A DNA stretch of 60,479 nucleotides from a virus. Below are positions 1 through 60,479 of the stretch, piece after piece. Position numbers and translations under genes: made by a program. The stretch spans positions 1 to 60,479 of IMG/VR virus record IMGVR_UViG_3300031569_000005; one strand, given 5' to 3'. The stretch's first letter is position 1, and each line of letters begins with the position of its first letter. The notes under the pieces are model-generated. The model worked only from the letters and a program-made list of their open reading frames with translations, was not told the origin of the DNA and did not search any database.

Positions 1-583
1 TAAATACAGAGCCTGTAACTGCTTGAGTTATTATAATCGGACTGCCAATTGTTATTGGAGATAATCCTTCTAGTCTTCCAAATGATCCTGTAAATGCTTT
101 TACTATTCCACTACTACTTATATTACCAGATGAAGTAATATTAGTATTAACAAATAATCCACTATTTTGAGATATGGATGCTGTTGCAGTACCTGATGAT
201 ATTTGAGATAAATTTAATCCTATTATACTAGTTGATGGTACATTTGTTAATCCACTACCATTACCAAAAAACGATCCACTAAATGATCCCGATACTCCGC
301 CTTCAGATAAAGAAAAATCTACATTTCCAGAACCTGATACAAATATAGATCCTGTAACTATAACACCGGAGTTATTAGATACGGTTCCCGGAGGTCCTAT
401 TGCTCCATCTGCTCCAGCTGGTCCTATACCGCCTGTCGCGCCTACAGCTTGTATTTCAACGTTAGGATTATTAAAAGGAGTTACTGTAACTATATTACCG
501 GTATTGTTGTTTGTAATAGTGAGTGTATGTGTAGGTTGTGATATACTTATTTCACTAATATTTTTAGTAACAGATGTACTCAT
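1..583 (-). CDS. Tail-fibre-like structural protein, 5' part only (runs off window)
   Basis: An open frame reads leftward from ATG at 583 to the window edge without a stop, giving about 194 residues of the N-terminus. It is Ser/Thr/Gly/Asn-rich and holds a short collagen-like Gly-X-Y run (GPAGADGAIGPPG, about residues 50-65). This is followed by repeated SGS/SGN beta-type segments (SGSFSGSFFGNGSGLTNV) like those in phage fibre shafts. The start lies one base after the stop of the upstream gene, so the two are probably translated together. The composition resembles the giant fibre at 16-27 kb, so this is probably a second fibre or fibre-like baseplate appendage. Fibre-like nature is fairly sure; the exact role is not. 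Confidence 0.75.
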   Translation of the reverse strand, partial: MSTSVTKNISEISISQPTHTLTITNNNTGNIVTVTPFNNPNVEIQAVGATGGIGPAGADGAIGPPGTVSNNSGVIVTGSIFVSGSGNVDFSLSEGGVSGSFSGSFFGNGSGLTNVPSTSIIGLNLSQISSGTATASISQNSGLFVNTNITSSGNISSSGIVKAFTGSFGRLEGLSPITIGSPIIITQAVTGSVF

Positions 584-584
584 T

Positions 585-986
585 TTATATAGTTGTTACT
601 TGTTTATTTAATTGTATTTGCCCTTGCAATAATCTAATTTTCTCAGGGCCATTTGTTAGTTCTAAATCATAAGATGCTTCACCAAAATTGAAATCATTAG
701 TGATAGCATGTCCTAAATATACTCCTAAACTACCAGAGGTTGGGGAAGTTACTAAATCACTTCCTCGTAAACTTATATAAGATCCGGAGACATTTTTAAT
801 AGGAATATTACCTGAACTGCCTGTTAATGATGCATATGTGGTATTTCCGCCTGGGGCATTTTTTATTTGCATTGATGCAGAATATCCTGTTAAATCAATT
901 CTTGTCCCGGCCGGGGTTTTATAGATGATATCAAAATCGACGGTTGCGCCTTGATCTATTGTGAAAGAATATCTTCCTGCTGCCAT
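585..986 (-). CDS. Small virion structural protein, BppU-like N-terminal fold (tentative)
   Basis: A protein of 133 residues, all predicted beta. It opens with MAAGRYSFTIDQGATVDFDI, a pattern seen in small T4-like and siphophage baseplate or upper-fibre proteins (BppU-like N-terminal domains), and contains the typical DLTGYSASMQIK strand. It lies directly before the fibre-like gene (one-base gap), which suits a fibre-attachment role. The start at 986 is supported by AAAAGGA, and an ATATTTATA motif lies 13 bases upstream of the ATG. The gp23 terminator lies upstream, so this gene begins a new transcription unit. Structural role is likely; the BppU link is from memory of motif shape. Confidence 0.65.
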   Translation of the reverse strand: MAAGRYSFTIDQGATVDFDIIYKTPAGTRIDLTGYSASMQIKNAPGGNTTYASLTGSSGNIPIKNVSGSYISLRGSDLVTSPTSGSLGVYLGHAITNDFNFGEASYDLELTNGPEKIRLLQGQIQLNKQVTTI

Positions 987-999
987 AGTATCCTTTTCT

Positions 1000-1008
1000 T
1001 ATAAATAT
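1000..1008 (-). promoter_or_regulatory. Candidate late promoter element (ATATTTATA)
   Basis: Sense strand ATATTTATA, 13 bases before the ATG at 986 and just before an AAAAGGA ribosome site. It lies downstream of the capsid-gene terminator, so the following gene needs its own promoter. This is one of about sixteen occurrences placed just upstream of genes. Confidence 0.5.
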
Positions 1009-1029
1009 GTTAGAGTTTGACATTACAGT

Positions 1030-1056
1030 AAAAAAGGAGGCCGAAGCCTCCCTTTA
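1030..1056 (-). terminator. Rho-independent terminator after the major capsid gene
   Basis: On the minus strand a G/C-rich stem GGAGGC / GCCTCC (1036-1051) closes a TTCG tetraloop and is followed by six T. Flanking A/T bases can extend the stem. It starts about 30 bases after the gp23 stop. This is the clearest intrinsic terminator in the window and closes the head-gene operon. Confidence 0.9.
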
Positions 1057-1084
1057 TTTTAGTTACTAATTAATTAATTAATAA

Positions 1085-2794
1085 TTATATAGTGTCTAAT
1101 GCAGATACATAGATCTTACCGTAGAATTCTGGTCTTACCATTTTCTTCGCATATCTAGTCATTACACCTTTTCTTGGAGTAAAGTTATCTGGATCGTATA
1201 CCAATGGAGTCATAATCAAAGGTACATACGGAGCATAAACAGCACCTGTTTCTAGGAACTGTGATCCTCTATATCCCATTAATATAGCATTCTCAGTCAT
1301 ATAAGGATTCTTATAAACTTGGAATCTATTATTAATAGCACCTACTTTTTGAACACCCATTGCAAATTGCATTTGATCGCCATCCGTATCAGCAGCATAT
1401 CCTGGAATTGATTCCAAAATTGTTGCTACAGTTGGAGAACATACCAAGAAATTAGCTCCACCTCTTAATGTTAATTGGTGTATTTTATTACTAACTTTTT
1501 GTACTTTTGTTCCTAAAGTTTGGAACCATGTACCTTGGTTGTATGCTTGAGCAGTTGCATTTGATTGGACAAAGCTATTATTAGCAGAATCAAATTCAAA
1601 TCCAACTTTTGCAGACCATCTATCAACAGTTTGAGCATTTTGCATCAACATGTCTAATATCTCTAAATCAATTTCTTGCGAAATATATTCAGATAACATA
1701 GAAGTTAATTCAGCTTCAGCATCAATTGAATGATAAGCATTTAAATCTTGAGCAAATTCTGGACTCCAGATTGCTTTTAATTTTCTTGTCTTAGCAACTA
1801 TTGCTTCACTTCTTAACTCTAGGTTAATTTCTGGTATATCTAATTTAGTAGATGAATCAGTGTTATTACCAACTGCAGACGGATCTTCAAAATCACCTCT
1901 TGAAGAATCTGATGGTGCTTTTTGGTAAATTACTTGGATTGGGCCAGCAACAGCAGGAGTAGCAGCAGTTTCAATTAAGAAATGTATATGATCTCCGTTT
2001 TGCTCATCCAATCTTGTAAATTCTGGATATACTGTTGTAATACCTGTTCCAATAACATTAAAGGCTCTAATACCTTTAGCATCATATCCAGTTATTCCTG
2101 AAGTTGGGACAGATAATACTTGTGTCTTTTTACCAACAAGTGATGCAGATAATTCAGAATTGTAATTAGTAAAATAATTAAATCCAGCTTGATTTCCTGC
2201 GCCTTTGTTAGTAAATACACCAGTTCCAGCAGCTATAGAACCTGTTTTAGCAGCAGCTGATCCAAGAACTAATGATGAAGTTACATCATTAATAGAATAT
2301 CCAAATCTTCCAGCGCCATATAGACCCTCAGAAGGAGCAGATGTTCCTCTATCTTTATCAGTTACACCAAATACAGAATCAGTCTGTGATGTTCTTCCGG
2401 CACCAGTAATAAAATCATTACCAGCAGCAGTTCCACCTTTTGCAATACCTTGCTTAGTTCCGTATTTGAAATCTAAGAAAAATACTAGACCTGATGGCAG
2501 GTTCATTGGTTGCACAGATACAAAATCTTTAGCTGCTATTTCAGCAAAGATTCTTCTTACTAATGGAAGGGCTACACCCGACCATTGTTCTGCATTTCCG
2601 TCAGTACCAGTAGCATTTGCTTCTGTTACTAATTGCTTGGCTTGGTTCTCTAAAAGAACAGCCATGCCTCGTCTCTCAATCTCAGTATCAATTCCTTCTA
2701 ACAGTCCGGTCTTTTCCCATTTGCTTTCTAAGCCAATAGCAACCTCTTGTTGAGTTGATTGATGATTATGAGGTAATAAAGAATTTACATTCAT
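1085..2794 (-). CDS. 23: Major capsid protein, T4 gp23 family
   Basis: The precursor of the main head-shell protein, 569 residues, close to T4 gp23 (521) and its marine relatives. The N-terminal block with RRGMAVLLENQAKQL and the later ALPLVRRIFAEIAAKDFVSVQPM are typical of gp23 proteins. A likely gp21 cleavage site is LVTE|A at residues 55-59, which would remove a 58-residue propeptide; this is inferred from the (L/I)-x-E rule. The ATG at 2794 follows an AAGGAAA ribosome site and lies 13 bases after the core gene gp22. A strong terminator follows. An unusually large plus-strand frame inside it (2205-2753) is a by-product of coding bias. Confidence 0.96.
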   Translation of the reverse strand: MNVNSLLPHNHQSTQQEVAIGLESKWEKTGLLEGIDTEIERRGMAVLLENQAKQLVTEANATGTDGNAEQWSGVALPLVRRIFAEIAAKDFVSVQPMNLPSGLVFFLDFKYGTKQGIAKGGTAAGNDFITGAGRTSQTDSVFGVTDKDRGTSAPSEGLYGAGRFGYSINDVTSSLVLGSAAAKTGSIAAGTGVFTNKGAGNQAGFNYFTNYNSELSASLVGKKTQVLSVPTSGITGYDAKGIRAFNVIGTGITTVYPEFTRLDEQNGDHIHFLIETAATPAVAGPIQVIYQKAPSDSSRGDFEDPSAVGNNTDSSTKLDIPEINLELRSEAIVAKTRKLKAIWSPEFAQDLNAYHSIDAEAELTSMLSEYISQEIDLEILDMLMQNAQTVDRWSAKVGFEFDSANNSFVQSNATAQAYNQGTWFQTLGTKVQKVSNKIHQLTLRGGANFLVCSPTVATILESIPGYAADTDGDQMQFAMGVQKVGAINNRFQVYKNPYMTENAILMGYRGSQFLETGAVYAPYVPLIMTPLVYDPDNFTPRKGVMTRYAKKMVRPEFYGKIYVSALDTI

Positions 2795-2807
2795 TGTTTT
2801 CCTTGTT

Positions 2808-3806
2808 TTATTTTAAATTTGCTAATTTTTTCCATCTTGCAGCTAACTGATTTCCTTCAGAAAGAATTTCTTTCTTTGGAGCAGTAGATCTACTTGGTTT
2901 GGAAGCATAGCTTTCTTTTATCGAACGTTTTGTTTTAGTACCCACAAATGATTCACTCAAAGTAGTAAAAATCAATTTCACTTCTCTTAAATTAGAAGCT
3001 CTATCAAAGTTTTCAATAACTTTCATTTTTTGTGATTCGTTTAACGGATAATTTCTAAACAATTTGTTCGAAAATAGTAATTTTGCATTTAAAAGATTGA
3101 CTTCATTAATTTTAGATTTCAAAAATTTAATAACAGTATAAGCTTCTTTAAGGTCTTTATCACCTTCTTCTTCTTCTTTTGTCATTTCTTTTTCGTCTTC
3201 TTCTTTAACTGTATCTTTATCGTCACCTTCTTCTTCAGTCAATGCACTGATGATTTCATCTATAGAAACGTTGTCATCCTTAGGATCCATTTCTTCAGTT
3301 TCCATATCAGTATTTTCTTCTTCAGATAATTTACCTTCGCCTGGATCTTCTGTATGAGTTTCGGATGCATCATCGCTAACACCTAAAGTAGAACCGATAT
3401 CAGAAGAATCTAATTCTTCAGTTTCAATTTCCTTTTCTAGTTCAGCAATAATAGATTCGAGCTCTAAGGCGTCATCATTCTTAGTATCTTCCATGTCTTC
3501 ATCCATTTTAGGATCCATTTTAGGATCTTCCATGTCTTCGTCCACTTTAGAATCGTCAGAATAATCACCTTCCATCGGTAGGTTATCATCATCAATAGTT
3601 TCCATAGACATATCCATATCCGGCTCTTCAGCAGGCATTTCCATGTCCATTTCATCATCCATTCCTTCTTCTTCTGAAAGTCTGGCTGATAACATTGATT
3701 GTAGTCTTGGGGTAAACGCTTCTTCTAATGCAACTTTTGCATTCGCTAGTGCAGTTTCCCTTACGGCTTTTGCATCTGCAATAGCGTCTTTTAATAAATC
3801 GTTCAT
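2808..3806 (-). CDS. 22: Prohead core scaffold protein, T4 gp22 family
   Basis: The major internal scaffold of the prohead, destroyed by gp21 during maturation. The 332-residue chain has three parts: a short helical N-terminus, a very acidic and Met-rich middle (about residues 47-225, with near-repeats of the type EDMEDPKMDPKMDEDME), and a conserved helical C-terminal block. The C-terminal block (INEVNLLNAKLLFSNKLFRN, then NESQKMKVIENFDRA) is the clearest gp22 hallmark. At 332 residues it is longer than T4 gp22 (269) because of the acidic repeats. The start has GAGGAAAA upstream, and the gene lies between bS21 and gp23, the expected position. The acidic run makes spurious reading frames in both strands. 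Confidence 0.93.
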   Translation of the reverse strand: MNDLLKDAIADAKAVRETALANAKVALEEAFTPRLQSMLSARLSEEEGMDDEMDMEMPAEEPDMDMSMETIDDDNLPMEGDYSDDSKVDEDMEDPKMDPKMDEDMEDTKNDDALELESIIAELEKEIETEELDSSDIGSTLGVSDDASETHTEDPGEGKLSEEENTDMETEEMDPKDDNVSIDEIISALTEEEGDDKDTVKEEDEKEMTKEEEEGDKDLKEAYTVIKFLKSKINEVNLLNAKLLFSNKLFRNYPLNESQKMKVIENFDRASNLREVKLIFTTLSESFVGTKTKRSIKESYASKPSRSTAPKKEILSEGNQLAARWKKLANLK

Positions 3807-3947
3807 CGATTTTCCTCGTATTTAATTTTGGAGTAAGATTATTAGTAATCTTAATAAGAATTAATATAATATTCAGTGACCAAGTATTGATACTTAGTAT
3901 ATTTTATTAATAATATATATCAAGGAAGCAATGAAATATACCGGATT
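3807..3947 (-). promoter_or_regulatory. 141-bp leader region upstream of gp22-gp23
   Basis: This gap is long for this genome and precedes the two most highly expressed head genes. It holds a short palindrome (AAGTAT-TG-ATACTT, 3882-3895) and AT-rich sequence. I see neither a TTTG-N20-TAnnTTTG promoter nor the ATATTTATA motif here. It probably holds a promoter or mRNA-processing site, but the exact element is not readable. Confidence 0.3.
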
Positions 3948-4196
3948 TTAATCGTTATCTTGAATGCTAGATATATATCTTGCTTTTTGTAGTTGTCTAC
4001 GTCTAGTTACAGATTTTTTTTGGTATTCTTTTTTTTCTTTTACTATATCTAAAATGCCAGAATCTTTTATTAACTTTTTCCAATGTTGTAGTGCATATGT
4101 TATATCACCATTTGGATTTCGTTTTGTTGATAATACCTTTGCACCTAATGCATGACCAGGTAGTGTCATCTGTATGTGTTTGTAATTTTTTCCCAT
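3948..4196 (-). CDS. rpsU: Phage-encoded ribosomal protein bS21
   Basis: A very basic protein of 82 residues whose last ~55 residues match bS21. ITYALQHWKKLIKDSGIL corresponds to the first helix of bS21 (ALRRFKRSCEKAGVL in E. coli). EYQKKSVTRRRQLQKARY corresponds to the second basic region. The C-terminus (KARYISSIQ, Tyr74) resembles the Bacteroidota form of bS21, whose conserved tyrosine packs against the 3' end of 16S rRNA. A host-like promoter (TTTG-N20-TATATTAG) lies just upstream, unlike the surrounding head genes. No Shine-Dalgarno sequence is seen before the ATG. It probably replaces or competes with host bS21 in the 30S subunit; the family call is good, the purpose is inferred. Confidence 0.85.
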   Translation of the reverse strand: MGKNYKHIQMTLPGHALGAKVLSTKRNPNGDITYALQHWKKLIKDSGILDIVKEKKEYQKKSVTRRRQLQKARYISSIQDND

Positions 4197-4221
4197 GTAA
4201 CTTTATTTTTATTATGTATAA

Positions 4222-4253
4222 CTAATATAATGATTTTATTTCAACTAACCAAA
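4222..4253 (-). promoter_or_regulatory. Host-like promoter for bS21 (TTTG-N20-TATATTAG)
   Basis: Sense strand TTTG at 4253-4250, then exactly 20 bases, then TATATTAG at 4229-4222. This fits the Bacteroidota TTTG-N19..21-TAnnTTTG pattern with one mismatch in the -7 box. The box ends 25 bases before the bS21 ATG. It suggests that bS21 can be made by unmodified host polymerase inside an otherwise late region. Confidence 0.55.
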
Positions 4254-4254
4254 T

Positions 4255-4824
4255 TTATTTTAATCTTTTTGAATCTGTAGCTGTCATATGATCATTAAAT
4301 GCAGGTCCTTGATTATGTACTCCTGCCGTAAATTGATCTTCTTCAATTTTAGCGCCTGCCATTAAATCATCTTTATTAGAATTAGTTGAATCTGGTGCTT
4401 CCGGATTATGATTATCTTCAGAGAGAGCTCCATTAACATTATAATATCTGTTTAAAACTGTTCCCATATCATCGTATGCGGATTCTAATCTCTGTTGTAA
4501 TGAACTCATTTCGGTTGCCGTCTTCTCAAATACTTTGTACGCTTCATTCATTTGTTTCATATGCCTAGATACAGTTACATTATCAAACCAATGTTCTGAT
4601 TCTTGTAATGTTAATGCCTCTGCTTGTTGTACGATATTTTCTAATGTTTTGGTAACTTCTGTTAACTTTGCATTACTATATACCATTTCCCCTATTTCAT
4701 GGAAATTACCTACTGCAGAAAGAAAAGCTTTTTTATCTTCTTTCGGCATTTTTGGTGATTCTGTCTCTCCTAAATATTTTTCATTTAGGATATGATTCAT
4801 TAATTGATTTTCCCAGTTTTTCAT
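4255..4824 (-). CDS. Unknown head-region protein (coiled-coil)
   Basis: I do not recognise this 189-residue protein. The middle (about residues 50-125) is strongly helical and probably coiled coil, and the C-terminal ~60 residues are polar and probably disordered. The N-terminus (MKNWENQLMNHILNEKYLGE) is a short amphipathic helix with LNE and LGE sites that could be gp21 cut sites. It lies between the prohead protease and core genes, where T4-like phages keep core and internal head proteins, so an internal head protein is a reasonable guess. The gene starts two bases after the upstream stop codon. Confidence 0.7.
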   Translation of the reverse strand: MKNWENQLMNHILNEKYLGETESPKMPKEDKKAFLSAVGNFHEIGEMVYSNAKLTEVTKTLENIVQQAEALTLQESEHWFDNVTVSRHMKQMNEAYKVFEKTATEMSSLQQRLESAYDDMGTVLNRYYNVNGALSEDNHNPEAPDSTNSNKDDLMAGAKIEEDQFTAGVHNQGPAFNDHMTATDSKRLK

Positions 4825-4825
4825 A

Positions 4826-5119
4826 TTAACTATATCTTTCTAATGTTTTTATTAATCCATCAATGTTTTTCTTTGCTTGACTAATATATCGGCTCATTGA
4901 ATCTGATTGTTGATTATATGATACATCCTGTGTTGCAGTTGCTCTATTATCTAATTCCCTTGCCATTTCGTCTTCTAATGAATCTAATTGGTCGATTACC
5001 GTAGATAAGTCTTCAATATAACTTGATGCTAATTCTGTATCAGGTTCTTGATCAAATCCTATTTCGGGTGCTTCATGAAGCTTTTTTATTCCTTGTGCTA
5101 TTCCACTTAATTTTATCAT
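4826..5119 (-). CDS. Unknown small head-region protein with possible prohead-targeting N-terminus
   Basis: An acidic, helical protein of 97 residues, not recognised. Its N-terminus (MIKLSGIAQGIKKLHE|AP) looks like a T4 capsid-targeting sequence: a basic amphipathic helix ending in L-H-E, which fits the (L/I)-x-E cut rule of gp21. The rest (about 40-95) is a likely coiled coil. AAGGATA precedes the ATG. Position among head genes supports packaging into the prohead core, by inference only. Confidence 0.68.
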   Translation of the reverse strand: MIKLSGIAQGIKKLHEAPEIGFDQEPDTELASSYIEDLSTVIDQLDSLEDEMARELDNRATATQDVSYNQQSDSMSRYISQAKKNIDGLIKTLERYS

Positions 5120-5126
5120 ATTATCC

Positions 5127-5420
5127 TTATGGTTTGTAATTAGAAAAATCTATTTCTGGGTGTTTCGGGTCATTACCAAATAAATCAACTGTTAATCCTG
5201 TTCCTCTTTTATTCGAAGAATTAAAAGGTCCAAATTTACTATTATGACTTGCCGATGATAAATCATTGAATGTCGTCAAATTCTTTTTGCCGCCTATTGT
5301 AGGATTACCTAATTGTGCATTTGCAACAGGATCAATATTAAATCCCAATATTGTACCGGTACCTTTTTGTTGTAGGCTATTTGTTGGGCCATATTCTGAT
5401 TTTAAATTTTCTAATGCCAT
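5127..5420 (-). CDS. Unknown small head-region protein, Gly/Asn-rich
   Basis: A Gly/Asn/Thr-rich protein of 97 residues with no recognised domain, low predicted helix and no membrane segment. It contains two similar segments, LQQKGTGTILGFNIDP and SNKRGTGLTVDLFGNDP, suggesting an internal duplication of about 45 residues. The ATG follows AAGGGA. It lies directly after the prohead protease gene (one base between) and is probably a head or neck accessory protein. Confidence 0.65.
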   Translation of the reverse strand: MALENLKSEYGPTNSLQQKGTGTILGFNIDPVANAQLGNPTIGGKKNLTTFNDLSSASHNSKFGPFNSSNKRGTGLTVDLFGNDPKHPEIDFSNYKP

Positions 5421-5421
5421 A

Positions 5422-6027
5422 TTAAAATTCCCTTATTATTGTTGTAATTAAATTTTCTACTTTAGAATACCTTTGTTGTGCAAGTCTGTTTACTGATTCA
5501 TTTACAGGAGATAAAAAAGCTCCATGAGTCGATGGATTTGAAACAAAGTCAAATGCAACTAATTCAAAATCTGGTTGAACCTCTAATGTTTGACTTCCTT
5601 CGCGCATTACTTCCTTTACGGAACCCATTCCTCTAGATGAAATACCTAATCTTATTCCTGACTTAAATAATTCCTTTAAAATATTTCCAGATGGAGTTCC
5701 TAATACTTCTACTCTACCTACCAAATCATTTCCAGCCCAATTCATATCTAATATGTTATGTGACACATTATTTAAATTAACAACTGATGAATCTGGATGA
5801 TCTAATTCTCCTAAGGCTCTTCTTTCCTTAATAAATGTTCCAGCATATTTTTTTGCTTCACGCATTAATAAGTCTTTTGGATATACTCGTTCATTTTGAT
5901 TTTTTGCATCTGCTCTTTGCAATACACCTGATACAATTAATTTACCATTATTTTCTGTTAATGATTCATTAATTTGTTGTGGTGAAATTTCAAATACTGT
6001 ATAATCTACTAATAATTGTTTGCTCAT
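5422..6027 (-). CDS. 21: Prohead maturation protease, T4 gp21 family
   Basis: The serine protease that cuts scaffold, capsid precursor and internal proteins after (L/I)-x-E motifs during head maturation. The 201-residue protein is typical in length. Conserved elements are GELDHPDSS with His77 and LGISSRGMGS with the catalytic serine at 130 or 131. The N-terminus has INE and LTE sites that may serve self-processing. The ATG at 6027 has AAGGA upstream, and the gene overlaps the stop of a 52-residue gene by four bases (ATGA), so the two are translationally coupled. Confidence 0.93.
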   Translation of the reverse strand: MSKQLLVDYTVFEISPQQINESLTENNGKLIVSGVLQRADAKNQNERVYPKDLLMREAKKYAGTFIKERRALGELDHPDSSVVNLNNVSHNILDMNWAGNDLVGRVEVLGTPSGNILKELFKSGIRLGISSRGMGSVKEVMREGSQTLEVQPDFELVAFDFVSNPSTHGAFLSPVNESVNRLAQQRYSKVENLITTIIREF

Positions 6028-6182
6028 TTTAGTCCTTGCATAAATAGTCCGGAGTTAATAAATTGCTGATGTTGATCCAAACGTTTTCTTTCGTCTGCAT
6101 ATAAGCGTGTTTGCCGTTCTAATGTTAAATCTTTATTTTCTTTAGCATTAACAAATTGTTTCCATGTTCTATTTGGGATCAT
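6024..6182 (-). CDS. Unknown 52-residue protein coupled to gp21
   Basis: A short gene, ATG at 6182 and TGA at 6024-6026, encoding MIPNRTWKQFVNAKENKDLT followed by a basic helical stretch ending in SGLFMQGLK. Both ends overlap neighbours by the ATGA pattern: its start overlaps the stop of the EF-hand gene and its stop overlaps the start of gp21. That tight coupling and the absence of other sense in the interval argue that it is real. Function unknown; a small head or core component is the simplest guess. Confidence 0.7.
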   Translation of the reverse strand: MIPNRTWKQFVNAKENKDLTLERQTRLYADERKRLDQHQQFINSGLFMQGLK

Positions 6183-6790
6183 TGTGATAATTCCTTAAGT
6201 CTATTTGCTATACGAACCATTCGTTCGTTAATTTTTGAAAATCTTTTTCCGGTGGACTTCCAAAAATGATTTGATTGGACTCCCATTTCTGTTTTCAATC
6301 TTAAATTGTTTGAAACAATTTTTTCCATTTCAGATAACATTTTATTAACTTCATTAATACCTCTGTTAACTTTTTGTGATGGAGTCGATGTAGGATCTTT
6401 TTTATAATCTCTATATGATACTTCATTAACAATACCATACATTTCAGACATCATTTTTTTGTAAGTAGATTTAGATTCCATTTTTTGTGTAGATGTCATT
6501 TTTTTAAATATACGATTTGTTTTTGGAACTTTTTTCATTCCACCTTGGTCTATGGTATCTTCATCTGCATCGCCAAATGCATATGGAGTTTGGTATCCAG
6601 GCACTGATGCCGTTGTACTCATTTCTTCTAACTCATCTTCATCCTTAACTGCTTTGGTAACAGCCTTTCTTCTTGCTTTAAGATATTTATCAGATGCATC
6701 AACATCGCCATCATTATCTATATCATCATCTTCTTTTCCTACTGGATCTAAAGCTTCAAAATATTTTTCTATTTCATCTAATAATTTCAT
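6179..6790 (-). CDS. Head-region protein with an EF-hand/dockerin-like calcium loop
   Basis: A protein of 203 residues. Residues 23-34 (DIDNDGDVDASD) are a textbook EF-hand or dockerin-type calcium-binding loop, with Asp at positions 1, 3, 5, 9 and 12 and Gly at 6, followed by a helix (KYLKARRKAV). Similar loops occur in marine T4-like phages, but no function is known to me. The middle is polar and the C-terminal ~80 residues are basic and helical. Its start overlaps the stop of the upstream gene by one base, and its stop overlaps the next start. Probably a prohead core or internal protein. Confidence 0.72.
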   Translation of the reverse strand: MKLLDEIEKYFEALDPVGKEDDDIDNDGDVDASDKYLKARRKAVTKAVKDEDELEEMSTTASVPGYQTPYAFGDADEDTIDQGGMKKVPKTNRIFKKMTSTQKMESKSTYKKMMSEMYGIVNEVSYRDYKKDPTSTPSQKVNRGINEVNKMLSEMEKIVSNNLRLKTEMGVQSNHFWKSTGKRFSKINERMVRIANRLKELSQ

Positions 6791-7095
6791 TATTGTTGCC
6801 TTTTTAATACATAAATTGCTTTTGCGTTAGAACTAACAACTTTTGTTGGAGATAATTCATATATAGTCCCTACTGATAAATGTGCTATATTTATTGATCC
6901 GCCTCCAGATAAAGTTATTGTTCCTGTTGCACTACTCTCTCCTACTATCACAGCACCATGACCATAATTAGATCCGGTGAAATTAACTGTTGTATTACTA
7001 ACTGTCGTTACTGATGTATATCGACCTGGATGTCCTAGTCTTTCAAAAACATTATAGTTGCTTCCAGATGCTGGCATTATATATGGTCCACTCAT
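6790..7095 (-). CDS. Small beta-rich structural protein (unknown)
   Basis: A protein of 101 residues, almost entirely short beta strands rich in Thr, Ser, Val and Gly (SVTTVSNTTVNFTGSNYGHG, TGTITLSGGGSINIAHL). No signal peptide or membrane segment. Size and composition resemble phage decoration, head-fibre or trimeric surface proteins, but I cannot assign a family. Its ATG overlaps the stop of the preceding gene (ATGA), and AAAAAGGC lies before the next gene inside its 3' end. Confidence 0.65.
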   Translation of the reverse strand: MSGPYIMPASGSNYNVFERLGHPGRYTSVTTVSNTTVNFTGSNYGHGAVIVGESSATGTITLSGGGSINIAHLSVGTIYELSPTKVVSSNAKAIYVLKRQQ

Positions 7096-7931
7096 GAGTT
7101 ACCTGTCTTTTTAAGTTCATTAATAAGTTCATGATAACGAAGTATTGTTAATACATCTTTATCTTCTACAATATGTTTCTTGCTAAGATTACTCAATAAT
7201 TTAGCAACTTCCGTAATTTTTATTCTAACAACTTTACTAGCAATTTTTGTAGTATTTTTTAACAAATCTCGTTGTAATTTTTTTGTTTCTAATATAATAT
7301 ATTTTTTTAACTTTTCTGAATTAGTTACATTATTAATATATTCCCTTAGAACTTGTTTTTGTTTTAATGATAAGGTAGAATACTTTTCATTAAATTTATC
7401 AATAATCATTTTTGATGCTAATATACGTATATCATTGTTTTCAGAAACTAATGTGGTCTTAGCCGTTGGCTTAACTTTTCTTTGTATATATTCTACTACT
7501 TGATATTTAGTTTCAATATAATCCTTAGGATCATCTGCTTGAGCATATTCAAATAATTTGTAAACTGAAGCGTGAATTTTATAATCATGTACTCGTGATT
7601 TAAAAAATTCTTCAATAACAAATTGAGATTTTATATTTTTTATTAAATTATATTTCTCACGTTTTAATTGAGATTCATTAATTTTTTGTCTAGCCGTAAT
7701 AACTGCATCTACAAATTCTATAGATTTTTCATTCATATTGAATGTCTCTTCTTTTAAAGATCTATAAAGTTTTAATTCTGTTGTTAATTCAGAATTTTTT
7801 GTAAAGTGTTTTTTGATAATATTTAATGCCGGTGAGTTCTTGTTAGACATAGTATCGCTTGCTACCTGTCTTACCAATAGTTCGAAAACTAATCCGGTAT
7901 TTTTTACTTTCGAGTGTTTTAATCCATTCAT
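7092..7931 (-). CDS. Conserved T4-like hypothetical protein next to the portal
   Basis: A basic, all-helical protein of 279 residues. The opening (LKHSKVKNTGLVFELLVRQV, then LNIIKKHF) resembles proteins that I recall beside portal and protease genes of marine T4-like phages, without known function. No catalytic motif is visible. It has its own ATATTTATT element upstream and a TAGGAT ribosome site, and it separates gp20 from the small head genes. A core or portal-associated assembly role is inferred from position. Confidence 0.72.
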   Translation of the reverse strand: MNGLKHSKVKNTGLVFELLVRQVASDTMSNKNSPALNIIKKHFTKNSELTTELKLYRSLKEETFNMNEKSIEFVDAVITARQKINESQLKREKYNLIKNIKSQFVIEEFFKSRVHDYKIHASVYKLFEYAQADDPKDYIETKYQVVEYIQRKVKPTAKTTLVSENNDIRILASKMIIDKFNEKYSTLSLKQKQVLREYINNVTNSEKLKKYIILETKKLQRDLLKNTTKIASKVVRIKITEVAKLLSNLSKKHIVEDKDVLTILRYHELINELKKTGNS

Positions 7932-7960
7932 TGAAGCATCCTAATAGTCTACATGTTTTA

Positions 7961-7969
7961 AATAAATAT
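7961..7969 (-). promoter_or_regulatory. Candidate late promoter element (ATATTTATT)
   Basis: Sense ATATTTATT, 29 bases before the ATG at 7931, in the 61-bp gap after the portal gene. One base differs from the ATATTTATA form. Confidence 0.42.
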
Positions 7970-7992
7970 GTATTGATCCGTAATTCATATCA

Positions 7993-9855
7993 TTATATTT
8001 CATTTAATTGATCTTCATCTAATAATGTACCATTATCATTATTGTTATCAACCTTATTTAATGATTCGTTTAATATTGTATTTTTTGGTGTTTGTTGTAA
8101 AGATGATATAAATGACTTGACCTCTAAACTTAAAGGATTAGTCTTTCTATATGTATGTTGTAACGGATTTTTATCAGTTGTAAAAGTACTACCCATATCT
8201 TTTGCTCCTAATGGATCTCTTCCTGCAACTGCCTTATCTAAATTAGTGCCTGGCTTCTTTGGAGCCCCTGGTCCTGCTACATGTTCTTGCTTTTCGCCCG
8301 GTAATAATTCTCCTCGTGTTGCAACGTGCATTGAAGCTATATCATGAGGTGTTCCAAAACTTAAATTAGTTTTTCTAGGATCATTACCTTCTGCTTTAAT
8401 TTGTTCTTTTCTAAAGTCTGATTTAAGATCTTGTATAACTAACTCTTGTTCTGACTCCCATTCATTAGGACTCATATTAAAGATATTCTCATAAATATAT
8501 TTTTCAGAGAATAATGTGCTGTCTTTCATACTAGTTGCTAATGCAATCTTATCATTAAATATTTCTACCTTTTGTTTTTCATACACTATACTTGGACTAG
8601 TTAAATCTAGTTTAAAATCTATTAATTCTTCATTCTTAAATCCTTGAGAATATAAATGTACAATTGCAATTTTTGTAAGTTCTGATACAAATATTTTCTG
8701 TATTCTTTCAATAGTTCTTGCAAATCTAACATCTTCTGCTGCTAATGTAGCTTTACCTTCAACTCCTTCATCATATCCTAAAAATGCTTTTGGAATTTTT
8801 AAAGCTGCCATTTGCTTGTTACGTAGATATTCAATATCTTCAATTTGTCCATCATTAGATAATCCAGGTAATGATTCTATAGATGTTCCTGACTCTCCAC
8901 CTCTTACTGGTAAATAATAATCTTCTAACATGTTTTCCATATTAAATTTAAGATTATATTCTCCGGTCTTTTCATCCATATATGGAATCTTTTTCATTTT
9001 ATCAATAATAGTTCTCATATGAGTATCTACTTCAGCCGGTGGTATATTACCTACATCAATTTTAAAAATTCTTCTCTCTGGTGCTCTCATTATTCTATTA
9101 ATAAGCATTGCATCTTCCATAAGAGTTAATTGTTTAAATATTTTTCTAGCTGGCTCAATCATCGACTTGCCATATGGTAAAAAATTGGTATCTGATAATA
9201 ATCTAAAATGTGCTATCTCATAATTATTAAATTCAGAAGAATTTTGACGGCCGCCAGATGAATATGCCATATGTGAACCTTCTAACGTAAATTTATATGC
9301 ATATGGATTTTTTTCATCATACCCTTCTTCTCTACGGACTTCATATGATGATAATGGAGTAACATTAACTATACCAATATCATCTTCAATATCTAAATGT
9401 AAATAAAAATCACCATATTTGCATGCATTCCTAATCCATGGCCATAAATTATAATCTATATTAAGTATATCATTAAATAAGTTTTTCAATACTTTTAAGA
9501 TTTCATCATTTTGTGTTGATATAGTTAATGTATCGCCTTCTGCATCTTTAACTGTACATTCATCTGCATATATATCTAATGCCGATGCCAATATTGGATC
9601 CATGTCCATTGCCTCATAATCAGAAAATAATTCTAATTTAGATTGATGGAAGTTCATTGTTTGATTATAACCACCATATCCGGATTGGCCTCTCTGTAAT
9701 CCTGAAAATCGATCGATATACGAATTTGATACTGCTCCGTCAGATTGTAATTTATTTGTATCAACTACTCGTAAACGATTCTTTGAAATTCGTCTTACTA
9801 TTACGTTAGTTGAAAAGAGGCGACCTAATCGAGCTCTTAATGATGTATTTGCCAT
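7993..9855 (-). CDS. 20: Portal vertex protein, T4 gp20 family
   Basis: The dodecameric portal at the head vertex, through which DNA is packaged and ejected. At 620 residues it is slightly longer than T4 gp20 (524). Typical segments are SDYEAMDMDPILASALDIYA (about 77-96), the ENMLEDYYLPVRGGESGTSI block, and IEDIEYLRNKQMAALKIPKA before the crown. The C-terminal ~120 residues are polar and Pro/Asn-rich. An ATATTTATA element lies 17 bases upstream of the ATG. It directly follows the large terminase gene; in T4 the sheath and tube genes sit in between. Confidence 0.95.
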   Translation of the reverse strand: MANTSLRARLGRLFSTNVIVRRISKNRLRVVDTNKLQSDGAVSNSYIDRFSGLQRGQSGYGGYNQTMNFHQSKLELFSDYEAMDMDPILASALDIYADECTVKDAEGDTLTISTQNDEILKVLKNLFNDILNIDYNLWPWIRNACKYGDFYLHLDIEDDIGIVNVTPLSSYEVRREEGYDEKNPYAYKFTLEGSHMAYSSGGRQNSSEFNNYEIAHFRLLSDTNFLPYGKSMIEPARKIFKQLTLMEDAMLINRIMRAPERRIFKIDVGNIPPAEVDTHMRTIIDKMKKIPYMDEKTGEYNLKFNMENMLEDYYLPVRGGESGTSIESLPGLSNDGQIEDIEYLRNKQMAALKIPKAFLGYDEGVEGKATLAAEDVRFARTIERIQKIFVSELTKIAIVHLYSQGFKNEELIDFKLDLTSPSIVYEKQKVEIFNDKIALATSMKDSTLFSEKYIYENIFNMSPNEWESEQELVIQDLKSDFRKEQIKAEGNDPRKTNLSFGTPHDIASMHVATRGELLPGEKQEHVAGPGAPKKPGTNLDKAVAGRDPLGAKDMGSTFTTDKNPLQHTYRKTNPLSLEVKSFISSLQQTPKNTILNESLNKVDNNNDNGTLLDEDQLNEI

Positions 9856-9872
9856 ATCAATTTTTCTTTTTA

Positions 9873-9881
9873 TATAAATAT
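9873..9881 (-). promoter_or_regulatory. Candidate late promoter element before the portal gene
   Basis: Sense ATATTTATA followed by TAAAAAG, 17 bases before the portal ATG at 9855, in the 30-bp gap after the terminase gene. Confidence 0.5.
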
Positions 9882-9885
9882 CTTG

Positions 9886-11460
9886 TTAATCTAAAAGCCA
9901 ATTTAGATCTTCCTTGTCCTTACCAGCTTGCATCTGCCATGTATTATTTTGATTACCATTGCCGGTGTACATTCCACTAGACTTGCCTAAATGGCCTATT
10001 GCCTTTCTAGAAAGATCCATACCCTGTTGATGCAGCCTTAATGCAGTATCCCGTACCCATAGTGCAATTCCAAATGCCATAATTAAATCATCATTATAAC
10101 CTCTTTGTGCCTCTGCCCTCTGACCATTCCATATAAATACATATAACTCATCAATCAAACGTTTACTTCGTATGATTGGAGATTTTTCTCTAAAATATGT
10201 TTCTATCTTTGATATGATTAAAGGTCTAGTACGTGATGTTGTAGAAAATCCTGGTACTTTTTGTGATTTATTTTTTAAATCATAATTTTTAGCTAAATGG
10301 ACGTCCTCATCTATATATGCATCTTGTTTGTAAGAATAATATAAATTTTCATATCCTTTATCAATTGCAATCTGTAGTACTGCCCATCCTATATTAGCAT
10401 TTTCAATTACTAGTAAAGCATTATTCCATTCTGTTGCAATTGTAACTAACATGTTACCATATTCAGTAGTACCTATTTTTCCTTTATATTCTGCTACTTG
10501 AGTCATTGATTCTATTTCTAGAACATGGAATGCTGAATAATCTGCTCCGTCGCCTCTAGCAACATCAGCTACTATTGCATATGCTTTAGTATAATTTGGA
10601 TAATCCCATAACCAATAGTTTCCATCAAAGCCTCGTTTTTCTTTTGGCTCTTGTATATATGTTTGTTCATACCATTGTATAATAGGGCCGTCTACTACTG
10701 TATGGCCGGATGATATAAAGTCGCAGTCACATTCTTGTGATGCTGCTTTTTCTCCTAACAATTGAGTTTGCTCATCTCTCCAAACTTGATCTCGTTCTGG
10801 GTGTACTGTCCAATGTAATTTAACTGCATTAAATCTTCCTCCGGACATAGCATCATTCCATGTTTTATGAAATAAATTTCCAGTACCGTTAGGAGTAGAT
10901 AACATTATAGCTCCTCCACCAGTTGCCAATGTTTGTTGTGCTGCTGTCCATATTTCATCTATACGATCTATAAATGCAGCCTCATCCATTACCAATAATG
11001 ATAATGCTTCCGACCTACCAGCATCTCCTTTTGAAGATATTGCTTTGATCTGCGAACCATTTTTAAATCTTAATGAAAGTTTATTATCTTCTACACTTTT
11101 ACCTTTTAACCAGCTAGGCAGGTTATCGTGCATTACTCTTACTTTTGTTACTAAGTTTTTTGCTACATCTTGTTTGGTTGCAATAACCAAAACATTGTAA
11201 TCTGATTTAAATAACATACACCATAATGCATAACCTGCAGATAATGTCGATATACCTAATTGCCTAGATTTTAATATTATATTATATCTATGATCTTTTA
11301 AATCAGTTAATGTATCTTCTTGGAATGGGTATAAGTTGAAAAACATCTTACCTTTAGTAGGATGTTGTATGATACAATACTTACGCATAAAATGTACAGG
11401 GTCAACTGCACATCGTTTGTATTCTTCTTTTACTATTTCTTTAAGGGATTTCTGTGTCAT
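9886..11460 (-). CDS. 17: Terminase large subunit, T4 gp17 family
   Basis: The DNA-packaging motor with ATPase and headful nuclease domains, 524 residues. A deviant Walker A, KSRQLGIST (64-72), lacks the canonical Lys of GKT, as in other marine T4-like terminases. Walker B is LLVMDEAAF (155-163), followed by the motif III region (MLSTPNGTGN). The C-terminal RNase H-like nuclease begins at VADVARGDGADYSAF and ends in NDDLIMAFGIALW. It is shorter than T4 gp17 (610). No clear Shine-Dalgarno sequence precedes the ATG. The small terminase gp16 is not recognisable; a small gene upstream may fill that role. Confidence 0.96.
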   Translation of the reverse strand: MTQKSLKEIVKEEYKRCAVDPVHFMRKYCIIQHPTKGKMFFNLYPFQEDTLTDLKDHRYNIILKSRQLGISTLSAGYALWCMLFKSDYNVLVIATKQDVAKNLVTKVRVMHDNLPSWLKGKSVEDNKLSLRFKNGSQIKAISSKGDAGRSEALSLLVMDEAAFIDRIDEIWTAAQQTLATGGGAIMLSTPNGTGNLFHKTWNDAMSGGRFNAVKLHWTVHPERDQVWRDEQTQLLGEKAASQECDCDFISSGHTVVDGPIIQWYEQTYIQEPKEKRGFDGNYWLWDYPNYTKAYAIVADVARGDGADYSAFHVLEIESMTQVAEYKGKIGTTEYGNMLVTIATEWNNALLVIENANIGWAVLQIAIDKGYENLYYSYKQDAYIDEDVHLAKNYDLKNKSQKVPGFSTTSRTRPLIISKIETYFREKSPIIRSKRLIDELYVFIWNGQRAEAQRGYNDDLIMAFGIALWVRDTALRLHQQGMDLSRKAIGHLGKSSGMYTGNGNQNNTWQMQAGKDKEDLNWLLD

Positions 11461-11480
11461 TTAATTAAATATATAAAAAA

Positions 11481-11891
11481 TTATAACACAATCAAAATAA
11501 TTAGAAGGATAATTCCACCACTTCCTAATCCAAATAAATTTCGTTGTTTTTTATAATGTTTTGTCTCATCTTTAGCAACCAGTATTTGGCCATCTTTTAA
11601 TTTTATAACTTCCGTAATAACATCCATTTCACTTTGAAAGTTTGATTCTTTTTGTTTATAAGATGATATAATAGTATCTTTTATTGATAATTGTTTTTCT
11701 AATGTTTTATGTATTTGACGTTCTATAACTATCTGTTCTTTTGCAAGATCTCCGATTTCCAAATCTTGTATTACTTTATGCATTAGCCACTTACTAACAC
11801 AGATTATTGAATCACTTTGAATATCTGTCTGAGAGATACTTGTTGATGTCAGTGACAGTATAAGTATTAATATGTTTAATTTTTTTAGCAT
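11481..11891 (-). CDS. Exported, C-terminally anchored protein, possible spanin component
   Basis: A protein of 136 residues with a signal peptide (MLKKLNILILILSLTSTSIS, cleavage probably near SISQ, a common flavobacterial pattern). A coiled-coil body follows, and a C-terminal membrane helix (GSGGIILLIILIVL). No lipobox cysteine is visible near the signal peptide. It overlaps the preceding membrane/coiled-coil gene by about 80 bases in another frame, the arrangement used by Rz/Rz1 spanin pairs. Together they may disrupt the outer membrane at lysis; this is inferred from topology and overlap only. Confidence 0.6.
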   Translation of the reverse strand: MLKKLNILILILSLTSTSISQTDIQSDSIICVSKWLMHKVIQDLEIGDLAKEQIVIERQIHKTLEKQLSIKDTIISSYKQKESNFQSEMDVITEVIKLKDGQILVAKDETKHYKKQRNLFGLGSGGIILLIILIVL

Positions 11892-12165
11892 ATTTCTTTT
11901 TTAATTTGTAAATTTGATTTGATTTATTAACTAGACTGGATTGTAACAAATCTAAAGAATCATTTAAGTTATGTATATTATTATCTAATGAATCTCGTTC
12001 ATGTTTGTATTCTACAACTGTATTAGCTAAGCTATCAATTTGTGATTGCAATATTTGTTCTCTTAATTCAAATGTATTATTTTCATTTTTATAAAAGTAT
12101 GTATATGCAATAAATAAAACAATCCCAAGTGTTATAATAGAATATATATTTGGTTTAGTGTTCAT
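11812..12165 (-). CDS. Rz-like (i-spanin-type) membrane protein
   Basis: A protein of 117 residues with one N-terminal membrane helix (about 8-26) followed by a long periplasmic-type coiled coil with repeated DSL heptads (QSQIDSLANTV, ERDSLDNN, NDSLDLLQS). The C-terminus (TVTDINKYLSDRYSK) resembles small Bacteroidota phage proteins that I recall as Rz-like. Its 3' end overlaps the start of the next exported protein. The overlap and topology fit an inner-membrane spanin subunit, not proven. Confidence 0.6.
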   Translation of the reverse strand: MNTKPNIYSIITLGIVLFIAYTYFYKNENNTFELREQILQSQIDSLANTVVEYKHERDSLDNNIHNLNDSLDLLQSSLVNKSNQIYKLKKKYAKKIKHINTYTVTDINKYLSDRYSK

Positions 12166-12424
12166 TATTTATTATATTATTTAAAACTTTATTAATATGT
12201 TCTTTTAATTGTAGTTCAACATCTTTTTCTAAACTTAAAGTTGCATCATCTAATTTCTTATTAATCAAAACTTTATCTTTACCTAATTTTTTTAACATTT
12301 GTATAGCTTTAGACTTAGATATATCATCTCCGGCATTTTTCCATGCAGTTAATTGTAATTGTATATCTTTTACAACATTATCGAGCTCTTTGCCCATTTT
12401 TGTTATTTCTGCTTTAGTTGCCAT
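12155..12424 (-). CDS. Unknown small helical protein (possible small-terminase position)
   Basis: A helical, highly charged protein of 89 residues with no recognised motif. Both ends overlap neighbours by about 11 bases, so it belongs to a tightly coupled set running towards the terminase gene. In T4 the small terminase gp16 lies just before gp17, and a short helical protein is the right kind of candidate. I see no sequence evidence for that identity. Confidence 0.62.
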   Translation of the reverse strand: MATKAEITKMGKELDNVVKDIQLQLTAWKNAGDDISKSKAIQMLKKLGKDKVLINKKLDDATLSLEKDVELQLKEHINKVLNNIINNEH

Positions 12425-13052
12425 TTTTAGATTCCAAATTATTTAAAATTTCTTCTTTTAAAGATTGATAATCACTATCAATTTTTTTCATATATGCTGA
12501 AACATCTATGTCTTCACTTCTACCATCAGCATTTTGCCAATACGTTTCTGTAACAGCTTTTTTTAATTCTTCAACTTCTTTATCAACATCCGACATCCAT
12601 GATTTGGCATTTGCTAACATTTTCTTTCTGGAATAATCTTCCCATGCTTCTTTGCCTTGTGCTTTAATTAATGTCTCTTCTTTAATTACACATGAAAAAC
12701 ATTTTTTATGTATAAAGTACATTTTCAAATTTAAATGTTCTTCATCTACATCTTTCATTTTTTGGTCACATGTTGGGCATGTCTTAGGAACATTTAATAT
12801 TTCATTAATTTCTTCACGTACACTATTCGCAGGAACTTTTGATCGGAATCCATCAAATTGAGTTATTTTCCATACGGTGCCTGATTTTGGATCAGTCTCT
12901 TCCCATATATCGCCTATCTCATGTTTTTCATTTCGTTTAGCAGTTGCTGCCGCATCTGAAAATCCATGAGTTTTTCTAGTTTGTGATTTATGTGTACCAT
13001 CGATCATCTGTCTAACCGCTTTTACATTTTGTAACTTGTCTTCTGCTGCCAT
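12414..13052 (-). CDS. Zinc-finger-like conserved T4-like protein of unknown function
   Basis: A protein of 212 residues. The N-terminal half carries a conserved block (GDIWEETDPKSGTVWKITQF) that I recall from hypothetical proteins near the terminase in marine T4-like phages. The middle has a probable zinc site: CPTC (about 92-95) and the pair HKKCFSC about 25 residues later. The C-terminus is helical and charged. It sits two genes upstream of gp17. Role unknown; DNA or packaging association is possible. Confidence 0.68.
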   Translation of the reverse strand: MAAEDKLQNVKAVRQMIDGTHKSQTRKTHGFSDAAATAKRNEKHEIGDIWEETDPKSGTVWKITQFDGFRSKVPANSVREEINEILNVPKTCPTCDQKMKDVDEEHLNLKMYFIHKKCFSCVIKEETLIKAQGKEAWEDYSRKKMLANAKSWMSDVDKEVEELKKAVTETYWQNADGRSEDIDVSAYMKKIDSDYQSLKEEILNNLESKNGN

Positions 13053-13058
13053 ACTATT

Positions 13059-13556
13059 TTATTTTAAAGCTTTTTTCAATTTAGCAATAAATGTTGCATC
13101 ATTACCTTTTATATCTAATCCGCTTACTAAGTTAATAACTAATTCTTGTTGTTGTTGAGCACTTTTACCCTTCATCTTAGATTTGAATTCATCTGTAAAT
13201 TGTCCCATTCTCATATCAACTCTACCCGGTACTGCTTCATTAACTGACTCATCTGTAGTTTCAGCTGATGCTTTAGATAAATCTCTACTTACTTTAGCTT
13301 TAATTGAATCAAAATCTGCAGATGTTATTCCTACATTTTGTAATAATGCTGTAAGTAAATTAATTTTTTGAGACCTAGGTAATTTAGATACTTTAGATAC
13401 ATCTACTTTTTTTAATCCACGATTCAACTCACTTCTTCCACCACCTAATTTAGATGATACGGCTGAGCCTACTCTTGATGTAAACGACTCTGGAGCCTCT
13501 ATTAATCTTTTTATAAGTTGTTTACGTATCACTTCACGTAATTTTATTTCTTTCAT
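13059..13556 (-). CDS. Unknown protein with capsid-targeting-like N-terminus
   Basis: A protein of 165 residues, not recognised. The first 20 residues (MKEIKLREVIRKQLIKRLIE) form a basic amphipathic helix ending in L-I-E followed by AP. This fits the (L/I)-x-E rule of the prohead protease and closely resembles the KLHE|AP of the small gene at 4826. The body is Ser/Lys-rich and helical with DLSKASAETTDESVNEA in the middle. AAAAGGAAT precedes the ATG, with an ATATTTATA element 23 bases upstream. A packaged internal head protein is the best guess. Confidence 0.66.
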   Translation of the reverse strand: MKEIKLREVIRKQLIKRLIEAPESFTSRVGSAVSSKLGGGRSELNRGLKKVDVSKVSKLPRSQKINLLTALLQNVGITSADFDSIKAKVSRDLSKASAETTDESVNEAVPGRVDMRMGQFTDEFKSKMKGKSAQQQQELVINLVSGLDIKGNDATFIAKLKKALK

Positions 13557-13579
13557 AATATTCCTTTTAATCTATTTAA

Positions 13580-13588
13580 TATAAATAT
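13580..13588 (-). promoter_or_regulatory. Candidate late promoter element
   Basis: Sense ATATTTATA followed by TTAAATAG, 23 bases before the ATG at 13556, in the 39-bp gap after the nucleotidyltransferase fusion gene. Confidence 0.45.
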
Positions 13589-13595
13589 ACTAAAC

Positions 13596-16013
13596 TTATT
13601 TAGTAAATCCTTTATCCATTGCAAAGTTTGCTCTACTAAATTCTAGCCTATCAACTAGTTTAACTCCATTGCCAATACGATCAACTGCTACATAGCCTTC
13701 TGGCGCAGTAACTTTAAGACCACCCTTACCATCATCCACAAAATGTTTTGTTGTATATATAGCGGAATTATATTTATTTACAAATATCATTTTTGCATCT
13801 GCAAATAATTTTGATACTTTAAATAAATTGATAATGTCTTGTTTTCTAAATTCTATATTAGCTCTTTGTTGTTGTCCTGCCAAAGTTGCTCTTTCTTTAC
13901 CTTTAACCGATTTTAATTTTTCTATCTTTTTATTAATTTTTCCTTGTGCCCATTCTACAAATGATTCATATGATTTTTCTGGATTTTCTAAAAATCTATT
14001 TGTTTTTATTTCACTATTAACATATACATTTAATAATGCTGACGGTAATTCATCATAATTAACTTTTATAGAATCTGCTTGTTTAATTTTATTTAAAACT
14101 TGTTTGGCCTCATCATTGGTTAATAACACTGTACCTGTTGTATCTTTAAAAAATGCATCATCATACCATACATTTGGATTTTCACGCAATCCACTCACAT
14201 CTGCTCCAAAGGATGCACCACTTTGTAAATCTTTATAAGTTGTATGAAATACAATTCCAATTCTTGACCTTGCAATACGCTTTCCTAACTCTGAATCTGT
14301 ATCTACTGCATATGTAATAGTATTAGGCTTGAACACATAATGTTTTTTTCCATCAATTGATTGTGTTTTAAGAGATTGTTTATCAAACATAAAATCGCCT
14401 TGGAGAATATTTTTTATACCTAATGTTGGGAAGTATTCTAAAGCTTCTAATAATTTTTTTGCTAATCCTGGAGCTTGGCCATGATTACGTTCTATATCTT
14501 CTTTTGTGTAGTTAATCTTAGGTTCTTTATTAAAGACGGACTTTGTTCCTACAAAGAATTTACCATTGTCAGGATTGATGCCAGTAAAGATAGCAGGTGC
14601 TCCATCCCATTTAACAGATGTATTAACTTTTGCATTAGAATTGCCCTTTAAATTCCTAATAAGTTCTAATAAAAATGATTTGGCTAATTTATATCCCTGT
14701 GCACCTTGAGTGATTAATAATTCTTCTAAATGAGTTAAATGTGTATTTGCAGATGCTTCTGTTAAAATATTTTCTTGTACAGGTATTAATCTAAATTTAA
14801 ATGCTGGACGACCATTTATTAATAAATCTCCTTTTTCATTTTTAGTTATAGATTTAACAACTACTTTTTTATTTTTAAATTTGCCCATTAATACAGTATC
14901 ACCAATGTTAACTGGAACTGATATATCTTCCATTATGGATGACCACCACTCTTTTGTTAATAGTTGTTCTTGTACTAACGCCTCCGGTTTCATTGGATCA
15001 TTTTTTGTACTATCGATTGCATCCTCTGCTCCTAAGAAATCTAAAAAGTTATAACCAACATTAGTTGCAATATTTTTTATGTAATTCTGCCACTTTTTAT
15101 ATGCAGGCTTACCTTTTATATTACCGGTATAATCTGTTCCAGACATTGATGTTCCTGCCTGCCCTACTGGAAAATATGAGACACCTAATGGTGGGCCATC
15201 CGGAAAATTAGTATTTCCTAGTTCTGACATGCCACCATCCATGATATAATTTAATACTGAATATCCTAATGATTCGGCCATTTTTTTAGATGATTGTTCA
15301 TATGCAGTTTGACTTCCATAAAAATATCTAGGGCCATCATCTACATCAGTATTACTTCCAGCCGATGTTAATGATACTTCATTGATAGGATATTTCAATA
15401 AAAAATTACCTATAGTTTCTTCTTGTAAATTTTTAAATTTATCTAATACCATTTGATGTATTGGCTTATTATAAAATTTCATTATGTCTTTAAACATAGT
15501 TGCATCTGCATTTGCCAATGATTGTCTTAATGTTGTTCCGGACATTTCTCCTATGCCAGGAACCTTTAATGAAACATGAGGTGCAATTAATGTATATGCC
15601 CCATCTTTATAACCTACATCTGCTACACCTTTCCATGGTCTGAAAAATTTGCCTCCTAATCGTTTTGCATCTTTCTCTCCTACCATGAATACCGCTGCAG
15701 TTGTCTCTGGATCAAAGTCCTTTAATAATTCAACGGATTGATATGGATTGCGAACTTGTACAACATTTTTAATGCCGTGTTTATTAATTATAGATTGTTT
15801 CTCTTTGAAGTTTAATGGCGACTTAGGTAATTTTACTTTGTCTGATGTTACTACAAATGTATTTGCCTTACCAAACTTTTTTGCTAACCAATTATAGGTT
15901 TGCACATGATGTGGACCCATTGGTTGAAACCTGCCTGGAAATATTGCAATTACAGTTTTTATCTTTTGTTCTGTTATCAATTGTTCTGCTATCCAAGTTC
16001 CTAGGTTGTTCAT
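13596..16013 (-). CDS. Fusion: NMNAT-like nucleotidyltransferase + KWDG (ligase-like, DUF6267-type) domain
   Basis: An 805-residue two-headed enzyme. Residues 20-190 are a cytidylyltransferase/NMNAT-type domain with FPGRFQPMGPHH (25-36, a variant of the HxGH motif keeping the last His) and MSGTTLR (157-163, the ISSTxxR motif). Residues ~360-410 form a small beta domain (GDTVLMGKFKNKKVVVK). From 420 on lies a domain with KWDGAPA (468-474), the KxDG lysine-adenylation motif of nucleic-acid ligases, and LQGDFMF. I recall a free-standing version in marine T4-like phages. The linker carries NILTE|A at 415-420, a plausible gp21 site, and the N-terminus has LITE|Q. Substrates are unknown. A host-like promoter lies upstream. 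Confidence 0.8.
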   Translation of the reverse strand: MNNLGTWIAEQLITEQKIKTVIAIFPGRFQPMGPHHVQTYNWLAKKFGKANTFVVTSDKVKLPKSPLNFKEKQSIINKHGIKNVVQVRNPYQSVELLKDFDPETTAAVFMVGEKDAKRLGGKFFRPWKGVADVGYKDGAYTLIAPHVSLKVPGIGEMSGTTLRQSLANADATMFKDIMKFYNKPIHQMVLDKFKNLQEETIGNFLLKYPINEVSLTSAGSNTDVDDGPRYFYGSQTAYEQSSKKMAESLGYSVLNYIMDGGMSELGNTNFPDGPPLGVSYFPVGQAGTSMSGTDYTGNIKGKPAYKKWQNYIKNIATNVGYNFLDFLGAEDAIDSTKNDPMKPEALVQEQLLTKEWWSSIMEDISVPVNIGDTVLMGKFKNKKVVVKSITKNEKGDLLINGRPAFKFRLIPVQENILTEASANTHLTHLEELLITQGAQGYKLAKSFLLELIRNLKGNSNAKVNTSVKWDGAPAIFTGINPDNGKFFVGTKSVFNKEPKINYTKEDIERNHGQAPGLAKKLLEALEYFPTLGIKNILQGDFMFDKQSLKTQSIDGKKHYVFKPNTITYAVDTDSELGKRIARSRIGIVFHTTYKDLQSGASFGADVSGLRENPNVWYDDAFFKDTTGTVLLTNDEAKQVLNKIKQADSIKVNYDELPSALLNVYVNSEIKTNRFLENPEKSYESFVEWAQGKINKKIEKLKSVKGKERATLAGQQQRANIEFRKQDIINLFKVSKLFADAKMIFVNKYNSAIYTTKHFVDDGKGGLKVTAPEGYVAVDRIGNGVKLVDRLEFSRANFAMDKGFTK

Positions 16014-16028
16014 AATTTCTTTGTTTAT

Positions 16029-16060
16029 TAAAGATAAGAAAAAAATCTCACGATTCCTAA
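16029..16060 (-). promoter_or_regulatory. Host-like promoter, TTAGGAATCGTGAG type
   Basis: Sense TTAG at 16060-16057, 20 bases, then TATCTTTA at 16036-16029, 15 bases before the ATG at 16013. The spacer starts with GAATCGTGAG, identical to the promoter at 60355-60386 over 44 kb away. TTAG replaces the usual TTTG. Confidence 0.65.
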
Positions 16061-16068
16061 TCTTTTTA

Positions 16069-16077
16069 TATAAATAT
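16069..16077 (-). promoter_or_regulatory. Candidate late promoter element upstream of the nucleotidyltransferase fusion
   Basis: Sense ATATTTATA followed by TAAAAAG, abutting the stop of the giant fibre gene and 55 bases before the ATG at 16013. The host-like promoter lies between it and the gene, so this gene may be transcribed both early and late. Confidence 0.45.
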
Positions 16078-19000
16078 TTACTGATCTTCTAATGCCTTCA
16101 ATCTATTTTCCAAGTCTTGTATTTTACCTACCAAACTAGCAATAATAGCTCTTTCATCGATATCCACCGGTACCATTCTATCTGATACTGGATCACTATG
16201 ATCACCCTCATCATTCCAATCCATGTCCGGGCCATATGTTGCAAAATGGGCAGACGCAGATGCCGCTTCTTCTGCTATAAATCCTAAGTATTGATTATCG
16301 TCCGCTGACTGTTTATATTCAAAATATTTGGGTTCAAGATTTAAAACATCATTATAAATACTTGATGATGGTGTTAATATATTCTGTTTTGATTTTCTAG
16401 TTGAAGTTGTATAACTTATCTGTCCGGAGGCATATGAATATCTCACATATGCATTACCGGCGACATTTGCCAATCCGGTAGCAAAATATTTACCGGTAGT
16501 AAATACATCGTCTGTTGTGGTGCCTGCTCTATCCGATGTATTTGTGATATAAAGAGCATATCCGGCTGCTGAAGGTGTATTTGGATCTACACCAATATTA
16601 ATTGTACCATTTGTAGTTTGTAACCCACTATAGAAATTATACAATCCCGACGGGCGTGCAGTACCATACCTAAAGTCAAATGATGAGACGCCTAACAATC
16701 TAAAGTCGTTTGCTGATCTTACAAATTTAAATCTATTACCAGACCTTAAGCTCATTACCCTGCCAGGGCTGGTTCCAACACTTCCTACTGGGCTAGGGCC
16801 ATATTGTACACTGCTTATTGTCCTAGTCTCAAATAGTTGATTAAACCAATCATCATCATCTCCCCAAAATCCATATGAATATCCGGAGGAAACGGAGGAA
16901 ACTCCACATGCAAATAATATTCCGTTGCCAACCGCACCTTCAATTGTTACTTCATGTCCGGCATCACCTGGATAGGCATTTGTTGTTGTATATGGAGTAA
17001 GCATCATTCCAATTGGATACTGTGGGGCATACTCAATACGAAGAGACTGTGCTATTTCTCCGCCTAAAGATCCATCTAATACTAGTCTAGTATAATTTAT
17101 TCCGGATACGGCATATGTTTGGTAATAATCAGTATAATTACCACTTTGAATTTTTATCAAATTATATATAAAATAATCTGCTTTTGCATAATCTGACAAT
17201 GTTATATCTGTAGCAGTAACTGCGCCATCTGAATCTACACTAAAGTTACCTGCGTTAATTTCTAATTTGCCGGCGGTATGATTAAATCTCATATAATTAC
17301 CGCCTAGATTTCCAACTGCAAATTTTGCAGCAGGTCCATCCATTAATATACCATTGGTTGAGGTATATGCATTATTTCCACCAATTTTGATTAATCCGGC
17401 ATCCAAATCCATTTTTGTACCAACGGTGTTGGTCAATGTTACTGATTGTATTGCACCAGTACTAATACCTGCTCCTGATATTGTTGTACCTTGTGATACC
17501 TTTCTAACATTCATTGATTTAACATATAGTTTAACCGATGCTGGAATTCCACTCCATTTTAAAACTATAATACTAAAATATTTGGCAGTGGCAGTTGGAA
17601 TATAGTTTGCATTATAATTTACATATGAAGTTGTTATAGGTCCATTTTCTTCAGTTACAGCACCGCCATTATCAAAAGTCCAACCTCCACCAACATAATT
17701 TGCTGCACTAGTGTTTCTGGTATCTTCTACTGTTCCGGCTTCTGAAGCGCCGGCGTTATGACTTATAGTGTCTTGTATTCCTGTGAGTTCTGAATCGTAT
17801 TCATATATTCTAATATACAATCCATTGGCATCATTGGCAGTTGCTTTTAGGGTCAATTTAATTTTATAATTTTGTTGAACTTCTATAGGAAATGCATGAG
17901 AACCTATACCAATTGTATTAACTGAAGCATTAGATAATTCTACTATACTACCATTACCATCACCTAAATCTGTAGATTTAAGATTACTAGTAATAGGATA
18001 TGCATATACAGTTTTCCATCCACCTGGTCTGCCATCTGATGCTAATACATGTCCTGTTGGGTTGCCAAATAATTCCCCGGCTGATGAATTATATCCACCT
18101 TGAACCGTAATTTGACCTTTAACTGCTAATGTAGTTCCATCCCATTCTAATTTAGTATTGGGAGCATCTGTACCACCTAACTTAAATGTTCCATCATTCA
18201 GATTAAATTGTGAACCTGCCGATGTCGTTAGGTTTGTTGATTCTAATATTCCGGTACTAATACCATTACCTGATATTGTTGTTGTGGCTGGCTGGCCATT
18301 AACTGCCCATGATTTGAATTTAAAGTTACTATATCCATTACCGCCGGTCATTCCATACCAAGACGCTCCTAGATGTAAAACAGGATAACTAGCATATCCG
18401 GCAACTGCTCCGGCATAAGTTGGTGCCGTAAAATCACCATTTTTATATGCTGCATACTCAAATCCACCATCCGTTAAAGCTTTAACTCTAAATCTCCATG
18501 AATCTCCAACTATCAAAACACTATTTGCTATGGTTACATATGCCATGGTACCGGATGTATTTTTATAATAAAACTTCAAGTGAGCACCATGGCTATAAAT
18601 CATACCTGCGCCATTGGGATAAAGAGGAGACCCAGGTAACCAAAATCCATACATGGTTAATCCGGAGGTGCTGGTATTCATAACTTCAAAATCCATTATC
18701 AATGTTAATCCATCGGCCTTAGTAAGACCTACATTTGATATGATGCCACCATTCCAATTGGTGGATCCAGCATTCTGTCCAAATTGCATACCGGTTGTAG
18801 TTGCTGACTGTTTTGTATTGTTTAATGTCCATACTCCAGTATCCAATGTCTGACTACCATTCCCGGTAAAGTCATATGCAAAGCTTTGACCTGAAGCAAA
18901 ATCTTCTGGATTGGTTATTGATAAACTACCAGTCATTCCTAATGTTGTTCCATTCCAAGATAATTTAGGTGAACTACCGCCTCCTAATTTAAACGTGCCG

Positions 19001-22000
19001 GCATCTAAATCAAATTCTGATCCTGCCGTAGAACTAAAGTTTGCTGATACTAATTTTCCGGTTGATATTCTGTCTCCGGATATATTGGTTGAACTTGGAG
19101 GACCGGTTGGCATATTAAATAATGCTGCCATATTATTAGCTGTCAATACAGAATTATATATTCTAAATTCTGATATATATCCGGAAAAATCATCTGTTGG
19201 AGCTCCACCGGGGGAGTCAAGTTCTCCACCAAGTATCATTTCATCACAATTTGCAAATTGAGAAGTATTCACATTGGCATTGGTAAAGTTTCCTTGCAAT
19301 TCGCCATCTACATATAATTTTGCTTGTGCCCCATTTTCAGCAACAATACCAACATGTCTCCAAGTGTTGGTAAATTCTTTACTTGATGTTGTTATTTCTC
19401 CGAGATTAACTGCATTTATCATAAGGTATACCTTATTATTGCCTCCATTGTAGTCAATAAAGAAAATATATTTATTTAGCGCGCTATTACCAGAAGCTTG
19501 ATGTATTCCAAATACTGCTTGGCTAGCGGTGGTAGTTTTCTTGATCCAAAATGCTATTGAAATATCCATATTTGCAGTTAAGTCTAATGCAACTTGATCT
19601 AGATGAATTACTGAGTCGGTTCCATCAAATTGAGCTGCTCCCGGGACTGGGCCAGCTGTTGTTCCAGTTACAAATGTTGTTCCACCACTTATACCATCAG
19701 CATCTGCATTACCATTTCTATTATTACCTGAAAAGTCTAGAACTCTGAAATAACCGGTATTAGCCCTTACCTGTCCAGCTAATGGAAAATATGCAAATAG
19801 ATTTGTATCATCGGGCAAATCATTTTCTAATGCAAAATCGCCTGGATTGGTTACTGTTATGTCTCCGTTAACCACTACATTACCGGCGCTGTTAACTGAG
19901 AAGTTATCAGAATTAATTTCTAATTTGCCAGCAGTATAATTAAATCTCATATAATGGCCGCCGGCATTACCAACTGCAAATCTTGCATTCGGCCCATCCA
20001 ATAAAATACCATTACCACTTGCATATGCATTAGTACCACCAATTTTCATAAGGCCGCCATCTAATTGCAATTCAGTACCTTGTCCAGTTGATAAATTATT
20101 TGATTTGATACTACCAGCTTTAATTGCATCACCACTTATTCTGGTCGAGCCTCCTCCATTGTTAATTTCTGTTACTCGTATATAATCAATTAATGTGGTT
20201 GCGACTTGGTTACTTAACCCAGCTATAAACACTGGAGCTAGATAACCATCCATGTTATTACTATGTGCTTTTGCAGGAGATGTAATATCTCGTGCTTCTC
20301 CGCCGGCATTGGACGAAGCCGTACCTTGCAGATACCCCTTCATTATTTTCCAGTCGTCTAATTCAGCTTTAGTTTCTCCGGAAGCTGCTATATAAAGTAC
20401 CGAGCTAAAAGTATCTGCACCGGTGGCATTTGACTTTGTAACACCATCTTTTCGATATCCAGAGAATCCAGCATAAAATAGTGGGTTGCCGTTAGCTTGA
20501 GGTACTTTAGCTCTAATTTCTACTTCATACAAAGATGTTTCATTGAATGGAATTAATTGATTACTAGTACACCACAAATAATCGCTGCCATTATTAGATC
20601 CTACTTGTAAATAGCCTCCTGTAAATTGTCCTGCGTAATCTGTTTTAACAGCTGTATCAGCTAAACCGGTTGCAATATAAGGAAAAAATCCAATGCCGGT
20701 ACCATCTGTTTTTGGTGCATCTGGCTGACTCACAACTGTATTTGAATTGTTTGTATATGCACTCCAATCTTCAAAAAATACCACATTACCTGCTCTTGGC
20801 AATCCTTGAAAATCAACATCTCCTGATATTGTGATATTACCATTAGATCCACTTATGAATTGTGAATTTGTACTACCTAAGAAAAATTTATCAACATCGA
20901 CCCTAGCATTAGATCCACTTATTAATAATGATTTATCTCCATTATTCCATGCAAAATATCCTCCGGATGGAGTTGACGAGCCACTTGCACCGCCTCCTAG
21001 ATAAAAACTTCCTCCAGCATCTAAGAATGATGTAAAATCTCCTAATGTAGCATTTCTATATGGAGCATCTCCTGCACTAATAGGTCCATGAAAACCAAAT
21101 ACATTGGATGTCATTAATAAACCTGAAGATAATCCGCCTTCTGTATTAATTTGTGATAATGATCCAGATAGAAAACTAAAACTAGGTCCTGTTGCTCCTG
21201 CTGCTCCTGCTGCTCCCGGTTGACCTGCAGCGCCGGCGTCAGCTCTACTAAATGAATATGTCTTTGTAAGTGTAGCACCTCCCTGCGCATTATCAATAAT
21301 TGTAATTACAGCTGTTCCAGTATCTGCAGATACTCCAGTAGGGATAAACTTTCTTTGATTGCTTACTATATTATTTGATAATGTAATACCTGTTTGTGTT
21401 TTTGATGTTCTGTAAGTGTTAGTACCATATGGTGCTGAAGCGTCTAATGTGTATTGAGTAGTTCCTTTGAATACTCTAACCTCAGTTGCGCCGGCTGCCA
21501 AATCATTACTACTTACATTTCCACTGGCATCGGCCGGGAATGTATGAGATTCATTTGTTAAGAATACGGTATATGCATCTGCCCCTGCCGCTCCTGGAGC
21601 TCCAGCTGTTCCATCAGTTCCGGAAGATCCTCCTTGAACTTTAAATATTGTTGTAGAATCTGTTAATCCATCTTTAGTAACACTTATTGTTAACGGTAAA
21701 TTTGTTTTTTGGCCTTGAAGGCCACCATCTGTTGTTTCTGCACCATATGATAACGACCCAGACGATATACCACTATATAAATTATTTGATACAGTTACAC
21801 TTCCAGATGCAACCTTGAATCCAGTAATTGTAGTACTTCCGGAAATAATTGTAATATCACTAGGAGTTATTACACCACTTAAATTTTGTTGTGCTATATT
21901 AACTGTTATAGCTGTAGGCGATGCTACATTTGACGATGCTGATGCAAATGAAAATATCTGAGAATCTGTAGTTAATATTAATGATTTTGCAGTATTTGAA

Positions 22001-25000
22001 GCAGTTGCCTCATTTATCGCATCTTGAACATTTTCGCCCGATTCTAATCTTAATTGTCCTCTAACTACTAATGCAGACCCATCCCATGTTAATTTATTAC
22101 CTAATGAAAAATTAGATCCAGAATCAACATAAAATCCAGTATTGGAATTGGCATGAACTCCATTTCCGATAAACAATTTACTAGACTCCATTTTTATGCC
22201 GGCAATAGAACCTGTATTAGCTATTATACCTCCTTGAAGAAATACATTGGTAGTTGCTAATCCAAATCCTGGAGAAGAACTTCCAAATACATATTTTGAA
22301 TTTGCTAATCCTTTAAGGTCTCCTAATCTTACTTTCAAGTCTACATCATAAACTCCAGATCCGGTTCTTTCAACTATATCCATATATGGAGTTGCTTGGT
22401 TGTTTGGATTTGCATTTAATCTAATATATCCCGTACCTATTTTCCCTGTTGATACAATAACTTGAGATCCACTATAAGATTGTGCACCACCTGGAGTGTC
22501 TCCTAATGATGCTGATGGCCCGACTGGGAATGAATCTCCATATCCTCTAGTAAGGAATAATTCTCCTGAAAGATCTGTTTCGCTTCCTTGGTTATTTCTA
22601 GATGCAGATATTACTTTTACATATTCAGTACTAAATCCAGTATTAGATACTTTCTTTAAAGATAAAATTTCATCTGTAGAAAATCCTGAAACATTAACAA
22701 CTGACATTGTTGCATCTGTAGCAAAATAATTTCCTGATGGTCTAGCAGCTGATGATGTTAATGCTGTGGAATTTGCTACATATAATTGACCACCAACCGC
22801 ATTAACTGTTTCTTTTTCAAATACTGCAGTTGATAATGTTCCTCTAATTTTTGCATTTTCAAATTCAGCAAATCCATTAAAGTCTGCGGATATTTTCCAT
22901 CCTTTCAAATCAGATGCATAATCTGATGTTTGTATACTTCCTGCCGAATCTATTACTATATTACTACCGGTAATTTTAGTAGAACTTATACCAAAGCCTC
23001 CTATAACTCCTTCGGTAGCTTTTAATCGACCAGCTAAATCGACGTTGAATGGCGCATCTGCAAACGTTGCATGTCCAAGTTGAATTCCCTCATCCCCATC
23101 TGCAATAAAAATGCTATTGCCAGATCCTAAAGTTATTCTTTTACCGGACGGATTCAATTCAAAATTAGTTGCTGTAAGTGTATTTGCGCCTAATGTAAAT
23201 CCGCCTATTGTTCCCGATGTGGCTTTTAATACACCGGCATTAGTTACACTAAATGGAGCACTTGAAAATGTTTCATTACCCATCTGAATTCCGGTCTGTG
23301 GAATTAATGCTATAAAGGTATTGCCTGAACCGCCACTTAATTGACCCGGTGTCATTGTAAAGCCGCCTATTTTACCACCAATAAATAATGCTTTAGATCC
23401 AGTTACTTGGCCACTAGCTTTTAATATTAAGTCATTGGTAGTAGAATTGATTTGTGTACTTGATAATTGGAATCCTCCAATTGTTCCCCCATCAAACTGT
23501 ACTTTTGATCCTGTTACTTGGCCAGATGCTTTTAATCTTAGATTATGTACATTTCCATCTAATGGAGATTTAATTTCTTCTGTGTTAACTACAAATCCTG
23601 CTATAGATGCAGATGCAAATTTTGCAAACCCGAATTGATCTATGGAAGATGATGCATTTGCTTGAGTGGATGCCTGGCCATTAATTAATGCTGGCGTAAA
23701 TATTTGATTTGCTGTTACTGAACCTTCTATTACTACTCCGCCAGTAATTCTTCCACCTGATAATAAAACTTTTGATCCTGTTATTTCTCCCGTATCCTTT
23801 AAAACTAAACTTGCTAAATCACTTGATTTAATTGCTGCACTATCTATTGTAAATCCAGCAATTTTTGAAGTTCCATTACCATCTAATTCAACAGCGTAAT
23901 TTCCAGATCCATCTCCAGAGAATCCAGCTGTGCCTGAACTAGATATAAATGATCTTGCATTGGCTTTAGTTGTTCCGGCTGGTGTAAATATTTCGTCTAC
24001 AGACAGATCTCCTTTTACAACTAAATTAGTGCCATCATATTGCACATATTGATTAGTTGCTTTATCACCAAACAATACTTTGGAAGCTGATATCTGTCCG
24101 CTCGACTTAAGTTGAACTGCTCCGGTACTGGATTTTATAGTAGTTGTATCAATTTCAAATCCTGCAATCTTTGATGTTCCGTTTCCATTTAATTCAACAG
24201 CATAATTTCCAGCTGTGTCTCCAGAAAATCCCGCTTCGCCCGAACTAGATATATATGATCTTGCATTGGCTTTAGTTGTTCCAGCTGGAGTAAATAATTG
24301 ATTTACGGATAGGTCTGCATTTATTATAGCATCTGCGCCAATTATTAATTTATTCTCTTGGGGATCTAAATGAAATATAGATGAACTAATTTCTATATTT
24401 CCTCCTGAACCACTTATAAATTGTGTATTAGTTGTTCCTATAAAAAACTTTTCTGCTTTTATATCAACAGATCCACCGTTTTGTGTTGTAAATATAAAAT
24501 GACTATTATCATTATCTCCAACCAATTGCATTCCAACGCCTTCATAAGTATCAACGCCTAAAGTCATGCTATTAGATCCGGAGTAAATTAAGAATCCACC
24601 AGGTGATGTTCCGGTTTTAGTATTTGTAAATCCATCATATCCTATAGATCTAATAAATCCGGAGCTAACTCCCGCTAATTCTATTCCAGAGTTAATAGTA
24701 TTACCTATATAAACAGATCCTGTTAATAAGTTATCAGTACCTTCAATATATGTATTATCACCATCAAATACTGCTCCATATGCAAATGTTTCTAAATCTG
24801 CTTTACTGCCTACAGTATCAAAATATAAAAATTTAAATGTTAACGGAGTATTCATGTGCTCAGTCGGAATACGTTTTGCAACTCTTACATAGTTTGGACT
24901 AAATCCCGTTTCTTTATCTGCTAATATTTGTATATCAGAAATAATAAATCTACCCATACGAGTTACAAATTTCAAATCTAATGGGTCATTTGTGTTAGAT

Positions 25001-27051
25001 GTAAATTGAAATTGTACATTTGTAATTATGCTAGGCGTCGTATCTGTAAATATAGTTCCTATACGTGATCCTAGAGGGCCTTGATCTCTGTAAATATTAG
25101 TTAATGTATTTTTCCATAACGGATGAATAGATGGATTGCCTATTAGTATTTCTGAAATTGGACTATCTTGTGTTATATCGCCATTAACATATATATCTAG
25201 CCTAGGAGTTTTTAGTCTAGGATCTCTTGCAGAATATAATCCGATATCCGGATGGGTTGCAATTTTAAATGATACAACGTATGTTGTATCTGTATAAAGA
25301 TTGGGTCTATATTCAGGTATTATTTCAAGTGCTGCTCCTGAGTTATTAAAAGCTGTATATTGGTTAGTGACAGTACTAGACCAATTTACATCCATATCTA
25401 TACCACCCATTAATGTATCAGTGTCATATCTTGGCGTTATTGATGCAATTCTAGGGTTTAGAGTAGATGGACTTTTTTTACTGGCAGACCAATAATTGTT
25501 AATTTCTTCTAAAGATTCTAATGTTCCAAAATTTTCATAAAATGAGCCGACAACAACATTTGTTTCAAATGCATTTTCGTCAATTAATATGTTTTGCTGT
25601 TCTAATATAGTATCTCCAAGATCTTGAAAATCTCCAAATTGTCCGGATGGTTTATATAATGTTTTAACTCTATATACATCTCCTGTTTTTGGTTCTGTAT
25701 CTGCAATAATAATATCAGCAAAACTAGATGAATTTTCGGTAAAAATTACTTCAGAAGGTTTTATAAAACTTGCGGTAACATTTGTTGCTGTAAATGAAGT
25801 AATAACTAATGTTGTTGACTGAAACACTTTAGATGTAGCAGTTTCGTTCGATACTCTGCTATCACTACTTGGATTCGGTGCTTTAGAATTAGCTATTAGT
25901 ATCGGTACTTGAAATGCTCCAAATGTATTTTCTGCATCATGTTTAAATCCAGATATTTGAGATAGCTTTCCACTCGTGGAGCTAAGCACAGTTCGGAGAT
26001 TAAATACATATGAGCCACTTAATTCAATATCAGCTGCCGAGCCAAGTTGTGCAACTGCTTCATTTTCTTGAGATCGTGGAAGTGCTCTGCCATGGACATC
26101 TGTTTTTGTTCCCGCAGGTGCTGATATTATCGGATGTACTACCTTGATATCAAATGTCTCCATTGATCTAGATAAAGGGAAGTTTGTAGTTCTAAATATC
26201 GACTCTCCGGATACTGTCACAACTGTATCGGATACTGTTGTTTTGCCCGCGGAAGAATCTAACTGACCTTTTACAGCATTTGTTCTTAGAACAGAGGTTC
26301 CAACAGATTTGTTCGGAGAATTTCTAGATGTCTGTCCTTGAGTCACTGGTGGATTCGACGGCCCGGCAACCGCGGCTGCTGCAGATGCTCCTCTTAATAC
26401 AGGCGCTTCTATTGCCGGTGCTGTTGTATTCGATACTGGTGACTGACTAGTTATTGTTACTGAACTATTAGAAGTAGATACTTCAGTAAAAACATTAAAT
26501 AATTCGAGTGGTTGTCTGTAAGGCTGAACAATTTCTGTTATGGTAACTGATGGCTGTTTTGTAAAAATAAGTTCAGTGGTATTTGTACTACTCGGCGATA
26601 CTATTACTTCTCGTTGCCATAATACATTAGGTATATTATAAAAGTTTGGATCTGCAGGATCGTTACTAAATGGTATTGATTGGCCGGGTCTGTAAACACC
26701 GGTTTCAATTATAGATCTTTCTAATCTTGCTGCAACATTAACTGTAGCAACTCCTGGACATGTTTCTGGATATATGTATACTGCAACAACTCTTGTTCCA
26801 TCTTTTTCTAAATAATTTAATGGTTCGTAGTATATTGGATCTCCATTATAATCTACAATATCTATATATACTTTACAGTTATCAACGAATCGAACATTCT
26901 GCATACGAATTTTAAATAAATTCTTGCCGGCTGTAAGTTTATCCGGAAAATCTACTATTCCAAATAACCTATTAGATGTGGGCGATCGATCAATATAATC
27001 GTATTCAAATTTTTCTAAATTAAATAATTCTGCTTTTTTACGTATCGACAC
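16078..27051 (-). CDS. Giant tail fibre with LamG and C-terminal S74 chaperone domains
   Basis: A receptor-binding or side-fibre protein of 3657 residues. An N-terminal ~800-residue region of beta domains is followed by a long shaft of near-repeats (FTPAGTTKANARS and NGNGTSKIAGF modules, then several VTGSK/GGF units). Two collagen-like runs follow (GTDGTAGAPGAAGADAY and AGAAGQPGAAGAAGATGP). A LamG-type lectin fold and four repeats of the LDAGTFKLGG/MKIGG type come next. The C-terminus is a peptidase S74 intramolecular chaperone with STRKSKQNI (Ser3550 aligned to the SDxRLK motif) and a final coiled coil. The start is GTG, supported by TAGGAG seven bases upstream. Host specificity is inferred. 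Confidence 0.93.
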   Translation of the reverse strand: MSIRKKAELFNLEKFEYDYIDRSPTSNRLFGIVDFPDKLTAGKNLFKIRMQNVRFVDNCKVYIDIVDYNGDPIYYEPLNYLEKDGTRVVAVYIYPETCPGVATVNVAARLERSIIETGVYRPGQSIPFSNDPADPNFYNIPNVLWQREVIVSPSSTNTTELIFTKQPSVTITEIVQPYRQPLELFNVFTEVSTSNSSVTITSQSPVSNTTAPAIEAPVLRGASAAAAVAGPSNPPVTQGQTSRNSPNKSVGTSVLRTNAVKGQLDSSAGKTTVSDTVVTVSGESIFRTTNFPLSRSMETFDIKVVHPIISAPAGTKTDVHGRALPRSQENEAVAQLGSAADIELSGSYVFNLRTVLSSTSGKLSQISGFKHDAENTFGAFQVPILIANSKAPNPSSDSRVSNETATSKVFQSTTLVITSFTATNVTASFIKPSEVIFTENSSSFADIIIADTEPKTGDVYRVKTLYKPSGQFGDFQDLGDTILEQQNILIDENAFETNVVVGSFYENFGTLESLEEINNYWSASKKSPSTLNPRIASITPRYDTDTLMGGIDMDVNWSSTVTNQYTAFNNSGAALEIIPEYRPNLYTDTTYVVSFKIATHPDIGLYSARDPRLKTPRLDIYVNGDITQDSPISEILIGNPSIHPLWKNTLTNIYRDQGPLGSRIGTIFTDTTPSIITNVQFQFTSNTNDPLDLKFVTRMGRFIISDIQILADKETGFSPNYVRVAKRIPTEHMNTPLTFKFLYFDTVGSKADLETFAYGAVFDGDNTYIEGTDNLLTGSVYIGNTINSGIELAGVSSGFIRSIGYDGFTNTKTGTSPGGFLIYSGSNSMTLGVDTYEGVGMQLVGDNDNSHFIFTTQNGGSVDIKAEKFFIGTTNTQFISGSGGNIEISSSIFHLDPQENKLIIGADAIINADLSVNQLFTPAGTTKANARSYISSSGEAGFSGDTAGNYAVELNGNGTSKIAGFEIDTTTIKSSTGAVQLKSSGQISASKVLFGDKATNQYVQYDGTNLVVKGDLSVDEIFTPAGTTKANARSFISSSGTAGFSGDGSGNYAVELDGNGTSKIAGFTIDSAAIKSSDLASLVLKDTGEITGSKVLLSGGRITGGVVIEGSVTANQIFTPALINGQASTQANASSSIDQFGFAKFASASIAGFVVNTEEIKSPLDGNVHNLRLKASGQVTGSKVQFDGGTIGGFQLSSTQINSTTNDLILKASGQVTGSKALFIGGKIGGFTMTPGQLSGGSGNTFIALIPQTGIQMGNETFSSAPFSVTNAGVLKATSGTIGGFTLGANTLTATNFELNPSGKRITLGSGNSIFIADGDEGIQLGHATFADAPFNVDLAGRLKATEGVIGGFGISSTKITGSNIVIDSAGSIQTSDYASDLKGWKISADFNGFAEFENAKIRGTLSTAVFEKETVNAVGGQLYVANSTALTSSAARPSGNYFATDATMSVVNVSGFSTDEILSLKKVSNTGFSTEYVKVISASRNNQGSETDLSGELFLTRGYGDSFPVGPSASLGDTPGGAQSYSGSQVIVSTGKIGTGYIRLNANPNNQATPYMDIVERTGSGVYDVDLKVRLGDLKGLANSKYVFGSSSPGFGLATTNVFLQGGIIANTGSIAGIKMESSKLFIGNGVHANSNTGFYVDSGSNFSLGNKLTWDGSALVVRGQLRLESGENVQDAINEATASNTAKSLILTTDSQIFSFASASSNVASPTAITVNIAQQNLSGVITPSDITIISGSTTITGFKVASGSVTVSNNLYSGISSGSLSYGAETTDGGLQGQKTNLPLTISVTKDGLTDSTTIFKVQGGSSGTDGTAGAPGAAGADAYTVFLTNESHTFPADASGNVSSNDLAAGATEVRVFKGTTQYTLDASAPYGTNTYRTSKTQTGITLSNNIVSNQRKFIPTGVSADTGTAVITIIDNAQGGATLTKTYSFSRADAGAAGQPGAAGAAGATGPSFSFLSGSLSQINTEGGLSSGLLMTSNVFGFHGPISAGDAPYRNATLGDFTSFLDAGGSFYLGGGASGSSTPSGGYFAWNNGDKSLLISGSNARVDVDKFFLGSTNSQFISGSNGNITISGDVDFQGLPRAGNVVFFEDWSAYTNNSNTVVSQPDAPKTDGTGIGFFPYIATGLADTAVKTDYAGQFTGGYLQVGSNNGSDYLWCTSNQLIPFNETSLYEVEIRAKVPQANGNPLFYAGFSGYRKDGVTKSNATGADTFSSVLYIAASGETKAELDDWKIMKGYLQGTASSNAGGEARDITSPAKAHSNNMDGYLAPVFIAGLSNQVATTLIDYIRVTEINNGGGSTRISGDAIKAGSIKSNNLSTGQGTELQLDGGLMKIGGTNAYASGNGILLDGPNARFAVGNAGGHYMRFNYTAGKLEINSDNFSVNSAGNVVVNGDITVTNPGDFALENDLPDDTNLFAYFPLAGQVRANTGYFRVLDFSGNNRNGNADADGISGGTTFVTGTTAGPVPGAAQFDGTDSVIHLDQVALDLTANMDISIAFWIKKTTTASQAVFGIHQASGNSALNKYIFFIDYNGGNNKVYLMINAVNLGEITTSSKEFTNTWRHVGIVAENGAQAKLYVDGELQGNFTNANVNTSQFANCDEMILGGELDSPGGAPTDDFSGYISEFRIYNSVLTANNMAALFNMPTGPPSSTNISGDRISTGKLVSANFSSTAGSEFDLDAGTFKLGGGSSPKLSWNGTTLGMTGSLSITNPEDFASGQSFAYDFTGNGSQTLDTGVWTLNNTKQSATTTGMQFGQNAGSTNWNGGIISNVGLTKADGLTLIMDFEVMNTSTSGLTMYGFWLPGSPLYPNGAGMIYSHGAHLKFYYKNTSGTMAYVTIANSVLIVGDSWRFRVKALTDGGFEYAAYKNGDFTAPTYAGAVAGYASYPVLHLGASWYGMTGGNGYSNFKFKSWAVNGQPATTTISGNGISTGILESTNLTTSAGSQFNLNDGTFKLGGTDAPNTKLEWDGTTLAVKGQITVQGGYNSSAGELFGNPTGHVLASDGRPGGWKTVYAYPITSNLKSTDLGDGNGSIVELSNASVNTIGIGSHAFPIEVQQNYKIKLTLKATANDANGLYIRIYEYDSELTGIQDTISHNAGASEAGTVEDTRNTSAANYVGGGWTFDNGGAVTEENGPITTSYVNYNANYIPTATAKYFSIIVLKWSGIPASVKLYVKSMNVRKVSQGTTISGAGISTGAIQSVTLTNTVGTKMDLDAGLIKIGGNNAYTSTNGILMDGPAAKFAVGNLGGNYMRFNHTAGKLEINAGNFSVDSDGAVTATDITLSDYAKADYFIYNLIKIQSGNYTDYYQTYAVSGINYTRLVLDGSLGGEIAQSLRIEYAPQYPIGMMLTPYTTTNAYPGDAGHEVTIEGAVGNGILFACGVSSVSSGYSYGFWGDDDDWFNQLFETRTISSVQYGPSPVGSVGTSPGRVMSLRSGNRFKFVRSANDFRLLGVSSFDFRYGTARPSGLYNFYSGLQTTNGTINIGVDPNTPSAAGYALYITNTSDRAGTTTDDVFTTGKYFATGLANVAGNAYVRYSYASGQISYTTSTRKSKQNILTPSSSIYNDVLNLEPKYFEYKQSADDNQYLGFIAEEAASASAHFATYGPDMDWNDEGDHSDPVSDRMVPVDIDERAIIASLVGKIQDLENRLKALEDQ

Positions 27052-27076
27052 TAGTGTCTCCTATATAATTCTTTTA

Positions 27077-27085
27077 TATAAATAT
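27077..27085 (-). promoter_or_regulatory. Candidate late promoter element for the giant fibre
   Basis: Sense ATATTTATA followed by TAAAAGAATT, 25 bases before the GTG start at 27051 and touching the stop of the Mre11-Rad50 fusion. Confidence 0.5.
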
Positions 27086-30000
27086 TACTCATAGTTGATT
27101 CTAGAGTATCCGTTAGACTTTTTGATTTCAATAAGTTTATCAACTACATCTCGCATGGTATCAATATGAGAAATACACATGATAAATCCAAATTGAGATT
27201 TTAAATAATCGAATAATAAATGTATATTGTTTATGTTCTCAGAGTCTAAGACTCCAAATCCTTCATCTATTGCTAAGAAATTTGGCCTAGGCAAACTAGT
27301 TATATTAATTAATGATGTTCTTATTGCTAATGATGCAATAAATTTCTCCATACCTGATGTTAATTCTAATGGCCAAAAATTGTCATCATCATATATAATA
27401 TATCCATTAATATTTTTGCCATCAGTTTTTAATATCATATTAAAATCCACAACTTGAGTTAATATATTGTTAACTTCAGTTTCTATTTGCGGTAATGCTT
27501 TTGATATCAATTTATAAGGAACGCCATCTCTTTTAATGGACTGTAAATAATATTCATATCCTTTATATTGTTTTTCTAATTCAGATAGTCTTTCAATTGA
27601 TTCAATTGACTGCCTTTTAGATTCCTCTGCAACTTGTATCTTACCTGTTATTGTTCTTAAATTAAATTCTAAATTGGATATTTGATCTGTCAAATCATCA
27701 CGTTCAGATATCACATCATTAATATCTCGTTGTTTTTGTAAATTAAATTTTATATCTGCTTCATGTTGTTTAGATTCATTTAATTTTTCTGTAGCTGATT
27801 CTATTAATGTGTCATATAATTCAATTTTCGAAAGACATGCATTTAAATTTTGTTGTTCACTATCACGTTGATTATTAATATATGTTATTGATGATTGAGT
27901 TTCGTTAATAACTTCTAAACTATCATACGCATGTGATTTCAATATAACTTCTTCATACTCTGATTTTTTTGATATGATTTCAAATAATGCATTTTCTAGT
28001 TGAGGTAATTCGTCTGCCGCTTTTTGTGTATCTTTGAGCCATGGATTTGCCATACAATATTCACAGTCTTTATCCCATTTATGATCATCTAATTTTGATA
28101 CCATACGTCTGGCATGAGTAATTTTTGTATTTATTATTCTAGACTTATTATCGAACTCATTAATCATTCTTGTATATGATTCTAATAATTCAATTTCTTT
28201 TTCTATAGCCAATTTATCATACGAATTTAATTCCAATTGTAATGAACCTAAGTTTGTATCATATTTTTTAATTATATTTAAATGATCATCTTGTAAAGAA
28301 TTAAATTCATTTAAGGAACTAGTTAGTTCATTAATTTTTATTTGGGCAGCTTCCGGTGTTAAAACATCATCAGATATAGTTTTTAGTTCTGACGTCAATG
28401 TTACAATAATATCATTTAAATCATTAAACATGTTGGTATGTTCCAACTTTTCTTGTTTCATACGATTATATGAAGGTGTAAGTTGATTTATAACTTTTTC
28501 TGATTCTGATAATGTTGTAGCATAATCATTACGTTTATATTCTCTAATTAATGCCGATGTATCTCTTATGTCTTCTGCTGCTATTTGATATTGCTTTTCA
28601 AATACATCGATATCTAAAAATTGAGTTAATAATTCTTTTCGTTCTCTTTGTGACTTATCAATAAATCCAGTATTATTGTTTTGTAATGATAATGCAGTTA
28701 ATATAAAATCGTCATACGAGCCAATATATTTTTTAATAATTTTATTGGTACTATCTCGTTGATCGCCATTTAATAAAATTTTATCACCATTATTGTCTAG
28801 TGTCCAGAAATTTACAATTACTTTTACATGGCCATTAGATTGTTTTTTGCCATCACGTTCTATATAATATTGCTTACCATCTAATTCAAAATTAAATTTA
28901 CAATAAAACATAGATTTTTTATTATTTAAGACGTGAGCTGCTTTTACTGTTCTAGAACATCTGTCAAAACAACAAAATGCCAATGAATCTAATAATGTTG
29001 ATTTACCACTTGCATTAGCTGCAAATACTCCGTTAACGCCATGTATATTTGTGAAATCTATTTTATTATCTTCTCCGTAACTAAACATATTAGAAAATTC
29101 AAAATACTTAGGAATCCATGTAACATTACGTGTCAATTCTGAATCTGTTAATTTGGAGTGAACGGTCCTATTAATATGACGTACGCAATCTAACATTGTT
29201 TCTGATAAAGCTTTGTTATCTACTAGATATTCCGTTATAACATTATTCTGCCATTCTACATCTCTAACATTTCCAAATGATATTTTTTGTGCATTTACAT
29301 CTTCGTTTAGTGTATGGACTTTCTGAACACTAATTTCTTGTACTTTATATTTAGTACGTATACTCGATATAACCTTTTTTAGTTGACTAGATGACGTACT
29401 TTTAACTTTTAGTCGTAACCTAGGTCGTTTCGGTATTTTATTAGACGGATTTAATATTTTACCATTTTCTATTTCAAATGTATAATATCCATAAAGATTT
29501 TTTATTTCTACAAATTTAGAAGTTAATGAAGGAATGTCCCATTCTAGTATTCCATGTAATAATCCCTCTCCATGGTTTTGTTGTATTAAACTGCCGGCAT
29601 ATGCTATAGTTTTTTCATCATTTAAAAATTGAGCTGGTTTATGAATATCACCTAATAATGTTAAATCATGTCCTTTAAATAAATCTGTTGTCACATGGTC
29701 ATTTGATATACGAAATCCTATATCTGTTACTGCAGAATTAACAGCTCCATGATGTAATGCAATCTTAATATCCCCTTCAAAATCAGAAGCTTTTATATAA
29801 TTTACAGGCTTTTCAAACACCGACATTACATTGAAGTGTATGTTCGAAATACAATATACATCATTGTCTTTAAGATAATGTAAGTCTGGGTGGTTTAAGG
29901 CTTTAACTATGGGAGACAAGGCATCTAAACGGTTAGAGTTATTTAAGTTACAATCGTGATTACCGGTGATCAATAATGTAGGTGCTAAATCTGCTAATTT

Positions 30001-30234
30001 TTTAAAAAAATCTGAAACTTGATATACTAATTCTGGAGACATATCTGTTTTTGCATGTACTATATCACCGGCTAAGTATATTATACTATTTTTAGTTTTA
30101 TTTTTTTTAATATATGTATATAACTGTTTAAATACATGTACATATTCTTTATGACGATTAACATTACGTATATGCACATCTGCAACATGAAATATTTTAT
30201 CTATCTTATCTATCCTTATATCTATAACGCGCAT
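27085..30234 (-). CDS. Single-chain Mre11-Rad50 (gp47-gp46) recombination nuclease fusion
   Basis: DNA-end-processing nuclease and SMC-type ATPase in one 1049-residue chain; in T4 these are two proteins, gp47 and gp46. Residues 1-~300 are a metallophosphoesterase with DVH (19-21), GD (56-57), GNHD (91-94), HHG (161-163) and GDIH (195-198). The Rad50-like part has Walker A FAANASGKS (404-412), long coiled coils around a CEYC zinc hook (724-727), signature LTSGMEKF (958-965) and Walker B FLAIDEGFG. All key residues of both enzymes are present and no frame break is visible. Its start overlaps the primase gene by 13 bases. It probably creates 3' ends for recombination-dependent replication. Confidence 0.93.
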   Translation of the reverse strand: MRVIDIRIDKIDKIFHVADVHIRNVNRHKEYVHVFKQLYTYIKKNKTKNSIIYLAGDIVHAKTDMSPELVYQVSDFFKKLADLAPTLLITGNHDCNLNNSNRLDALSPIVKALNHPDLHYLKDNDVYCISNIHFNVMSVFEKPVNYIKASDFEGDIKIALHHGAVNSAVTDIGFRISNDHVTTDLFKGHDLTLLGDIHKPAQFLNDEKTIAYAGSLIQQNHGEGLLHGILEWDIPSLTSKFVEIKNLYGYYTFEIENGKILNPSNKIPKRPRLRLKVKSTSSSQLKKVISSIRTKYKVQEISVQKVHTLNEDVNAQKISFGNVRDVEWQNNVITEYLVDNKALSETMLDCVRHINRTVHSKLTDSELTRNVTWIPKYFEFSNMFSYGEDNKIDFTNIHGVNGVFAANASGKSTLLDSLAFCCFDRCSRTVKAAHVLNNKKSMFYCKFNFELDGKQYYIERDGKKQSNGHVKVIVNFWTLDNNGDKILLNGDQRDSTNKIIKKYIGSYDDFILTALSLQNNNTGFIDKSQRERKELLTQFLDIDVFEKQYQIAAEDIRDTSALIREYKRNDYATTLSESEKVINQLTPSYNRMKQEKLEHTNMFNDLNDIIVTLTSELKTISDDVLTPEAAQIKINELTSSLNEFNSLQDDHLNIIKKYDTNLGSLQLELNSYDKLAIEKEIELLESYTRMINEFDNKSRIINTKITHARRMVSKLDDHKWDKDCEYCMANPWLKDTQKAADELPQLENALFEIISKKSEYEEVILKSHAYDSLEVINETQSSITYINNQRDSEQQNLNACLSKIELYDTLIESATEKLNESKQHEADIKFNLQKQRDINDVISERDDLTDQISNLEFNLRTITGKIQVAEESKRQSIESIERLSELEKQYKGYEYYLQSIKRDGVPYKLISKALPQIETEVNNILTQVVDFNMILKTDGKNINGYIIYDDDNFWPLELTSGMEKFIASLAIRTSLINITSLPRPNFLAIDEGFGVLDSENINNIHLLFDYLKSQFGFIMCISHIDTMRDVVDKLIEIKKSNGYSRINYE

Positions 30235-31148
30235 AAAATCTTTTCTTCAATTAATTTTTCTTGAGATAATTTATATGTATTATCTATCATTTCTTGTATT
30301 TTCTCAAATCCCATTTCACTTGGATCTGAATCCGGTAGGTCTACTAAATGTACATCTATACCATTTGCTATAAAATACTCACATGCTTCTAATGCTTGTT
30401 TCTTTGCATCATTATCTAAGCATATATAAATTGTTTTAACATTACGTTTTACTATACGCATTTTTAATGTATTGGATATTGTCTTACCAAATAATGGAAT
30501 GGCATTCCTTTTAATAGCAATTGCATCAAATGCGCCTTCTACTAATATTATTGGCATATTCCAGTTTATATGTAATTCAAATCCTATAATATCTTTTGAC
30601 ACTCCTGGATTTTTATGTTTCCAAGCATCTTCTTCGTAATATGCACGAGATACGAAATAATTTAAATTACCATTTGCATCATGACTAGGAATAATAATTT
30701 TTCCGGAGAATAATCCAGAATCTGCATAACCTATTCTATATTTTAAAATATCATAGATATCTATATTCCTATTTCTAAGATAAAATACTGCATTTCGATA
30801 TTCTGGCGATCCTTTATCAAAATGCCATAGTGGTCGGAATTCTTTAGGTAAGGTTAAAACTTCTGTATTAGTTGTTGTTTTACTAGGTAGGTGGTCTACA
30901 TCGTTAGTTAATTGAATAAGTTTAGATATTTTTTGTCTATCTACATTTAATTTTTTTGCAAGAACTATAATTTTCCTGCCACTAGCATTACAAACCCAGC
31001 AATGCCAATGTTGTGATGATACATTAACTTCCAATTTCTTCTTCTGATGGTTACAGAATGGACAATGGAATGCAATATTATCATTTGAATTTACTTTACC
31101 AGAACCTAAGATTGTTTCCAGTAACGTAATTATCGCAAATTTACTCAT
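30222..31148 (-). CDS. DnaG-type DNA primase (zinc finger + TOPRIM)
   Basis: Synthesises RNA primers for replication; the 308-residue protein is compact, like T4 gp61 (342). The N-terminal CHC2-type zinc ribbon has CPFC (about 30-33) and CWVC (about 51-54) with NVSSQHWHCW between. The TOPRIM domain carries VEGAFDAIA and the ICLDND acidic pair. No helicase domain is fused, so a separate helicase must lie elsewhere. It is co-transcribed with the Mre11-Rad50 fusion (13-base overlap). A weak host-like promoter may lie upstream. Confidence 0.88.
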   Translation of the reverse strand: MSKFAIITLLETILGSGKVNSNDNIAFHCPFCNHQKKKLEVNVSSQHWHCWVCNASGRKIIVLAKKLNVDRQKISKLIQLTNDVDHLPSKTTTNTEVLTLPKEFRPLWHFDKGSPEYRNAVFYLRNRNIDIYDILKYRIGYADSGLFSGKIIIPSHDANGNLNYFVSRAYYEEDAWKHKNPGVSKDIIGFELHINWNMPIILVEGAFDAIAIKRNAIPLFGKTISNTLKMRIVKRNVKTIYICLDNDAKKQALEACEYFIANGIDVHLVDLPDSDPSEMGFEKIQEMIDNTYKLSQEKLIEEKILCAL

Positions 31149-31178
31149 ATATTATTATAATATTATAATATTAGCATT

Positions 31179-31209
31179 AACATTTAACATGTCAATGTTT
31201 TCTTTCAAA
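31179..31209 (-). promoter_or_regulatory. Weak host-like promoter before primase
   Basis: Sense TTTG at 31209-31206, 19 bases, then TAAATGTT at 31186-31179, which matches only four of six fixed positions of TAnnTTTG. This 119-bp gap is the only non-coding stretch before the replication genes, which supports some promoter here. Confidence 0.3.
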
Positions 31210-31267
31210 ACTATATTTTTCAATAAAAATTTAATTAATATGAATATAATAAAAATTTTTCAAAGAA

Positions 31268-31675
31268 TCAAGCCTTTAGCCAACTTTCTGGAACATTTTT
31301 TTCTGCCCATACAATTCCGTGTTTATCACACCAATCGCCATATGTTGTTTTAGAACCCTTACGTATCTTAGTTTTAGCTGATTGAAATACTAATCGAATA
31401 TCTAATTCTGGGTGTTGTTGTTTTATTAATAAATGTTTTTTGCGATCCTCTATAACCCATCTTCCTTTTGTTTCTACTAAAATGCCATTAGGCAATGTGA
31501 AATCAATAGTATATTTATGATGTGTTTCTGGCTTAATATAATTGATTACAGTATCTTCATACCCGAATTTTATTTTTTGTTCTGTTAACTGATCTGAAAC
31601 TTTATGTTCAAATCCAGATCTATAACCATGCTTAATTGCATTTACTCGTACTTTAGATTTTGATCTCCACGACAT
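31268..31675 (-). CDS. T7-type endonuclease I, Holliday-junction resolvase
   Basis: A branched-DNA resolvase of 135 residues that matches phage T7 gp3 almost along its whole length. The four metal-binding residues align with a constant shift of three: Glu23, Asp58, Glu68 and Lys70 (T7: 20, 55, 65, 67). Signature segments are YRSGFEHKVSDQL, LPNGILVETKG, DRKKHLLIKQQHPELDIR and CDKHGI. T4 itself uses the unrelated endonuclease VII (gp49) for this step. It lies next to primase and Mre11-Rad50, consistent with recombination, and has its own ATATTTATA element 13 bases upstream. Confidence 0.95.
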   Translation of the reverse strand: MSWRSKSKVRVNAIKHGYRSGFEHKVSDQLTEQKIKFGYEDTVINYIKPETHHKYTIDFTLPNGILVETKGRWVIEDRKKHLLIKQQHPELDIRLVFQSAKTKIRKGSKTTYGDWCDKHGIVWAEKNVPESWLKA

Positions 31676-31688
31676 ACATAACCTTTTA

Positions 31689-31697
31689 TATAAATAT
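31689..31697 (-). promoter_or_regulatory. Candidate late promoter element before endonuclease I
   Basis: Sense ATATTTATA followed by TAAAAGG, 13 bases before the ATG at 31675, overlapping the stop of the LamG structural gene by one base. Late expression would suit a resolvase that debranches DNA for packaging. Confidence 0.5.
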
Positions 31698-33436
31698 TAA
31701 TAATCCCAACGAACAACGAAATTCATATCAATATCGTTTCGTTTTTGTACTGGTTCAGCTAATTTACCTACAGCTAATAATCTAGCTTTATCATCATATA
31801 ATCCAATAGTTGTTATATAAGGAAATGCAGAACCCGTTACAAACATCGATTTACGAAATTCTCCGGGGCCATTACTATTTTCTTCATCTGTGCATGTATT
31901 ATCATATCCTGTAGAAGGACGATATGTTGCAGATGGATTAACTGATATATTTGCTGCGCCTTTAGGAACTCGTACTAATACTTCATTTTCATAAATAGTA
32001 TGAGTGCCCTTATATTTAACTGTAAAATCATTAGCTATGTTATTTGAACTACTTATAAATAAACTGTTATATTTAGGCATAGGTGATGATATCACTAACT
32101 GACCATTTTTATAAAATACATTACCAGCGGTACTATTTTGATATAAAGACCCGGAAATGAAATTTTGATTAGCTAAAGATGTTATCTGAGTTTGTGTCGT
32201 TGCATAATCATACATCCTAACTTCGGCAATACTTCCTTGAAATGAATCTCCTAAATCACGTCCATGGGATCCTATAAATGTATACGCTGTATTAGATGTC
32301 TCTTTACTAGGGAGTGTTCCGGTTTGTCCGGATTTAGTGCCATTAATATATAAATTACATACCGATGAAGAATTAGTTACTAATACATGCATCCAATCAC
32401 TTCTGTAATTTGAGTGGTGTGCACTAGCTGATATATGTATTTGTGTTGATGCATCACTAGATTGAAAATGTATATGTTGATTATAAAGACTTAATTGAAA
32501 CGGTGTTTTAAATTCTGAAAAATCTCCAATTCCAGGAATAGGCATATCAACCGTCTTATCTCTATCTTTAATAATTCCAGATTCTTTTTCAATATACTTT
32601 TCTGAAAATACTTTACCTTTTGATAATATAGATCCATTTATTAATGTAGTTGTAGGTTTAATATATAATGAAATTGTCCAATCATCACATTTTCCAAAAT
32701 TATTAAATTTATCAGTATCATTTAATTGTATATAACTTACTAAACTACTAGTAAAATATCCTGACAATCCGGAATTCGATCCAGTAGCCGCATTATGAGT
32801 AACTACTACTCCCGGTTCTAATCTCACATTAGAAAATTTAGTTTCGCCATTAAAATTATTTAATAATCCTAAATTTAAAGGAAATTTACGATATAGACTA
32901 TTAAATGACATATGAAATATAGAATTAGATTTTTTTGCAAATGAAGCACTAACAATTGCATGATCTTTTAGATTGCCATAACTATCATCATATAAATTAA
33001 CAGAGTAATCTGGATAATCTCTATAATTTTTTATGTTACTATTAATAGTAAGTGATTTATGCTTAATTTTTTCACCTACAAAGCCATATGGTATAGCCAT
33101 TGTAGATCCGGACATGAACAAAAACTTATCTGTTTTATTTATATTTGTTAATTCTAATGTTTTATCTGGACTAAATGGGTGTCGATAATACTTATGATCT
33201 AAACTATTCCATATAACATGCTGATTCGATTCATCTTGAAAGTTTATATCTTTATCATATTGTGTAAATGTATCGCCAACTGTTTGAGGTATAGTTAAAT
33301 GTGACGCTAATTGTAACACACATCCTTGATCAATATGACTAGAATTTGTTATTGTATAATTTTTGTATGCATAAAACGGCTTATGTTGTACGTCATTTTT
33401 ACGTAATGGCCGGAATACTGTTGGAATAGTTGGCAT
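31697..33436 (-). CDS. LamG-containing tail/baseplate structural protein
   Basis: A protein of 579 residues. Residues ~235-410 form a concanavalin/LamG-type beta sandwich (WTISLYIKPTTT, then DSFQGSIAEVRMYDYA), a fold used for sugar binding. The last ~45 residues (FPYITTIGLYDDKARLLAVG, then KLAEP) are closely similar to the C-terminus of the next gene, so the two share a domain. It is probably an outer baseplate or fibre-network protein. It is preceded by the 405-residue paralogue with a 12-base gap. Confidence 0.78.
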   Translation of the reverse strand: MPTIPTVFRPLRKNDVQHKPFYAYKNYTITNSSHIDQGCVLQLASHLTIPQTVGDTFTQYDKDINFQDESNQHVIWNSLDHKYYRHPFSPDKTLELTNINKTDKFLFMSGSTMAIPYGFVGEKIKHKSLTINSNIKNYRDYPDYSVNLYDDSYGNLKDHAIVSASFAKKSNSIFHMSFNSLYRKFPLNLGLLNNFNGETKFSNVRLEPGVVVTHNAATGSNSGLSGYFTSSLVSYIQLNDTDKFNNFGKCDDWTISLYIKPTTTLINGSILSKGKVFSEKYIEKESGIIKDRDKTVDMPIPGIGDFSEFKTPFQLSLYNQHIHFQSSDASTQIHISASAHHSNYRSDWMHVLVTNSSSVCNLYINGTKSGQTGTLPSKETSNTAYTFIGSHGRDLGDSFQGSIAEVRMYDYATTQTQITSLANQNFISGSLYQNSTAGNVFYKNGQLVISSPMPKYNSLFISSSNNIANDFTVKYKGTHTIYENEVLVRVPKGAANISVNPSATYRPSTGYDNTCTDEENSNGPGEFRKSMFVTGSAFPYITTIGLYDDKARLLAVGKLAEPVQKRNDIDMNFVVRWDY

Positions 33437-33448
33437 ATCATTTTATTC

Positions 33449-34666
33449 TTAAAAATCTAATTTAACTTTAATAAGTGTTTCTTTTGTTTTATTTTTTAAC
33501 AAAGGTTGACTTAATTTAGCTACTGCTAATAACTCTCTATTATTATTATATAATCCTATTGTTGTAATAAAAGTTTGAGGATCATTAACAAATGTCGTAT
33601 ATCTCAATTCACCCAAAGATCCAGTTACAAATGATGGATTATTTGAATAATTATATTCTGCATTTTTTACTCTTACAAAGTAGAAAGATGATTTAACTTG
33701 TTCCGATGATCTAGCTTGCAATCCATAAGTTCTACCAGCGACCGCAGTCATTGCCCCAGATCCAGATATAGATTTAAACATTCTTTCCATGTTTTTTCCA
33801 TCAGTTGCGTTTGCATTATTCGTTCCAAAAGCAACTTGAGAATCTAATACATCAGCATTTAATATTGCAACTCCATACTCTGGATATAATAATCCATAAT
33901 ATACTGGTGCTGCTGCATTAAATATACTAGTGCCGGCATCAATGGATCCAGATACTAAATTATATACCTTTCCACTTTCTCCAACAGTTCCGGCTTGCGT
34001 AGATGAATCATCTATTATTTCTCTAATATCAACTCCACTAGCTAATCCTGCTTGCGGGTTAGTTGCATTAGCATTCATTTTAGCTAAATTGATTTCAATG
34101 TTTCCGGGATCTATCTTTTCTTTAAATCTAGCTCTATTAAAATTCAATACATATATACTATTAGTATTGACGCCGTTAATTGTAAATTTAAGATCATTAG
34201 GTGCTAATAATATTTGAGCATATTGTTTATAGATTGCTCTAGAAGGAGTATCATCATTCAAATTACCAGTTAAATCTTTAGATCCAGATCCATTAAAATT
34301 ACCATATGCTATAGAAAATTGTTGTCTTCCGGAATTATCTACTACAGTTCTAAAATAACTTTCTTGTATTGCAGTTTGTCCGGATTGGGTCGCCATTGCA
34401 ATCAAACTACCAGTATTACCAGAAAATAATCCGGTTGTTACTGTACTCACATTATTTGATAATATATCGTTTGCAGTATCAAATGTAGTATATACCCTAC
34501 CAGTTGCAGCTGCTAATGCAGCAGCATCTCTTTCTGCAATTATCTGATCAGCTAACTGACGTGCTAATGCTTGGACCTGCGAAACGGCCGCGGAACTTTT
34601 TTCTCTCTGCATGCTGGTGTTTTCATATTTGAAATTACCACTAGTTGAATATGCTTTGCTTGCCAT
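33449..34666 (-). CDS. Tail/baseplate structural protein sharing a C-terminal domain with its neighbour
   Basis: A 405-residue structural protein. The N-terminal ~65 residues are helical (SQVQALARQLADQIIAERDA), and the rest is beta-rich with INGVNTNSIYVLNFNRARFK in the middle. The last ~45 residues (FITTIGLYNNNRELLAVAKL) match the end of the adjacent LamG protein. Similar ends occur, from memory, in structural proteins of large marine phages. I considered tail sheath or tube and found no supporting motif. Baseplate periphery is the most cautious call. Confidence 0.72.
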   Translation of the reverse strand: MASKAYSTSGNFKYENTSMQREKSSAAVSQVQALARQLADQIIAERDAAALAAATGRVYTTFDTANDILSNNVSTVTTGLFSGNTGSLIAMATQSGQTAIQESYFRTVVDNSGRQQFSIAYGNFNGSGSKDLTGNLNDDTPSRAIYKQYAQILLAPNDLKFTINGVNTNSIYVLNFNRARFKEKIDPGNIEINLAKMNANATNPQAGLASGVDIREIIDDSSTQAGTVGESGKVYNLVSGSIDAGTSIFNAAAPVYYGLLYPEYGVAILNADVLDSQVAFGTNNANATDGKNMERMFKSISGSGAMTAVAGRTYGLQARSSEQVKSSFYFVRVKNAEYNYSNNPSFVTGSLGELRYTTFVNDPQTFITTIGLYNNNRELLAVAKLSQPLLKNKTKETLIKVKLDF

Positions 34667-34687
34667 TATTTTTTACCCTTTAATTTG

Positions 34688-35377
34688 TTAAGATGATGCT
34701 TGATTTGCGTTTACCGGAACTCCTGGAGTAACTGCTAAAGCCAATTTCTTAACTGTAACACTAATCGATGCTCTACCACCCGTTTCATTTCCTATAATTA
34801 ATATTGTTGCACCTTTATCGGTAATTAATTGATTACCACCAGTAAATTGAAATTCAGTTCCCGATACAGTAACACTTTGTGCTGCTTCACCATCTCCTAT
34901 AAATTGAGGAACACTGGCAGCAGTTTGTTGTGGTGCTGTTCTAGTTGCAATTAAACTACCTGCTTCAGAATCTGATAATATTGCTGTATATCCGAATCTA
35001 GAATTTCCACCATTATAATTTTGTGTTTGAGGTGTAATTGTAATAACTCCACCCGATTGAATTATTGATGATCCAGCTAATCCTGGTATTGTAACAACCG
35101 GTATTCTAGCTGTTCCAGGAGCTAATGTTACTAATTTATATTTCATCATTTGAGTCTCATCTGGTAAAGCCTCTGTAATCGGCATATTTTCAATAGCCGC
35201 TCCATAAAAAGCAGTTCCTAATGGATGTTCTGAATTATATAAATCATAATCTACTTCATCATCTGCTAATGCAAATTGTGAAATTTGAAATTCGTTTCTG
35301 CCTCTTGCTAAAAGTTCTCTTCCTTTTTTGGTTAAGATTGCATCGACAGTTATTGTACTGTTATCTAAGTATCCCAT
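34688..35377 (-). CDS. Virion structural protein with ILTKKGRELLARG N-terminus
   Basis: A protein of 229 residues. The opening (DAILTKKGRELLARGRNEFQ, then ISQFALADDEVDY) is a recurring N-terminal module of tail or baseplate proteins in large myoviruses. The remainder is beta-rich, Gly/Thr/Gln-rich, with two ~70-residue segments. No enzymatic motif. It lies between the 1247-residue baseplate protein and the paired C-terminal-domain proteins. An ATATTTATA element lies 21 bases upstream of the ATG. Confidence 0.72.
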   Translation of the reverse strand: MGYLDNSTITVDAILTKKGRELLARGRNEFQISQFALADDEVDYDLYNSEHPLGTAFYGAAIENMPITEALPDETQMMKYKLVTLAPGTARIPVVTIPGLAGSSIIQSGGVITITPQTQNYNGGNSRFGYTAILSDSEAGSLIATRTAPQQTAASVPQFIGDGEAAQSVTVSGTEFQFTGGNQLITDKGATILIIGNETGGRASISVTVKKLALAVTPGVPVNANQASS

Positions 35378-35398
35378 GGTATTATCCTATAATTTTAT

Positions 35399-35407
35399 TA
35401 TAAATAT
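35399..35407 (-). promoter_or_regulatory. Candidate late promoter element
   Basis: Sense ATATTTATA followed by ATAAAATTATAGGA, 21 bases before the ATG at 35377, in the 43-bp gap after the 1247-residue gene. Confidence 0.48.
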
Positions 35408-35420
35408 GTACATACTATAA

Positions 35421-38400
35421 TTATCTAACTATTATGTTGCCTGGAAGTATTTTACTTGTTCCTTCACTGGCTCTAGGTTCTTTTGTATATATCAATTGAT
35501 TTGGATTCATTTCAAATATTTCTACTATAGGCCTGAAATTTAAAGCTGCAATACTCGACGGCTGATTGACGCCTGGAGCAGAAATCCGTGAACCTAAATA
35601 TTTAATTGATGTATCCTTAAACATATCATCATCATGATATGCTGCGTCTATCAAACTACGACTATAAAATAATCCCATAGATTGACTAATCGCATGCGCT
35701 TGATTACGTTTTTCTCTATTTAATGAAGAAACTGATCCACTAAAATGGAATACTACTTCTTTTAAATATGCACTTTTTCTATACTGATCAACAACTGTAT
35801 CTAATTCTGTAACAATAGAAGATGTTAAAACACAGTTTACATTAAAATTAAGAGCTATATTTATTGAACTAAATGCTAATGATAGCGGCTTATTTAAAAT
35901 AAAATCAAATGCCGGTCCATATATTCCACTACTAGTAGGTACCGTTTCCGGTAGAAGCATATCATGATCATTTCGTTCAACTCCAGGCCTCTTAGTTAAT
36001 GTCTGTTTAGATCTTTCTAACGCATTAGGGTCAATTAATAATCCAGTTACATCATCAATTCTTTCCGGCAATAATTGTTGAATTTGATTAAATAATGCAA
36101 AATCAAATTGAGTAAAAATTCTTATATATGCATTTACATCACTAGTATTTATAAACTTTTTCCAATAATTTACAGAAAATTGTTTTAATAACGGATAATC
36201 TACTTTAAATTCATCATCCGGATCTCCGATATAATCATCTAATTCTACATCACCTACTTGATTATAAATGTCTTTATTTATCTGATCAGTATAACTATAA
36301 AACAATCCTAATTTATTTGTATCTAATGACGCGTAGTCAAACAAAGAAGTTTCTGCGGTATTTGTAGGTGACAATTGACGTACTAATTTATTATCATCAA
36401 ATCTAATTTTTTGAGACTTAGCACTATTCATACCACTAGAAACACCTTCTATAAAATATGTTTCTTCAACAGGAATAAAATTACCTCTTTTTGAATTGTC
36501 CGGAGTTGAAAATCCTACAGGTGTTGCATTTGCTATCAAATTTGGAAATGGTTGGCTAGATGATATCACAGTTCCGGGCTGACTTAAATCAACTCCAATA
36601 GTATTAGAACCTAATGTATATTGTCTAACTAGTGTATCATATGAACTAGTCGGAGATATTGCACTAACATATGATGTAGGATTTAATGTGTGTCTATCGA
36701 ATGTTTTCTGATCTAATAATTCTAGCCACTCTCTATATTCTTGCATTGATCCAGAAAACGTAGCTGCCCTGGCACCTAAAAAGTTAGTCATGTATGTCTC
36801 AACATTATATGCCGAATCATTTGAACTAGTACTAGCACCTATATAAACTGTATTTCCATTGTCTGCACCGGCACTCGTATTGGACCACGTTTGGTAATGT
36901 CTAGTATTACTCGGAGTAATTGATAAACTAGAAGAAAAGTTAATCTTACCATCAGTTAAATCAGATGCATTTTCTACCTGTAAATTATATGTCGTATTTG
37001 TATTAGATCCGGTATTATAATGATCGCCGGTTGTTGTATAATAATATCTAACATTCCAATATTCTCCATTATATAAAGGTACCCATCCTGTAGATGCTGT
37101 TATAGGCAACCCGTTCTCAGATGATCCTTTTCCTCTACCATATGATACTACCATCCGGCCGAATTCAATACTTCCAGAATATGATCCAGTATGTTCTACA
37201 GCTATTAATGTTAGCGCCTGACCATCTTCATTATTTTGTGAATATACTAACATGTTTTGTTTAGCATATGGCTTAAATCTAAACTCTCTTGTAATAGCAG
37301 GTATTGTACCTCTATCGATACCCCATCCAGTTAATCCGGAAGGTATATAACTAGTAGGATAATTTATATTAGAACCAGAATTAAATTCTACAGCATATGA
37401 AAACTTATCTTCTATTAAAGCTGGAACATCACCGCCTACCTTAGGACCGCCATATTCTCTAATAGATAATATTGAAGATGGAATACCATATATATTCATC
37501 ATTGCATCAATAGATTTTTTAGTTCCTTTAGTCTTTAAAAGATATGGTAAATTATTTACGATACGTCTCCATACCTCTTCTGTAATTGCTTGATCCGATT
37601 GAGAAAATATACTTCCAGTTTGGGCATATGCTCCAGCACTATTCGTGCCTATTTTATATTGCCATAACTGAGATGCCTGTTTTCCATTAGTTAATTCCCA
37701 TCCCATTGACTTGGCAATATCTGGTAATAAATTTTTATCAATTGATAGTTTAGGTTGTTCTTCTAATTTATATACTTTAGTTAACGAATTAATATATGTC
37801 CATAATATATCAAAATGTTGTCCAATCATATTAACAAATAATTCATACTGATCGTTATTTTTATCCAAACGTATATGTTCTGGTATCGATCTTACTAAAC
37901 TAGTATCATTTTCTATATCATATAAAGATGCGGTAGCACTTAAAGAATTAAACCAACTAGTTGCTATTGAAGATGTAGTATGATGTAATTTAAATGAACC
38001 ATTTTGAAAATACTTAGGATATGGTTTAATTACATATTGTTGTGATCCAATATATCCACCGGTGTCTCCATGTGTAGTTAAACTACTAGTAGATTCGTTG
38101 TATAACCAATTCTCAAATCGATCAAATTCTCCTAGGAGACTATCTTTTCGTTTAGTATAATTAGAAATATTTTTTAATGTAGGAGAACTACTACTGCCAG
38201 ACGATGTACTTAAAATATTTAGCTGCTGATCAAAGTATTCTATGTTTTGTAACTTATATTTAAAATTATTTAATCGTTCATTTGCAGATGAATATTGAAT
38301 AAAATTTTGAAAGCCTGTATAATCTAATCCTAAATTAACTCCCATTGAGCCTGAAAAATATGAATCAATTATTTTTTGTGATGTACTTACATTGGTATTT

Positions 38401-39164
38401 AATAATGTGCTCCAAGATTCAAAATCTGTTTCTGTAATAGTATTATATCTAGATTCTATTTCAAAATTAGGGCCTCGTAGGATATTAGGCTTTGCTTCAA
38501 CTGGATCAATATTAATATCTATTTCATCTATAATCGAATCATTATATTGTTCTATTAACCAACATGTATCATTTAATTGAAATTCTACTGGTAATGGTTC
38601 ATATAATCGCATTACCATATCATCATCATTAATCCATTCTTTTTGATTGATAATTTTATAAATTTTATTTTGGCCAAAATTTAATGCAACATCTTCAGTA
38701 AATGCAGATGAATATTTTTCTAAATATCCATTAATAAGTTGTTGCCTAGTCCCTGGATCTAAGCCTTCGATGTCCGGCCGGAGTACAATTTGTACTTCTT
38801 GTCGATCAGGTGAAATATCTTTTATAGTCAATAATGGAAGATCACTACTTCCCATTATTTGTTTGTAGATGTTAACTACAACTTTAAAATAACCTCGTTG
38901 TATATTAATATTATTAAGTTCTGTAACATAATCTATATAAATGTCAGATCCTTTATATATAAAATTTTCTACATTTCTACTAGCTAGTAACTTATTACCC
39001 GTCGGCGAATAGATATGCATTTCTATATATGGCGTCTCTTCTAACTGAACAGATACTTGTTTTAAATTTAAAAATTTAAGAATTTCTTGCTTCCAAACAA
39101 TCCCGGAATTCCTTCCTTTAGATTCTTGTAACTCTTCACTATTTGAATATCTAGTTATTGACAT
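35421..39164 (-). CDS. Large baseplate wedge-type protein (tail protein I-like region)
   Basis: A protein of 1247 residues. A segment around residues 440-560 (VNMIGQHFDILWTYINSLTK ... VWRRIVNNLPYLLKTKGTKK ... MNIYGIP) resembles the P2 gpI / tail protein I module that links baseplate wedges to fibres. The N-terminal ~230 residues are beta domains, and the centre (about 600-830) contains LamG-like beta strands. Size and position match T4 gp7 (1032 residues), but I cannot claim direct homology. It is translated almost end to end with the 957-residue gene (two-base gap). Confidence 0.75.
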   Translation of the reverse strand: MSITRYSNSEELQESKGRNSGIVWKQEILKFLNLKQVSVQLEETPYIEMHIYSPTGNKLLASRNVENFIYKGSDIYIDYVTELNNINIQRGYFKVVVNIYKQIMGSSDLPLLTIKDISPDRQEVQIVLRPDIEGLDPGTRQQLINGYLEKYSSAFTEDVALNFGQNKIYKIINQKEWINDDDMVMRLYEPLPVEFQLNDTCWLIEQYNDSIIDEIDINIDPVEAKPNILRGPNFEIESRYNTITETDFESWSTLLNTNVSTSQKIIDSYFSGSMGVNLGLDYTGFQNFIQYSSANERLNNFKYKLQNIEYFDQQLNILSTSSGSSSSPTLKNISNYTKRKDSLLGEFDRFENWLYNESTSSLTTHGDTGGYIGSQQYVIKPYPKYFQNGSFKLHHTTSSIATSWFNSLSATASLYDIENDTSLVRSIPEHIRLDKNNDQYELFVNMIGQHFDILWTYINSLTKVYKLEEQPKLSIDKNLLPDIAKSMGWELTNGKQASQLWQYKIGTNSAGAYAQTGSIFSQSDQAITEEVWRRIVNNLPYLLKTKGTKKSIDAMMNIYGIPSSILSIREYGGPKVGGDVPALIEDKFSYAVEFNSGSNINYPTSYIPSGLTGWGIDRGTIPAITREFRFKPYAKQNMLVYSQNNEDGQALTLIAVEHTGSYSGSIEFGRMVVSYGRGKGSSENGLPITASTGWVPLYNGEYWNVRYYYTTTGDHYNTGSNTNTTYNLQVENASDLTDGKINFSSSLSITPSNTRHYQTWSNTSAGADNGNTVYIGASTSSNDSAYNVETYMTNFLGARAATFSGSMQEYREWLELLDQKTFDRHTLNPTSYVSAISPTSSYDTLVRQYTLGSNTIGVDLSQPGTVISSSQPFPNLIANATPVGFSTPDNSKRGNFIPVEETYFIEGVSSGMNSAKSQKIRFDDNKLVRQLSPTNTAETSLFDYASLDTNKLGLFYSYTDQINKDIYNQVGDVELDDYIGDPDDEFKVDYPLLKQFSVNYWKKFINTSDVNAYIRIFTQFDFALFNQIQQLLPERIDDVTGLLIDPNALERSKQTLTKRPGVERNDHDMLLPETVPTSSGIYGPAFDFILNKPLSLAFSSINIALNFNVNCVLTSSIVTELDTVVDQYRKSAYLKEVVFHFSGSVSSLNREKRNQAHAISQSMGLFYSRSLIDAAYHDDDMFKDTSIKYLGSRISAPGVNQPSSIAALNFRPIVEIFEMNPNQLIYTKEPRASEGTSKILPGNIIVR

Positions 39165-39166
39165 AA

Positions 39167-42040
39167 TTAATCTTCTCCCTCCGGAGCTCCACTTGCTAAA
39201 TTACTTTTGAAATTTTTTCCTGGGAAATAATTTTCAATTACTGATCTTACATCTGATGGCCAAGTAAAGTAATACTTACTATTTTGTCGATTCAGTTTTC
39301 CTCTTGCATATTCAATACAATCATATTGCTGTTTAATCATATATTGTACAATATCATCAATACGTACTCTTATATTCTCGCCCTGTTCAAACAACGTTAA
39401 ATCTATATCATCAAATGCAGTTTCAATATTTTCTAAATCTGTTAATATTTGTCGGAATTGGCCCACTGTATTAGAATTTATAATTCGTTCATCTATTGCT
39501 GCTATATCAATTAATGCTTGATCGACTAATAACCTAGTTGATTCAAATGATGTATCTATTTCTATACACTTATCAAAGAGGTCTACTGCTTGTCCATCTT
39601 GACTAGTTAAGTCAGCAACTTCCTTACGTACAAATTCTAAATAAATATATGTACCTATTATTAGTTTCATATATGAAACTTTCTTTAATAAGTCTCTTTG
39701 CCTATTACCTGCCTGCCCCCGGGGCATCCCGCGTCGAAATGGATGTCCTCTAGGTGTTAGATCTAAGTCCAACAATAATGATTTAACTGCTATTCCTATA
39801 CCTGCCACTGCCGCTACACCTGCTGCTATTGGTAATGCTCCAATAGCTATACCAACACCTGCAGCGCCAGCTATTCCGCCACCAATGCCTGCCCCAACGG
39901 CTAAACCAGTTGCAATACCAACTCCCGCGGCTGCTCCAGCGCCGGCTCCGATAGCAGCTGAAGCTGCAAAACTTGCTCCGCCTGGAACTCCATCTAAATC
40001 ATTTGCTGTTAATAAATGTTTATCTCCAGTATTTAAATATTGAGACAATTCACTTAATATTGAATCATCTCTTTTAACTAATCTGGTAAAGTCTCTAAAT
40101 GGCGGATCATAAAATAAAGCATCTTCAGCATTTTGACTCATAAATAAAAATAATCTATCTGCCCTTTCGCATAATCGCATAAAACTTGAATCGGTTTTTT
40201 TCTGTGAATATCTTTTTCTCCACTTCTTTTTCTTAAATTGAAACTTATCACGTGAAAACATTATTTTATATATATCGCCGGCCGGCCCTAAGGACGTATT
40301 AATATAATTTTTATAATTTGCTGGCGCAGCACTAAATCGTTGATCTAATTCTGATGCTCGAGCTGATAATGCCGGTAATAATTCCATTATATCTTTTTTG
40401 ATAGAATCGATCGCCGCTTGGGCTGCAGCTTGTTGTCGTAATGTTAATAGTTGGTCTTTAGGGTAATATGCAATTGATCCTGCAGGCTCATATGGTTTTA
40501 AATAATCAATATCAAATGGAGCACCGCCATTATTATAGTTGTTTAAATAATCTTCATACTCCTGTGGCTCTAATCTATCTACTTCAGCAATATGAGAAAA
40601 ATCACTCCAGCCGGGAGATTTAGCTTCTCCGGCGACAGCATTTTGATAATCAGTTACGATTTTATTGAAACTCGGAAATAAAGGATCTCCCGGTATCGGA
40701 ACTCTTCCGGTGGCATAATTAAATACTGCTTCATAAAATGCTCTAATTTTATCTGTTTGTTCTTTTATATCGCCATCTAAAATATTATCATCTTGAAATA
40801 CTGATACTCCGCCATTTTCAACCAATTTATTAATTAGGCCATTGGCACCATATAATCCTCCACGCAAAAATCCAGTTTCTAATGTACCACTAGTATTTAA
40901 TATTGTTTCAAATTCTGCTCGTGATACAAAATCTATTCCAGATAAGTCAATATTATTAATGATTGCATATTCACGTAATACATTGGAAGAAATAACTTGT
41001 TTCCAATAACCATTAATCATCATACGTATTAAAAATACCAGATCGTCACTCAAGACTGGCGGTGTGCCGTTAGTTACTATTGTGTTATTATATGGTATAC
41101 TCCACTGTAATGCTATTAATTTACCTTCATATTTAGCTCGAAGTTTTTCTCTGTATGTTTGTTTTTGATATACTTTAGGATCATAAAATCCATTAATTCT
41201 CTTCGCCGGGACTATCAAATAATCGCCAGGATCTCTTAGAAATTGTGTAGCATTTTCATCTTGACCGGGTCTGTAACCACTAGCAAATCTAATCCTAGGA
41301 TTCCAACTAACAGACCGATCCAGGACTTGACGAAATCTAAACTCTTCTACTGGGTCAATAGTTCCGTCATTATCGGCTGTAAATTTACCGTCTAACTCTA
41401 AATCAAATTCTTTAGTTTGCTCCACTGTAGCTTCTTTTATATCACTATAAGTTTTACTACGTTCTACTAACATGACTTCTAATGTTTTATAATTAGGTAT
41501 TGGTAATGCAGCACTGTTTTCTATATAAAATACACAAAAAGTAGATTTTACTACCTTATCTGGTTCAATGCCATTAGCCATTCTCGCATCAATTACAGCC
41601 GGACCACGTTTTATATATTCGTTATGAAAATCAGGCGGATTGAGATTAACTTCTTTATTGATTAAAAATAATCCATCGGTCCTAGGAGCTGATATAACAT
41701 CTTCGTCTAAAAAATATTCCCATTCATCTTCTAATATATCGTCTAAGTCATCATCATCAATAGTAGGCAACATTTTATTAACTGCATACTTAGCATGTGT
41801 TATTTGTTCGGCATTCAAATCTAAAATTTGATTGTCATTACGATTTGTTAAATTAATATCATCGACTGATATTAAAGGGGGTTCTATTTTCTCAGTATTG
41901 GTTTGAGATACTCGTGTTTTGCCGTTAGCATATAACGGGTCATCCGGAAATTCTTCTCGCATTACATTAATTAATAATGAATGTAAATCTTCCGTCTCTA
42001 CCTGATTACTATCTTCTCTATCTATAAATTTATTTGCCAT
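39167..42040 (-). CDS. Structural protein with a glycine-zipper hydrophobic segment
   Basis: I do not recognise a family for this 957-residue protein. The first 680 residues are soluble and mixed, with many acidic and aromatic residues. Residues ~687-757 are a long Gly/Ala/Ile/Val stretch (AAIGAGAGAAAGVGIATGLA and similar), a glycine-zipper capable of inserting as one or more membrane hairpins. The C-terminal ~190 residues are helical. It lies within the baseplate block, so a virion protein that meets the host membrane during ejection is a reasonable guess. It overlaps the upstream stop by one base. Confidence 0.72.
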   Translation of the reverse strand: MANKFIDREDSNQVETEDLHSLLINVMREEFPDDPLYANGKTRVSQTNTEKIEPPLISVDDINLTNRNDNQILDLNAEQITHAKYAVNKMLPTIDDDDLDDILEDEWEYFLDEDVISAPRTDGLFLINKEVNLNPPDFHNEYIKRGPAVIDARMANGIEPDKVVKSTFCVFYIENSAALPIPNYKTLEVMLVERSKTYSDIKEATVEQTKEFDLELDGKFTADNDGTIDPVEEFRFRQVLDRSVSWNPRIRFASGYRPGQDENATQFLRDPGDYLIVPAKRINGFYDPKVYQKQTYREKLRAKYEGKLIALQWSIPYNNTIVTNGTPPVLSDDLVFLIRMMINGYWKQVISSNVLREYAIINNIDLSGIDFVSRAEFETILNTSGTLETGFLRGGLYGANGLINKLVENGGVSVFQDDNILDGDIKEQTDKIRAFYEAVFNYATGRVPIPGDPLFPSFNKIVTDYQNAVAGEAKSPGWSDFSHIAEVDRLEPQEYEDYLNNYNNGGAPFDIDYLKPYEPAGSIAYYPKDQLLTLRQQAAAQAAIDSIKKDIMELLPALSARASELDQRFSAAPANYKNYINTSLGPAGDIYKIMFSRDKFQFKKKKWRKRYSQKKTDSSFMRLCERADRLFLFMSQNAEDALFYDPPFRDFTRLVKRDDSILSELSQYLNTGDKHLLTANDLDGVPGGASFAASAAIGAGAGAAAGVGIATGLAVGAGIGGGIAGAAGVGIAIGALPIAAGVAAVAGIGIAVKSLLLDLDLTPRGHPFRRGMPRGQAGNRQRDLLKKVSYMKLIIGTYIYLEFVRKEVADLTSQDGQAVDLFDKCIEIDTSFESTRLLVDQALIDIAAIDERIINSNTVGQFRQILTDLENIETAFDDIDLTLFEQGENIRVRIDDIVQYMIKQQYDCIEYARGKLNRQNSKYYFTWPSDVRSVIENYFPGKNFKSNLASGAPEGED

Positions 42041-43191
42041 TATTTAACAACCTTAAAATAAAATCTATCATCATGTATTTGCGTATCATCGCCATTATCT
42101 CTAATTACCTTTAAAGATATCTTATAATATCGTTCTGGTAAAAAAGTATTTAAATTTAATTTGAAAAAGCTGCCATTCGAATCACAAGATATCTGAGTAG
42201 CACTTTTTATAGTCTCATCAAATGGTATTATGACCTCATTAGTAACTGTATCTGAAACACTGTAATAACTAGTTACCGGTAATCTATCATTTGTTAAATA
42301 AAAAGAACTAGTTGCATAACTACTCACTGGAAATTCTGGACGGACGCCTATTCTAAATTTTGTTATGTCGCCGGATCTGTATTCTGGTCTAATATTTTTT
42401 ATATAAGGCACATACATGTCAGTTGCAATTTCATTAAATGACCCTGTGCCGGATAAATTGACATCGTTATATGCAACTTCTAATCTAGGTAAAAATATGG
42501 TATGTGATTCTCTTCCAAAAAACTTAATTGTTCCTAATATAGATCCATTTATTTCTTGATCATATTTTCGTTTAATCATAAATCCATTATTAGCAATATC
42601 ACTATCAACCCAACGTTGTACTATATCAGTAACATTCATTCGAATGTCTGGTGATTGATTTTGAAAGGACTGACTAGCTTCATATCCTGAACCTGTCATC
42701 CACGTTCCGCCTCCTTGATTATCAAACACTCCCGGATTGTTATAACTAGCAGCAGATCCAGTTGTCCAAACAGTACCAGGATTTTTTGCATCCTTGTAAT
42801 GCCAAGATGCACCATTAGTAGTTATTGGAATATCTGCATGTGTTCCATTTCCATTACTCCATGATTCAGATATTGGAAATGCTTTAATAGTATATGATAA
42901 AGGAAGATCGGATGCATCTGATGCTTTGAGAGTTAGAAAGACTGAAGATGAATTAATTCCAGTACCTATTGGAGGTATTTTTCCGTTACTAACATCTGCT
43001 GTTATAGAAGATATCTGTGTTCCAAAATCTAATAATATTCTTGTATTAGTAGTATTTGCTTGTATAATACCATTTAACTTAGAGCCAGAACTAACTTTAG
43101 TTAATTCTAATATCTGATCTATTCCAGTATTTTGATCTGGAAATTTTTCATATAATGTCGTATCTCTTTCTGCGAAATATAATTGATACAT
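42040..43191 (-). CDS. DNRLRE-like beta-sandwich tail/baseplate protein
   Basis: A protein of 383 residues. The N-terminal ~220 residues look like a DNRLRE-type beta sandwich: YFAERDTTLYEKFPDQNTGI at the start and VTDIVQRWVDSDIANNGFMI later follow that family's pattern. The C-terminal ~150 residues form one or two immunoglobulin-like beta domains (YVPYIKNIRPEYRSGDITKF). Such domains are common in surface-exposed appendages. It lies immediately after the gp6-like gene in the baseplate block, suggesting a peripheral wedge component. Confidence 0.72.
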   Translation of the reverse strand: MYQLYFAERDTTLYEKFPDQNTGIDQILELTKVSSGSKLNGIIQANTTNTRILLDFGTQISSITADVSNGKIPPIGTGINSSSVFLTLKASDASDLPLSYTIKAFPISESWSNGNGTHADIPITTNGASWHYKDAKNPGTVWTTGSAASYNNPGVFDNQGGGTWMTGSGYEASQSFQNQSPDIRMNVTDIVQRWVDSDIANNGFMIKRKYDQEINGSILGTIKFFGRESHTIFLPRLEVAYNDVNLSGTGSFNEIATDMYVPYIKNIRPEYRSGDITKFRIGVRPEFPVSSYATSSFYLTNDRLPVTSYYSVSDTVTNEVIIPFDETIKSATQISCDSNGSFFKLNLNTFLPERYYKISLKVIRDNGDDTQIHDDRFYFKVVK

Positions 43192-43199
43192 TTGTTTCC

Positions 43200-45077
43200 T
43201 TAATTACTTATTACTTTTCCTTTGATATCCGAATTAGGAAATCTTATTTCAAATATACTAGGGTCTAAACTAGGATATACAATATTATTCTTTGTAGCTG
43301 TTTCAATATCATATAAATTACCTACATATCCTTTTGTCAAATCATAAAAATTGACAATTTCAAATTTCGGTACGCTTTGAACTCCCTCTGTTTTATCTAC
43401 CTCTGTTACTAAATTAGATATATTTAATGGCATATTAATTTGCATAGAATCATTTTCAAATAAACGCTTTAACAAATCAATACATCTTAATAAAACTTCA
43501 TTACTGTTATATCTAGGTAAAGGTATAATTTCAAAATTAATTCCTATATTAATTACGTGCGCAGATTTTATATTTAATGCATCTGTTAGCATTCTGAAAT
43601 TTGATAAATAAGTTCTTAAATTTTGTCTTAATGCTACATTTAATGGTACAAATCTTTTTTCATTATCATATGCTAATGTATATAAATTTAATGCCATTGG
43701 ATTAGAAATTGTTTCGCGAGGATATGATACATCAGATGAATCTTGTTGTGAATCACCAATTACATATGCTTTAGCAACAGATCCAAATTTCTTTGGCATT
43801 GAATAACAACGTACTATATAATCTTCTCTAGTTATTGCTCTATTCTGTGCTGCAAATGACGCCATTGCACTTTGTCTCAAACTTTCTATATTCTGCTTTT
43901 CTAGCCCACCAACAGCCGGGACTGGATTATTTACGGCAACAGTACTTTTAACATAATCTAAATCGACGCCGGTATAATTAATACTATCATTATATGATAT
44001 AGTATCAATTGTATTAATTGAATTAACAACAACATTATCTTTTATTCCGCCGCCGACTGTATATGTAATAGTTAATACAATATTATCTGGGGCTAATCCA
44101 TATGTACGTGTTTTTAAAAAGTTAGTAGGATCTACACTAGTAGTAGTTGTTCGATTTAAATATTCTAATCCCATTCCTACATTTTTCGGATTCGGTATTA
44201 ATTCTTCATCCGCGTCCGAGCTTATTCCTGAGCCAAAAACTAATTCTGTTTTATTATCATCTCTCAATCTCGTAATAAATCTCCTAGGAGTCCTTTTTAA
44301 TTTTAATATGTATGGTACTGTTGATTTATATTCAGCTAAAACCTCGTCATTAAATTTAATATTTAATATGTCATTAAAAATAGTATCTTGTGCTAAATAA
44401 TCTACTTCATGCCATTCATTTCCTCTGTTATCTATCATTGATACAATATCTATTATGTTAGTATCTGGTAATGTAATTTTATCATATGCTTTTGGATCAC
44501 CGAATGAATATGTAGATGTAACAATTTCTCCAGACTTAACTGGTACTTGTTTTTTAAATAAATAATACTGAACATTACCATCTGCATCTAATTCATATAC
44601 AGAAATATCTAAAGGATCATTTGATGAATCTACATTAAAATCTACATTTTCTAATGTTCTAAATAAAGTATTATTGCCGCCTACTAATCTTGCACCTTCA
44701 TTGACATTTAATGCATATCTATAATCCGGTTTAGCGTTGGCTCCGGATCCTATAGCCGGTATTAATTGAAATATATCTACCATACAATTAGCCGGTGAAT
44801 TTAATTTTGACTTAAATCCAAATAATTGAGCTAATTGTAATACACTGCTATTTTCTTGTGCACTACTTAATAAATTTTCTTTAAATGATTGATCTGAATA
44901 AAATGAAAGAACATCACCTACATATGATGCCATTTCTATAAACATCATCCCTGGAGATGTTTCATTAAAATCTGCGTATGTATCCGGAAAATAATTTTTT
45001 GCAAAATTTATTAAATTCTGTCTAAATTGTCCGAAATCTTTATTTAAATATTTTACGTCTTTTTTTATAAGTTCCAT
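43200..45077 (-). CDS. 6: Baseplate wedge protein, T4 gp6 family (J-like)
   Basis: The ring-forming wedge subunit of the baseplate, 625 residues (T4 gp6 is 660). The N-terminal block (DFGQFRQNLINFAKNYFPDT, then SPGMMFIEMASYVGDVLSFY) is a strong hallmark of the gp6 family in marine T4-like phages. A later segment, AITREDYIVRCYSMPKKFGS, matches the baseplate J core. It lies directly after the gp25-like gene (two-base gap), the usual gp25-gp6 pairing. AATATTAATAATGG precedes the start, with no clear ribosome site. Confidence 0.93.
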   Translation of the reverse strand: MELIKKDVKYLNKDFGQFRQNLINFAKNYFPDTYADFNETSPGMMFIEMASYVGDVLSFYSDQSFKENLLSSAQENSSVLQLAQLFGFKSKLNSPANCMVDIFQLIPAIGSGANAKPDYRYALNVNEGARLVGGNNTLFRTLENVDFNVDSSNDPLDISVYELDADGNVQYYLFKKQVPVKSGEIVTSTYSFGDPKAYDKITLPDTNIIDIVSMIDNRGNEWHEVDYLAQDTIFNDILNIKFNDEVLAEYKSTVPYILKLKRTPRRFITRLRDDNKTELVFGSGISSDADEELIPNPKNVGMGLEYLNRTTTTSVDPTNFLKTRTYGLAPDNIVLTITYTVGGGIKDNVVVNSINTIDTISYNDSINYTGVDLDYVKSTVAVNNPVPAVGGLEKQNIESLRQSAMASFAAQNRAITREDYIVRCYSMPKKFGSVAKAYVIGDSQQDSSDVSYPRETISNPMALNLYTLAYDNEKRFVPLNVALRQNLRTYLSNFRMLTDALNIKSAHVINIGINFEIIPLPRYNSNEVLLRCIDLLKRLFENDSMQINMPLNISNLVTEVDKTEGVQSVPKFEIVNFYDLTKGYVGNLYDIETATKNNIVYPSLDPSIFEIRFPNSDIKGKVISN

Positions 45078-45079
45078 TA

Positions 45080-45619
45080 TTAATATCCTCCACCAATTGG
45101 AGCTAGTTGCAATTCTACTTCTGCCGTTCCTCCGTCTTGTACTATCACGGAATCCGGAGATGCAAAAATTACTATTTCTTGATTTGCTCCATTTTCAGTA
45201 ACACTAAATGATAATCTAATAGCAATTTGCTGATTATCAATATTTCTTACAATTTTTAATTCGTTAATTTTAATATACGGTAACCATTTTTCAATATCAG
45301 CTGTTACCGTCTCTTGTAGTTGTAATTCTAAATCAAGTGTACTATTTTCAAATAATGCTGCTTGTATATTAGTTCCAAAATCTGGTAAAAAATATCTTTC
45401 ACCTTTTCTAGTAAGTATCAAATTCTTTAAATTACTTAATGACTGTTCTTCGGTTGTATATGAAGATACAAACACGCCTTTACCGGACGAAGGATCTGCG
45501 TTATATGCAGCATCAGTGGCTCTAGTTCCGCCGGCGGATTTATTTAATGGCAACAATATGCCCAACGGCTGATCTGGTGTATCATTATATGGTTGATATT
45601 GGTATACTTGTCTAGGCAA
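45080..45619 (-). CDS. 25: Baseplate wedge protein, T4 gp25 family
   Basis: The small lysozyme-like-fold wedge subunit that anchors sheath to baseplate. At 179 residues it is longer than T4 gp25 (132) because of an extra ~50-residue N-terminus. The core TRKGERYFLPDFGTNIQAAL FE region (about 92-113) is typical of the gpW/gp25 family. No in-frame ATG is available near the start; translation most likely begins at TTG 45619, ten bases after AAGGAA and directly after the previous stop codon. It pairs with the gp6-like gene. Confidence 0.9.
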   Translation of the reverse strand: MPRQVYQYQPYNDTPDQPLGILLPLNKSAGGTRATDAAYNADPSSGKGVFVSSYTTEEQSLSNLKNLILTRKGERYFLPDFGTNIQAALFENSTLDLELQLQETVTADIEKWLPYIKINELKIVRNIDNQQIAIRLSFSVTENGANQEIVIFASPDSVIVQDGGTAEVELQLAPIGGGY

Positions 45620-46072
45620 TTATTTGATTCCTTTTTTCTTGTCAATTGCTTTCATCAATGACGAATAATCTTTTGTCATTGCATTAACAACAGTAGCAAC
45701 ATTTTTATTATTTGTATCAACAGGTTTTCCTTGTATGTCTGTTAATGGTGCTGTATTAGGCTGTCCAAATGACTCTGCCATTTCACTCTTAAATGACGCC
45801 ATCGATGGATATTCTTGTTGTGTATTACCTCCGCTATTAAAGCCAGAAGTTTCATTTAGTATATCATTTAACATAGTATCTTTAACATACTTCCTGGCTG
45901 GTTTAGTCGGTGTATTAGATACCATATTAGATAGATCTAACCCATGAGTTATTGCCTTTGAATGATTTGTTTTCTGTTCAGTTAATACAGATCTCAATTC
46001 TTTACGTACAACTGATTGTACTTCTTCTCTTATAACTTTACGTAATAGTTTTACGAATAATTCTGATTTCAT
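45620..46072 (-). CDS. Unknown protein with basic amphipathic N-terminus ending LTE
   Basis: A protein of 150 residues. The first 32 residues (MKSELFVKLLRKVIREEVQS, then VVRKELRSVLTE) form a basic amphipathic helix that ends at L-T-E|Q, a potential gp21 cut site. The remainder is polar, Asn/Ser/Thr-rich and probably disordered, with a short helical end (TVVNAMTKDYSSLMKAID). It sits among baseplate genes, so it may instead be a baseplate assembly chaperone. An ATATTTATA element lies 14 bases upstream, followed by AAAAAGGA. Confidence 0.62.
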   Translation of the reverse strand: MKSELFVKLLRKVIREEVQSVVRKELRSVLTEQKTNHSKAITHGLDLSNMVSNTPTKPARKYVKDTMLNDILNETSGFNSGGNTQQEYPSMASFKSEMAESFGQPNTAPLTDIQGKPVDTNNKNVATVVNAMTKDYSSLMKAIDKKKGIK

Positions 46073-46086
46073 TACTTATCCTTTTT

Positions 46087-46095
46087 TATAAATAT
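46087..46095 (-). promoter_or_regulatory. Candidate late promoter element before the gp25-gp6 cluster
   Basis: Sense ATATTTATA followed by AAAAGGATAAG, 14 bases before the ATG at 46072. Downstream lie the gp25- and gp6-like genes with no other gap, so this may drive that operon. Confidence 0.52.
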
Positions 46096-46113
46096 CATTG
46101 TATACTAATTCAG

Positions 46114-46929
46114 TTATGTTATTCCGTTAAATACTACAATAGTAAATGGCGGTAATGACCCTGGTGGTAGAAATCCAATATAAATTCCTATAATTGTTGA
46201 TAGATGATTACTAAATGCTTTTGTTAAATTAGTTGCTGTAGCCTGGGGACTATTACTTTTAGTCATAGCAAAATGCAAATCTTTGGCTAATAATAATGGA
46301 TTACCCGGGAACAACACAATAGGACTAGGTATTAATACTACTGGATCATTAGCTACTGCTTGGCCGGTTATTCTATCAAATAATGATTTAGTGTCGCCCA
46401 TACCATTTGCACCGGTACCATCGCCGCCACCTCCGCCGCTACTGCCGTTAACGCCGCCGCTCCCATCTCCACTTATATTAGCAAAAGAATTAGCATTCCC
46501 GCTAGAATTAGATTTTTGCACAACTCCCATTACAGAATTAAATTGATCTTCACTTATAAAGAATCCAGCTGGTACCGGGGCTACGCATGGAGGCGCCGGA
46601 GGGAATGGACTAATTAACACACCTACACCAGGAGTCCAATATTTTATAAATGCTAATGCGGCCGGAAGGAAATCTGCTACTGTTAGTCTTCTATCTTTAC
46701 CTCTGTTAGCACTTAACATTTTATCTATAGCATCACGTAAAATTTTTTGACGTAGTGGCCCATTAAGTACGGGCTGAGGTGTAGGCCCTGAACCATATTT
46801 AACTGTTATTGGCGTAGTTGCTACTGTATATGCTGCAGCTAACATCTTAACAAATTGATCTTGAGATAAAGTCCCTTTAGTTAAAAAGTGAGTTACTGTT
46901 TGTTCGAATGGAGGCCAAAGCGCTGGCAT
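46114..46929 (-). CDS. Unknown tail/baseplate-region protein
   Basis: A protein of 271 residues. The N-terminal ~125 residues are a compact helical domain (LSQDQFVKMLAAAYTVATTP, then LRQKILRDAIDKML). A Gly/Ser-rich linker follows (GDGSGGVNGSSGGGGGDGTG, about 152-171), then a second small domain of about 90 residues containing PVVLIPSPIVLFPGNPLLLA. I do not recognise the family. It overlaps the gp5-like gene stop by one base, so it is probably a baseplate or hub-associated protein. Confidence 0.65.
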   Translation of the reverse strand: MPALWPPFEQTVTHFLTKGTLSQDQFVKMLAAAYTVATTPITVKYGSGPTPQPVLNGPLRQKILRDAIDKMLSANRGKDRRLTVADFLPAALAFIKYWTPGVGVLISPFPPAPPCVAPVPAGFFISEDQFNSVMGVVQKSNSSGNANSFANISGDGSGGVNGSSGGGGGDGTGANGMGDTKSLFDRITGQAVANDPVVLIPSPIVLFPGNPLLLAKDLHFAMTKSNSPQATATNLTKAFSNHLSTIIGIYIGFLPPGSLPPFTIVVFNGIT

Positions 46930-47933
46930 TATTGCTTCATAAGTTTTAATTTGGTTTGTATGATCGTTGCAGCTGCTAATAATGTAGGATTTCCGGTAGT
47001 CGGACCAACACCGGTTAAATAATTCGATTCGGCACGTGCTGTCTTTAATATTTCTTCTAGAAACTCATCAAATAAATCAAAGAACTTATTCATTTCCATT
47101 GCCCATGTCGGTGTTGCAATATTCACATCTTCATTTGCCGATAATATAATATTATCCTTACGTGCATTAAATAATAATCTATCAGATGAAATTATTACTT
47201 GAGAATCTGAATATGTCTTTATACTGCCATTATTAATAGCACTTCCTAATTTTGTTTGTGACGAATCGATATCAATTTTTTGATCAGATGTTAAATATAT
47301 TAATGATTTATCTGTCTTAGGATCTTCTATTGTTAATTTAGCTCCTATTTGCTTATAACCATTAGTTAACATTAAAATAGGACTTAATACATCACCGCCA
47401 TCCCATGGAGTGTTTTTATTTTCATATGTTATCTTTTCTTGGTCTTTTATATTATTAGAAGAGAATCTGATAGAAGAACCGAATCTAGAATAAATTATTT
47501 TATCACCTTCATATGATTGTAGTCGCGAGATATCCGTATTATCTTCAATTATACTAGGCTTATTTTTTTCTATGCCCTTTTCTTGGTTAGGTTTTGTTGG
47601 CGGCGCAGCTGATTGTACACCAAATAATTTATTTTCATTGACCCTATCAAATATATTTATTATCTTAGTATAATAAAATTGATGTCTTTGAAAATAAGGA
47701 TCTGCATCTCTATTTAATAATGCAATAACTAATACATATTCGCCGACTAAAGGAATATCAGTCATATAAGGATCTAATGGCATTGCCATTTCGACTGTTG
47801 TAGACTTTTGTGACATATTAAATCGTTTAAATTTAATTGCGCCCTGAGGAAATAGCTGTTGAGTTAATTGACTCTCAGTTTCTTTATATGAGATCTCGTT
47901 GTTTACTACTTCCGCTGCTATGAACTTTGCCAT
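46929..47933 (-). CDS. Baseplate hub/spike protein, gp5-like, without lysozyme domain
   Basis: A protein of 334 residues. The N-terminal ~120 residues have an OB-fold pattern (FVKAL-like PLVGEYVLVIALLNRDADPY). The C-terminal part is a repetitive beta region (KSLIYLTSDQKIDID, SDSQVIISSDRLLFNARKDN, IILSANEDVNIATP) like the triple-stranded spike of gp5/VgrG. The T4 lysozyme domain is missing, as in marine T4-like gp5. I prefer the second ATG (47933): AAGGA is five bases before it but would overlap the first ATG (47939). It overlaps the preceding gene by about 50 bases. Confidence 0.78.
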   Translation of the reverse strand: MAKFIAAEVVNNEISYKETESQLTQQLFPQGAIKFKRFNMSQKSTTVEMAMPLDPYMTDIPLVGEYVLVIALLNRDADPYFQRHQFYYTKIINIFDRVNENKLFGVQSAAPPTKPNQEKGIEKNKPSIIEDNTDISRLQSYEGDKIIYSRFGSSIRFSSNNIKDQEKITYENKNTPWDGGDVLSPILMLTNGYKQIGAKLTIEDPKTDKSLIYLTSDQKIDIDSSQTKLGSAINNGSIKTYSDSQVIISSDRLLFNARKDNIILSANEDVNIATPTWAMEMNKFFDLFDEFLEEILKTARAESNYLTGVGPTTGNPTLLAAATIIQTKLKLMKQ

Positions 47934-48294
47934 CGGCATCCTTATCTTGTGATTGTTTTATTATTTTTATTTCATTTTCTGCTTCTTCTAGAAGTCGATT
48001 ACGTTCTTCATCAGTCATTCCAAACTCATTGCCGTCATCATCTTTACTAGTAACTGAAATTATACGTTGAACTACTGCAGCTAGCTTAACTAATGCATCA
48101 TCATTTTTTACTGATACTTCTAGGTAATCTTTTAATATAGGAGCTATAATAGTAGCATCACCTATATTTTTGATATGCGGCTTAAGGTCTTGTATCAAAG
48201 AATCTATTTGTCTAGATTTCTTTTTTGAGTTATGGTATACATCTTTCATTAGATCTGAAAATGTAGTACCTGCAAATAATTCATATTCATTCAT
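47884..48294 (-). CDS. Unknown helical protein between the late sigma and baseplate genes
   Basis: A charged, helical protein of 136 residues (NEYELFAGTTFSDLMKDVYH at the start, TDEERNRLLEEAENEIKIIK near the end). No domain recognised. It directly follows the gp55-like sigma gene, where a late co-activator (gp33) or assembly protein could lie. Its C-terminus (SSKQRDLI) shows no clear clamp-binding motif, so I do not call it gp33. Its 3' end overlaps the gp5-like gene by about 50 bases. ATATTTATT plus AAAAGGA lies upstream. Confidence 0.68.
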   Translation of the reverse strand: MNEYELFAGTTFSDLMKDVYHNSKKKSRQIDSLIQDLKPHIKNIGDATIIAPILKDYLEVSVKNDDALVKLAAVVQRIISVTSKDDDGNEFGMTDEERNRLLEEAENEIKIIKQSQDKDADGKVHSSGSSKQRDLI

Positions 48295-48306
48295 ACAATC
48301 CTTTTA

Positions 48307-48315
48307 AATAAATAT
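48307..48315 (-). promoter_or_regulatory. Candidate late promoter element (ATATTTATT)
   Basis: Sense ATATTTATT followed by TAAAAGGATTG, 12 bases before the ATG at 48294, directly downstream of the late sigma gene. Confidence 0.45.
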
Positions 48316-48327
48316 AAGAGATTAATA

Positions 48328-49089
48328 TTATGAACGAAGCCTACCAGATTGTTGATAAGATATTAACATCTTTGCAAAATCTCTTCTCATAATATTGATT
48401 ACTTTAGTAATATTTTGAGTTTTTAATCCTGTTCTTTCACGTATTAAAATGTAAATTGCTTTTTTGTTAAAGTTTTCTATATTATCTGCCATTCTAAATA
48501 ATTCAACTACAGTATCTGCTACTAGAATATCTCTTTTATTAGTAAAGATCATATTCAAATTAGTATCATACCAATCACACCATAGTTTAACAAAATCTCT
48601 TAAAGACTCTTGATAACTAGTCATTGACATTTCATTTACTACATCACGGTGCTCATCAATTTCTATTGTATCTGCACGTCTTTTAAATTTTACATAGTTT
48701 GAATTATTCTGTATGATAAGATAATTCTTAGCAATAATAGAAAAATATGAAAATGCTTTACCTTTACCTTCTGTAAATTTAGTTATCTTTTCATTTAAGA
48801 ATGCAACTACTTCACATTTAATATCTTCATATGGTACATCAAAATAACTAAATTTAAATGTATGATATATGTTTTCTACTAACTTATTAAATGGATAGTC
48901 AATATATTCTCTATAAATTTTATTACGCAGATCAACATCGCCGCCTGTTTCTTTATTATAAGCTACAATTGCTTCTTGTGTGATATAAGTAAAGTATTGT
49001 TTTTTACTAGGCTTACGACCTCTTCTAGCACGAGGAGGTAATGTCTCTTCAACTTTTACCCATTTATAAAATTCTTCTATTGCGTTCAT
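48328..49089 (-). CDS. 55: Late-promoter sigma factor, T4 gp55 family
   Basis: A small sigma factor that redirects host RNA polymerase to phage late promoters. At 253 residues it is longer than T4 gp55 (185). The conserved core polymerase-binding block includes EVVAFLNEKITKFTEGKGKA and FSYFSIIAKNYLIIQNN, which match gp55 of marine T4-like phages. A C-terminal helix-turn-helix-type region (RERTGLKTQNITKVINIMRR) may contact the -10 element. The usual clamp-binding hydrophobic C-terminus is not evident (ends SGRLRS). It probably reads the ATATTTATA motif found before many genes here, by inference. Confidence 0.85.
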   Translation of the reverse strand: MNAIEEFYKWVKVEETLPPRARRGRKPSKKQYFTYITQEAIVAYNKETGGDVDLRNKIYREYIDYPFNKLVENIYHTFKFSYFDVPYEDIKCEVVAFLNEKITKFTEGKGKAFSYFSIIAKNYLIIQNNSNYVKFKRRADTIEIDEHRDVVNEMSMTSYQESLRDFVKLWCDWYDTNLNMIFTNKRDILVADTVVELFRMADNIENFNKKAIYILIRERTGLKTQNITKVINIMRRDFAKMLISYQQSGRLRS

Positions 49090-49373
49090 TAAAATCTTTT
49101 ATTTAATTTTTCTATTATATCACTTATTTCTTTAAATACATATCCTGTCTCATCATCAGCTTCAAACGATCCTAATCTGTCTATCTGCTTTAAATGTGAA
49201 TTAGATTTATTTACTTGTGATTTTAAATCTTTAAAAAAAATATAAAAATCCGTATTTGATTTTTCTAGTTCTTCTACATAATCTTCATTTGCTTCTACTT
49301 TACGTGATAAATTTATAATAAATAAAATAGAACTTACTAATAATACTGATAAAATAATTACTGCCTCTTCCAT
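49089..49373 (-). CDS. Small membrane-anchored coiled-coil protein
   Basis: A protein of 94 residues starting at ATG 49373, chosen because GGAG sits seven bases upstream; an earlier in-frame ATG at 49412 lies inside the previous gene. One N-terminal membrane helix (AVIILSVLLVSSILFIINLS) is followed by a charged coiled coil. No cysteine or lipobox. It lies between the HD phosphohydrolase and the late sigma gene, overlapping both slightly. Function unknown. Confidence 0.65.
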   Translation of the reverse strand: MEEAVIILSVLLVSSILFIINLSRKVEANEDYVEELEKSNTDFYIFFKDLKSQVNKSNSHLKQIDRLGSFEADDETGYVFKEISDIIEKLNKRF

Positions 49374-49374
49374 A

Positions 49375-50124
49375 TTAATCTCCAAATAATTCTCCAAATA
49401 TCTTAGATGCATCTACTTTACTAGCTGCTTCGGATAATTTAGAAGGTTTTTGTTTAGGTGGAGATAAAGTCGGTTCATCTTTTACCCACATTTCATATTC
49501 TATTCTAGCTGCCATTAAATCAGCTTGATGCATTACATACGGTAAATTAATTCTTAACTTAGATTCCTTCATTCTGGAAATAAAATAAGCCTTATTACTT
49601 TCATCATATAATCCATCAGTACACTTTATGCTTATCATTTCATTAAATGATATTTTAATATCATGATGTTGTAATAACCATATCGATAAATCATTTACTA
49701 ATGCAAATGGATTATTAGGATTGACTTTAAATATTTTGCCTTGATTTTTTCTATGCCATTCTGAATCGTTATGTATATAAACTTCATTACCATCTCCCGG
49801 AAATCCTATTTTACCTAAATCATGATTCAGTGCTACAAATACTAATTCTTCTTTAGTATATCCACTCATGTCTGCACCACTAGTGGTCCATAATTTATAT
49901 ACTTCTTTTGCATTTCTAATAACCCGTAAGACGTGATCTACATAACCTCCTATGAATGCATTATGATAATGATCGACACTAGATGCCGGCGCGATACTTA
50001 TACGATCTTCATACTTATTATAAAGATTTAATAATTTTTCTCTCCTATCTCCGGAGAATTCTGTTTCAATTATTTCTAATAATTTACTCCAATTGATTGA
50101 TATTTCTTCTGCTGTTAAACTCAT
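49375..50124 (-). CDS. HD-domain metal-dependent phosphohydrolase
   Basis: A protein of 249 residues with HD-superfamily metal ligands in order: HYHNAFIGGYVDHVLRV (about 52-68), ALNHDLGKIGF (about 97-107), LLQHHDIK and a later D in MHQADLMAARIEYE. Such enzymes cleave phosphoesters of nucleotides or signalling nucleotides, and similar genes occur in marine T4-like phages. The C-terminal ~40 residues are Lys/Pro/Ser-rich. Substrate unknown. It lies five bases downstream of the ClpP-like gene. Confidence 0.82.
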   Translation of the reverse strand: MSLTAEEISINWSKLLEIIETEFSGDRREKLLNLYNKYEDRISIAPASSVDHYHNAFIGGYVDHVLRVIRNAKEVYKLWTTSGADMSGYTKEELVFVALNHDLGKIGFPGDGNEVYIHNDSEWHRKNQGKIFKVNPNNPFALVNDLSIWLLQHHDIKISFNEMISIKCTDGLYDESNKAYFISRMKESKLRINLPYVMHQADLMAARIEYEMWVKDEPTLSPPKQKPSKLSEAASKVDASKIFGELFGD

Positions 50125-50129
50125 TTTTT

Positions 50130-50750
50130 TTATATTATTTGATCAATTACGCCATATTCTAATAACTCTTCTGGCGTTGCAAAAAAGTCTGTTTTCATTT
50201 TATCTTTCCACCAACTAGCATCTTTTTTAGTTTTGGTTTCTAATAACTCATAGACAATATTTTCTATTGTTTTTACATTATCTACATATGCTGATATATC
50301 TCCCATCTTACCACCTATAAAACTAGATGATTGATGAAACATTACTGATGAACGTTTACTTGACATTCTTGTTCCGGTACCGTGTGCTAATAATATTGCT
50401 GCAGCTGAAAATGCTTTTCCTCTACATATGGTATTAACTTTAACGGAAAGTGATTCAATATAATCAACTAATCCTAACATGTCATATACATCTCCTCCGT
50501 CAGAGTTAATTATAACATTAATAGGATCATCTTTTGTTTTTTCATCACGATTTGAAATAATAGATCTTACTTTAATCATAAAATCTACCATCGATTCACT
50601 TGTAATATCACCATTCAGGTAAATAACAGAATCATCATAATCGACTAAGTTAGATAATATATCTGATAGTTTTGAATATGGACTATCAATATCATCTTCT
50701 TTATCGTCTTTTTTAGTTGTAGCCTTTGGCTTTTCTTCATATAAACTCAT
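50130..50750 (-). CDS. ClpP-like serine protease
   Basis: A ClpP/crotonase-fold peptidase of 206 residues, close to bacterial ClpP in length. The triad is readable: Ser115 in GKAFSAAAILL, His139 in SSVMFHQSSS and Asp177 in TKKDASWW. The oxyanion region is NSDGGDVYDM. The N-terminal ~28 residues are a charged, phage-specific extension. No Clp ATPase gene is nearby, so it may work with host ClpX/ClpA-type partners or act alone. The host-like promoter lies only three bases before the ATG and no ribosome site exists, so translation is probably leaderless. Confidence 0.9.
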   Translation of the reverse strand: MSLYEEKPKATTKKDDKEDDIDSPYSKLSDILSNLVDYDDSVIYLNGDITSESMVDFMIKVRSIISNRDEKTKDDPINVIINSDGGDVYDMLGLVDYIESLSVKVNTICRGKAFSAAAILLAHGTGTRMSSKRSSVMFHQSSSFIGGKMGDISAYVDNVKTIENIVYELLETKTKKDASWWKDKMKTDFFATPEELLEYGVIDQII

Positions 50751-50753
50751 ACC

Positions 50754-50785
50754 TAAATATAATAACTTTTTTTCGTAAAGGCAAA
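50754..50785 (-). promoter_or_regulatory. Host-like promoter for the ClpP gene (TTTGCC-N18-TATATTTA)
   Basis: Sense TTTG at 50785-50782, 20 bases beginning CCTTTACGA, then TATATTTA at 50761-50754. AAAAAGCT lies nine bases farther upstream. The -7 box ends three bases before the ATG at 50750. Confidence 0.8.
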
Positions 50786-50787
50786 GA

Positions 50788-51288
50788 TTAAATGAGCTTT
50801 TTTAATTGTCTTTCAATTCTTTTAAGAGATGACTGATTTGATCTGATATCTTTTTTAAGTATAGACTTATTTAATTCTCTACGAACAAATACCATCTGTT
50901 CAGCTAATTTATTTTTTAGATCTATTTTTTCTTGTTTAGATAATTTCTTTTTAGATTCTGGTTTTGGGGTAGGAGGCAATGTTCCTTTTAACTTGGGTTG
51001 TTCTACACCTTTATGAAATACAGAGCCATCACTGTGTACAAATTCTTTCATGAACTGCCATCCTCTGACTCTACCTTTAGATATATATCCTTTGGATATC
51101 TCCGGAGGAGCTGTAATACTTCTCACACAACTATTACATAATACTGCTACACTAGTAGCACTTATTAATTCATAATTTGTACAAGTAGTACCTTTATAAT
51201 ATTTATTGTTTGGATTACTATTACGACATATCATAAATCGTTCTCCATTACGTGTAACTGTTTTATATTTTATTTTTTCTTTTTTCAT
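50788..51288 (-). CDS. Unknown basic protein with cysteine cluster
   Basis: A basic protein of 166 residues starting at ATG 51288, which overlaps the upstream stop as ATGA; a TTG six bases earlier is less likely. Three cysteine clusters (FMICRNSN, GTTCTNYE, VLCNSCV) within the first ~60 residues suggest a zinc-binding domain. A Pro/Lys linker (TLPPTPKPESKKKLSKQE) and a basic helical C-terminus follow. I recall similar proteins in marine T4-like phages but know no function. Its last codons (KKLI) contain the AAAAAGCT that recurs upstream of the promoters. Confidence 0.68.
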   Translation of the reverse strand: MKKEKIKYKTVTRNGERFMICRNSNPNNKYYKGTTCTNYELISATSVAVLCNSCVRSITAPPEISKGYISKGRVRGWQFMKEFVHSDGSVFHKGVEQPKLKGTLPPTPKPESKKKLSKQEKIDLKNKLAEQMVFVRRELNKSILKKDIRSNQSSLKRIERQLKKLI

Positions 51289-52385
51289 GACCAATATGCA
51301 TTTGATGTTCGTTCTAACGGATCCTTTTCACTTTGAATAGATTCCTCATTTTCTTCTTTATATATATTTTCTTTTTCAATAGAACCGGAAGTATAATGTA
51401 ATCCATCATTTCCGTTCTGTCCTATTATATCTACTCGTTTTTCAATTTGATCTTCATCCCATTCTTCGGCATCACTAGGATGCGGAGGTCTAAATCCATC
51501 CGATGTAAAATTATCATATTTTTTACTATCAGATTGTAATTCATCGAGCCAACCTTCTTCTAATTTTTGATCTTTATTAATAGTTGTTTTATTAGATACC
51601 AATTCAAATGCTTTATTAGCTGATATTAATAGTAATACTGCTAACGGATCGAATACAAATATAAATGCCAATACAAAATAATTAACTATGTTATCCATAT
51701 CCATATTAGTTATTTTCGAAATATATTTTAATGGACCTACTTCTGCAACTACACTGTTATTAGTTGCGAGATTCAATATCTGTACATCTAATTTAGTAAC
51801 CGAATCAGTTAATGATTCTATTTTTAAAGTAACTTTATTTCTTTGTATTTTAAAATCATTAAGTTGTCCCTGTAATACCTTTCTAGTTCTAGATGAAGTA
51901 GTAGTAATTATTTTTCCGGAGACTTTATCTCTATATTGTATTTTGTTATTAGATAATCCTTTTGTTAATTCAGTTATTGAATTAGCTAATTGAGACTTCT
52001 CATTTGAATAATCATCTAATTGTAATTGATATCTAGACTTTTTCATTTCAATCATTGATACTTGTGTATCTAATATTTTTAATTCGTCTGATGTAGTTTG
52101 ATATGCGGACGTTAAAAATCCATATATACCTAATGAAGTTATCATCATCAATGTGACAACAGCTGTTGTAAGATATATTTTTAATAATACATTTAACTTT
52201 TTCCAAAAACGATGTAAAAATGTTGCTGTGATTAATTTAGATAGTTCTAATGCCGTTGCCATAATTATTACGGCATTGGCTTGTGCTGAAAATAATCTAC
52301 TTAATCCAAATATACTATAGTATGCTGCAATGCCGGCTAAAGACAAAGCGGAAGTTAATACTATATATGGAAAAAAGTTTTTCAT
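51285..52385 (-). CDS. Multi-spanning membrane protein with coiled coil (conserved in T4-like phages)
   Basis: A protein of 366 residues. Three membrane helices in the first ~110 residues (YIVLTSALSLAGIAAYYSIF, NAVIIMATALELSKLITATF, YLTTAVVTLMMITSLGIYGF) are followed by a coiled-coil region (about 115-225). A fourth helix (YFVLAFIFVFDPLAVLLLIS) and a long polar, acidic tail come last. The ALELSKLITATFLHRFW motif is one I recall from membrane proteins of unknown role in marine T4-like phages. It may remodel the host membrane. It follows a 56-residue gene by three bases. Confidence 0.75.
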   Translation of the reverse strand: MKNFFPYIVLTSALSLAGIAAYYSIFGLSRLFSAQANAVIIMATALELSKLITATFLHRFWKKLNVLLKIYLTTAVVTLMMITSLGIYGFLTSAYQTTSDELKILDTQVSMIEMKKSRYQLQLDDYSNEKSQLANSITELTKGLSNNKIQYRDKVSGKIITTTSSRTRKVLQGQLNDFKIQRNKVTLKIESLTDSVTKLDVQILNLATNNSVVAEVGPLKYISKITNMDMDNIVNYFVLAFIFVFDPLAVLLLISANKAFELVSNKTTINKDQKLEEGWLDELQSDSKKYDNFTSDGFRPPHPSDAEEWDEDQIEKRVDIIGQNGNDGLHYTSGSIEKENIYKEENEESIQSEKDPLERTSNAYWS

Positions 52386-52388
52386 TCA

Positions 52389-52559
52389 TTAGCTAATTGT
52401 TACTCTGTCAAATACAAATTTTAATTTTCTTCTTATCTCTGTCAATCTACGTGTTGCTTCATTTGTATCAACTGCTTGTTTAGATGCTAAATCTGTCAAT
52501 ATGAATATCATATTATCAATTTCATCTAACTCTCTTAAAACGTTATCTTTATCTTTCAT
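52389..52559 (-). CDS. Unknown 56-residue helical protein
   Basis: A short gene, ATG 52559 and TAA 52389-52391, encoding MKDKDNVLRELDEIDNMIFI and a second helix ending in KLKFVFDRVTIS. It overlaps the end of the UV endonuclease gene by 11 bases and precedes the membrane protein by three bases. An ATATTTATA element lies 24 bases upstream within the UV-endonuclease coding end. Function unknown; position and coding fit support it as real. Confidence 0.6.
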   Translation of the reverse strand: MKDKDNVLRELDEIDNMIFILTDLASKQAVDTNEATRRLTEIRRKLKFVFDRVTIS

Positions 52560-53601
52560 AACTTATCTTTCTTTTTTTTTTTGTATAAATATCACGATAC
52601 TTAAATACTGCCAACTCTTTGGCTTTGGCTTCCAATACAACATCTATACGATGTCCGTAATTTTCTATAGGATCTAAAACATAATCAGCATGTGCCTGTT
52701 CTCTTATCTTGGAAAATTCTTTTTTATACTTTGCAAATGTAGGCCACTCATCTATCTGATCCCATTCTATATTATGTTTACCACATACTTCTGCTAAATA
52801 ATTTTTTTTCTCAATACGTCTAGATTCTGAATAGTGACAACATTGAACAACATCACTCGGCCATGTACTACCTGCCATCTCTAATGCTTCATGTTCTGTT
52901 AATTCATCAGTATGAAATGTATGATGAAAATAATCAAACGTAATAGGAATACCTATTTTCTGATGAAATAATTCATATAATTGTTTAACACTGTATAAAC
53001 TAGGCTTATCATCATTTTCTACAACTAATCTGGCTCTACATTCGTCAGATAATCGATTATAACCGTTAATCCAACGTTTAGCAGTAGATTCTCTATCGCC
53101 ATATGCACCAGCAATATGTATATTGATCTTGTTATCATAAGAGGGAGTATATCCTAATAGATCAAATAACTGTGAATGTCTTTCTAAACTAATTATAGAA
53201 CGATCTACTACATCCATTGTAGGAGACCCTAATACATGAAATGGTCCTGGATGTGTAGTTAAACGATGCTTATGTTCTCGAGCATAATCGCCAGCAGCAC
53301 GTAATGCTTCACTTATCTCTTCGTAATCAGGTAACTGATGTAATTCATACTGATCATGCCAAGGAAACAATTCAGAACCTATACGGAATAATCGTATCTT
53401 ATTTTCTTCGTTCCATTTCAAATAATGAAGTAAGTCTTTAGCATTAGCTAACGCTCGTTCACTAAGTATTGATAAATTATCTGGATACCATGTTGCTTTT
53501 CTTGCTGTCCTTGAAGTAGTTACTCTACCTCCTAATTTTTTAGGTCTATTAGTAAGTGTCATATTGACACATGCATAGCCTATTCTTACTTTTTCTTCCA
53601 T
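52549..53601 (-). CDS. uvsE: UV-damage endonuclease, UvsE/UVDE family
   Basis: Nicks DNA 5' to UV photoproducts to start alternative excision repair, 350 residues. Hallmarks in order: RIGYACVNMTL (6-16), THPGPFHVLGSP, NIHIAGAYGDRESTAKRW, VVENDD and FDYFHHTF, all of which carry metal ligands in this TIM-barrel family. T4 instead uses the unrelated pyrimidine-dimer glycosylase DenV. The start cannot be moved downstream because the conserved RIGYACVN begins at residue 6. The host-like promoter box ends three bases before this ATG, so translation is probably leaderless. Confidence 0.94.
   Translation of the reverse strand: MEEKVRIGYACVNMTLTNRPKKLGGRVTTSRTARKATWYPDNLSILSERALANAKDLLHYLKWNEENKIRLFRIGSELFPWHDQYELHQLPDYEEISEALRAAGDYAREHKHRLTTHPGPFHVLGSPTMDVVDRSIISLERHSQLFDLLGYTPSYDNKINIHIAGAYGDRESTAKRWINGYNRLSDECRARLVVENDDKPSLYSVKQLYELFHQKIGIPITFDYFHHTFHTDELTEHEALEMAGSTWPSDVVQCCHYSESRRIEKKNYLAEVCGKHNIEWDQIDEWPTFAKYKKEFSKIREQAHADYVLDPIENYGHRIDVVLEAKAKELAVFKYRDIYTKKKRKISYER
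52584..52592 (-). promoter_or_regulatory. Candidate late promoter element inside the uvsE 3' end
   Basis: Sense ATATTTATA followed by CAAAAAAAA, 24 bases before the ATG at 52559 and inside the last codons of uvsE. It could drive the 56-residue gene and membrane protein. Confidence 0.35.
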
Positions 53602-53604
53602 ATC

Positions 53605-53636
53605 TAAATATAAGTAAAATTTTTCAATTAGGCAAA
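53605..53636 (-). promoter_or_regulatory. Host-like promoter for uvsE (TTTGCC-N18-TATATTTA)
   Basis: Sense TTTG at 53636-53633, 20 bases, then TATATTTA at 53612-53605, three bases before the ATG at 53601. It keeps TTTGCC but lacks the CTTTACGA that follows in the other copies, and lacks AAAAAGCT upstream. Confidence 0.75.
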
Positions 53637-53719
53637 TCTTTTATGATAAAAGTTTCATTTAATATTGATTTAATCTTCATTTAATATAATACTAATAACT
53701 ATTGTTATTTATATTTAAA

Positions 53720-53821
53720 ATGGAAATAGACACACAAATAACATTGGTCATTTGGATTATTATAATAATATTGTTAAGTAAATTTATTATAAAGGATAAG
53801 CAACAGTTCAAAAAATACTAA
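53720..53821 (+). CDS. Possible 33-residue single-helix membrane peptide on the plus strand
   Basis: The only plausible plus-strand protein gene: ATG 53720 to TAA 53821, in a gap with no minus-strand gene. It encodes MEIDTQITLVIWIIIIILLS plus a basic tail (KFIIKDKQQFKKY), the pattern of a small membrane peptide. There is no ribosome site and no convincing promoter, and AT-rich sequence readily yields such frames. Could be a toxin-like or superinfection peptide, or chance. Confidence 0.3.
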   Translation: MEIDTQITLVIWIIIIILLSKFIIKDKQQFKKY

Positions 53822-53829
53822 CTAGTATT
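53810..53829 (-). terminator. Weak terminator after the 71-residue gene
   Basis: On the minus strand AATAC / GTATT (53829-53814) closes a six-base loop and is followed by four more T (six in all with the end of the stem). The stem is short and A/T-rich, so it is only a candidate. It directly follows the stop at 53831 and precedes the uvsE promoter. Confidence 0.4.
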
Positions 53830-53830
53830 G

Positions 53831-54046
53831 TTATGGATGTGGTATATTGGGCTCTTCAATTATTTCCACATAATCCATACTATCACATAGATAAAATATA
53901 CCATCTTTTTTTAGTATAGTGTTGACCATGAAATATTCCTTAAGATCATCTGAACTAACGTTAGTCGGTAACGTTGATTCCTTTATTGTTCTTTTAAGGA
54001 CGAATCTTTGTCCATTAAATTCTAGATGTTTAAACCAATAACTCAT
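53831..54046 (-). CDS. Unknown 71-residue protein
   Basis: A mixed alpha/beta protein of 71 residues (MSYWFKHLEFNGQRFVLKRT start, FYLCDSMDYVEIIEEPNIP end). No recognised family. Its leader contains one arm of the inverted repeat that flanks the Hsp20 gene, ending a few bases before the ATG. No strong ribosome site. It is the last gene before a gap with a possible terminator. Confidence 0.6.
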   Translation of the reverse strand: MSYWFKHLEFNGQRFVLKRTIKESTLPTNVSSDDLKEYFMVNTILKKDGIFYLCDSMDYVEIIEEPNIPHP

Positions 54047-54049
54047 AAT

Positions 54050-54073
54050 GAAAGACTGCGGGTCTATTTAATT
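54050..54073. repeat. Inverted repeat flanking Hsp20, left arm
   Basis: A 24-base arm with core GACTGCGGGTC. Its reverse complement matches the right arm at 54541-54565 except for a one-base and a two-base indel. It begins at the Hsp20 stop codon and ends just before the next gene's ATG. Confidence 0.75.
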
Positions 54074-54489
54074 TATTTTATTGTAACTGTTTTAGGTTTA
54101 TTATCTTCTGCTACAGGTGCATGCAAATGTAATAATCCATTTTGTAACTTTGCTTCTAATTGAGTAAGGTCAAATCTTCTAGAGATTCTCCATCCAAAAT
54201 TAAATGCTCTTTGTGCTATATTACGTTGAATATATTCAGACTCTGCAATATTACTAGATTCTTTTTTATATTCAACTTTTAAAACATCTCCCTCTATAGT
54301 GAGATTGATATCTTTTTTTGTTAAGCCGACGCATGCAATATCAATATTAAGGCCGTCATTAGCCTCATATATATCTACTGGATGATTGACTCTGATTTGA
54401 TTGAAAGGAGCAAAATCTCCTTCAAGGTCGAAAAAATTCTTAAATAGAATGTCGAATGGCGATGTGCCGTATTGTGTTAGTGTTCCCAT
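54073..54489 (-). CDS. Small heat-shock protein, Hsp20 / alpha-crystallin family
   Basis: An ATP-independent holdase chaperone. I start it at ATG 54489 (138 residues) because AAGGAG lies nine bases upstream; a longer frame to 54567 would translate the inverted-repeat arm. The alpha-crystallin domain runs from about residue 38 (VDIYEANDGLNIDIACVGLT) through FNFGWRISRRFDL and ends with NGLLHLHAP, the usual GVL-type strand. Hsp20 proteins are frequent in marine T4-like phages. The gene is exactly bracketed by a 24-base inverted repeat. A candidate late element lies at 54576. Confidence 0.9.
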   Translation of the reverse strand: MGTLTQYGTSPFDILFKNFFDLEGDFAPFNQIRVNHPVDIYEANDGLNIDIACVGLTKKDINLTIEGDVLKVEYKKESSNIAESEYIQRNIAQRAFNFGWRISRRFDLTQLEAKLQNGLLHLHAPVAEDNKPKTVTIK

Positions 54490-54540
54490 AATTAATCTCC
54501 TTAAATGATTATATATTTTATTAAACTTTAGTTTTAATGT

Positions 54541-54565
54541 AATTAAATGACCCGCAGTATCTTTC
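54541..54565. repeat. Inverted repeat flanking Hsp20, right arm
   Basis: A 25-base arm AATTAAATGACCCGCAGT plus ATCTTTC, the near-perfect inverse of 54050-54073. It lies 52 bases upstream of the Hsp20 start. The arms are about 470 bases apart and could pair in DNA or in the mRNA. Confidence 0.75.
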
Positions 54566-54575
54566 AATTACTTTA

Positions 54576-54584
54576 TATAAATAT
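54576..54584 (-). promoter_or_regulatory. Candidate late promoter element upstream of Hsp20
   Basis: Sense ATATTTATA followed by TAAAGTAATTG, 87 bases before the Hsp20 ATG and just before the right arm of the inverted repeat, which would therefore be in the leader of the transcript. Confidence 0.45.
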
Positions 54585-54585
54585 A

Positions 54586-54996
54586 CTAATTTTCGCAAAT
54601 CGGCATACTCAATCTTATTATAGAAAATGCTTTAAAATATTTGTAAATATCTAAACTAGTTTTCTTTATATCATATTCACGCGTTATTATATGACCATCT
54701 AACCAGATATTATATACACATTTATTAATAGTGGATAAATTTTCACTATTAAATGTAATAATATCATCGTAAGTTGTTATACAAAGTCTATGACCGGCTA
54801 CTAATACATCTTGTACATTTGCTAATCCTATAGGCGATTCGTCTCTATATTCTTCTAATTTAGCTATTTGTTTTAACATTGCTCCTCGAGGACCTAATTT
54901 AACTGTATCATATAGATACTCTATTTTATTAGGTTCATCTAATAAAATGAATAGATCAAAATCTTCTTCAATTATTTCGAGCTCGTTAAATTTCAT
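54586..54996 (-). CDS. Unknown protein, 136 residues
   Basis: An alpha/beta protein of 136 residues with an acidic N-terminus (MKFNELEIIEEDFDLFILLD) and beta-type C-terminal half (VYNIWLDGHIITREYDI). No known motif. Its ATG overlaps the stop of the preceding 53-residue gene (ATGA) and GAGGAAG sits just upstream, so the two are coupled. Function unknown. Confidence 0.65.
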   Translation of the reverse strand: MKFNELEIIEEDFDLFILLDEPNKIEYLYDTVKLGPRGAMLKQIAKLEEYRDESPIGLANVQDVLVAGHRLCITTYDDIITFNSENLSTINKCVYNIWLDGHIITREYDIKKTSLDIYKYFKAFSIIRLSMPICEN

Positions 54997-55154
54997 TTCA
55001 CTTCCTCTATACTAAATATTTTTTTAAATTCTTCTAAATTAAGATTTTTAATTTTACTAGCTTTAATATAAGCTTCATCTAACGAATGCGACTGAACAAT
55101 ACCAATTTGTTCTTTATGTGAATCTTTAATATTAAAATATTTAAATTGCTTCAT
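54993..55154 (-). CDS. Unknown 53-residue protein
   Basis: A short gene, ATG 55154 and TGA 54993, encoding MKQFKYFNIKDSHKEQIGIV and a helical end (YIKASKIKNLNLEEFKKIF). It resembles small host-like proteins that begin with a beta strand and carry DEAYIKAS helices. It is coupled to the next gene by ATGA overlap. Only four bases separate an ATATTTATA element from its ATG, and there is no ribosome site. Confidence 0.6.
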   Translation of the reverse strand: MKQFKYFNIKDSHKEQIGIVQSHSLDEAYIKASKIKNLNLEEFKKIFSIEEVK

Positions 55155-55158
55155 TTTA

Positions 55159-55167
55159 TATAAATAT
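55159..55167 (-). promoter_or_regulatory. Candidate late promoter element with almost no leader
   Basis: Sense ATATTTATA then TAAA then ATG (55154). If this is a true -10 element the transcript would start at or within the start codon, so either the mRNA is leaderless or the element serves another purpose. Confidence 0.38.
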
Positions 55168-55439
55168 TATTTTAGCTTACCTAGGAGTCCAATCTGATAA
55201 GATCTTTCTAATGCTGCTCGAGCCTCTCTACATGTCTCTTCAATTCTTTCTAATTCCTTAAAAGTTATATTGAAACTTTTATTGCCAATTATAAAATCAC
55301 CTATAGGCTGATAATCATTTCTTGTACGAAATTGATCAGCGGTTAATGTTTTAGCTATATCAAAATCAATACCACTATATAATTTTCCAAATCTTTTTAC
55401 TCTATCTTCATTGATAGCGTATCTACTATTTACACTCAT
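55167..55439 (-). CDS. Unknown protein, 90 residues
   Basis: Start chosen at ATG 55439 (MSVNSRYAINEDRVKRFGKL); an upstream TTG would extend it into the methyltransferase gene without a ribosome site. It has a basic N-terminal half and a C-terminal helical segment (FKELERIEETCREARAALER). No recognised family. It follows the methyltransferase stop by five bases. Confidence 0.62.
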   Translation of the reverse strand: MSVNSRYAINEDRVKRFGKLYSGIDFDIAKTLTADQFRTRNDYQPIGDFIIGNKSFNITFKELERIEETCREARAALERSYQIGLLGKLK

Positions 55440-55444
55440 TTTTA

Positions 55445-56089
55445 TTATTTTTTTATTATTAAACAAAATCCGTCATCAGATACTGAATGATCTAATATGA
55501 CGTTCTTAAATTTTCTTTGTGACCAATTCAATATTTTACCCGGGTCATGTTGTATTAATCCTTCTGTATATGATATCAGAACTACTAATCCTTTTGTTGC
55601 ATGTTTATACATTTTTTCTATAGTATCACATGCATATGTAAAATCATCTCGTTTCATGTCGGCATCATATCTTAAATTACATGAGCCTATATTAATACAC
55701 CAATCTTTAGTGACATTTAAAGGTAACTTAAACCAATCTGTTAATCTAATATCTCTATCCGGATCAATTATCTTACCGGCATCAATTAATGGGCTATTCA
55801 TATCAATTCCAGTATATTCAACTTCTCCATATTCGGATAAATGCATTACATGTAAATCTCCTCTACCACAACCAAAATCTAATAAACTAGATCCTTGTGG
55901 AATATATTGTAAAGCTGCTTTATATGTATCCCATTGCTGTTCACGTGTATTATAACCTACTGCTTCTGCAGAATATTGTAGATATGTATCATCTTCTTCT
56001 TGCATCGGTTGTACTCGTTCAGGCCCTAGGTTAACGATATCTTTATTATTGTTATTACCTTTTATCATTTTTTTAATTTTATCTAACAT
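55445..56089 (-). CDS. Class I SAM-dependent methyltransferase
   Basis: A protein of 214 residues. SAM-binding motif I is LLDFGCGRGDL (about 69-79), followed by the motif II acidic residue in VEYTGIDMNS (about 92-101) and a C-terminal beta block (LVVLISYTEG). The N-terminal ~40 residues are charged. No target-recognition region characteristic of DNA methylases (such as DPPY) is visible, so the substrate may be a small molecule, protein or RNA. GAGGATAGGAC precedes the ATG, and the gene overlaps the upstream one by 11 bases. Confidence 0.82.
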   Translation of the reverse strand: MLDKIKKMIKGNNNNKDIVNLGPERVQPMQEEDDTYLQYSAEAVGYNTREQQWDTYKAALQYIPQGSSLLDFGCGRGDLHVMHLSEYGEVEYTGIDMNSPLIDAGKIIDPDRDIRLTDWFKLPLNVTKDWCINIGSCNLRYDADMKRDDFTYACDTIEKMYKHATKGLVVLISYTEGLIQHDPGKILNWSQRKFKNVILDHSVSDDGFCLIIKK

Positions 56090-56363
56090 GTCCTATCCTC
56101 CGTTTTCTATTTTCTATACGCATTAATTTAGCTTCTAAACTTTTCAAATCCATTCTTGTAGGGTGAGTTCTATTAAAATGCTGTGAAGTTTTACAAGCCA
56201 ATGCTGCATGCGACCAAGCTTCTTCTTCAGTGTATACATCTGGTAAGAAGAATTCTTCTGCTATAAAAGTATCCCCATCGATGACGACATATGCGCCGCC
56301 ATCTTTTTTAGCTATAAAAGCATTGGGATATTCTTTTAATACTCTTTTTTGATTCTTATCCAT
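56079..56363 (-). CDS. Unknown protein, 94 residues
   Basis: A small basic alpha/beta protein. The N-terminal half (AFIAKKDGGAYVVIDGDTFI) resembles a small beta sheet; the middle (TEEEAWSHAALACKTSQHF) is helical; the C-terminus is very basic (RIENRKRRIGHVR). No known family. It is overlapped by the methyltransferase start and lies two bases after the 119-residue gene. Confidence 0.63.
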   Translation of the reverse strand: MDKNQKRVLKEYPNAFIAKKDGGAYVVIDGDTFIAEEFFLPDVYTEEEAWSHAALACKTSQHFNRTHPTRMDLKSLEAKLMRIENRKRRIGHVR

Positions 56364-56365
56364 GA

Positions 56366-56725
56366 TTAAAATGATCTAGGACCAACAACTGGGAATGAAA
56401 AATCCGAACATTTCTCATAATGATCCATATCCTTATCAACATATTCATTGTAATTGGCTCTAGTATGTCCTAATGAATTATCTATATATAATTTGCTAGG
56501 TTCATCTGTGTTCTGCATGAATACTGCAGTTAGATTAGAGTCTATAGAATATTTACTTTTTGGTTTATCAATTTGTACCAAACAATATCCACCTCCTCTT
56601 TCTGATCTAACATCATATCCTAAGATTTGATTTTTCTTTTTTCTTACATTAGTTACGATACCTACATGATTCTTATCTTCGATACGCATAACAACAATAT
56701 TACCTTCAGTATATGCTATTCTCAT
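56366..56725 (-). CDS. Unknown beta-rich protein, 119 residues
   Basis: The first ~75 residues are strand-rich (RIAYTEGNIVVMRIEDKNHV, GIVTNVRKKKN), an SH3-like or small-barrel pattern. The remainder is polar with many Asp and Tyr. No cysteine cluster and no membrane helix. Two bases separate it from each neighbour, so it belongs to an operon driven by the promoter at 56970. Function unknown. Confidence 0.63.
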   Translation of the reverse strand: MRIAYTEGNIVVMRIEDKNHVGIVTNVRKKKNQILGYDVRSERGGGYCLVQIDKPKSKYSIDSNLTAVFMQNTDEPSKLYIDNSLGHTRANYNEYVDKDMDHYEKCSDFSFPVVGPRSF

Positions 56726-56727
56726 TA

Positions 56728-56943
56728 TTATGAATTTTGGGGTTGATTCTCGATAACTTTACAAATTCTTGTATCCTGGACTGCTTTGACTTCAAAGTCA
56801 ACTCCACTGTCTAAGAAATCTTTGTTTACTAATGCCTCTGCATGTGTTACAGATGTTGCATTAACTAGATATTGCTCGGATACATATTTAACTCCCTTAG
56901 GAGTATCCGTAGCCACTTTTACTTTTGCTATATAATAACTCAT
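56728..56943 (-). CDS. DUF4494-like small protein
   Basis: A protein of 71 residues beginning with YYIAKVKVATDTPKGVKYVS followed by EQYLVNATSVTHAEALV, then FEVKAVQDTRICKVIE. This strand-helix-strand order with EQYLV and a final strand with a conserved R is what I recall for DUF4494, a family largely limited to Bacteroidota and their phages. It has no known function. It is the first gene after the promoter at 56970, with a 27-base leader lacking a clear ribosome site. Confidence 0.65.
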   Translation of the reverse strand: MSYYIAKVKVATDTPKGVKYVSEQYLVNATSVTHAEALVNKDFLDSGVDFEVKAVQDTRICKVIENQPQNS

Positions 56944-56969
56944 ATTTATTTTTTTAATTTAACTTACTA

Positions 56970-57001
56970 TAAATATAAGGTAGATATATCGTAAAGGCAA
57001 A
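56970..57001 (-). promoter_or_regulatory. Host-like promoter (TTTGCC-N18-TATATTTA)
   Basis: Sense TTTG at 57001-56998, 20 bases starting CCTTTACGA, then TATATTTA at 56977-56970. AAAAAGCT lies nine bases upstream of TTTGCC. The -7 box also overlaps an ATATTTATA motif (56968-56976), so this site could be read by both polymerase forms. It drives 56943 and the genes below it. Confidence 0.82.
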
Positions 57002-57018
57002 GCTTTTTGAAGCTTTTT

Positions 57019-57102
57019 TTATTTATTTTTGAAGATTGCTTCTAAGAGCATTACTGTAACAATTAGTACGCATCCAATTGTTAATATTTTTATAACGGCC
57101 AT
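57019..57102 (-). CDS. 27-residue single-helix membrane peptide
   Basis: ATG 57102 to TAA 57019 encodes MAVIKILTIGCVLIVTVMLL followed by EAIFKNK. It is almost entirely one membrane helix with a basic end. It occupies a gap between two operons; no strong ribosome site is seen. Directly after it an AAAGCTT / AAGCTTT palindrome overlaps the next promoter and might act as a weak terminator. Possible small lysis or membrane regulator; may also be chance. Confidence 0.4.
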   Translation of the reverse strand: MAVIKILTIGCVLIVTVMLLEAIFKNK

Positions 57103-57138
57103 AACTTTAAATGTTTTTAATTGAAATAGAATTTACAA

Positions 57139-57438
57139 TTATATCATTCTTTTTAGATAATCTTTTGATAATTTAGATAAGATATTAAACATTGCTGCCA
57201 TATCATCCATTGTATCATAATTTCTATCCATATAAAGTGCTTTTAAAAATTCTTGCAAATCTTTATTAGCAACATCAGAACTTGACCATTTACTCAAAAT
57301 ATTAGATTTTAATATAGCTTCTGTAACTGGTTCAGCAGTAGGCTCATTATGTTTTTTAGCAACATCATTTAATGTTGGTAACGGCTTACCAGGTGTTCTT
57401 TCCCAAGCAAATCCTTCTAGTAGTGTTTTTAATTTCAT
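57139..57438 (-). CDS. Unknown 99-residue protein with possible prohead-targeting N-terminus
   Basis: The first eight residues, MKLKTLLE, followed by G fit the short capsid-targeting and (L/I)-x-E cleavage pattern. The rest contains GKPLPTLNDVAKKHNEPTAE and a helical end (MAAMFNILSKLSKDYLKRMI). I do not recognise a family. It lies nine bases after the 132-residue gene. Confidence 0.6.
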   Translation of the reverse strand: MKLKTLLEGFAWERTPGKPLPTLNDVAKKHNEPTAEPVTEAILKSNILSKWSSSDVANKDLQEFLKALYMDRNYDTMDDMAAMFNILSKLSKDYLKRMI

Positions 57439-57446
57439 ATCTGTCT

Positions 57447-57845
57447 TTATTTTTGTGGAGGTATTGGAATAGCTCTTCTACCACCTTTGGTTCTTAATGC
57501 TTCTAATTGATCTGAAACTTCATTATCGGCTCTCATTTGCAACATTAAGACACTATCATTGCCTATAGTGTCTTCTATTGTTTTATAAATATCATAAGCC
57601 GAATCTGGATTCATAGCTGCATTTTTTGCTGACTTTAAAGCACCTTCTAATCTAGTAACAATTTCTTTTCTTAATGCATTACGATTCATTGTTCCAAAAC
57701 CCACTACATGTATTTGTGGATCAATTGGATCAAAGTCGTCTGGCTTAAGAAGGCTACCATATTTAGAAGTTTCTTCATTTAATATGATATCAAGTTCTTC
57801 ATTGATCATATTAGTTAATTTATTATATAAGTCATTATTTTTCAT
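57447..57845 (-). CDS. Unknown 132-residue protein
   Basis: Start placed at ATG 57845, which overlaps the stop of the holin-like gene (TAATG); a TTG nine bases earlier is less likely. The helical N-terminus (LYNKLTNMINEELDIILNEE) has INE and LNE sites. The centre (DPQIHVVGFGTMNRNALRKE) is alpha/beta, and the end is Arg/Pro-rich. No known family. Possibly an internal protein by its N-terminus, but evidence is thin. Confidence 0.62.
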   Translation of the reverse strand: MKNNDLYNKLTNMINEELDIILNEETSKYGSLLKPDDFDPIDPQIHVVGFGTMNRNALRKEIVTRLEGALKSAKNAAMNPDSAYDIYKTIEDTIGNDSVLMLQMRADNEVSDQLEALRTKGGRRAIPIPPQK

Positions 57846-58102
57846 TAGTTCCAAAATATTAATTTAGCTATTACTCCTAATATCACTATCCATATAGACC
57901 ATATGGCTTTATTAGCTTTATTTCTAAAAGTAGTATTTCGATTAACTTTTGATATAGTACCTTTATCAGGATCTAACAATGTTTGTTTTATCATTGATAT
58001 ATCTGATTGCATTTTGATCTGCCCATCTTTAAGATAATCCATATCTTTCTGAACCATCTTTATATCTGTATGTAGTTCAGCATTAGTTAACCGTTGTGCC
58101 AT
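57845..58102 (-). CDS. Holin-like protein (coiled coil plus C-terminal membrane helix)
   Basis: A protein of 85 residues. An N-terminal coiled coil (LHTDIKMVQKDMDYLKDGQI) is followed by a basic patch and a single C-terminal membrane helix (AIWSIWIVILGVIAKLIFW). This matches the layout of XhlA/hemolysin-type holins. A lytic transglycosylase lies four genes upstream, which supports a lysis role. It begins directly after the Hc1-like stop codon with AAGGC as ribosome site. The holin role is inferred from topology. Confidence 0.6.
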   Translation of the reverse strand: MAQRLTNAELHTDIKMVQKDMDYLKDGQIKMQSDISMIKQTLLDPDKGTISKVNRNTTFRNKANKAIWSIWIVILGVIAKLIFWN

Positions 58103-58288
58103 TTAAGCCTTTTTAGATTCAGCAACTGATTGTTTACGATATTCAGTTACTAATTTTTTTAATTCGCCGATTGCTTTTCTAGCTCTTGTTCCGGCCGCTC
58201 TATTACCTTTGTCCATAAACTTAGAATGATTCTCTGTAAATTCAGTCCAACTATTTTCTAACTCTGTATATATTTCATTTGATGTCAT
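58103..58288 (-). CDS. Hc1-like (histone H1-like) DNA-binding protein
   Basis: A protein of 61 residues. The block KFMDKGNRAAGTRARKAIGE followed by LKKLVTEYRKQSVAESKKA is the signature of the Hc1/histone-H1-like proteins common in Bacteroidota and Chlamydia-type bacteria. An acidic, aromatic N-terminal helix (MTSNEIYTELENSWTEFTE) and a basic C-terminal helix are typical. It probably binds and compacts DNA. It has an ATATTTATT element 15 bases upstream with AAAAAAAGGAA, suggesting strong late expression. Confidence 0.85.
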   Translation of the reverse strand: MTSNEIYTELENSWTEFTENHSKFMDKGNRAAGTRARKAIGELKKLVTEYRKQSVAESKKA

Positions 58289-58303
58289 AACATTCCTTTT
58301 TTT

Positions 58304-58312
58304 AATAAATAT
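58304..58312 (-). promoter_or_regulatory. Candidate late promoter element before the Hc1-like gene
   Basis: Sense ATATTTATT followed by AAAAAAAGGAATG, 15 bases before the ATG at 58288. Confidence 0.42.
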
Positions 58313-58320
58313 GATATAAT

Positions 58321-58527
58321 TTAATAATGAATAGCTTCATCTTGCTTAATAAAAAATTGTTTATAAAACTCCGCCTCTAACTGTTCTTCATCAATCACAT
58401 CTAATGACTGAAAGATTAAATTCCCGTCCAGATATACTTCTCCTATCAATGAATCATCATCAACAAAATATTCTATATCCTCACCGGAAAAAGATTCGTT
58501 AGTTTGTATATTCTCTAAATCTATCAT
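58321..58527 (-). CDS. Unknown acidic protein, 68 residues
   Basis: A very acidic protein (MIDLENIQTNESFSGEDIEY start, DEEQLEAEFYKQFFI near the end) with a short beta pair in the middle (GEVYLDGNLIFQ). Small acidic early proteins of phages often bind host proteins, but no family is recognisable. A candidate ATATTTATT element lies six bases before the ATG, and no ribosome site is seen. Confidence 0.58.
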   Translation of the reverse strand: MIDLENIQTNESFSGEDIEYFVDDDSLIGEVYLDGNLIFQSLDVIDEEQLEAEFYKQFFIKQDEAIHY

Positions 58528-58533
58528 TTTACA

Positions 58534-58542
58534 AATAAATAT
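58534..58542 (-). promoter_or_regulatory. Possible late promoter element (ATATTTATT)
   Basis: Sense ATATTTATT then TGTAAA then the ATG at 58527; the short distance makes it doubtful as a promoter with a leader. Confidence 0.3.
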
Positions 58543-58562
58543 TGACTAACCATTAATTAACC

Positions 58563-58793
58563 TTATTTATTTAATAATAATTTTGATTTGGTAGTATGTA
58601 TATGTTCTACTCTACAACCATCCATTGACCATGATATACGTTTACGTAATTCTTTGATATTACGTTTATCACGCGGATTAGGATAATCACAATACATTGG
58701 ATATAATGTAGATGTACGTACTGATCGTTTCTCTAACTGAACACGGTATGTATGTTTATACTTGTACGGTTCTTCCGATATTGTATATTTCAT
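58563..58793 (-). CDS. Unknown basic protein, 76 residues
   Basis: Start set at ATG 58793 (MKYTISEEPYKYKHTYRVQL); an upstream TTG would lengthen the overlap with the preceding gene. A strand-rich first half is followed by a basic helix (NPRDKRNIKELRKRISW) and a Cys-His end (DGCRVEHIHTTKSK). Its beginning overlaps the 60-residue gene by 38 bases. Function unknown. Confidence 0.55.
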   Translation of the reverse strand: MKYTISEEPYKYKHTYRVQLEKRSVRTSTLYPMYCDYPNPRDKRNIKELRKRISWSMDGCRVEHIHTTKSKLLLNK

Positions 58794-58938
58794 TAATATC
58801 TGTATTTTGTAAAACAATTGTATCGTGATATTCTAGACGTAATTTTTTTTGCCTATTACTAGCTGCCTCCAATGTATCAAAAACTTCTGTTTCAAATTTA
58901 CTAGAAACTTGATCACGATGTGCCACTATATATTTCAT
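58756..58938 (-). CDS. Unknown protein, 60 residues
   Basis: A small alpha/beta protein: a first strand (MKYIVAHRDQVSSKFETEVF), a helix (TLEAASNRQKKLRLEY), then a second strand pair. This order resembles small strand-helix-strand proteins of phage accessory regions but no family is assigned. It lies two bases after the transglycosylase stop codon and overlaps the next gene. Confidence 0.55.
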   Translation of the reverse strand: MKYIVAHRDQVSSKFETEVFDTLEAASNRQKKLRLEYHDTIVLQNTDINEIYNIGRTVQV

Positions 58939-58940
58939 AA

Positions 58941-59423
58941 TTATTTATTTAATTCTTTTTGTACTTTTGTCCAATACTGTAAAGTACGTTTACGTTTGTA
59001 ACCTCGAGGGCCGCCATTCCAATTTCTTGCAATTTTTTCATTAGTAGATTTCATGTGATGAAAGTTTTTCCATACATAAAACATCTGAATTGACTTTTTT
59101 CTGCTCCAACGATCTTTGTTTTTAAATCTCGTAGTGTTACCCAGACCCTTTAATATCCGATTGACTTCACGAACCATTATAGGCCTAATTTGTAGGCATC
59201 CTACGGAAGGAATTACCAAATGTTTGTCGCCTACACAACTGTCTTTGCCGGCACTTTCAACTTGTATTAAAGAATACACAAGACTTGAATCTTGTATAAT
59301 GATAGAATCTTGTACAACTTCAACTTCATCCGGTAAACAAAATTCTTTATTTTTATTATAATCAATCATGGATCCGAATAACGGTATCGTCATGATCAAT
59401 GACCATATATATATTGTTTTCAT
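58941..59423 (-). CDS. Exported lytic transglycosylase-like endolysin
   Basis: A protein of 160 residues with an N-terminal hydrophobic export signal or anchor (MKTIYIWSLIMTIPLFGSMI). The catalytic-type segment is LVYSLIQVESAGKDS, with Glu56 as the probable acid, followed by VGDKHLVIPSVGCLQI and a C-terminal IARNWNGGPRGYKRKRTLQY. These match SLT-type peptidoglycan lyase folds. With the holin-like gene nearby it probably forms part of the lysis system. The signal suggests export without strict holin control. It lies in the early-type region. Confidence 0.8.
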   Translation of the reverse strand: MKTIYIWSLIMTIPLFGSMIDYNKNKEFCLPDEVEVVQDSIIIQDSSLVYSLIQVESAGKDSCVGDKHLVIPSVGCLQIRPIMVREVNRILKGLGNTTRFKNKDRWSRKKSIQMFYVWKNFHHMKSTNEKIARNWNGGPRGYKRKRTLQYWTKVQKELNK

Positions 59424-59435
59424 AATTCCTTTTAA

Positions 59436-59702
59436 TTAGCTACACCACATTGAATTACTTACCCATGGCTCAGCATATTCATCTGCTAACTCTACAGATT
59501 CACTTGCCCCATGGAAAGGCAATTTAAATCCTAATTTCTCACACCACTCTTCAAACTCAATATGGAGGTTATTAATTTCAATGTATTCATCTATAGTGAT
59601 AACTGGATTATTTGAATTAATATTAAACATTAATTCTGAATCATATGACGATTTACTATTCCAATTTTTAGTAACTTGATTTTGTAACTTTTTTTTATTC
59701 AT
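59436..59702 (-). CDS. Unknown protein, 88 residues
   Basis: An acidic protein with a helical N-terminus (KKLQNQVTKNWNSKSSYDSE) and aromatic-rich C-terminus (LGFKLPFHGASESVELADEY). No recognised family. It is the first gene of the operon driven by the promoter at 59726, with a 24-base leader shared exactly with the rightmost gene (40-base repeat). Confidence 0.6.
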   Translation of the reverse strand: MNKKKLQNQVTKNWNSKSSYDSELMFNINSNNPVITIDEYIEINNLHIEFEEWCEKLGFKLPFHGASESVELADEYAEPWVSNSMWCS

Positions 59703-59741
59703 ATTTTTTATTAATTAACTATATTTAAAGATAAGGATAAA
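59702..59741. repeat. 40-base direct repeat, copy 1 (leader plus -7 box)
   Basis: Identical to 60331-60370. It covers the untranslated leader, the TATCTTTA box and the first spacer bases of two different promoters. Confidence 0.85.
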
Positions 59742-59757
59742 TTTTCGTAAAGGCAAA
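59726..59757 (-). promoter_or_regulatory. Host-like promoter (TTTGCC-N18-TATCTTTA)
   Basis: Sense TTTG at 59757-59754, 20 bases starting CCTTTACGA, then TATCTTTA at 59733-59726. AAAAAGCT lies nine bases upstream of TTTGCC and forms the last codons of the 61-residue gene. It drives the transglycosylase operon. Confidence 0.82.
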
Positions 59758-59762
59758 TCTTT

Positions 59763-59948
59763 TTACAGCTTTTTTACTATATTACTACATTTTTCATAAT
59801 CTTCAATACTTTCAAAATAACTTAATAATTTGCTAGCATCATTATGATCGGTAGGTAAATAAAATTCTTTTTGTTCTGACAATTTATTATAGGTAGTTTC
59901 GCCTACTAACAATTGATATGCATTATTATATGATTTTTCTATATCCAT
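59763..59948 (-). CDS. Unknown protein, 61 residues
   Basis: A helical, acidic protein (MDIEKSYNNAYQLLVGETTY start, YFESIEDYEKCSNIVKKL end). No family recognised. It follows the 124-residue gene by one base and its last codons overlap the AAAAAGCT element of the next promoter. Confidence 0.6.
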   Translation of the reverse strand: MDIEKSYNNAYQLLVGETTYNKLSEQKEFYLPTDHNDASKLLSYFESIEDYEKCSNIVKKL

Positions 59949-59949
59949 A

Positions 59950-60324
59950 TTATTTTAATCCTATAAACATTTCTTCTATGTATAACTCTTCTGCCATTTG
60001 CTTTACATGCCAATATGGAGCAACTTCTAACTCTTGAAAAACTTCTTTCTCTATATCATATATTGTAAAGCCTGAACCATAGCCACTAAATGTAATTGAC
60101 TTCTGAACTTCTTCCATTATACCATTTGAATGTATACTCCAATCAGAATCTTCAAACTTCATATCTTGATCCAATTCTTTATAATCTTCTAAAGCAGAAG
60201 CATAACCTTGTTTCCATAATTTTGTAATTTTCTTTTTTAGATCTTCTAAGACTTTATCATTCCAATCATACATTTCTGATGACCATGGCTTTGTAATTTC
60301 TATTCCGTATTTCTCTTTTATCAT
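59950..60324 (-). CDS. Unknown protein, 124 residues, first gene of the leftward early operon
   Basis: A helical and acidic protein (DKVLEDLKKKITKLWKQGYA, then EVQKSITFSGYGSGFTIYDI). No known domain. It is the most upstream leftward gene in the window and has a host-like promoter with a 30-base leader, so it should be expressed very early. Possible host-takeover protein by position only. Confidence 0.62.
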   Translation of the reverse strand: MIKEKYGIEITKPWSSEMYDWNDKVLEDLKKKITKLWKQGYASALEDYKELDQDMKFEDSDWSIHSNGIMEEVQKSITFSGYGSGFTIYDIEKEVFQELEVAPYWHVKQMAEELYIEEMFIGLK

Positions 60325-60330
60325 ATCTCT

Positions 60331-60370
60331 TATTTTTTATTAATTAACTATATTTAAAGATAAGGATAAA
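60331..60370. repeat. 40-base direct repeat, copy 2 (leader plus -7 box)
   Basis: Perfect copy of 59702-59741. The -33 parts of the two promoters differ (TTAGGAATCG here, TTTGCCTTTACG there). Confidence 0.85.
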
Positions 60371-60386
60371 AGCTCACGATTCCTAA
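60355..60386 (-). promoter_or_regulatory. Host-like promoter, TTAGGAATCGTGAG type
   Basis: Sense TTAG at 60386-60383, 20 bases starting GAATCGTGAG, then TATCTTTA at 60362-60355. Same upstream half as the promoter at 16029-16060. It faces away from the putative tmRNA. Confidence 0.75.
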
Positions 60387-60402
60387 TTTTTTACCAGAAA
60401 TG

Positions 60403-60433
60403 TTTGAAAAAAGTTTAATATGTTTTATGATGT
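60403..60433 (+). promoter_or_regulatory. Possible promoter for the tmRNA-like gene
   Basis: Plus-strand TTTG at 60403-60406, 19 bases, then TATGATGT at 60426-60433. Only TA and little else of the -7 box agree. Its position about eight bases before the putative tmRNA 5' end is right. Confidence 0.25.
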
Positions 60434-60441
60434 CCATGACC

Positions 60442-60479
60442 TAGGACTTTACGGATTCGACGCCTCGAAGATTTATCAC
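60442..60479 (+). ncRNA. ssrA: Probable tmRNA 5' end (ssrA-like), cut by window edge
   Basis: GGATTCGACG at 60453-60462 is the near-invariant 5' signature of tmRNA that follows the first arm of the acceptor stem. It is preceded by TTAC after a 7-base segment (TAGGACT), the same spacing as in Bacillus tmRNA (GGGGACG-TTAC-GGATTCGAC). The stretch is G/C-rich for this genome, and no protein frame covers it. The tag frame and 3' half lie beyond the window, so it cannot be confirmed here. It would be the only RNA gene and the only confident plus-strand gene. Confidence 0.6.

Follow-up and report, generated by a model that had tools for sequence, protein, structure and literature searches.

The window analysed here, 60,479 nucleotides of viral DNA (IMG/VR record IMGVR_UViG_3300031569_000005, positions 1 to 60,479), carries on its minus strand, at 27085-30234, a gene whose product is identified, with support from its sequence, from profiles and from its fold, as a fusion of Mre11 and Rad50 (SbcD and SbcC). 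The gene is one uninterrupted frame of 1049 codons with an ATG start and no internal stop, and the fusion is real and, as judged from its sequence, functional-looking. It very probably encodes a phage single-chain Mre11-Rad50 (SbcCD-type) enzyme of the described family of fusions like R555 of Mimivirus. The parts of the gene and its two upstream neighbours are as follows.

27085..30234, minus strand: Mre11-Rad50 (SbcD-SbcC) fusion gene; 1049 aa, ATG start, stop at 27085-27087
29530..30234, minus strand: Mre11/SbcD-type phosphoesterase, residues 1-235, placed by the Pfam match and the metal-ligand positions; boundary approximate
29284..29529, minus strand: capping domain, approximately residues 236-317, with a modelled strand-helix-strand at 270-306; boundary approximate
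29149..29283, minus strand: helix-loop-helix (HLH), residues 318-362, with modelled helices at 326-341 and 345-360; strongly conserved
29119..29148, minus strand: linker, residues 363-372; 10 residues in 40/40 sequences checked
28606..29118, minus strand: Rad50 N-terminal ATPase lobe, residues 373-543; variant P-loop AANASGKS
27535..28605, minus strand: antiparallel coiled-coil arms, residues 544-900, modelled as helices 544-715 (with breaks) and 731-900 that flank the zinc hook
28054..28065, minus strand: zinc hook C724xxC727, between the two helical arms; invariant in 40/40
27088..27534, minus strand: Rad50 C-terminal ATPase lobe, residues 901-1049; signature TSGME, Walker B FLAIDE, D-loop and H1023
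30222..31148, minus strand: DnaG-like primase (CHC2 zinc finger and Toprim), overlapping the start of the fusion gene by 13 nt
31268..31675, minus strand: phage endonuclease I (T7 gp3 type, Holliday-junction resolvase family); PF05367, E 3.3e-57

The joining of Mre11 and Rad50 in one polypeptide, as claimed in the first-pass annotation, was confirmed by the single frame and by Pfam, PHROG and profile searches that found both halves. Metallophos (calcineurin-like phosphoesterase) matched residues 13-200 (E 2.6e-8) and AAA_23 residues 381-585 (E 2.6e-11), each above the curated Pfam cut-off, and the SbcC-like PHROG family phrog_77 spanned residues 278-1048 (E 1.1e-50). When a profile of 40 relatives was compared with solved structures the matches came in the expected order, Mre11 and then SbcC/Rad50, with the T. 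maritima Mre11 matching the first 95 residues (E ~1e-7, precisely 9e-8) and SbcC/Rad50 chains the Rad50 half (best E 2.7e-27). An AlphaFold2 model built with 40 sequences (mean pLDDT 80, pTM 0.44, heads of low confidence) showed the cap unit at 270-306, the HLH helices (326-341, 345-360), a first Rad50 strand starting at residue 374, and two coil arms with a hook; the modelled arrangement of the domains (pTM 0.44) is too uncertain to establish a contact between HLH and coil. Fold matches in the PDB were Mre11-Rad50 complexes on the Mre11 side (4o43, 3tho_B) and on the Rad50 side (7zr1, 7yzp_C), and the low TM-scores and high rmsd of whole-chain Foldseek comparisons are expected if the coil arms are placed differently.

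Such fusions are already known, both as a published family and in a published neighbourhood. Yoshida, Claverie and Ogata described in 2011 an Mre11/Rad50 fusion in Mimivirus (R555) and twelve others, and the known fusions span Mimivirus, a Bacillus phage, plasmids, bacteria and eukaryotes (PMC3175470). R555-like genes were found to be abundant in aquatic viral metagenomes and viral size fractions, viral-like genes, among them primases of phages and endonucleases of the T7-gp3 type, were present on 40 of the 68 GOS scaffolds with database hits, and many of the R555-like GOS scaffolds were proposed by the authors to be phage, the fusion in environmental viruses being confirmed at that time on a few long scaffolds only (PMC3175470). 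The rarity implied by the first-pass annotation, which had noted that T4 and almost all cells keep two proteins, is not supported, in view of the phage and aquatic fusions published in 2011 (PMC3175470) and of IMG/VR, in which at least 599 stretches matched two peptide patterns and at least 587 encode a relative. The search for further fusions that it had proposed also found them in Microcystis phage Mel-JY01, in gp288 of Sphingomonas phage PAU and in the uncultured phage LR756501.

R555, compared here through its published description, resembles the window protein in the order Mre11 then Rad50, in the retained cap and HLH and in a short linker, but is 1351 aa long against 1049 aa. It also shares two replacements in the nuclease, GDxxH (His for the third Asp of DxH...GDxxD...GNHD) and Asp at the position of Pyrococcus His206 (PMC3175470). 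The best viral fold matches were giant-virus proteins (Tupanvirus, Harvfovirus, Catovirus), several of them named DNA repair protein or exonuclease and headed by a Tupanvirus protein (1319 columns, 27% identical); proteins of the Tenacibaculum phages pT24 and PTm1 were also among the fold matches. T4 gp46/gp47, SbcC/SbcD and Rad50/Mre11 have the same domains, motifs and inferred role in DNA-end resection, but the T4 proteins and their cellular counterparts are two separate chains whereas the window protein is encoded in a single frame. Judged by the best fold matches and by the pair of nuclease replacements in common, the closest kin appear to be R555-type fusions and not the T4 proteins, so the name gp46/gp47 given at first pass was right about the Mre11-Rad50 identity and loose as a label. 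The R555-like aquatic homologues lay on short metagenome scaffolds, likewise with phage primases and T7-gp3-like endonucleases, whereas here they lie on long tailed-phage contigs. What is added is genome context, since the fusion is present here in some hundred phage-type frames and in the complete genome of one cultured phage, mostly with a fixed gene order. The understanding of the Mre11-Rad50 system is unchanged by the finding, and structural or biochemical studies could find a convenient subject in a single-chain Mre11-Rad50.

All five phosphoesterase motifs reported at first pass were found (D19xH21, G56D57xxH60, G91N92H93D94, H161H162 and G195D196xH198), two of them in substituted form (GDxxH and GDxH), and the metal-ligand positions D19, H21, D57, N92, H93, H161/H162, D196 and H198 are all filled and invariant in 40 sequences. 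The Walker A, zinc hook, signature and Walker B motifs said to lie in the same frame were likewise all located, with the amendment that Walker A starts with Ala and not Gly; the ATPase motifs read ANASG410K411S412 (P-loop), TS960G961ME (signature), FLAID990E991 (Walker B), D997 (D-loop) and H1023. GKS, Q518, C724/C727, S960-G961, D990-E991, D997 and H1023 are invariant in the Rad50 half of the 40 relatives, the functions of Q518 and H1023 being presumed from position and family knowledge. There are therefore three departures from the textbook motifs: GDxxH stands where two-chain forms usually have GDxxD, GDxH where they have GHxH, and Ala where their P-loop begins with glycine (PMC3175470; partly general knowledge). 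H60 and D196 are invariant in 40/40, D196 standing in place of the His ligand of motif V, and residues 405-412 (A-A/P-N-A/T-S-G-K-S) form a family-wide Walker A variant in which the first glycine is alanine in all 40. Nuclease and ATPase activity are only assumed, given this alanine and the Asp in motif V, and no biochemistry of any member of the fused family was found. It is unlikely that the fused enzyme, with its invariant P-loop alanine and fixed 10-residue linker, is under ATP control unlike that of two-chain SbcCD; if it were, the fusion would be a functionally distinct end-processing machine and not a tethered copy of the usual one.

The most likely role of the protein is that of a single-chain equivalent of SbcCD and gp46/gp47 that readies phage DNA for recombination-dependent replication by resecting its ends. 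In this enzyme family a Rad50 dimer holds the DNA end like a clamp and ATP hydrolysis then lets Mre11 cut, and since the unfused complex is already 2:2 the argument that fusion would fix a 1:1 stoichiometry is a weak one. Two fused chains would pair head to head at Rad50, lobe to lobe at Mre11 and hook to hook, and so form the usual 2:2 machine. Its metal-dependent cutting of DNA ends would be controlled by the binding and hydrolysis of ATP, and the 3' single-stranded tails left behind would serve recombination-dependent replication and end repair, as is thought for T4 gp46/gp47. These T4 proteins are believed to resect ends for recombination (PMC3016280), and their end resection has also been tied to recombination-dependent replication (PMC3175470). 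By analogy with T. maritima, the HLH at 318-362 may be the Rad50-binding element of Mre11 (PMC3175470). In the T. maritima complex the gap between the C-terminus of Mre11 and the N-terminus of Rad50 is ~28 angstrom, equal to 9-12 residues (PMC3175470), and the window protein retains cap and HLH and then has a linker of 10 residues, inside that span. Since the HLH is intact and the linker short, fused chains that dimerise should act like the two-chain complex. A constraint on the geometry of the complex had been anticipated at first pass, but the kept HLH and 10-residue linker suggest that the fusion ties an existing contact and imposes no new geometry.

A working complex composed of fused chains together with a free Rad50 half, made from an internal start, is very unlikely. 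ATG codons do occur at residues 347 and 383, but neither is preceded by a clear Shine-Dalgarno sequence, M347 is not conserved, and M383 belongs to the conserved motif NMFSY in the early part of the ATPase lobe, so a product started there would lack the first strand. A search for promoter-like patterns gave nothing above chance expectation.

The gene order endonuclease I - primase - fusion is conserved. Of the 122 loci with at least 1 kb upstream, 110 have the primase next to the fusion gene and 113 have endonuclease I on its upstream side, counts that are not all independent because the loci of two viral scans partly overlap. These neighbours bear on the suggestion that the protein is an SMC-like part of a defence or counter-defence system, similar to LmuB of Lamassu, and not phage replication machinery. 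The PADLOC LmuB model does match the Rad50 half (E 2.9e-23) and Lamassu structures were among the fold-search matches, but LmuB is itself a Rad50 relative and such a match is expected, the phrog_77 and SbcC models match equally well or better, and the neighbours conserved in most loci are primase and endonuclease I, with no match to LmuA or LmuC among them; a defence role is accordingly given only the slightest chance. The contig also carries portal, terminase, major head protein and baseplate wedge genes, a set consistent with a contractile-tailed phage. Among cultured phages the portal is closest to those of Mel-JY01 and Flavobacterium phage immuto. Immutovirus, which ranks next among cultured relatives when portal and primase are compared, has no detectable AAA_23 or phrog_77 gene and is therefore uninformative on the origin of the fusion.

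The junction near residues 290-380, singled out for checking at first pass, proved real. Compared with the relative L003 it has zero amino-acid changes (dN 0.000 at dS 0.46), the coil being the fastest-evolving region in this comparison, and in the fetched loci 108 non-redundant related frames span residues 250-430, 90 of them full length. Seven fetched loci were without a single frame over these residues (L044, L049, L050, L051, L053, L054 and L109). The junction stretch is truncated by the contig end in L049, L050 and L051, and in the metagenome contigs L044 and L109 the fused gene is broken by a single in-frame stop, near residue 268 and near residue 340 respectively; an intact fused copy exists that is 99.5% identical to L109. 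That two adjacent genes were merged by an assembly or sequencing artefact, through loss of the separating stop or frameshift, can be practically discounted, for although the window is a metagenome contig, L044 and L109 contain a stop and Bacillus phage SBSphiJ5, a distant relative, has the two genes side by side, the junction is crossed by all 108 frames, purifying selection is continuous through it, the linker is constant in length, the copy close to L109 is unbroken and the complete genome of a cultured phage, Mel-JY01, has the same fusion. A sequencing error hiding a stop was likewise rejected, on selection across the junction and on the independent contigs.

Separate gp46 and gp47 genes elsewhere in the genome, which at first pass had been named as evidence that would speak against the fusion, were found neither in the 60-kb contig, probably a partial genome, nor in Mel-JY01. 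The single Metallophos and single AAA_23 matches of the contig are both the fused gene; because the contig is probably partial, a second SbcCD could lie outside the window. The complete 190-kb genome of Mel-JY01 gave a single Metallophos match and a single full SbcC-like match, both within the fused gene, and two further phrog_77 matches that are weak and partial; neither Mre11 nor Rad50 was found there as a gene of its own. The Mel-JY01 protein (WWT39521.1) is 44% identical over 99% of the window protein and is annotated 'AAA domain containing protein', for its AAA half only. A DnaG-like primase lies upstream of its gene, as does a protein annotated as GIY-YIG, and no endonuclease I was detected beside it. 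Some other relatives have extra small stand-alone phosphoesterases, which are not SbcD-plus-SbcC pairs.

More distant likenesses were also found. PAU gp288 and LR756501 have Metallophos and Rad50-like halves in one chain but are only 21-27% identical to the window protein over the matched part, and Bacillus phage 0305phi8-36 has the two halves fused without the cap/HLH region (PMC3175470). In SBSphiJ5 (L054, 2920-6000) the nuclease and ATPase genes are separate with 105 bases between them, possibly a picture of the unfused arrangement. In L053 (LR756508.1, a 484-kb uncultured phage) an insert of ~0.9 kb (6656-7570) lies near residue 200, soon after the GDIHK metal-ligand motif, and holds an ORF of 305 aa whose product combines a TnsA-like endonuclease domain (PF08722, E 5.8e-6) with Cys-rich repeats resembling zinc ribbons; no Rfam match to an intron was found in this interrupted copy, so the insert may be either an intron that escaped recognition or a homing-type insertion that is free-standing. 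Plasmid relatives amounted to one weak match, and bacterial and archaeal genomes to one contig, in a MAG. This 11-kb contig (L136, CALBOT010000005.1), binned in a Candidatus Nitrosopelagicus MAG, encodes the same fusion at 59% identity and is probably a mis-binned phage contig, possibly hinting at a host.

Elsewhere in the window, directly downstream of the fusion gene (16078-27051), lies an ORF listed with a GTG start for a protein of 3657 aa with repeated stretches, probably a giant tail fibre or adhesin. The contig has two different head-maturation-protease-like genes, at 5422-6027 and 50130-50750 (phrog_207; phrog_94/ClpP-like), and a phage-encoded UV-damage endonuclease UvdE at 52549-53601 (PF03851, E 5.6e-52).
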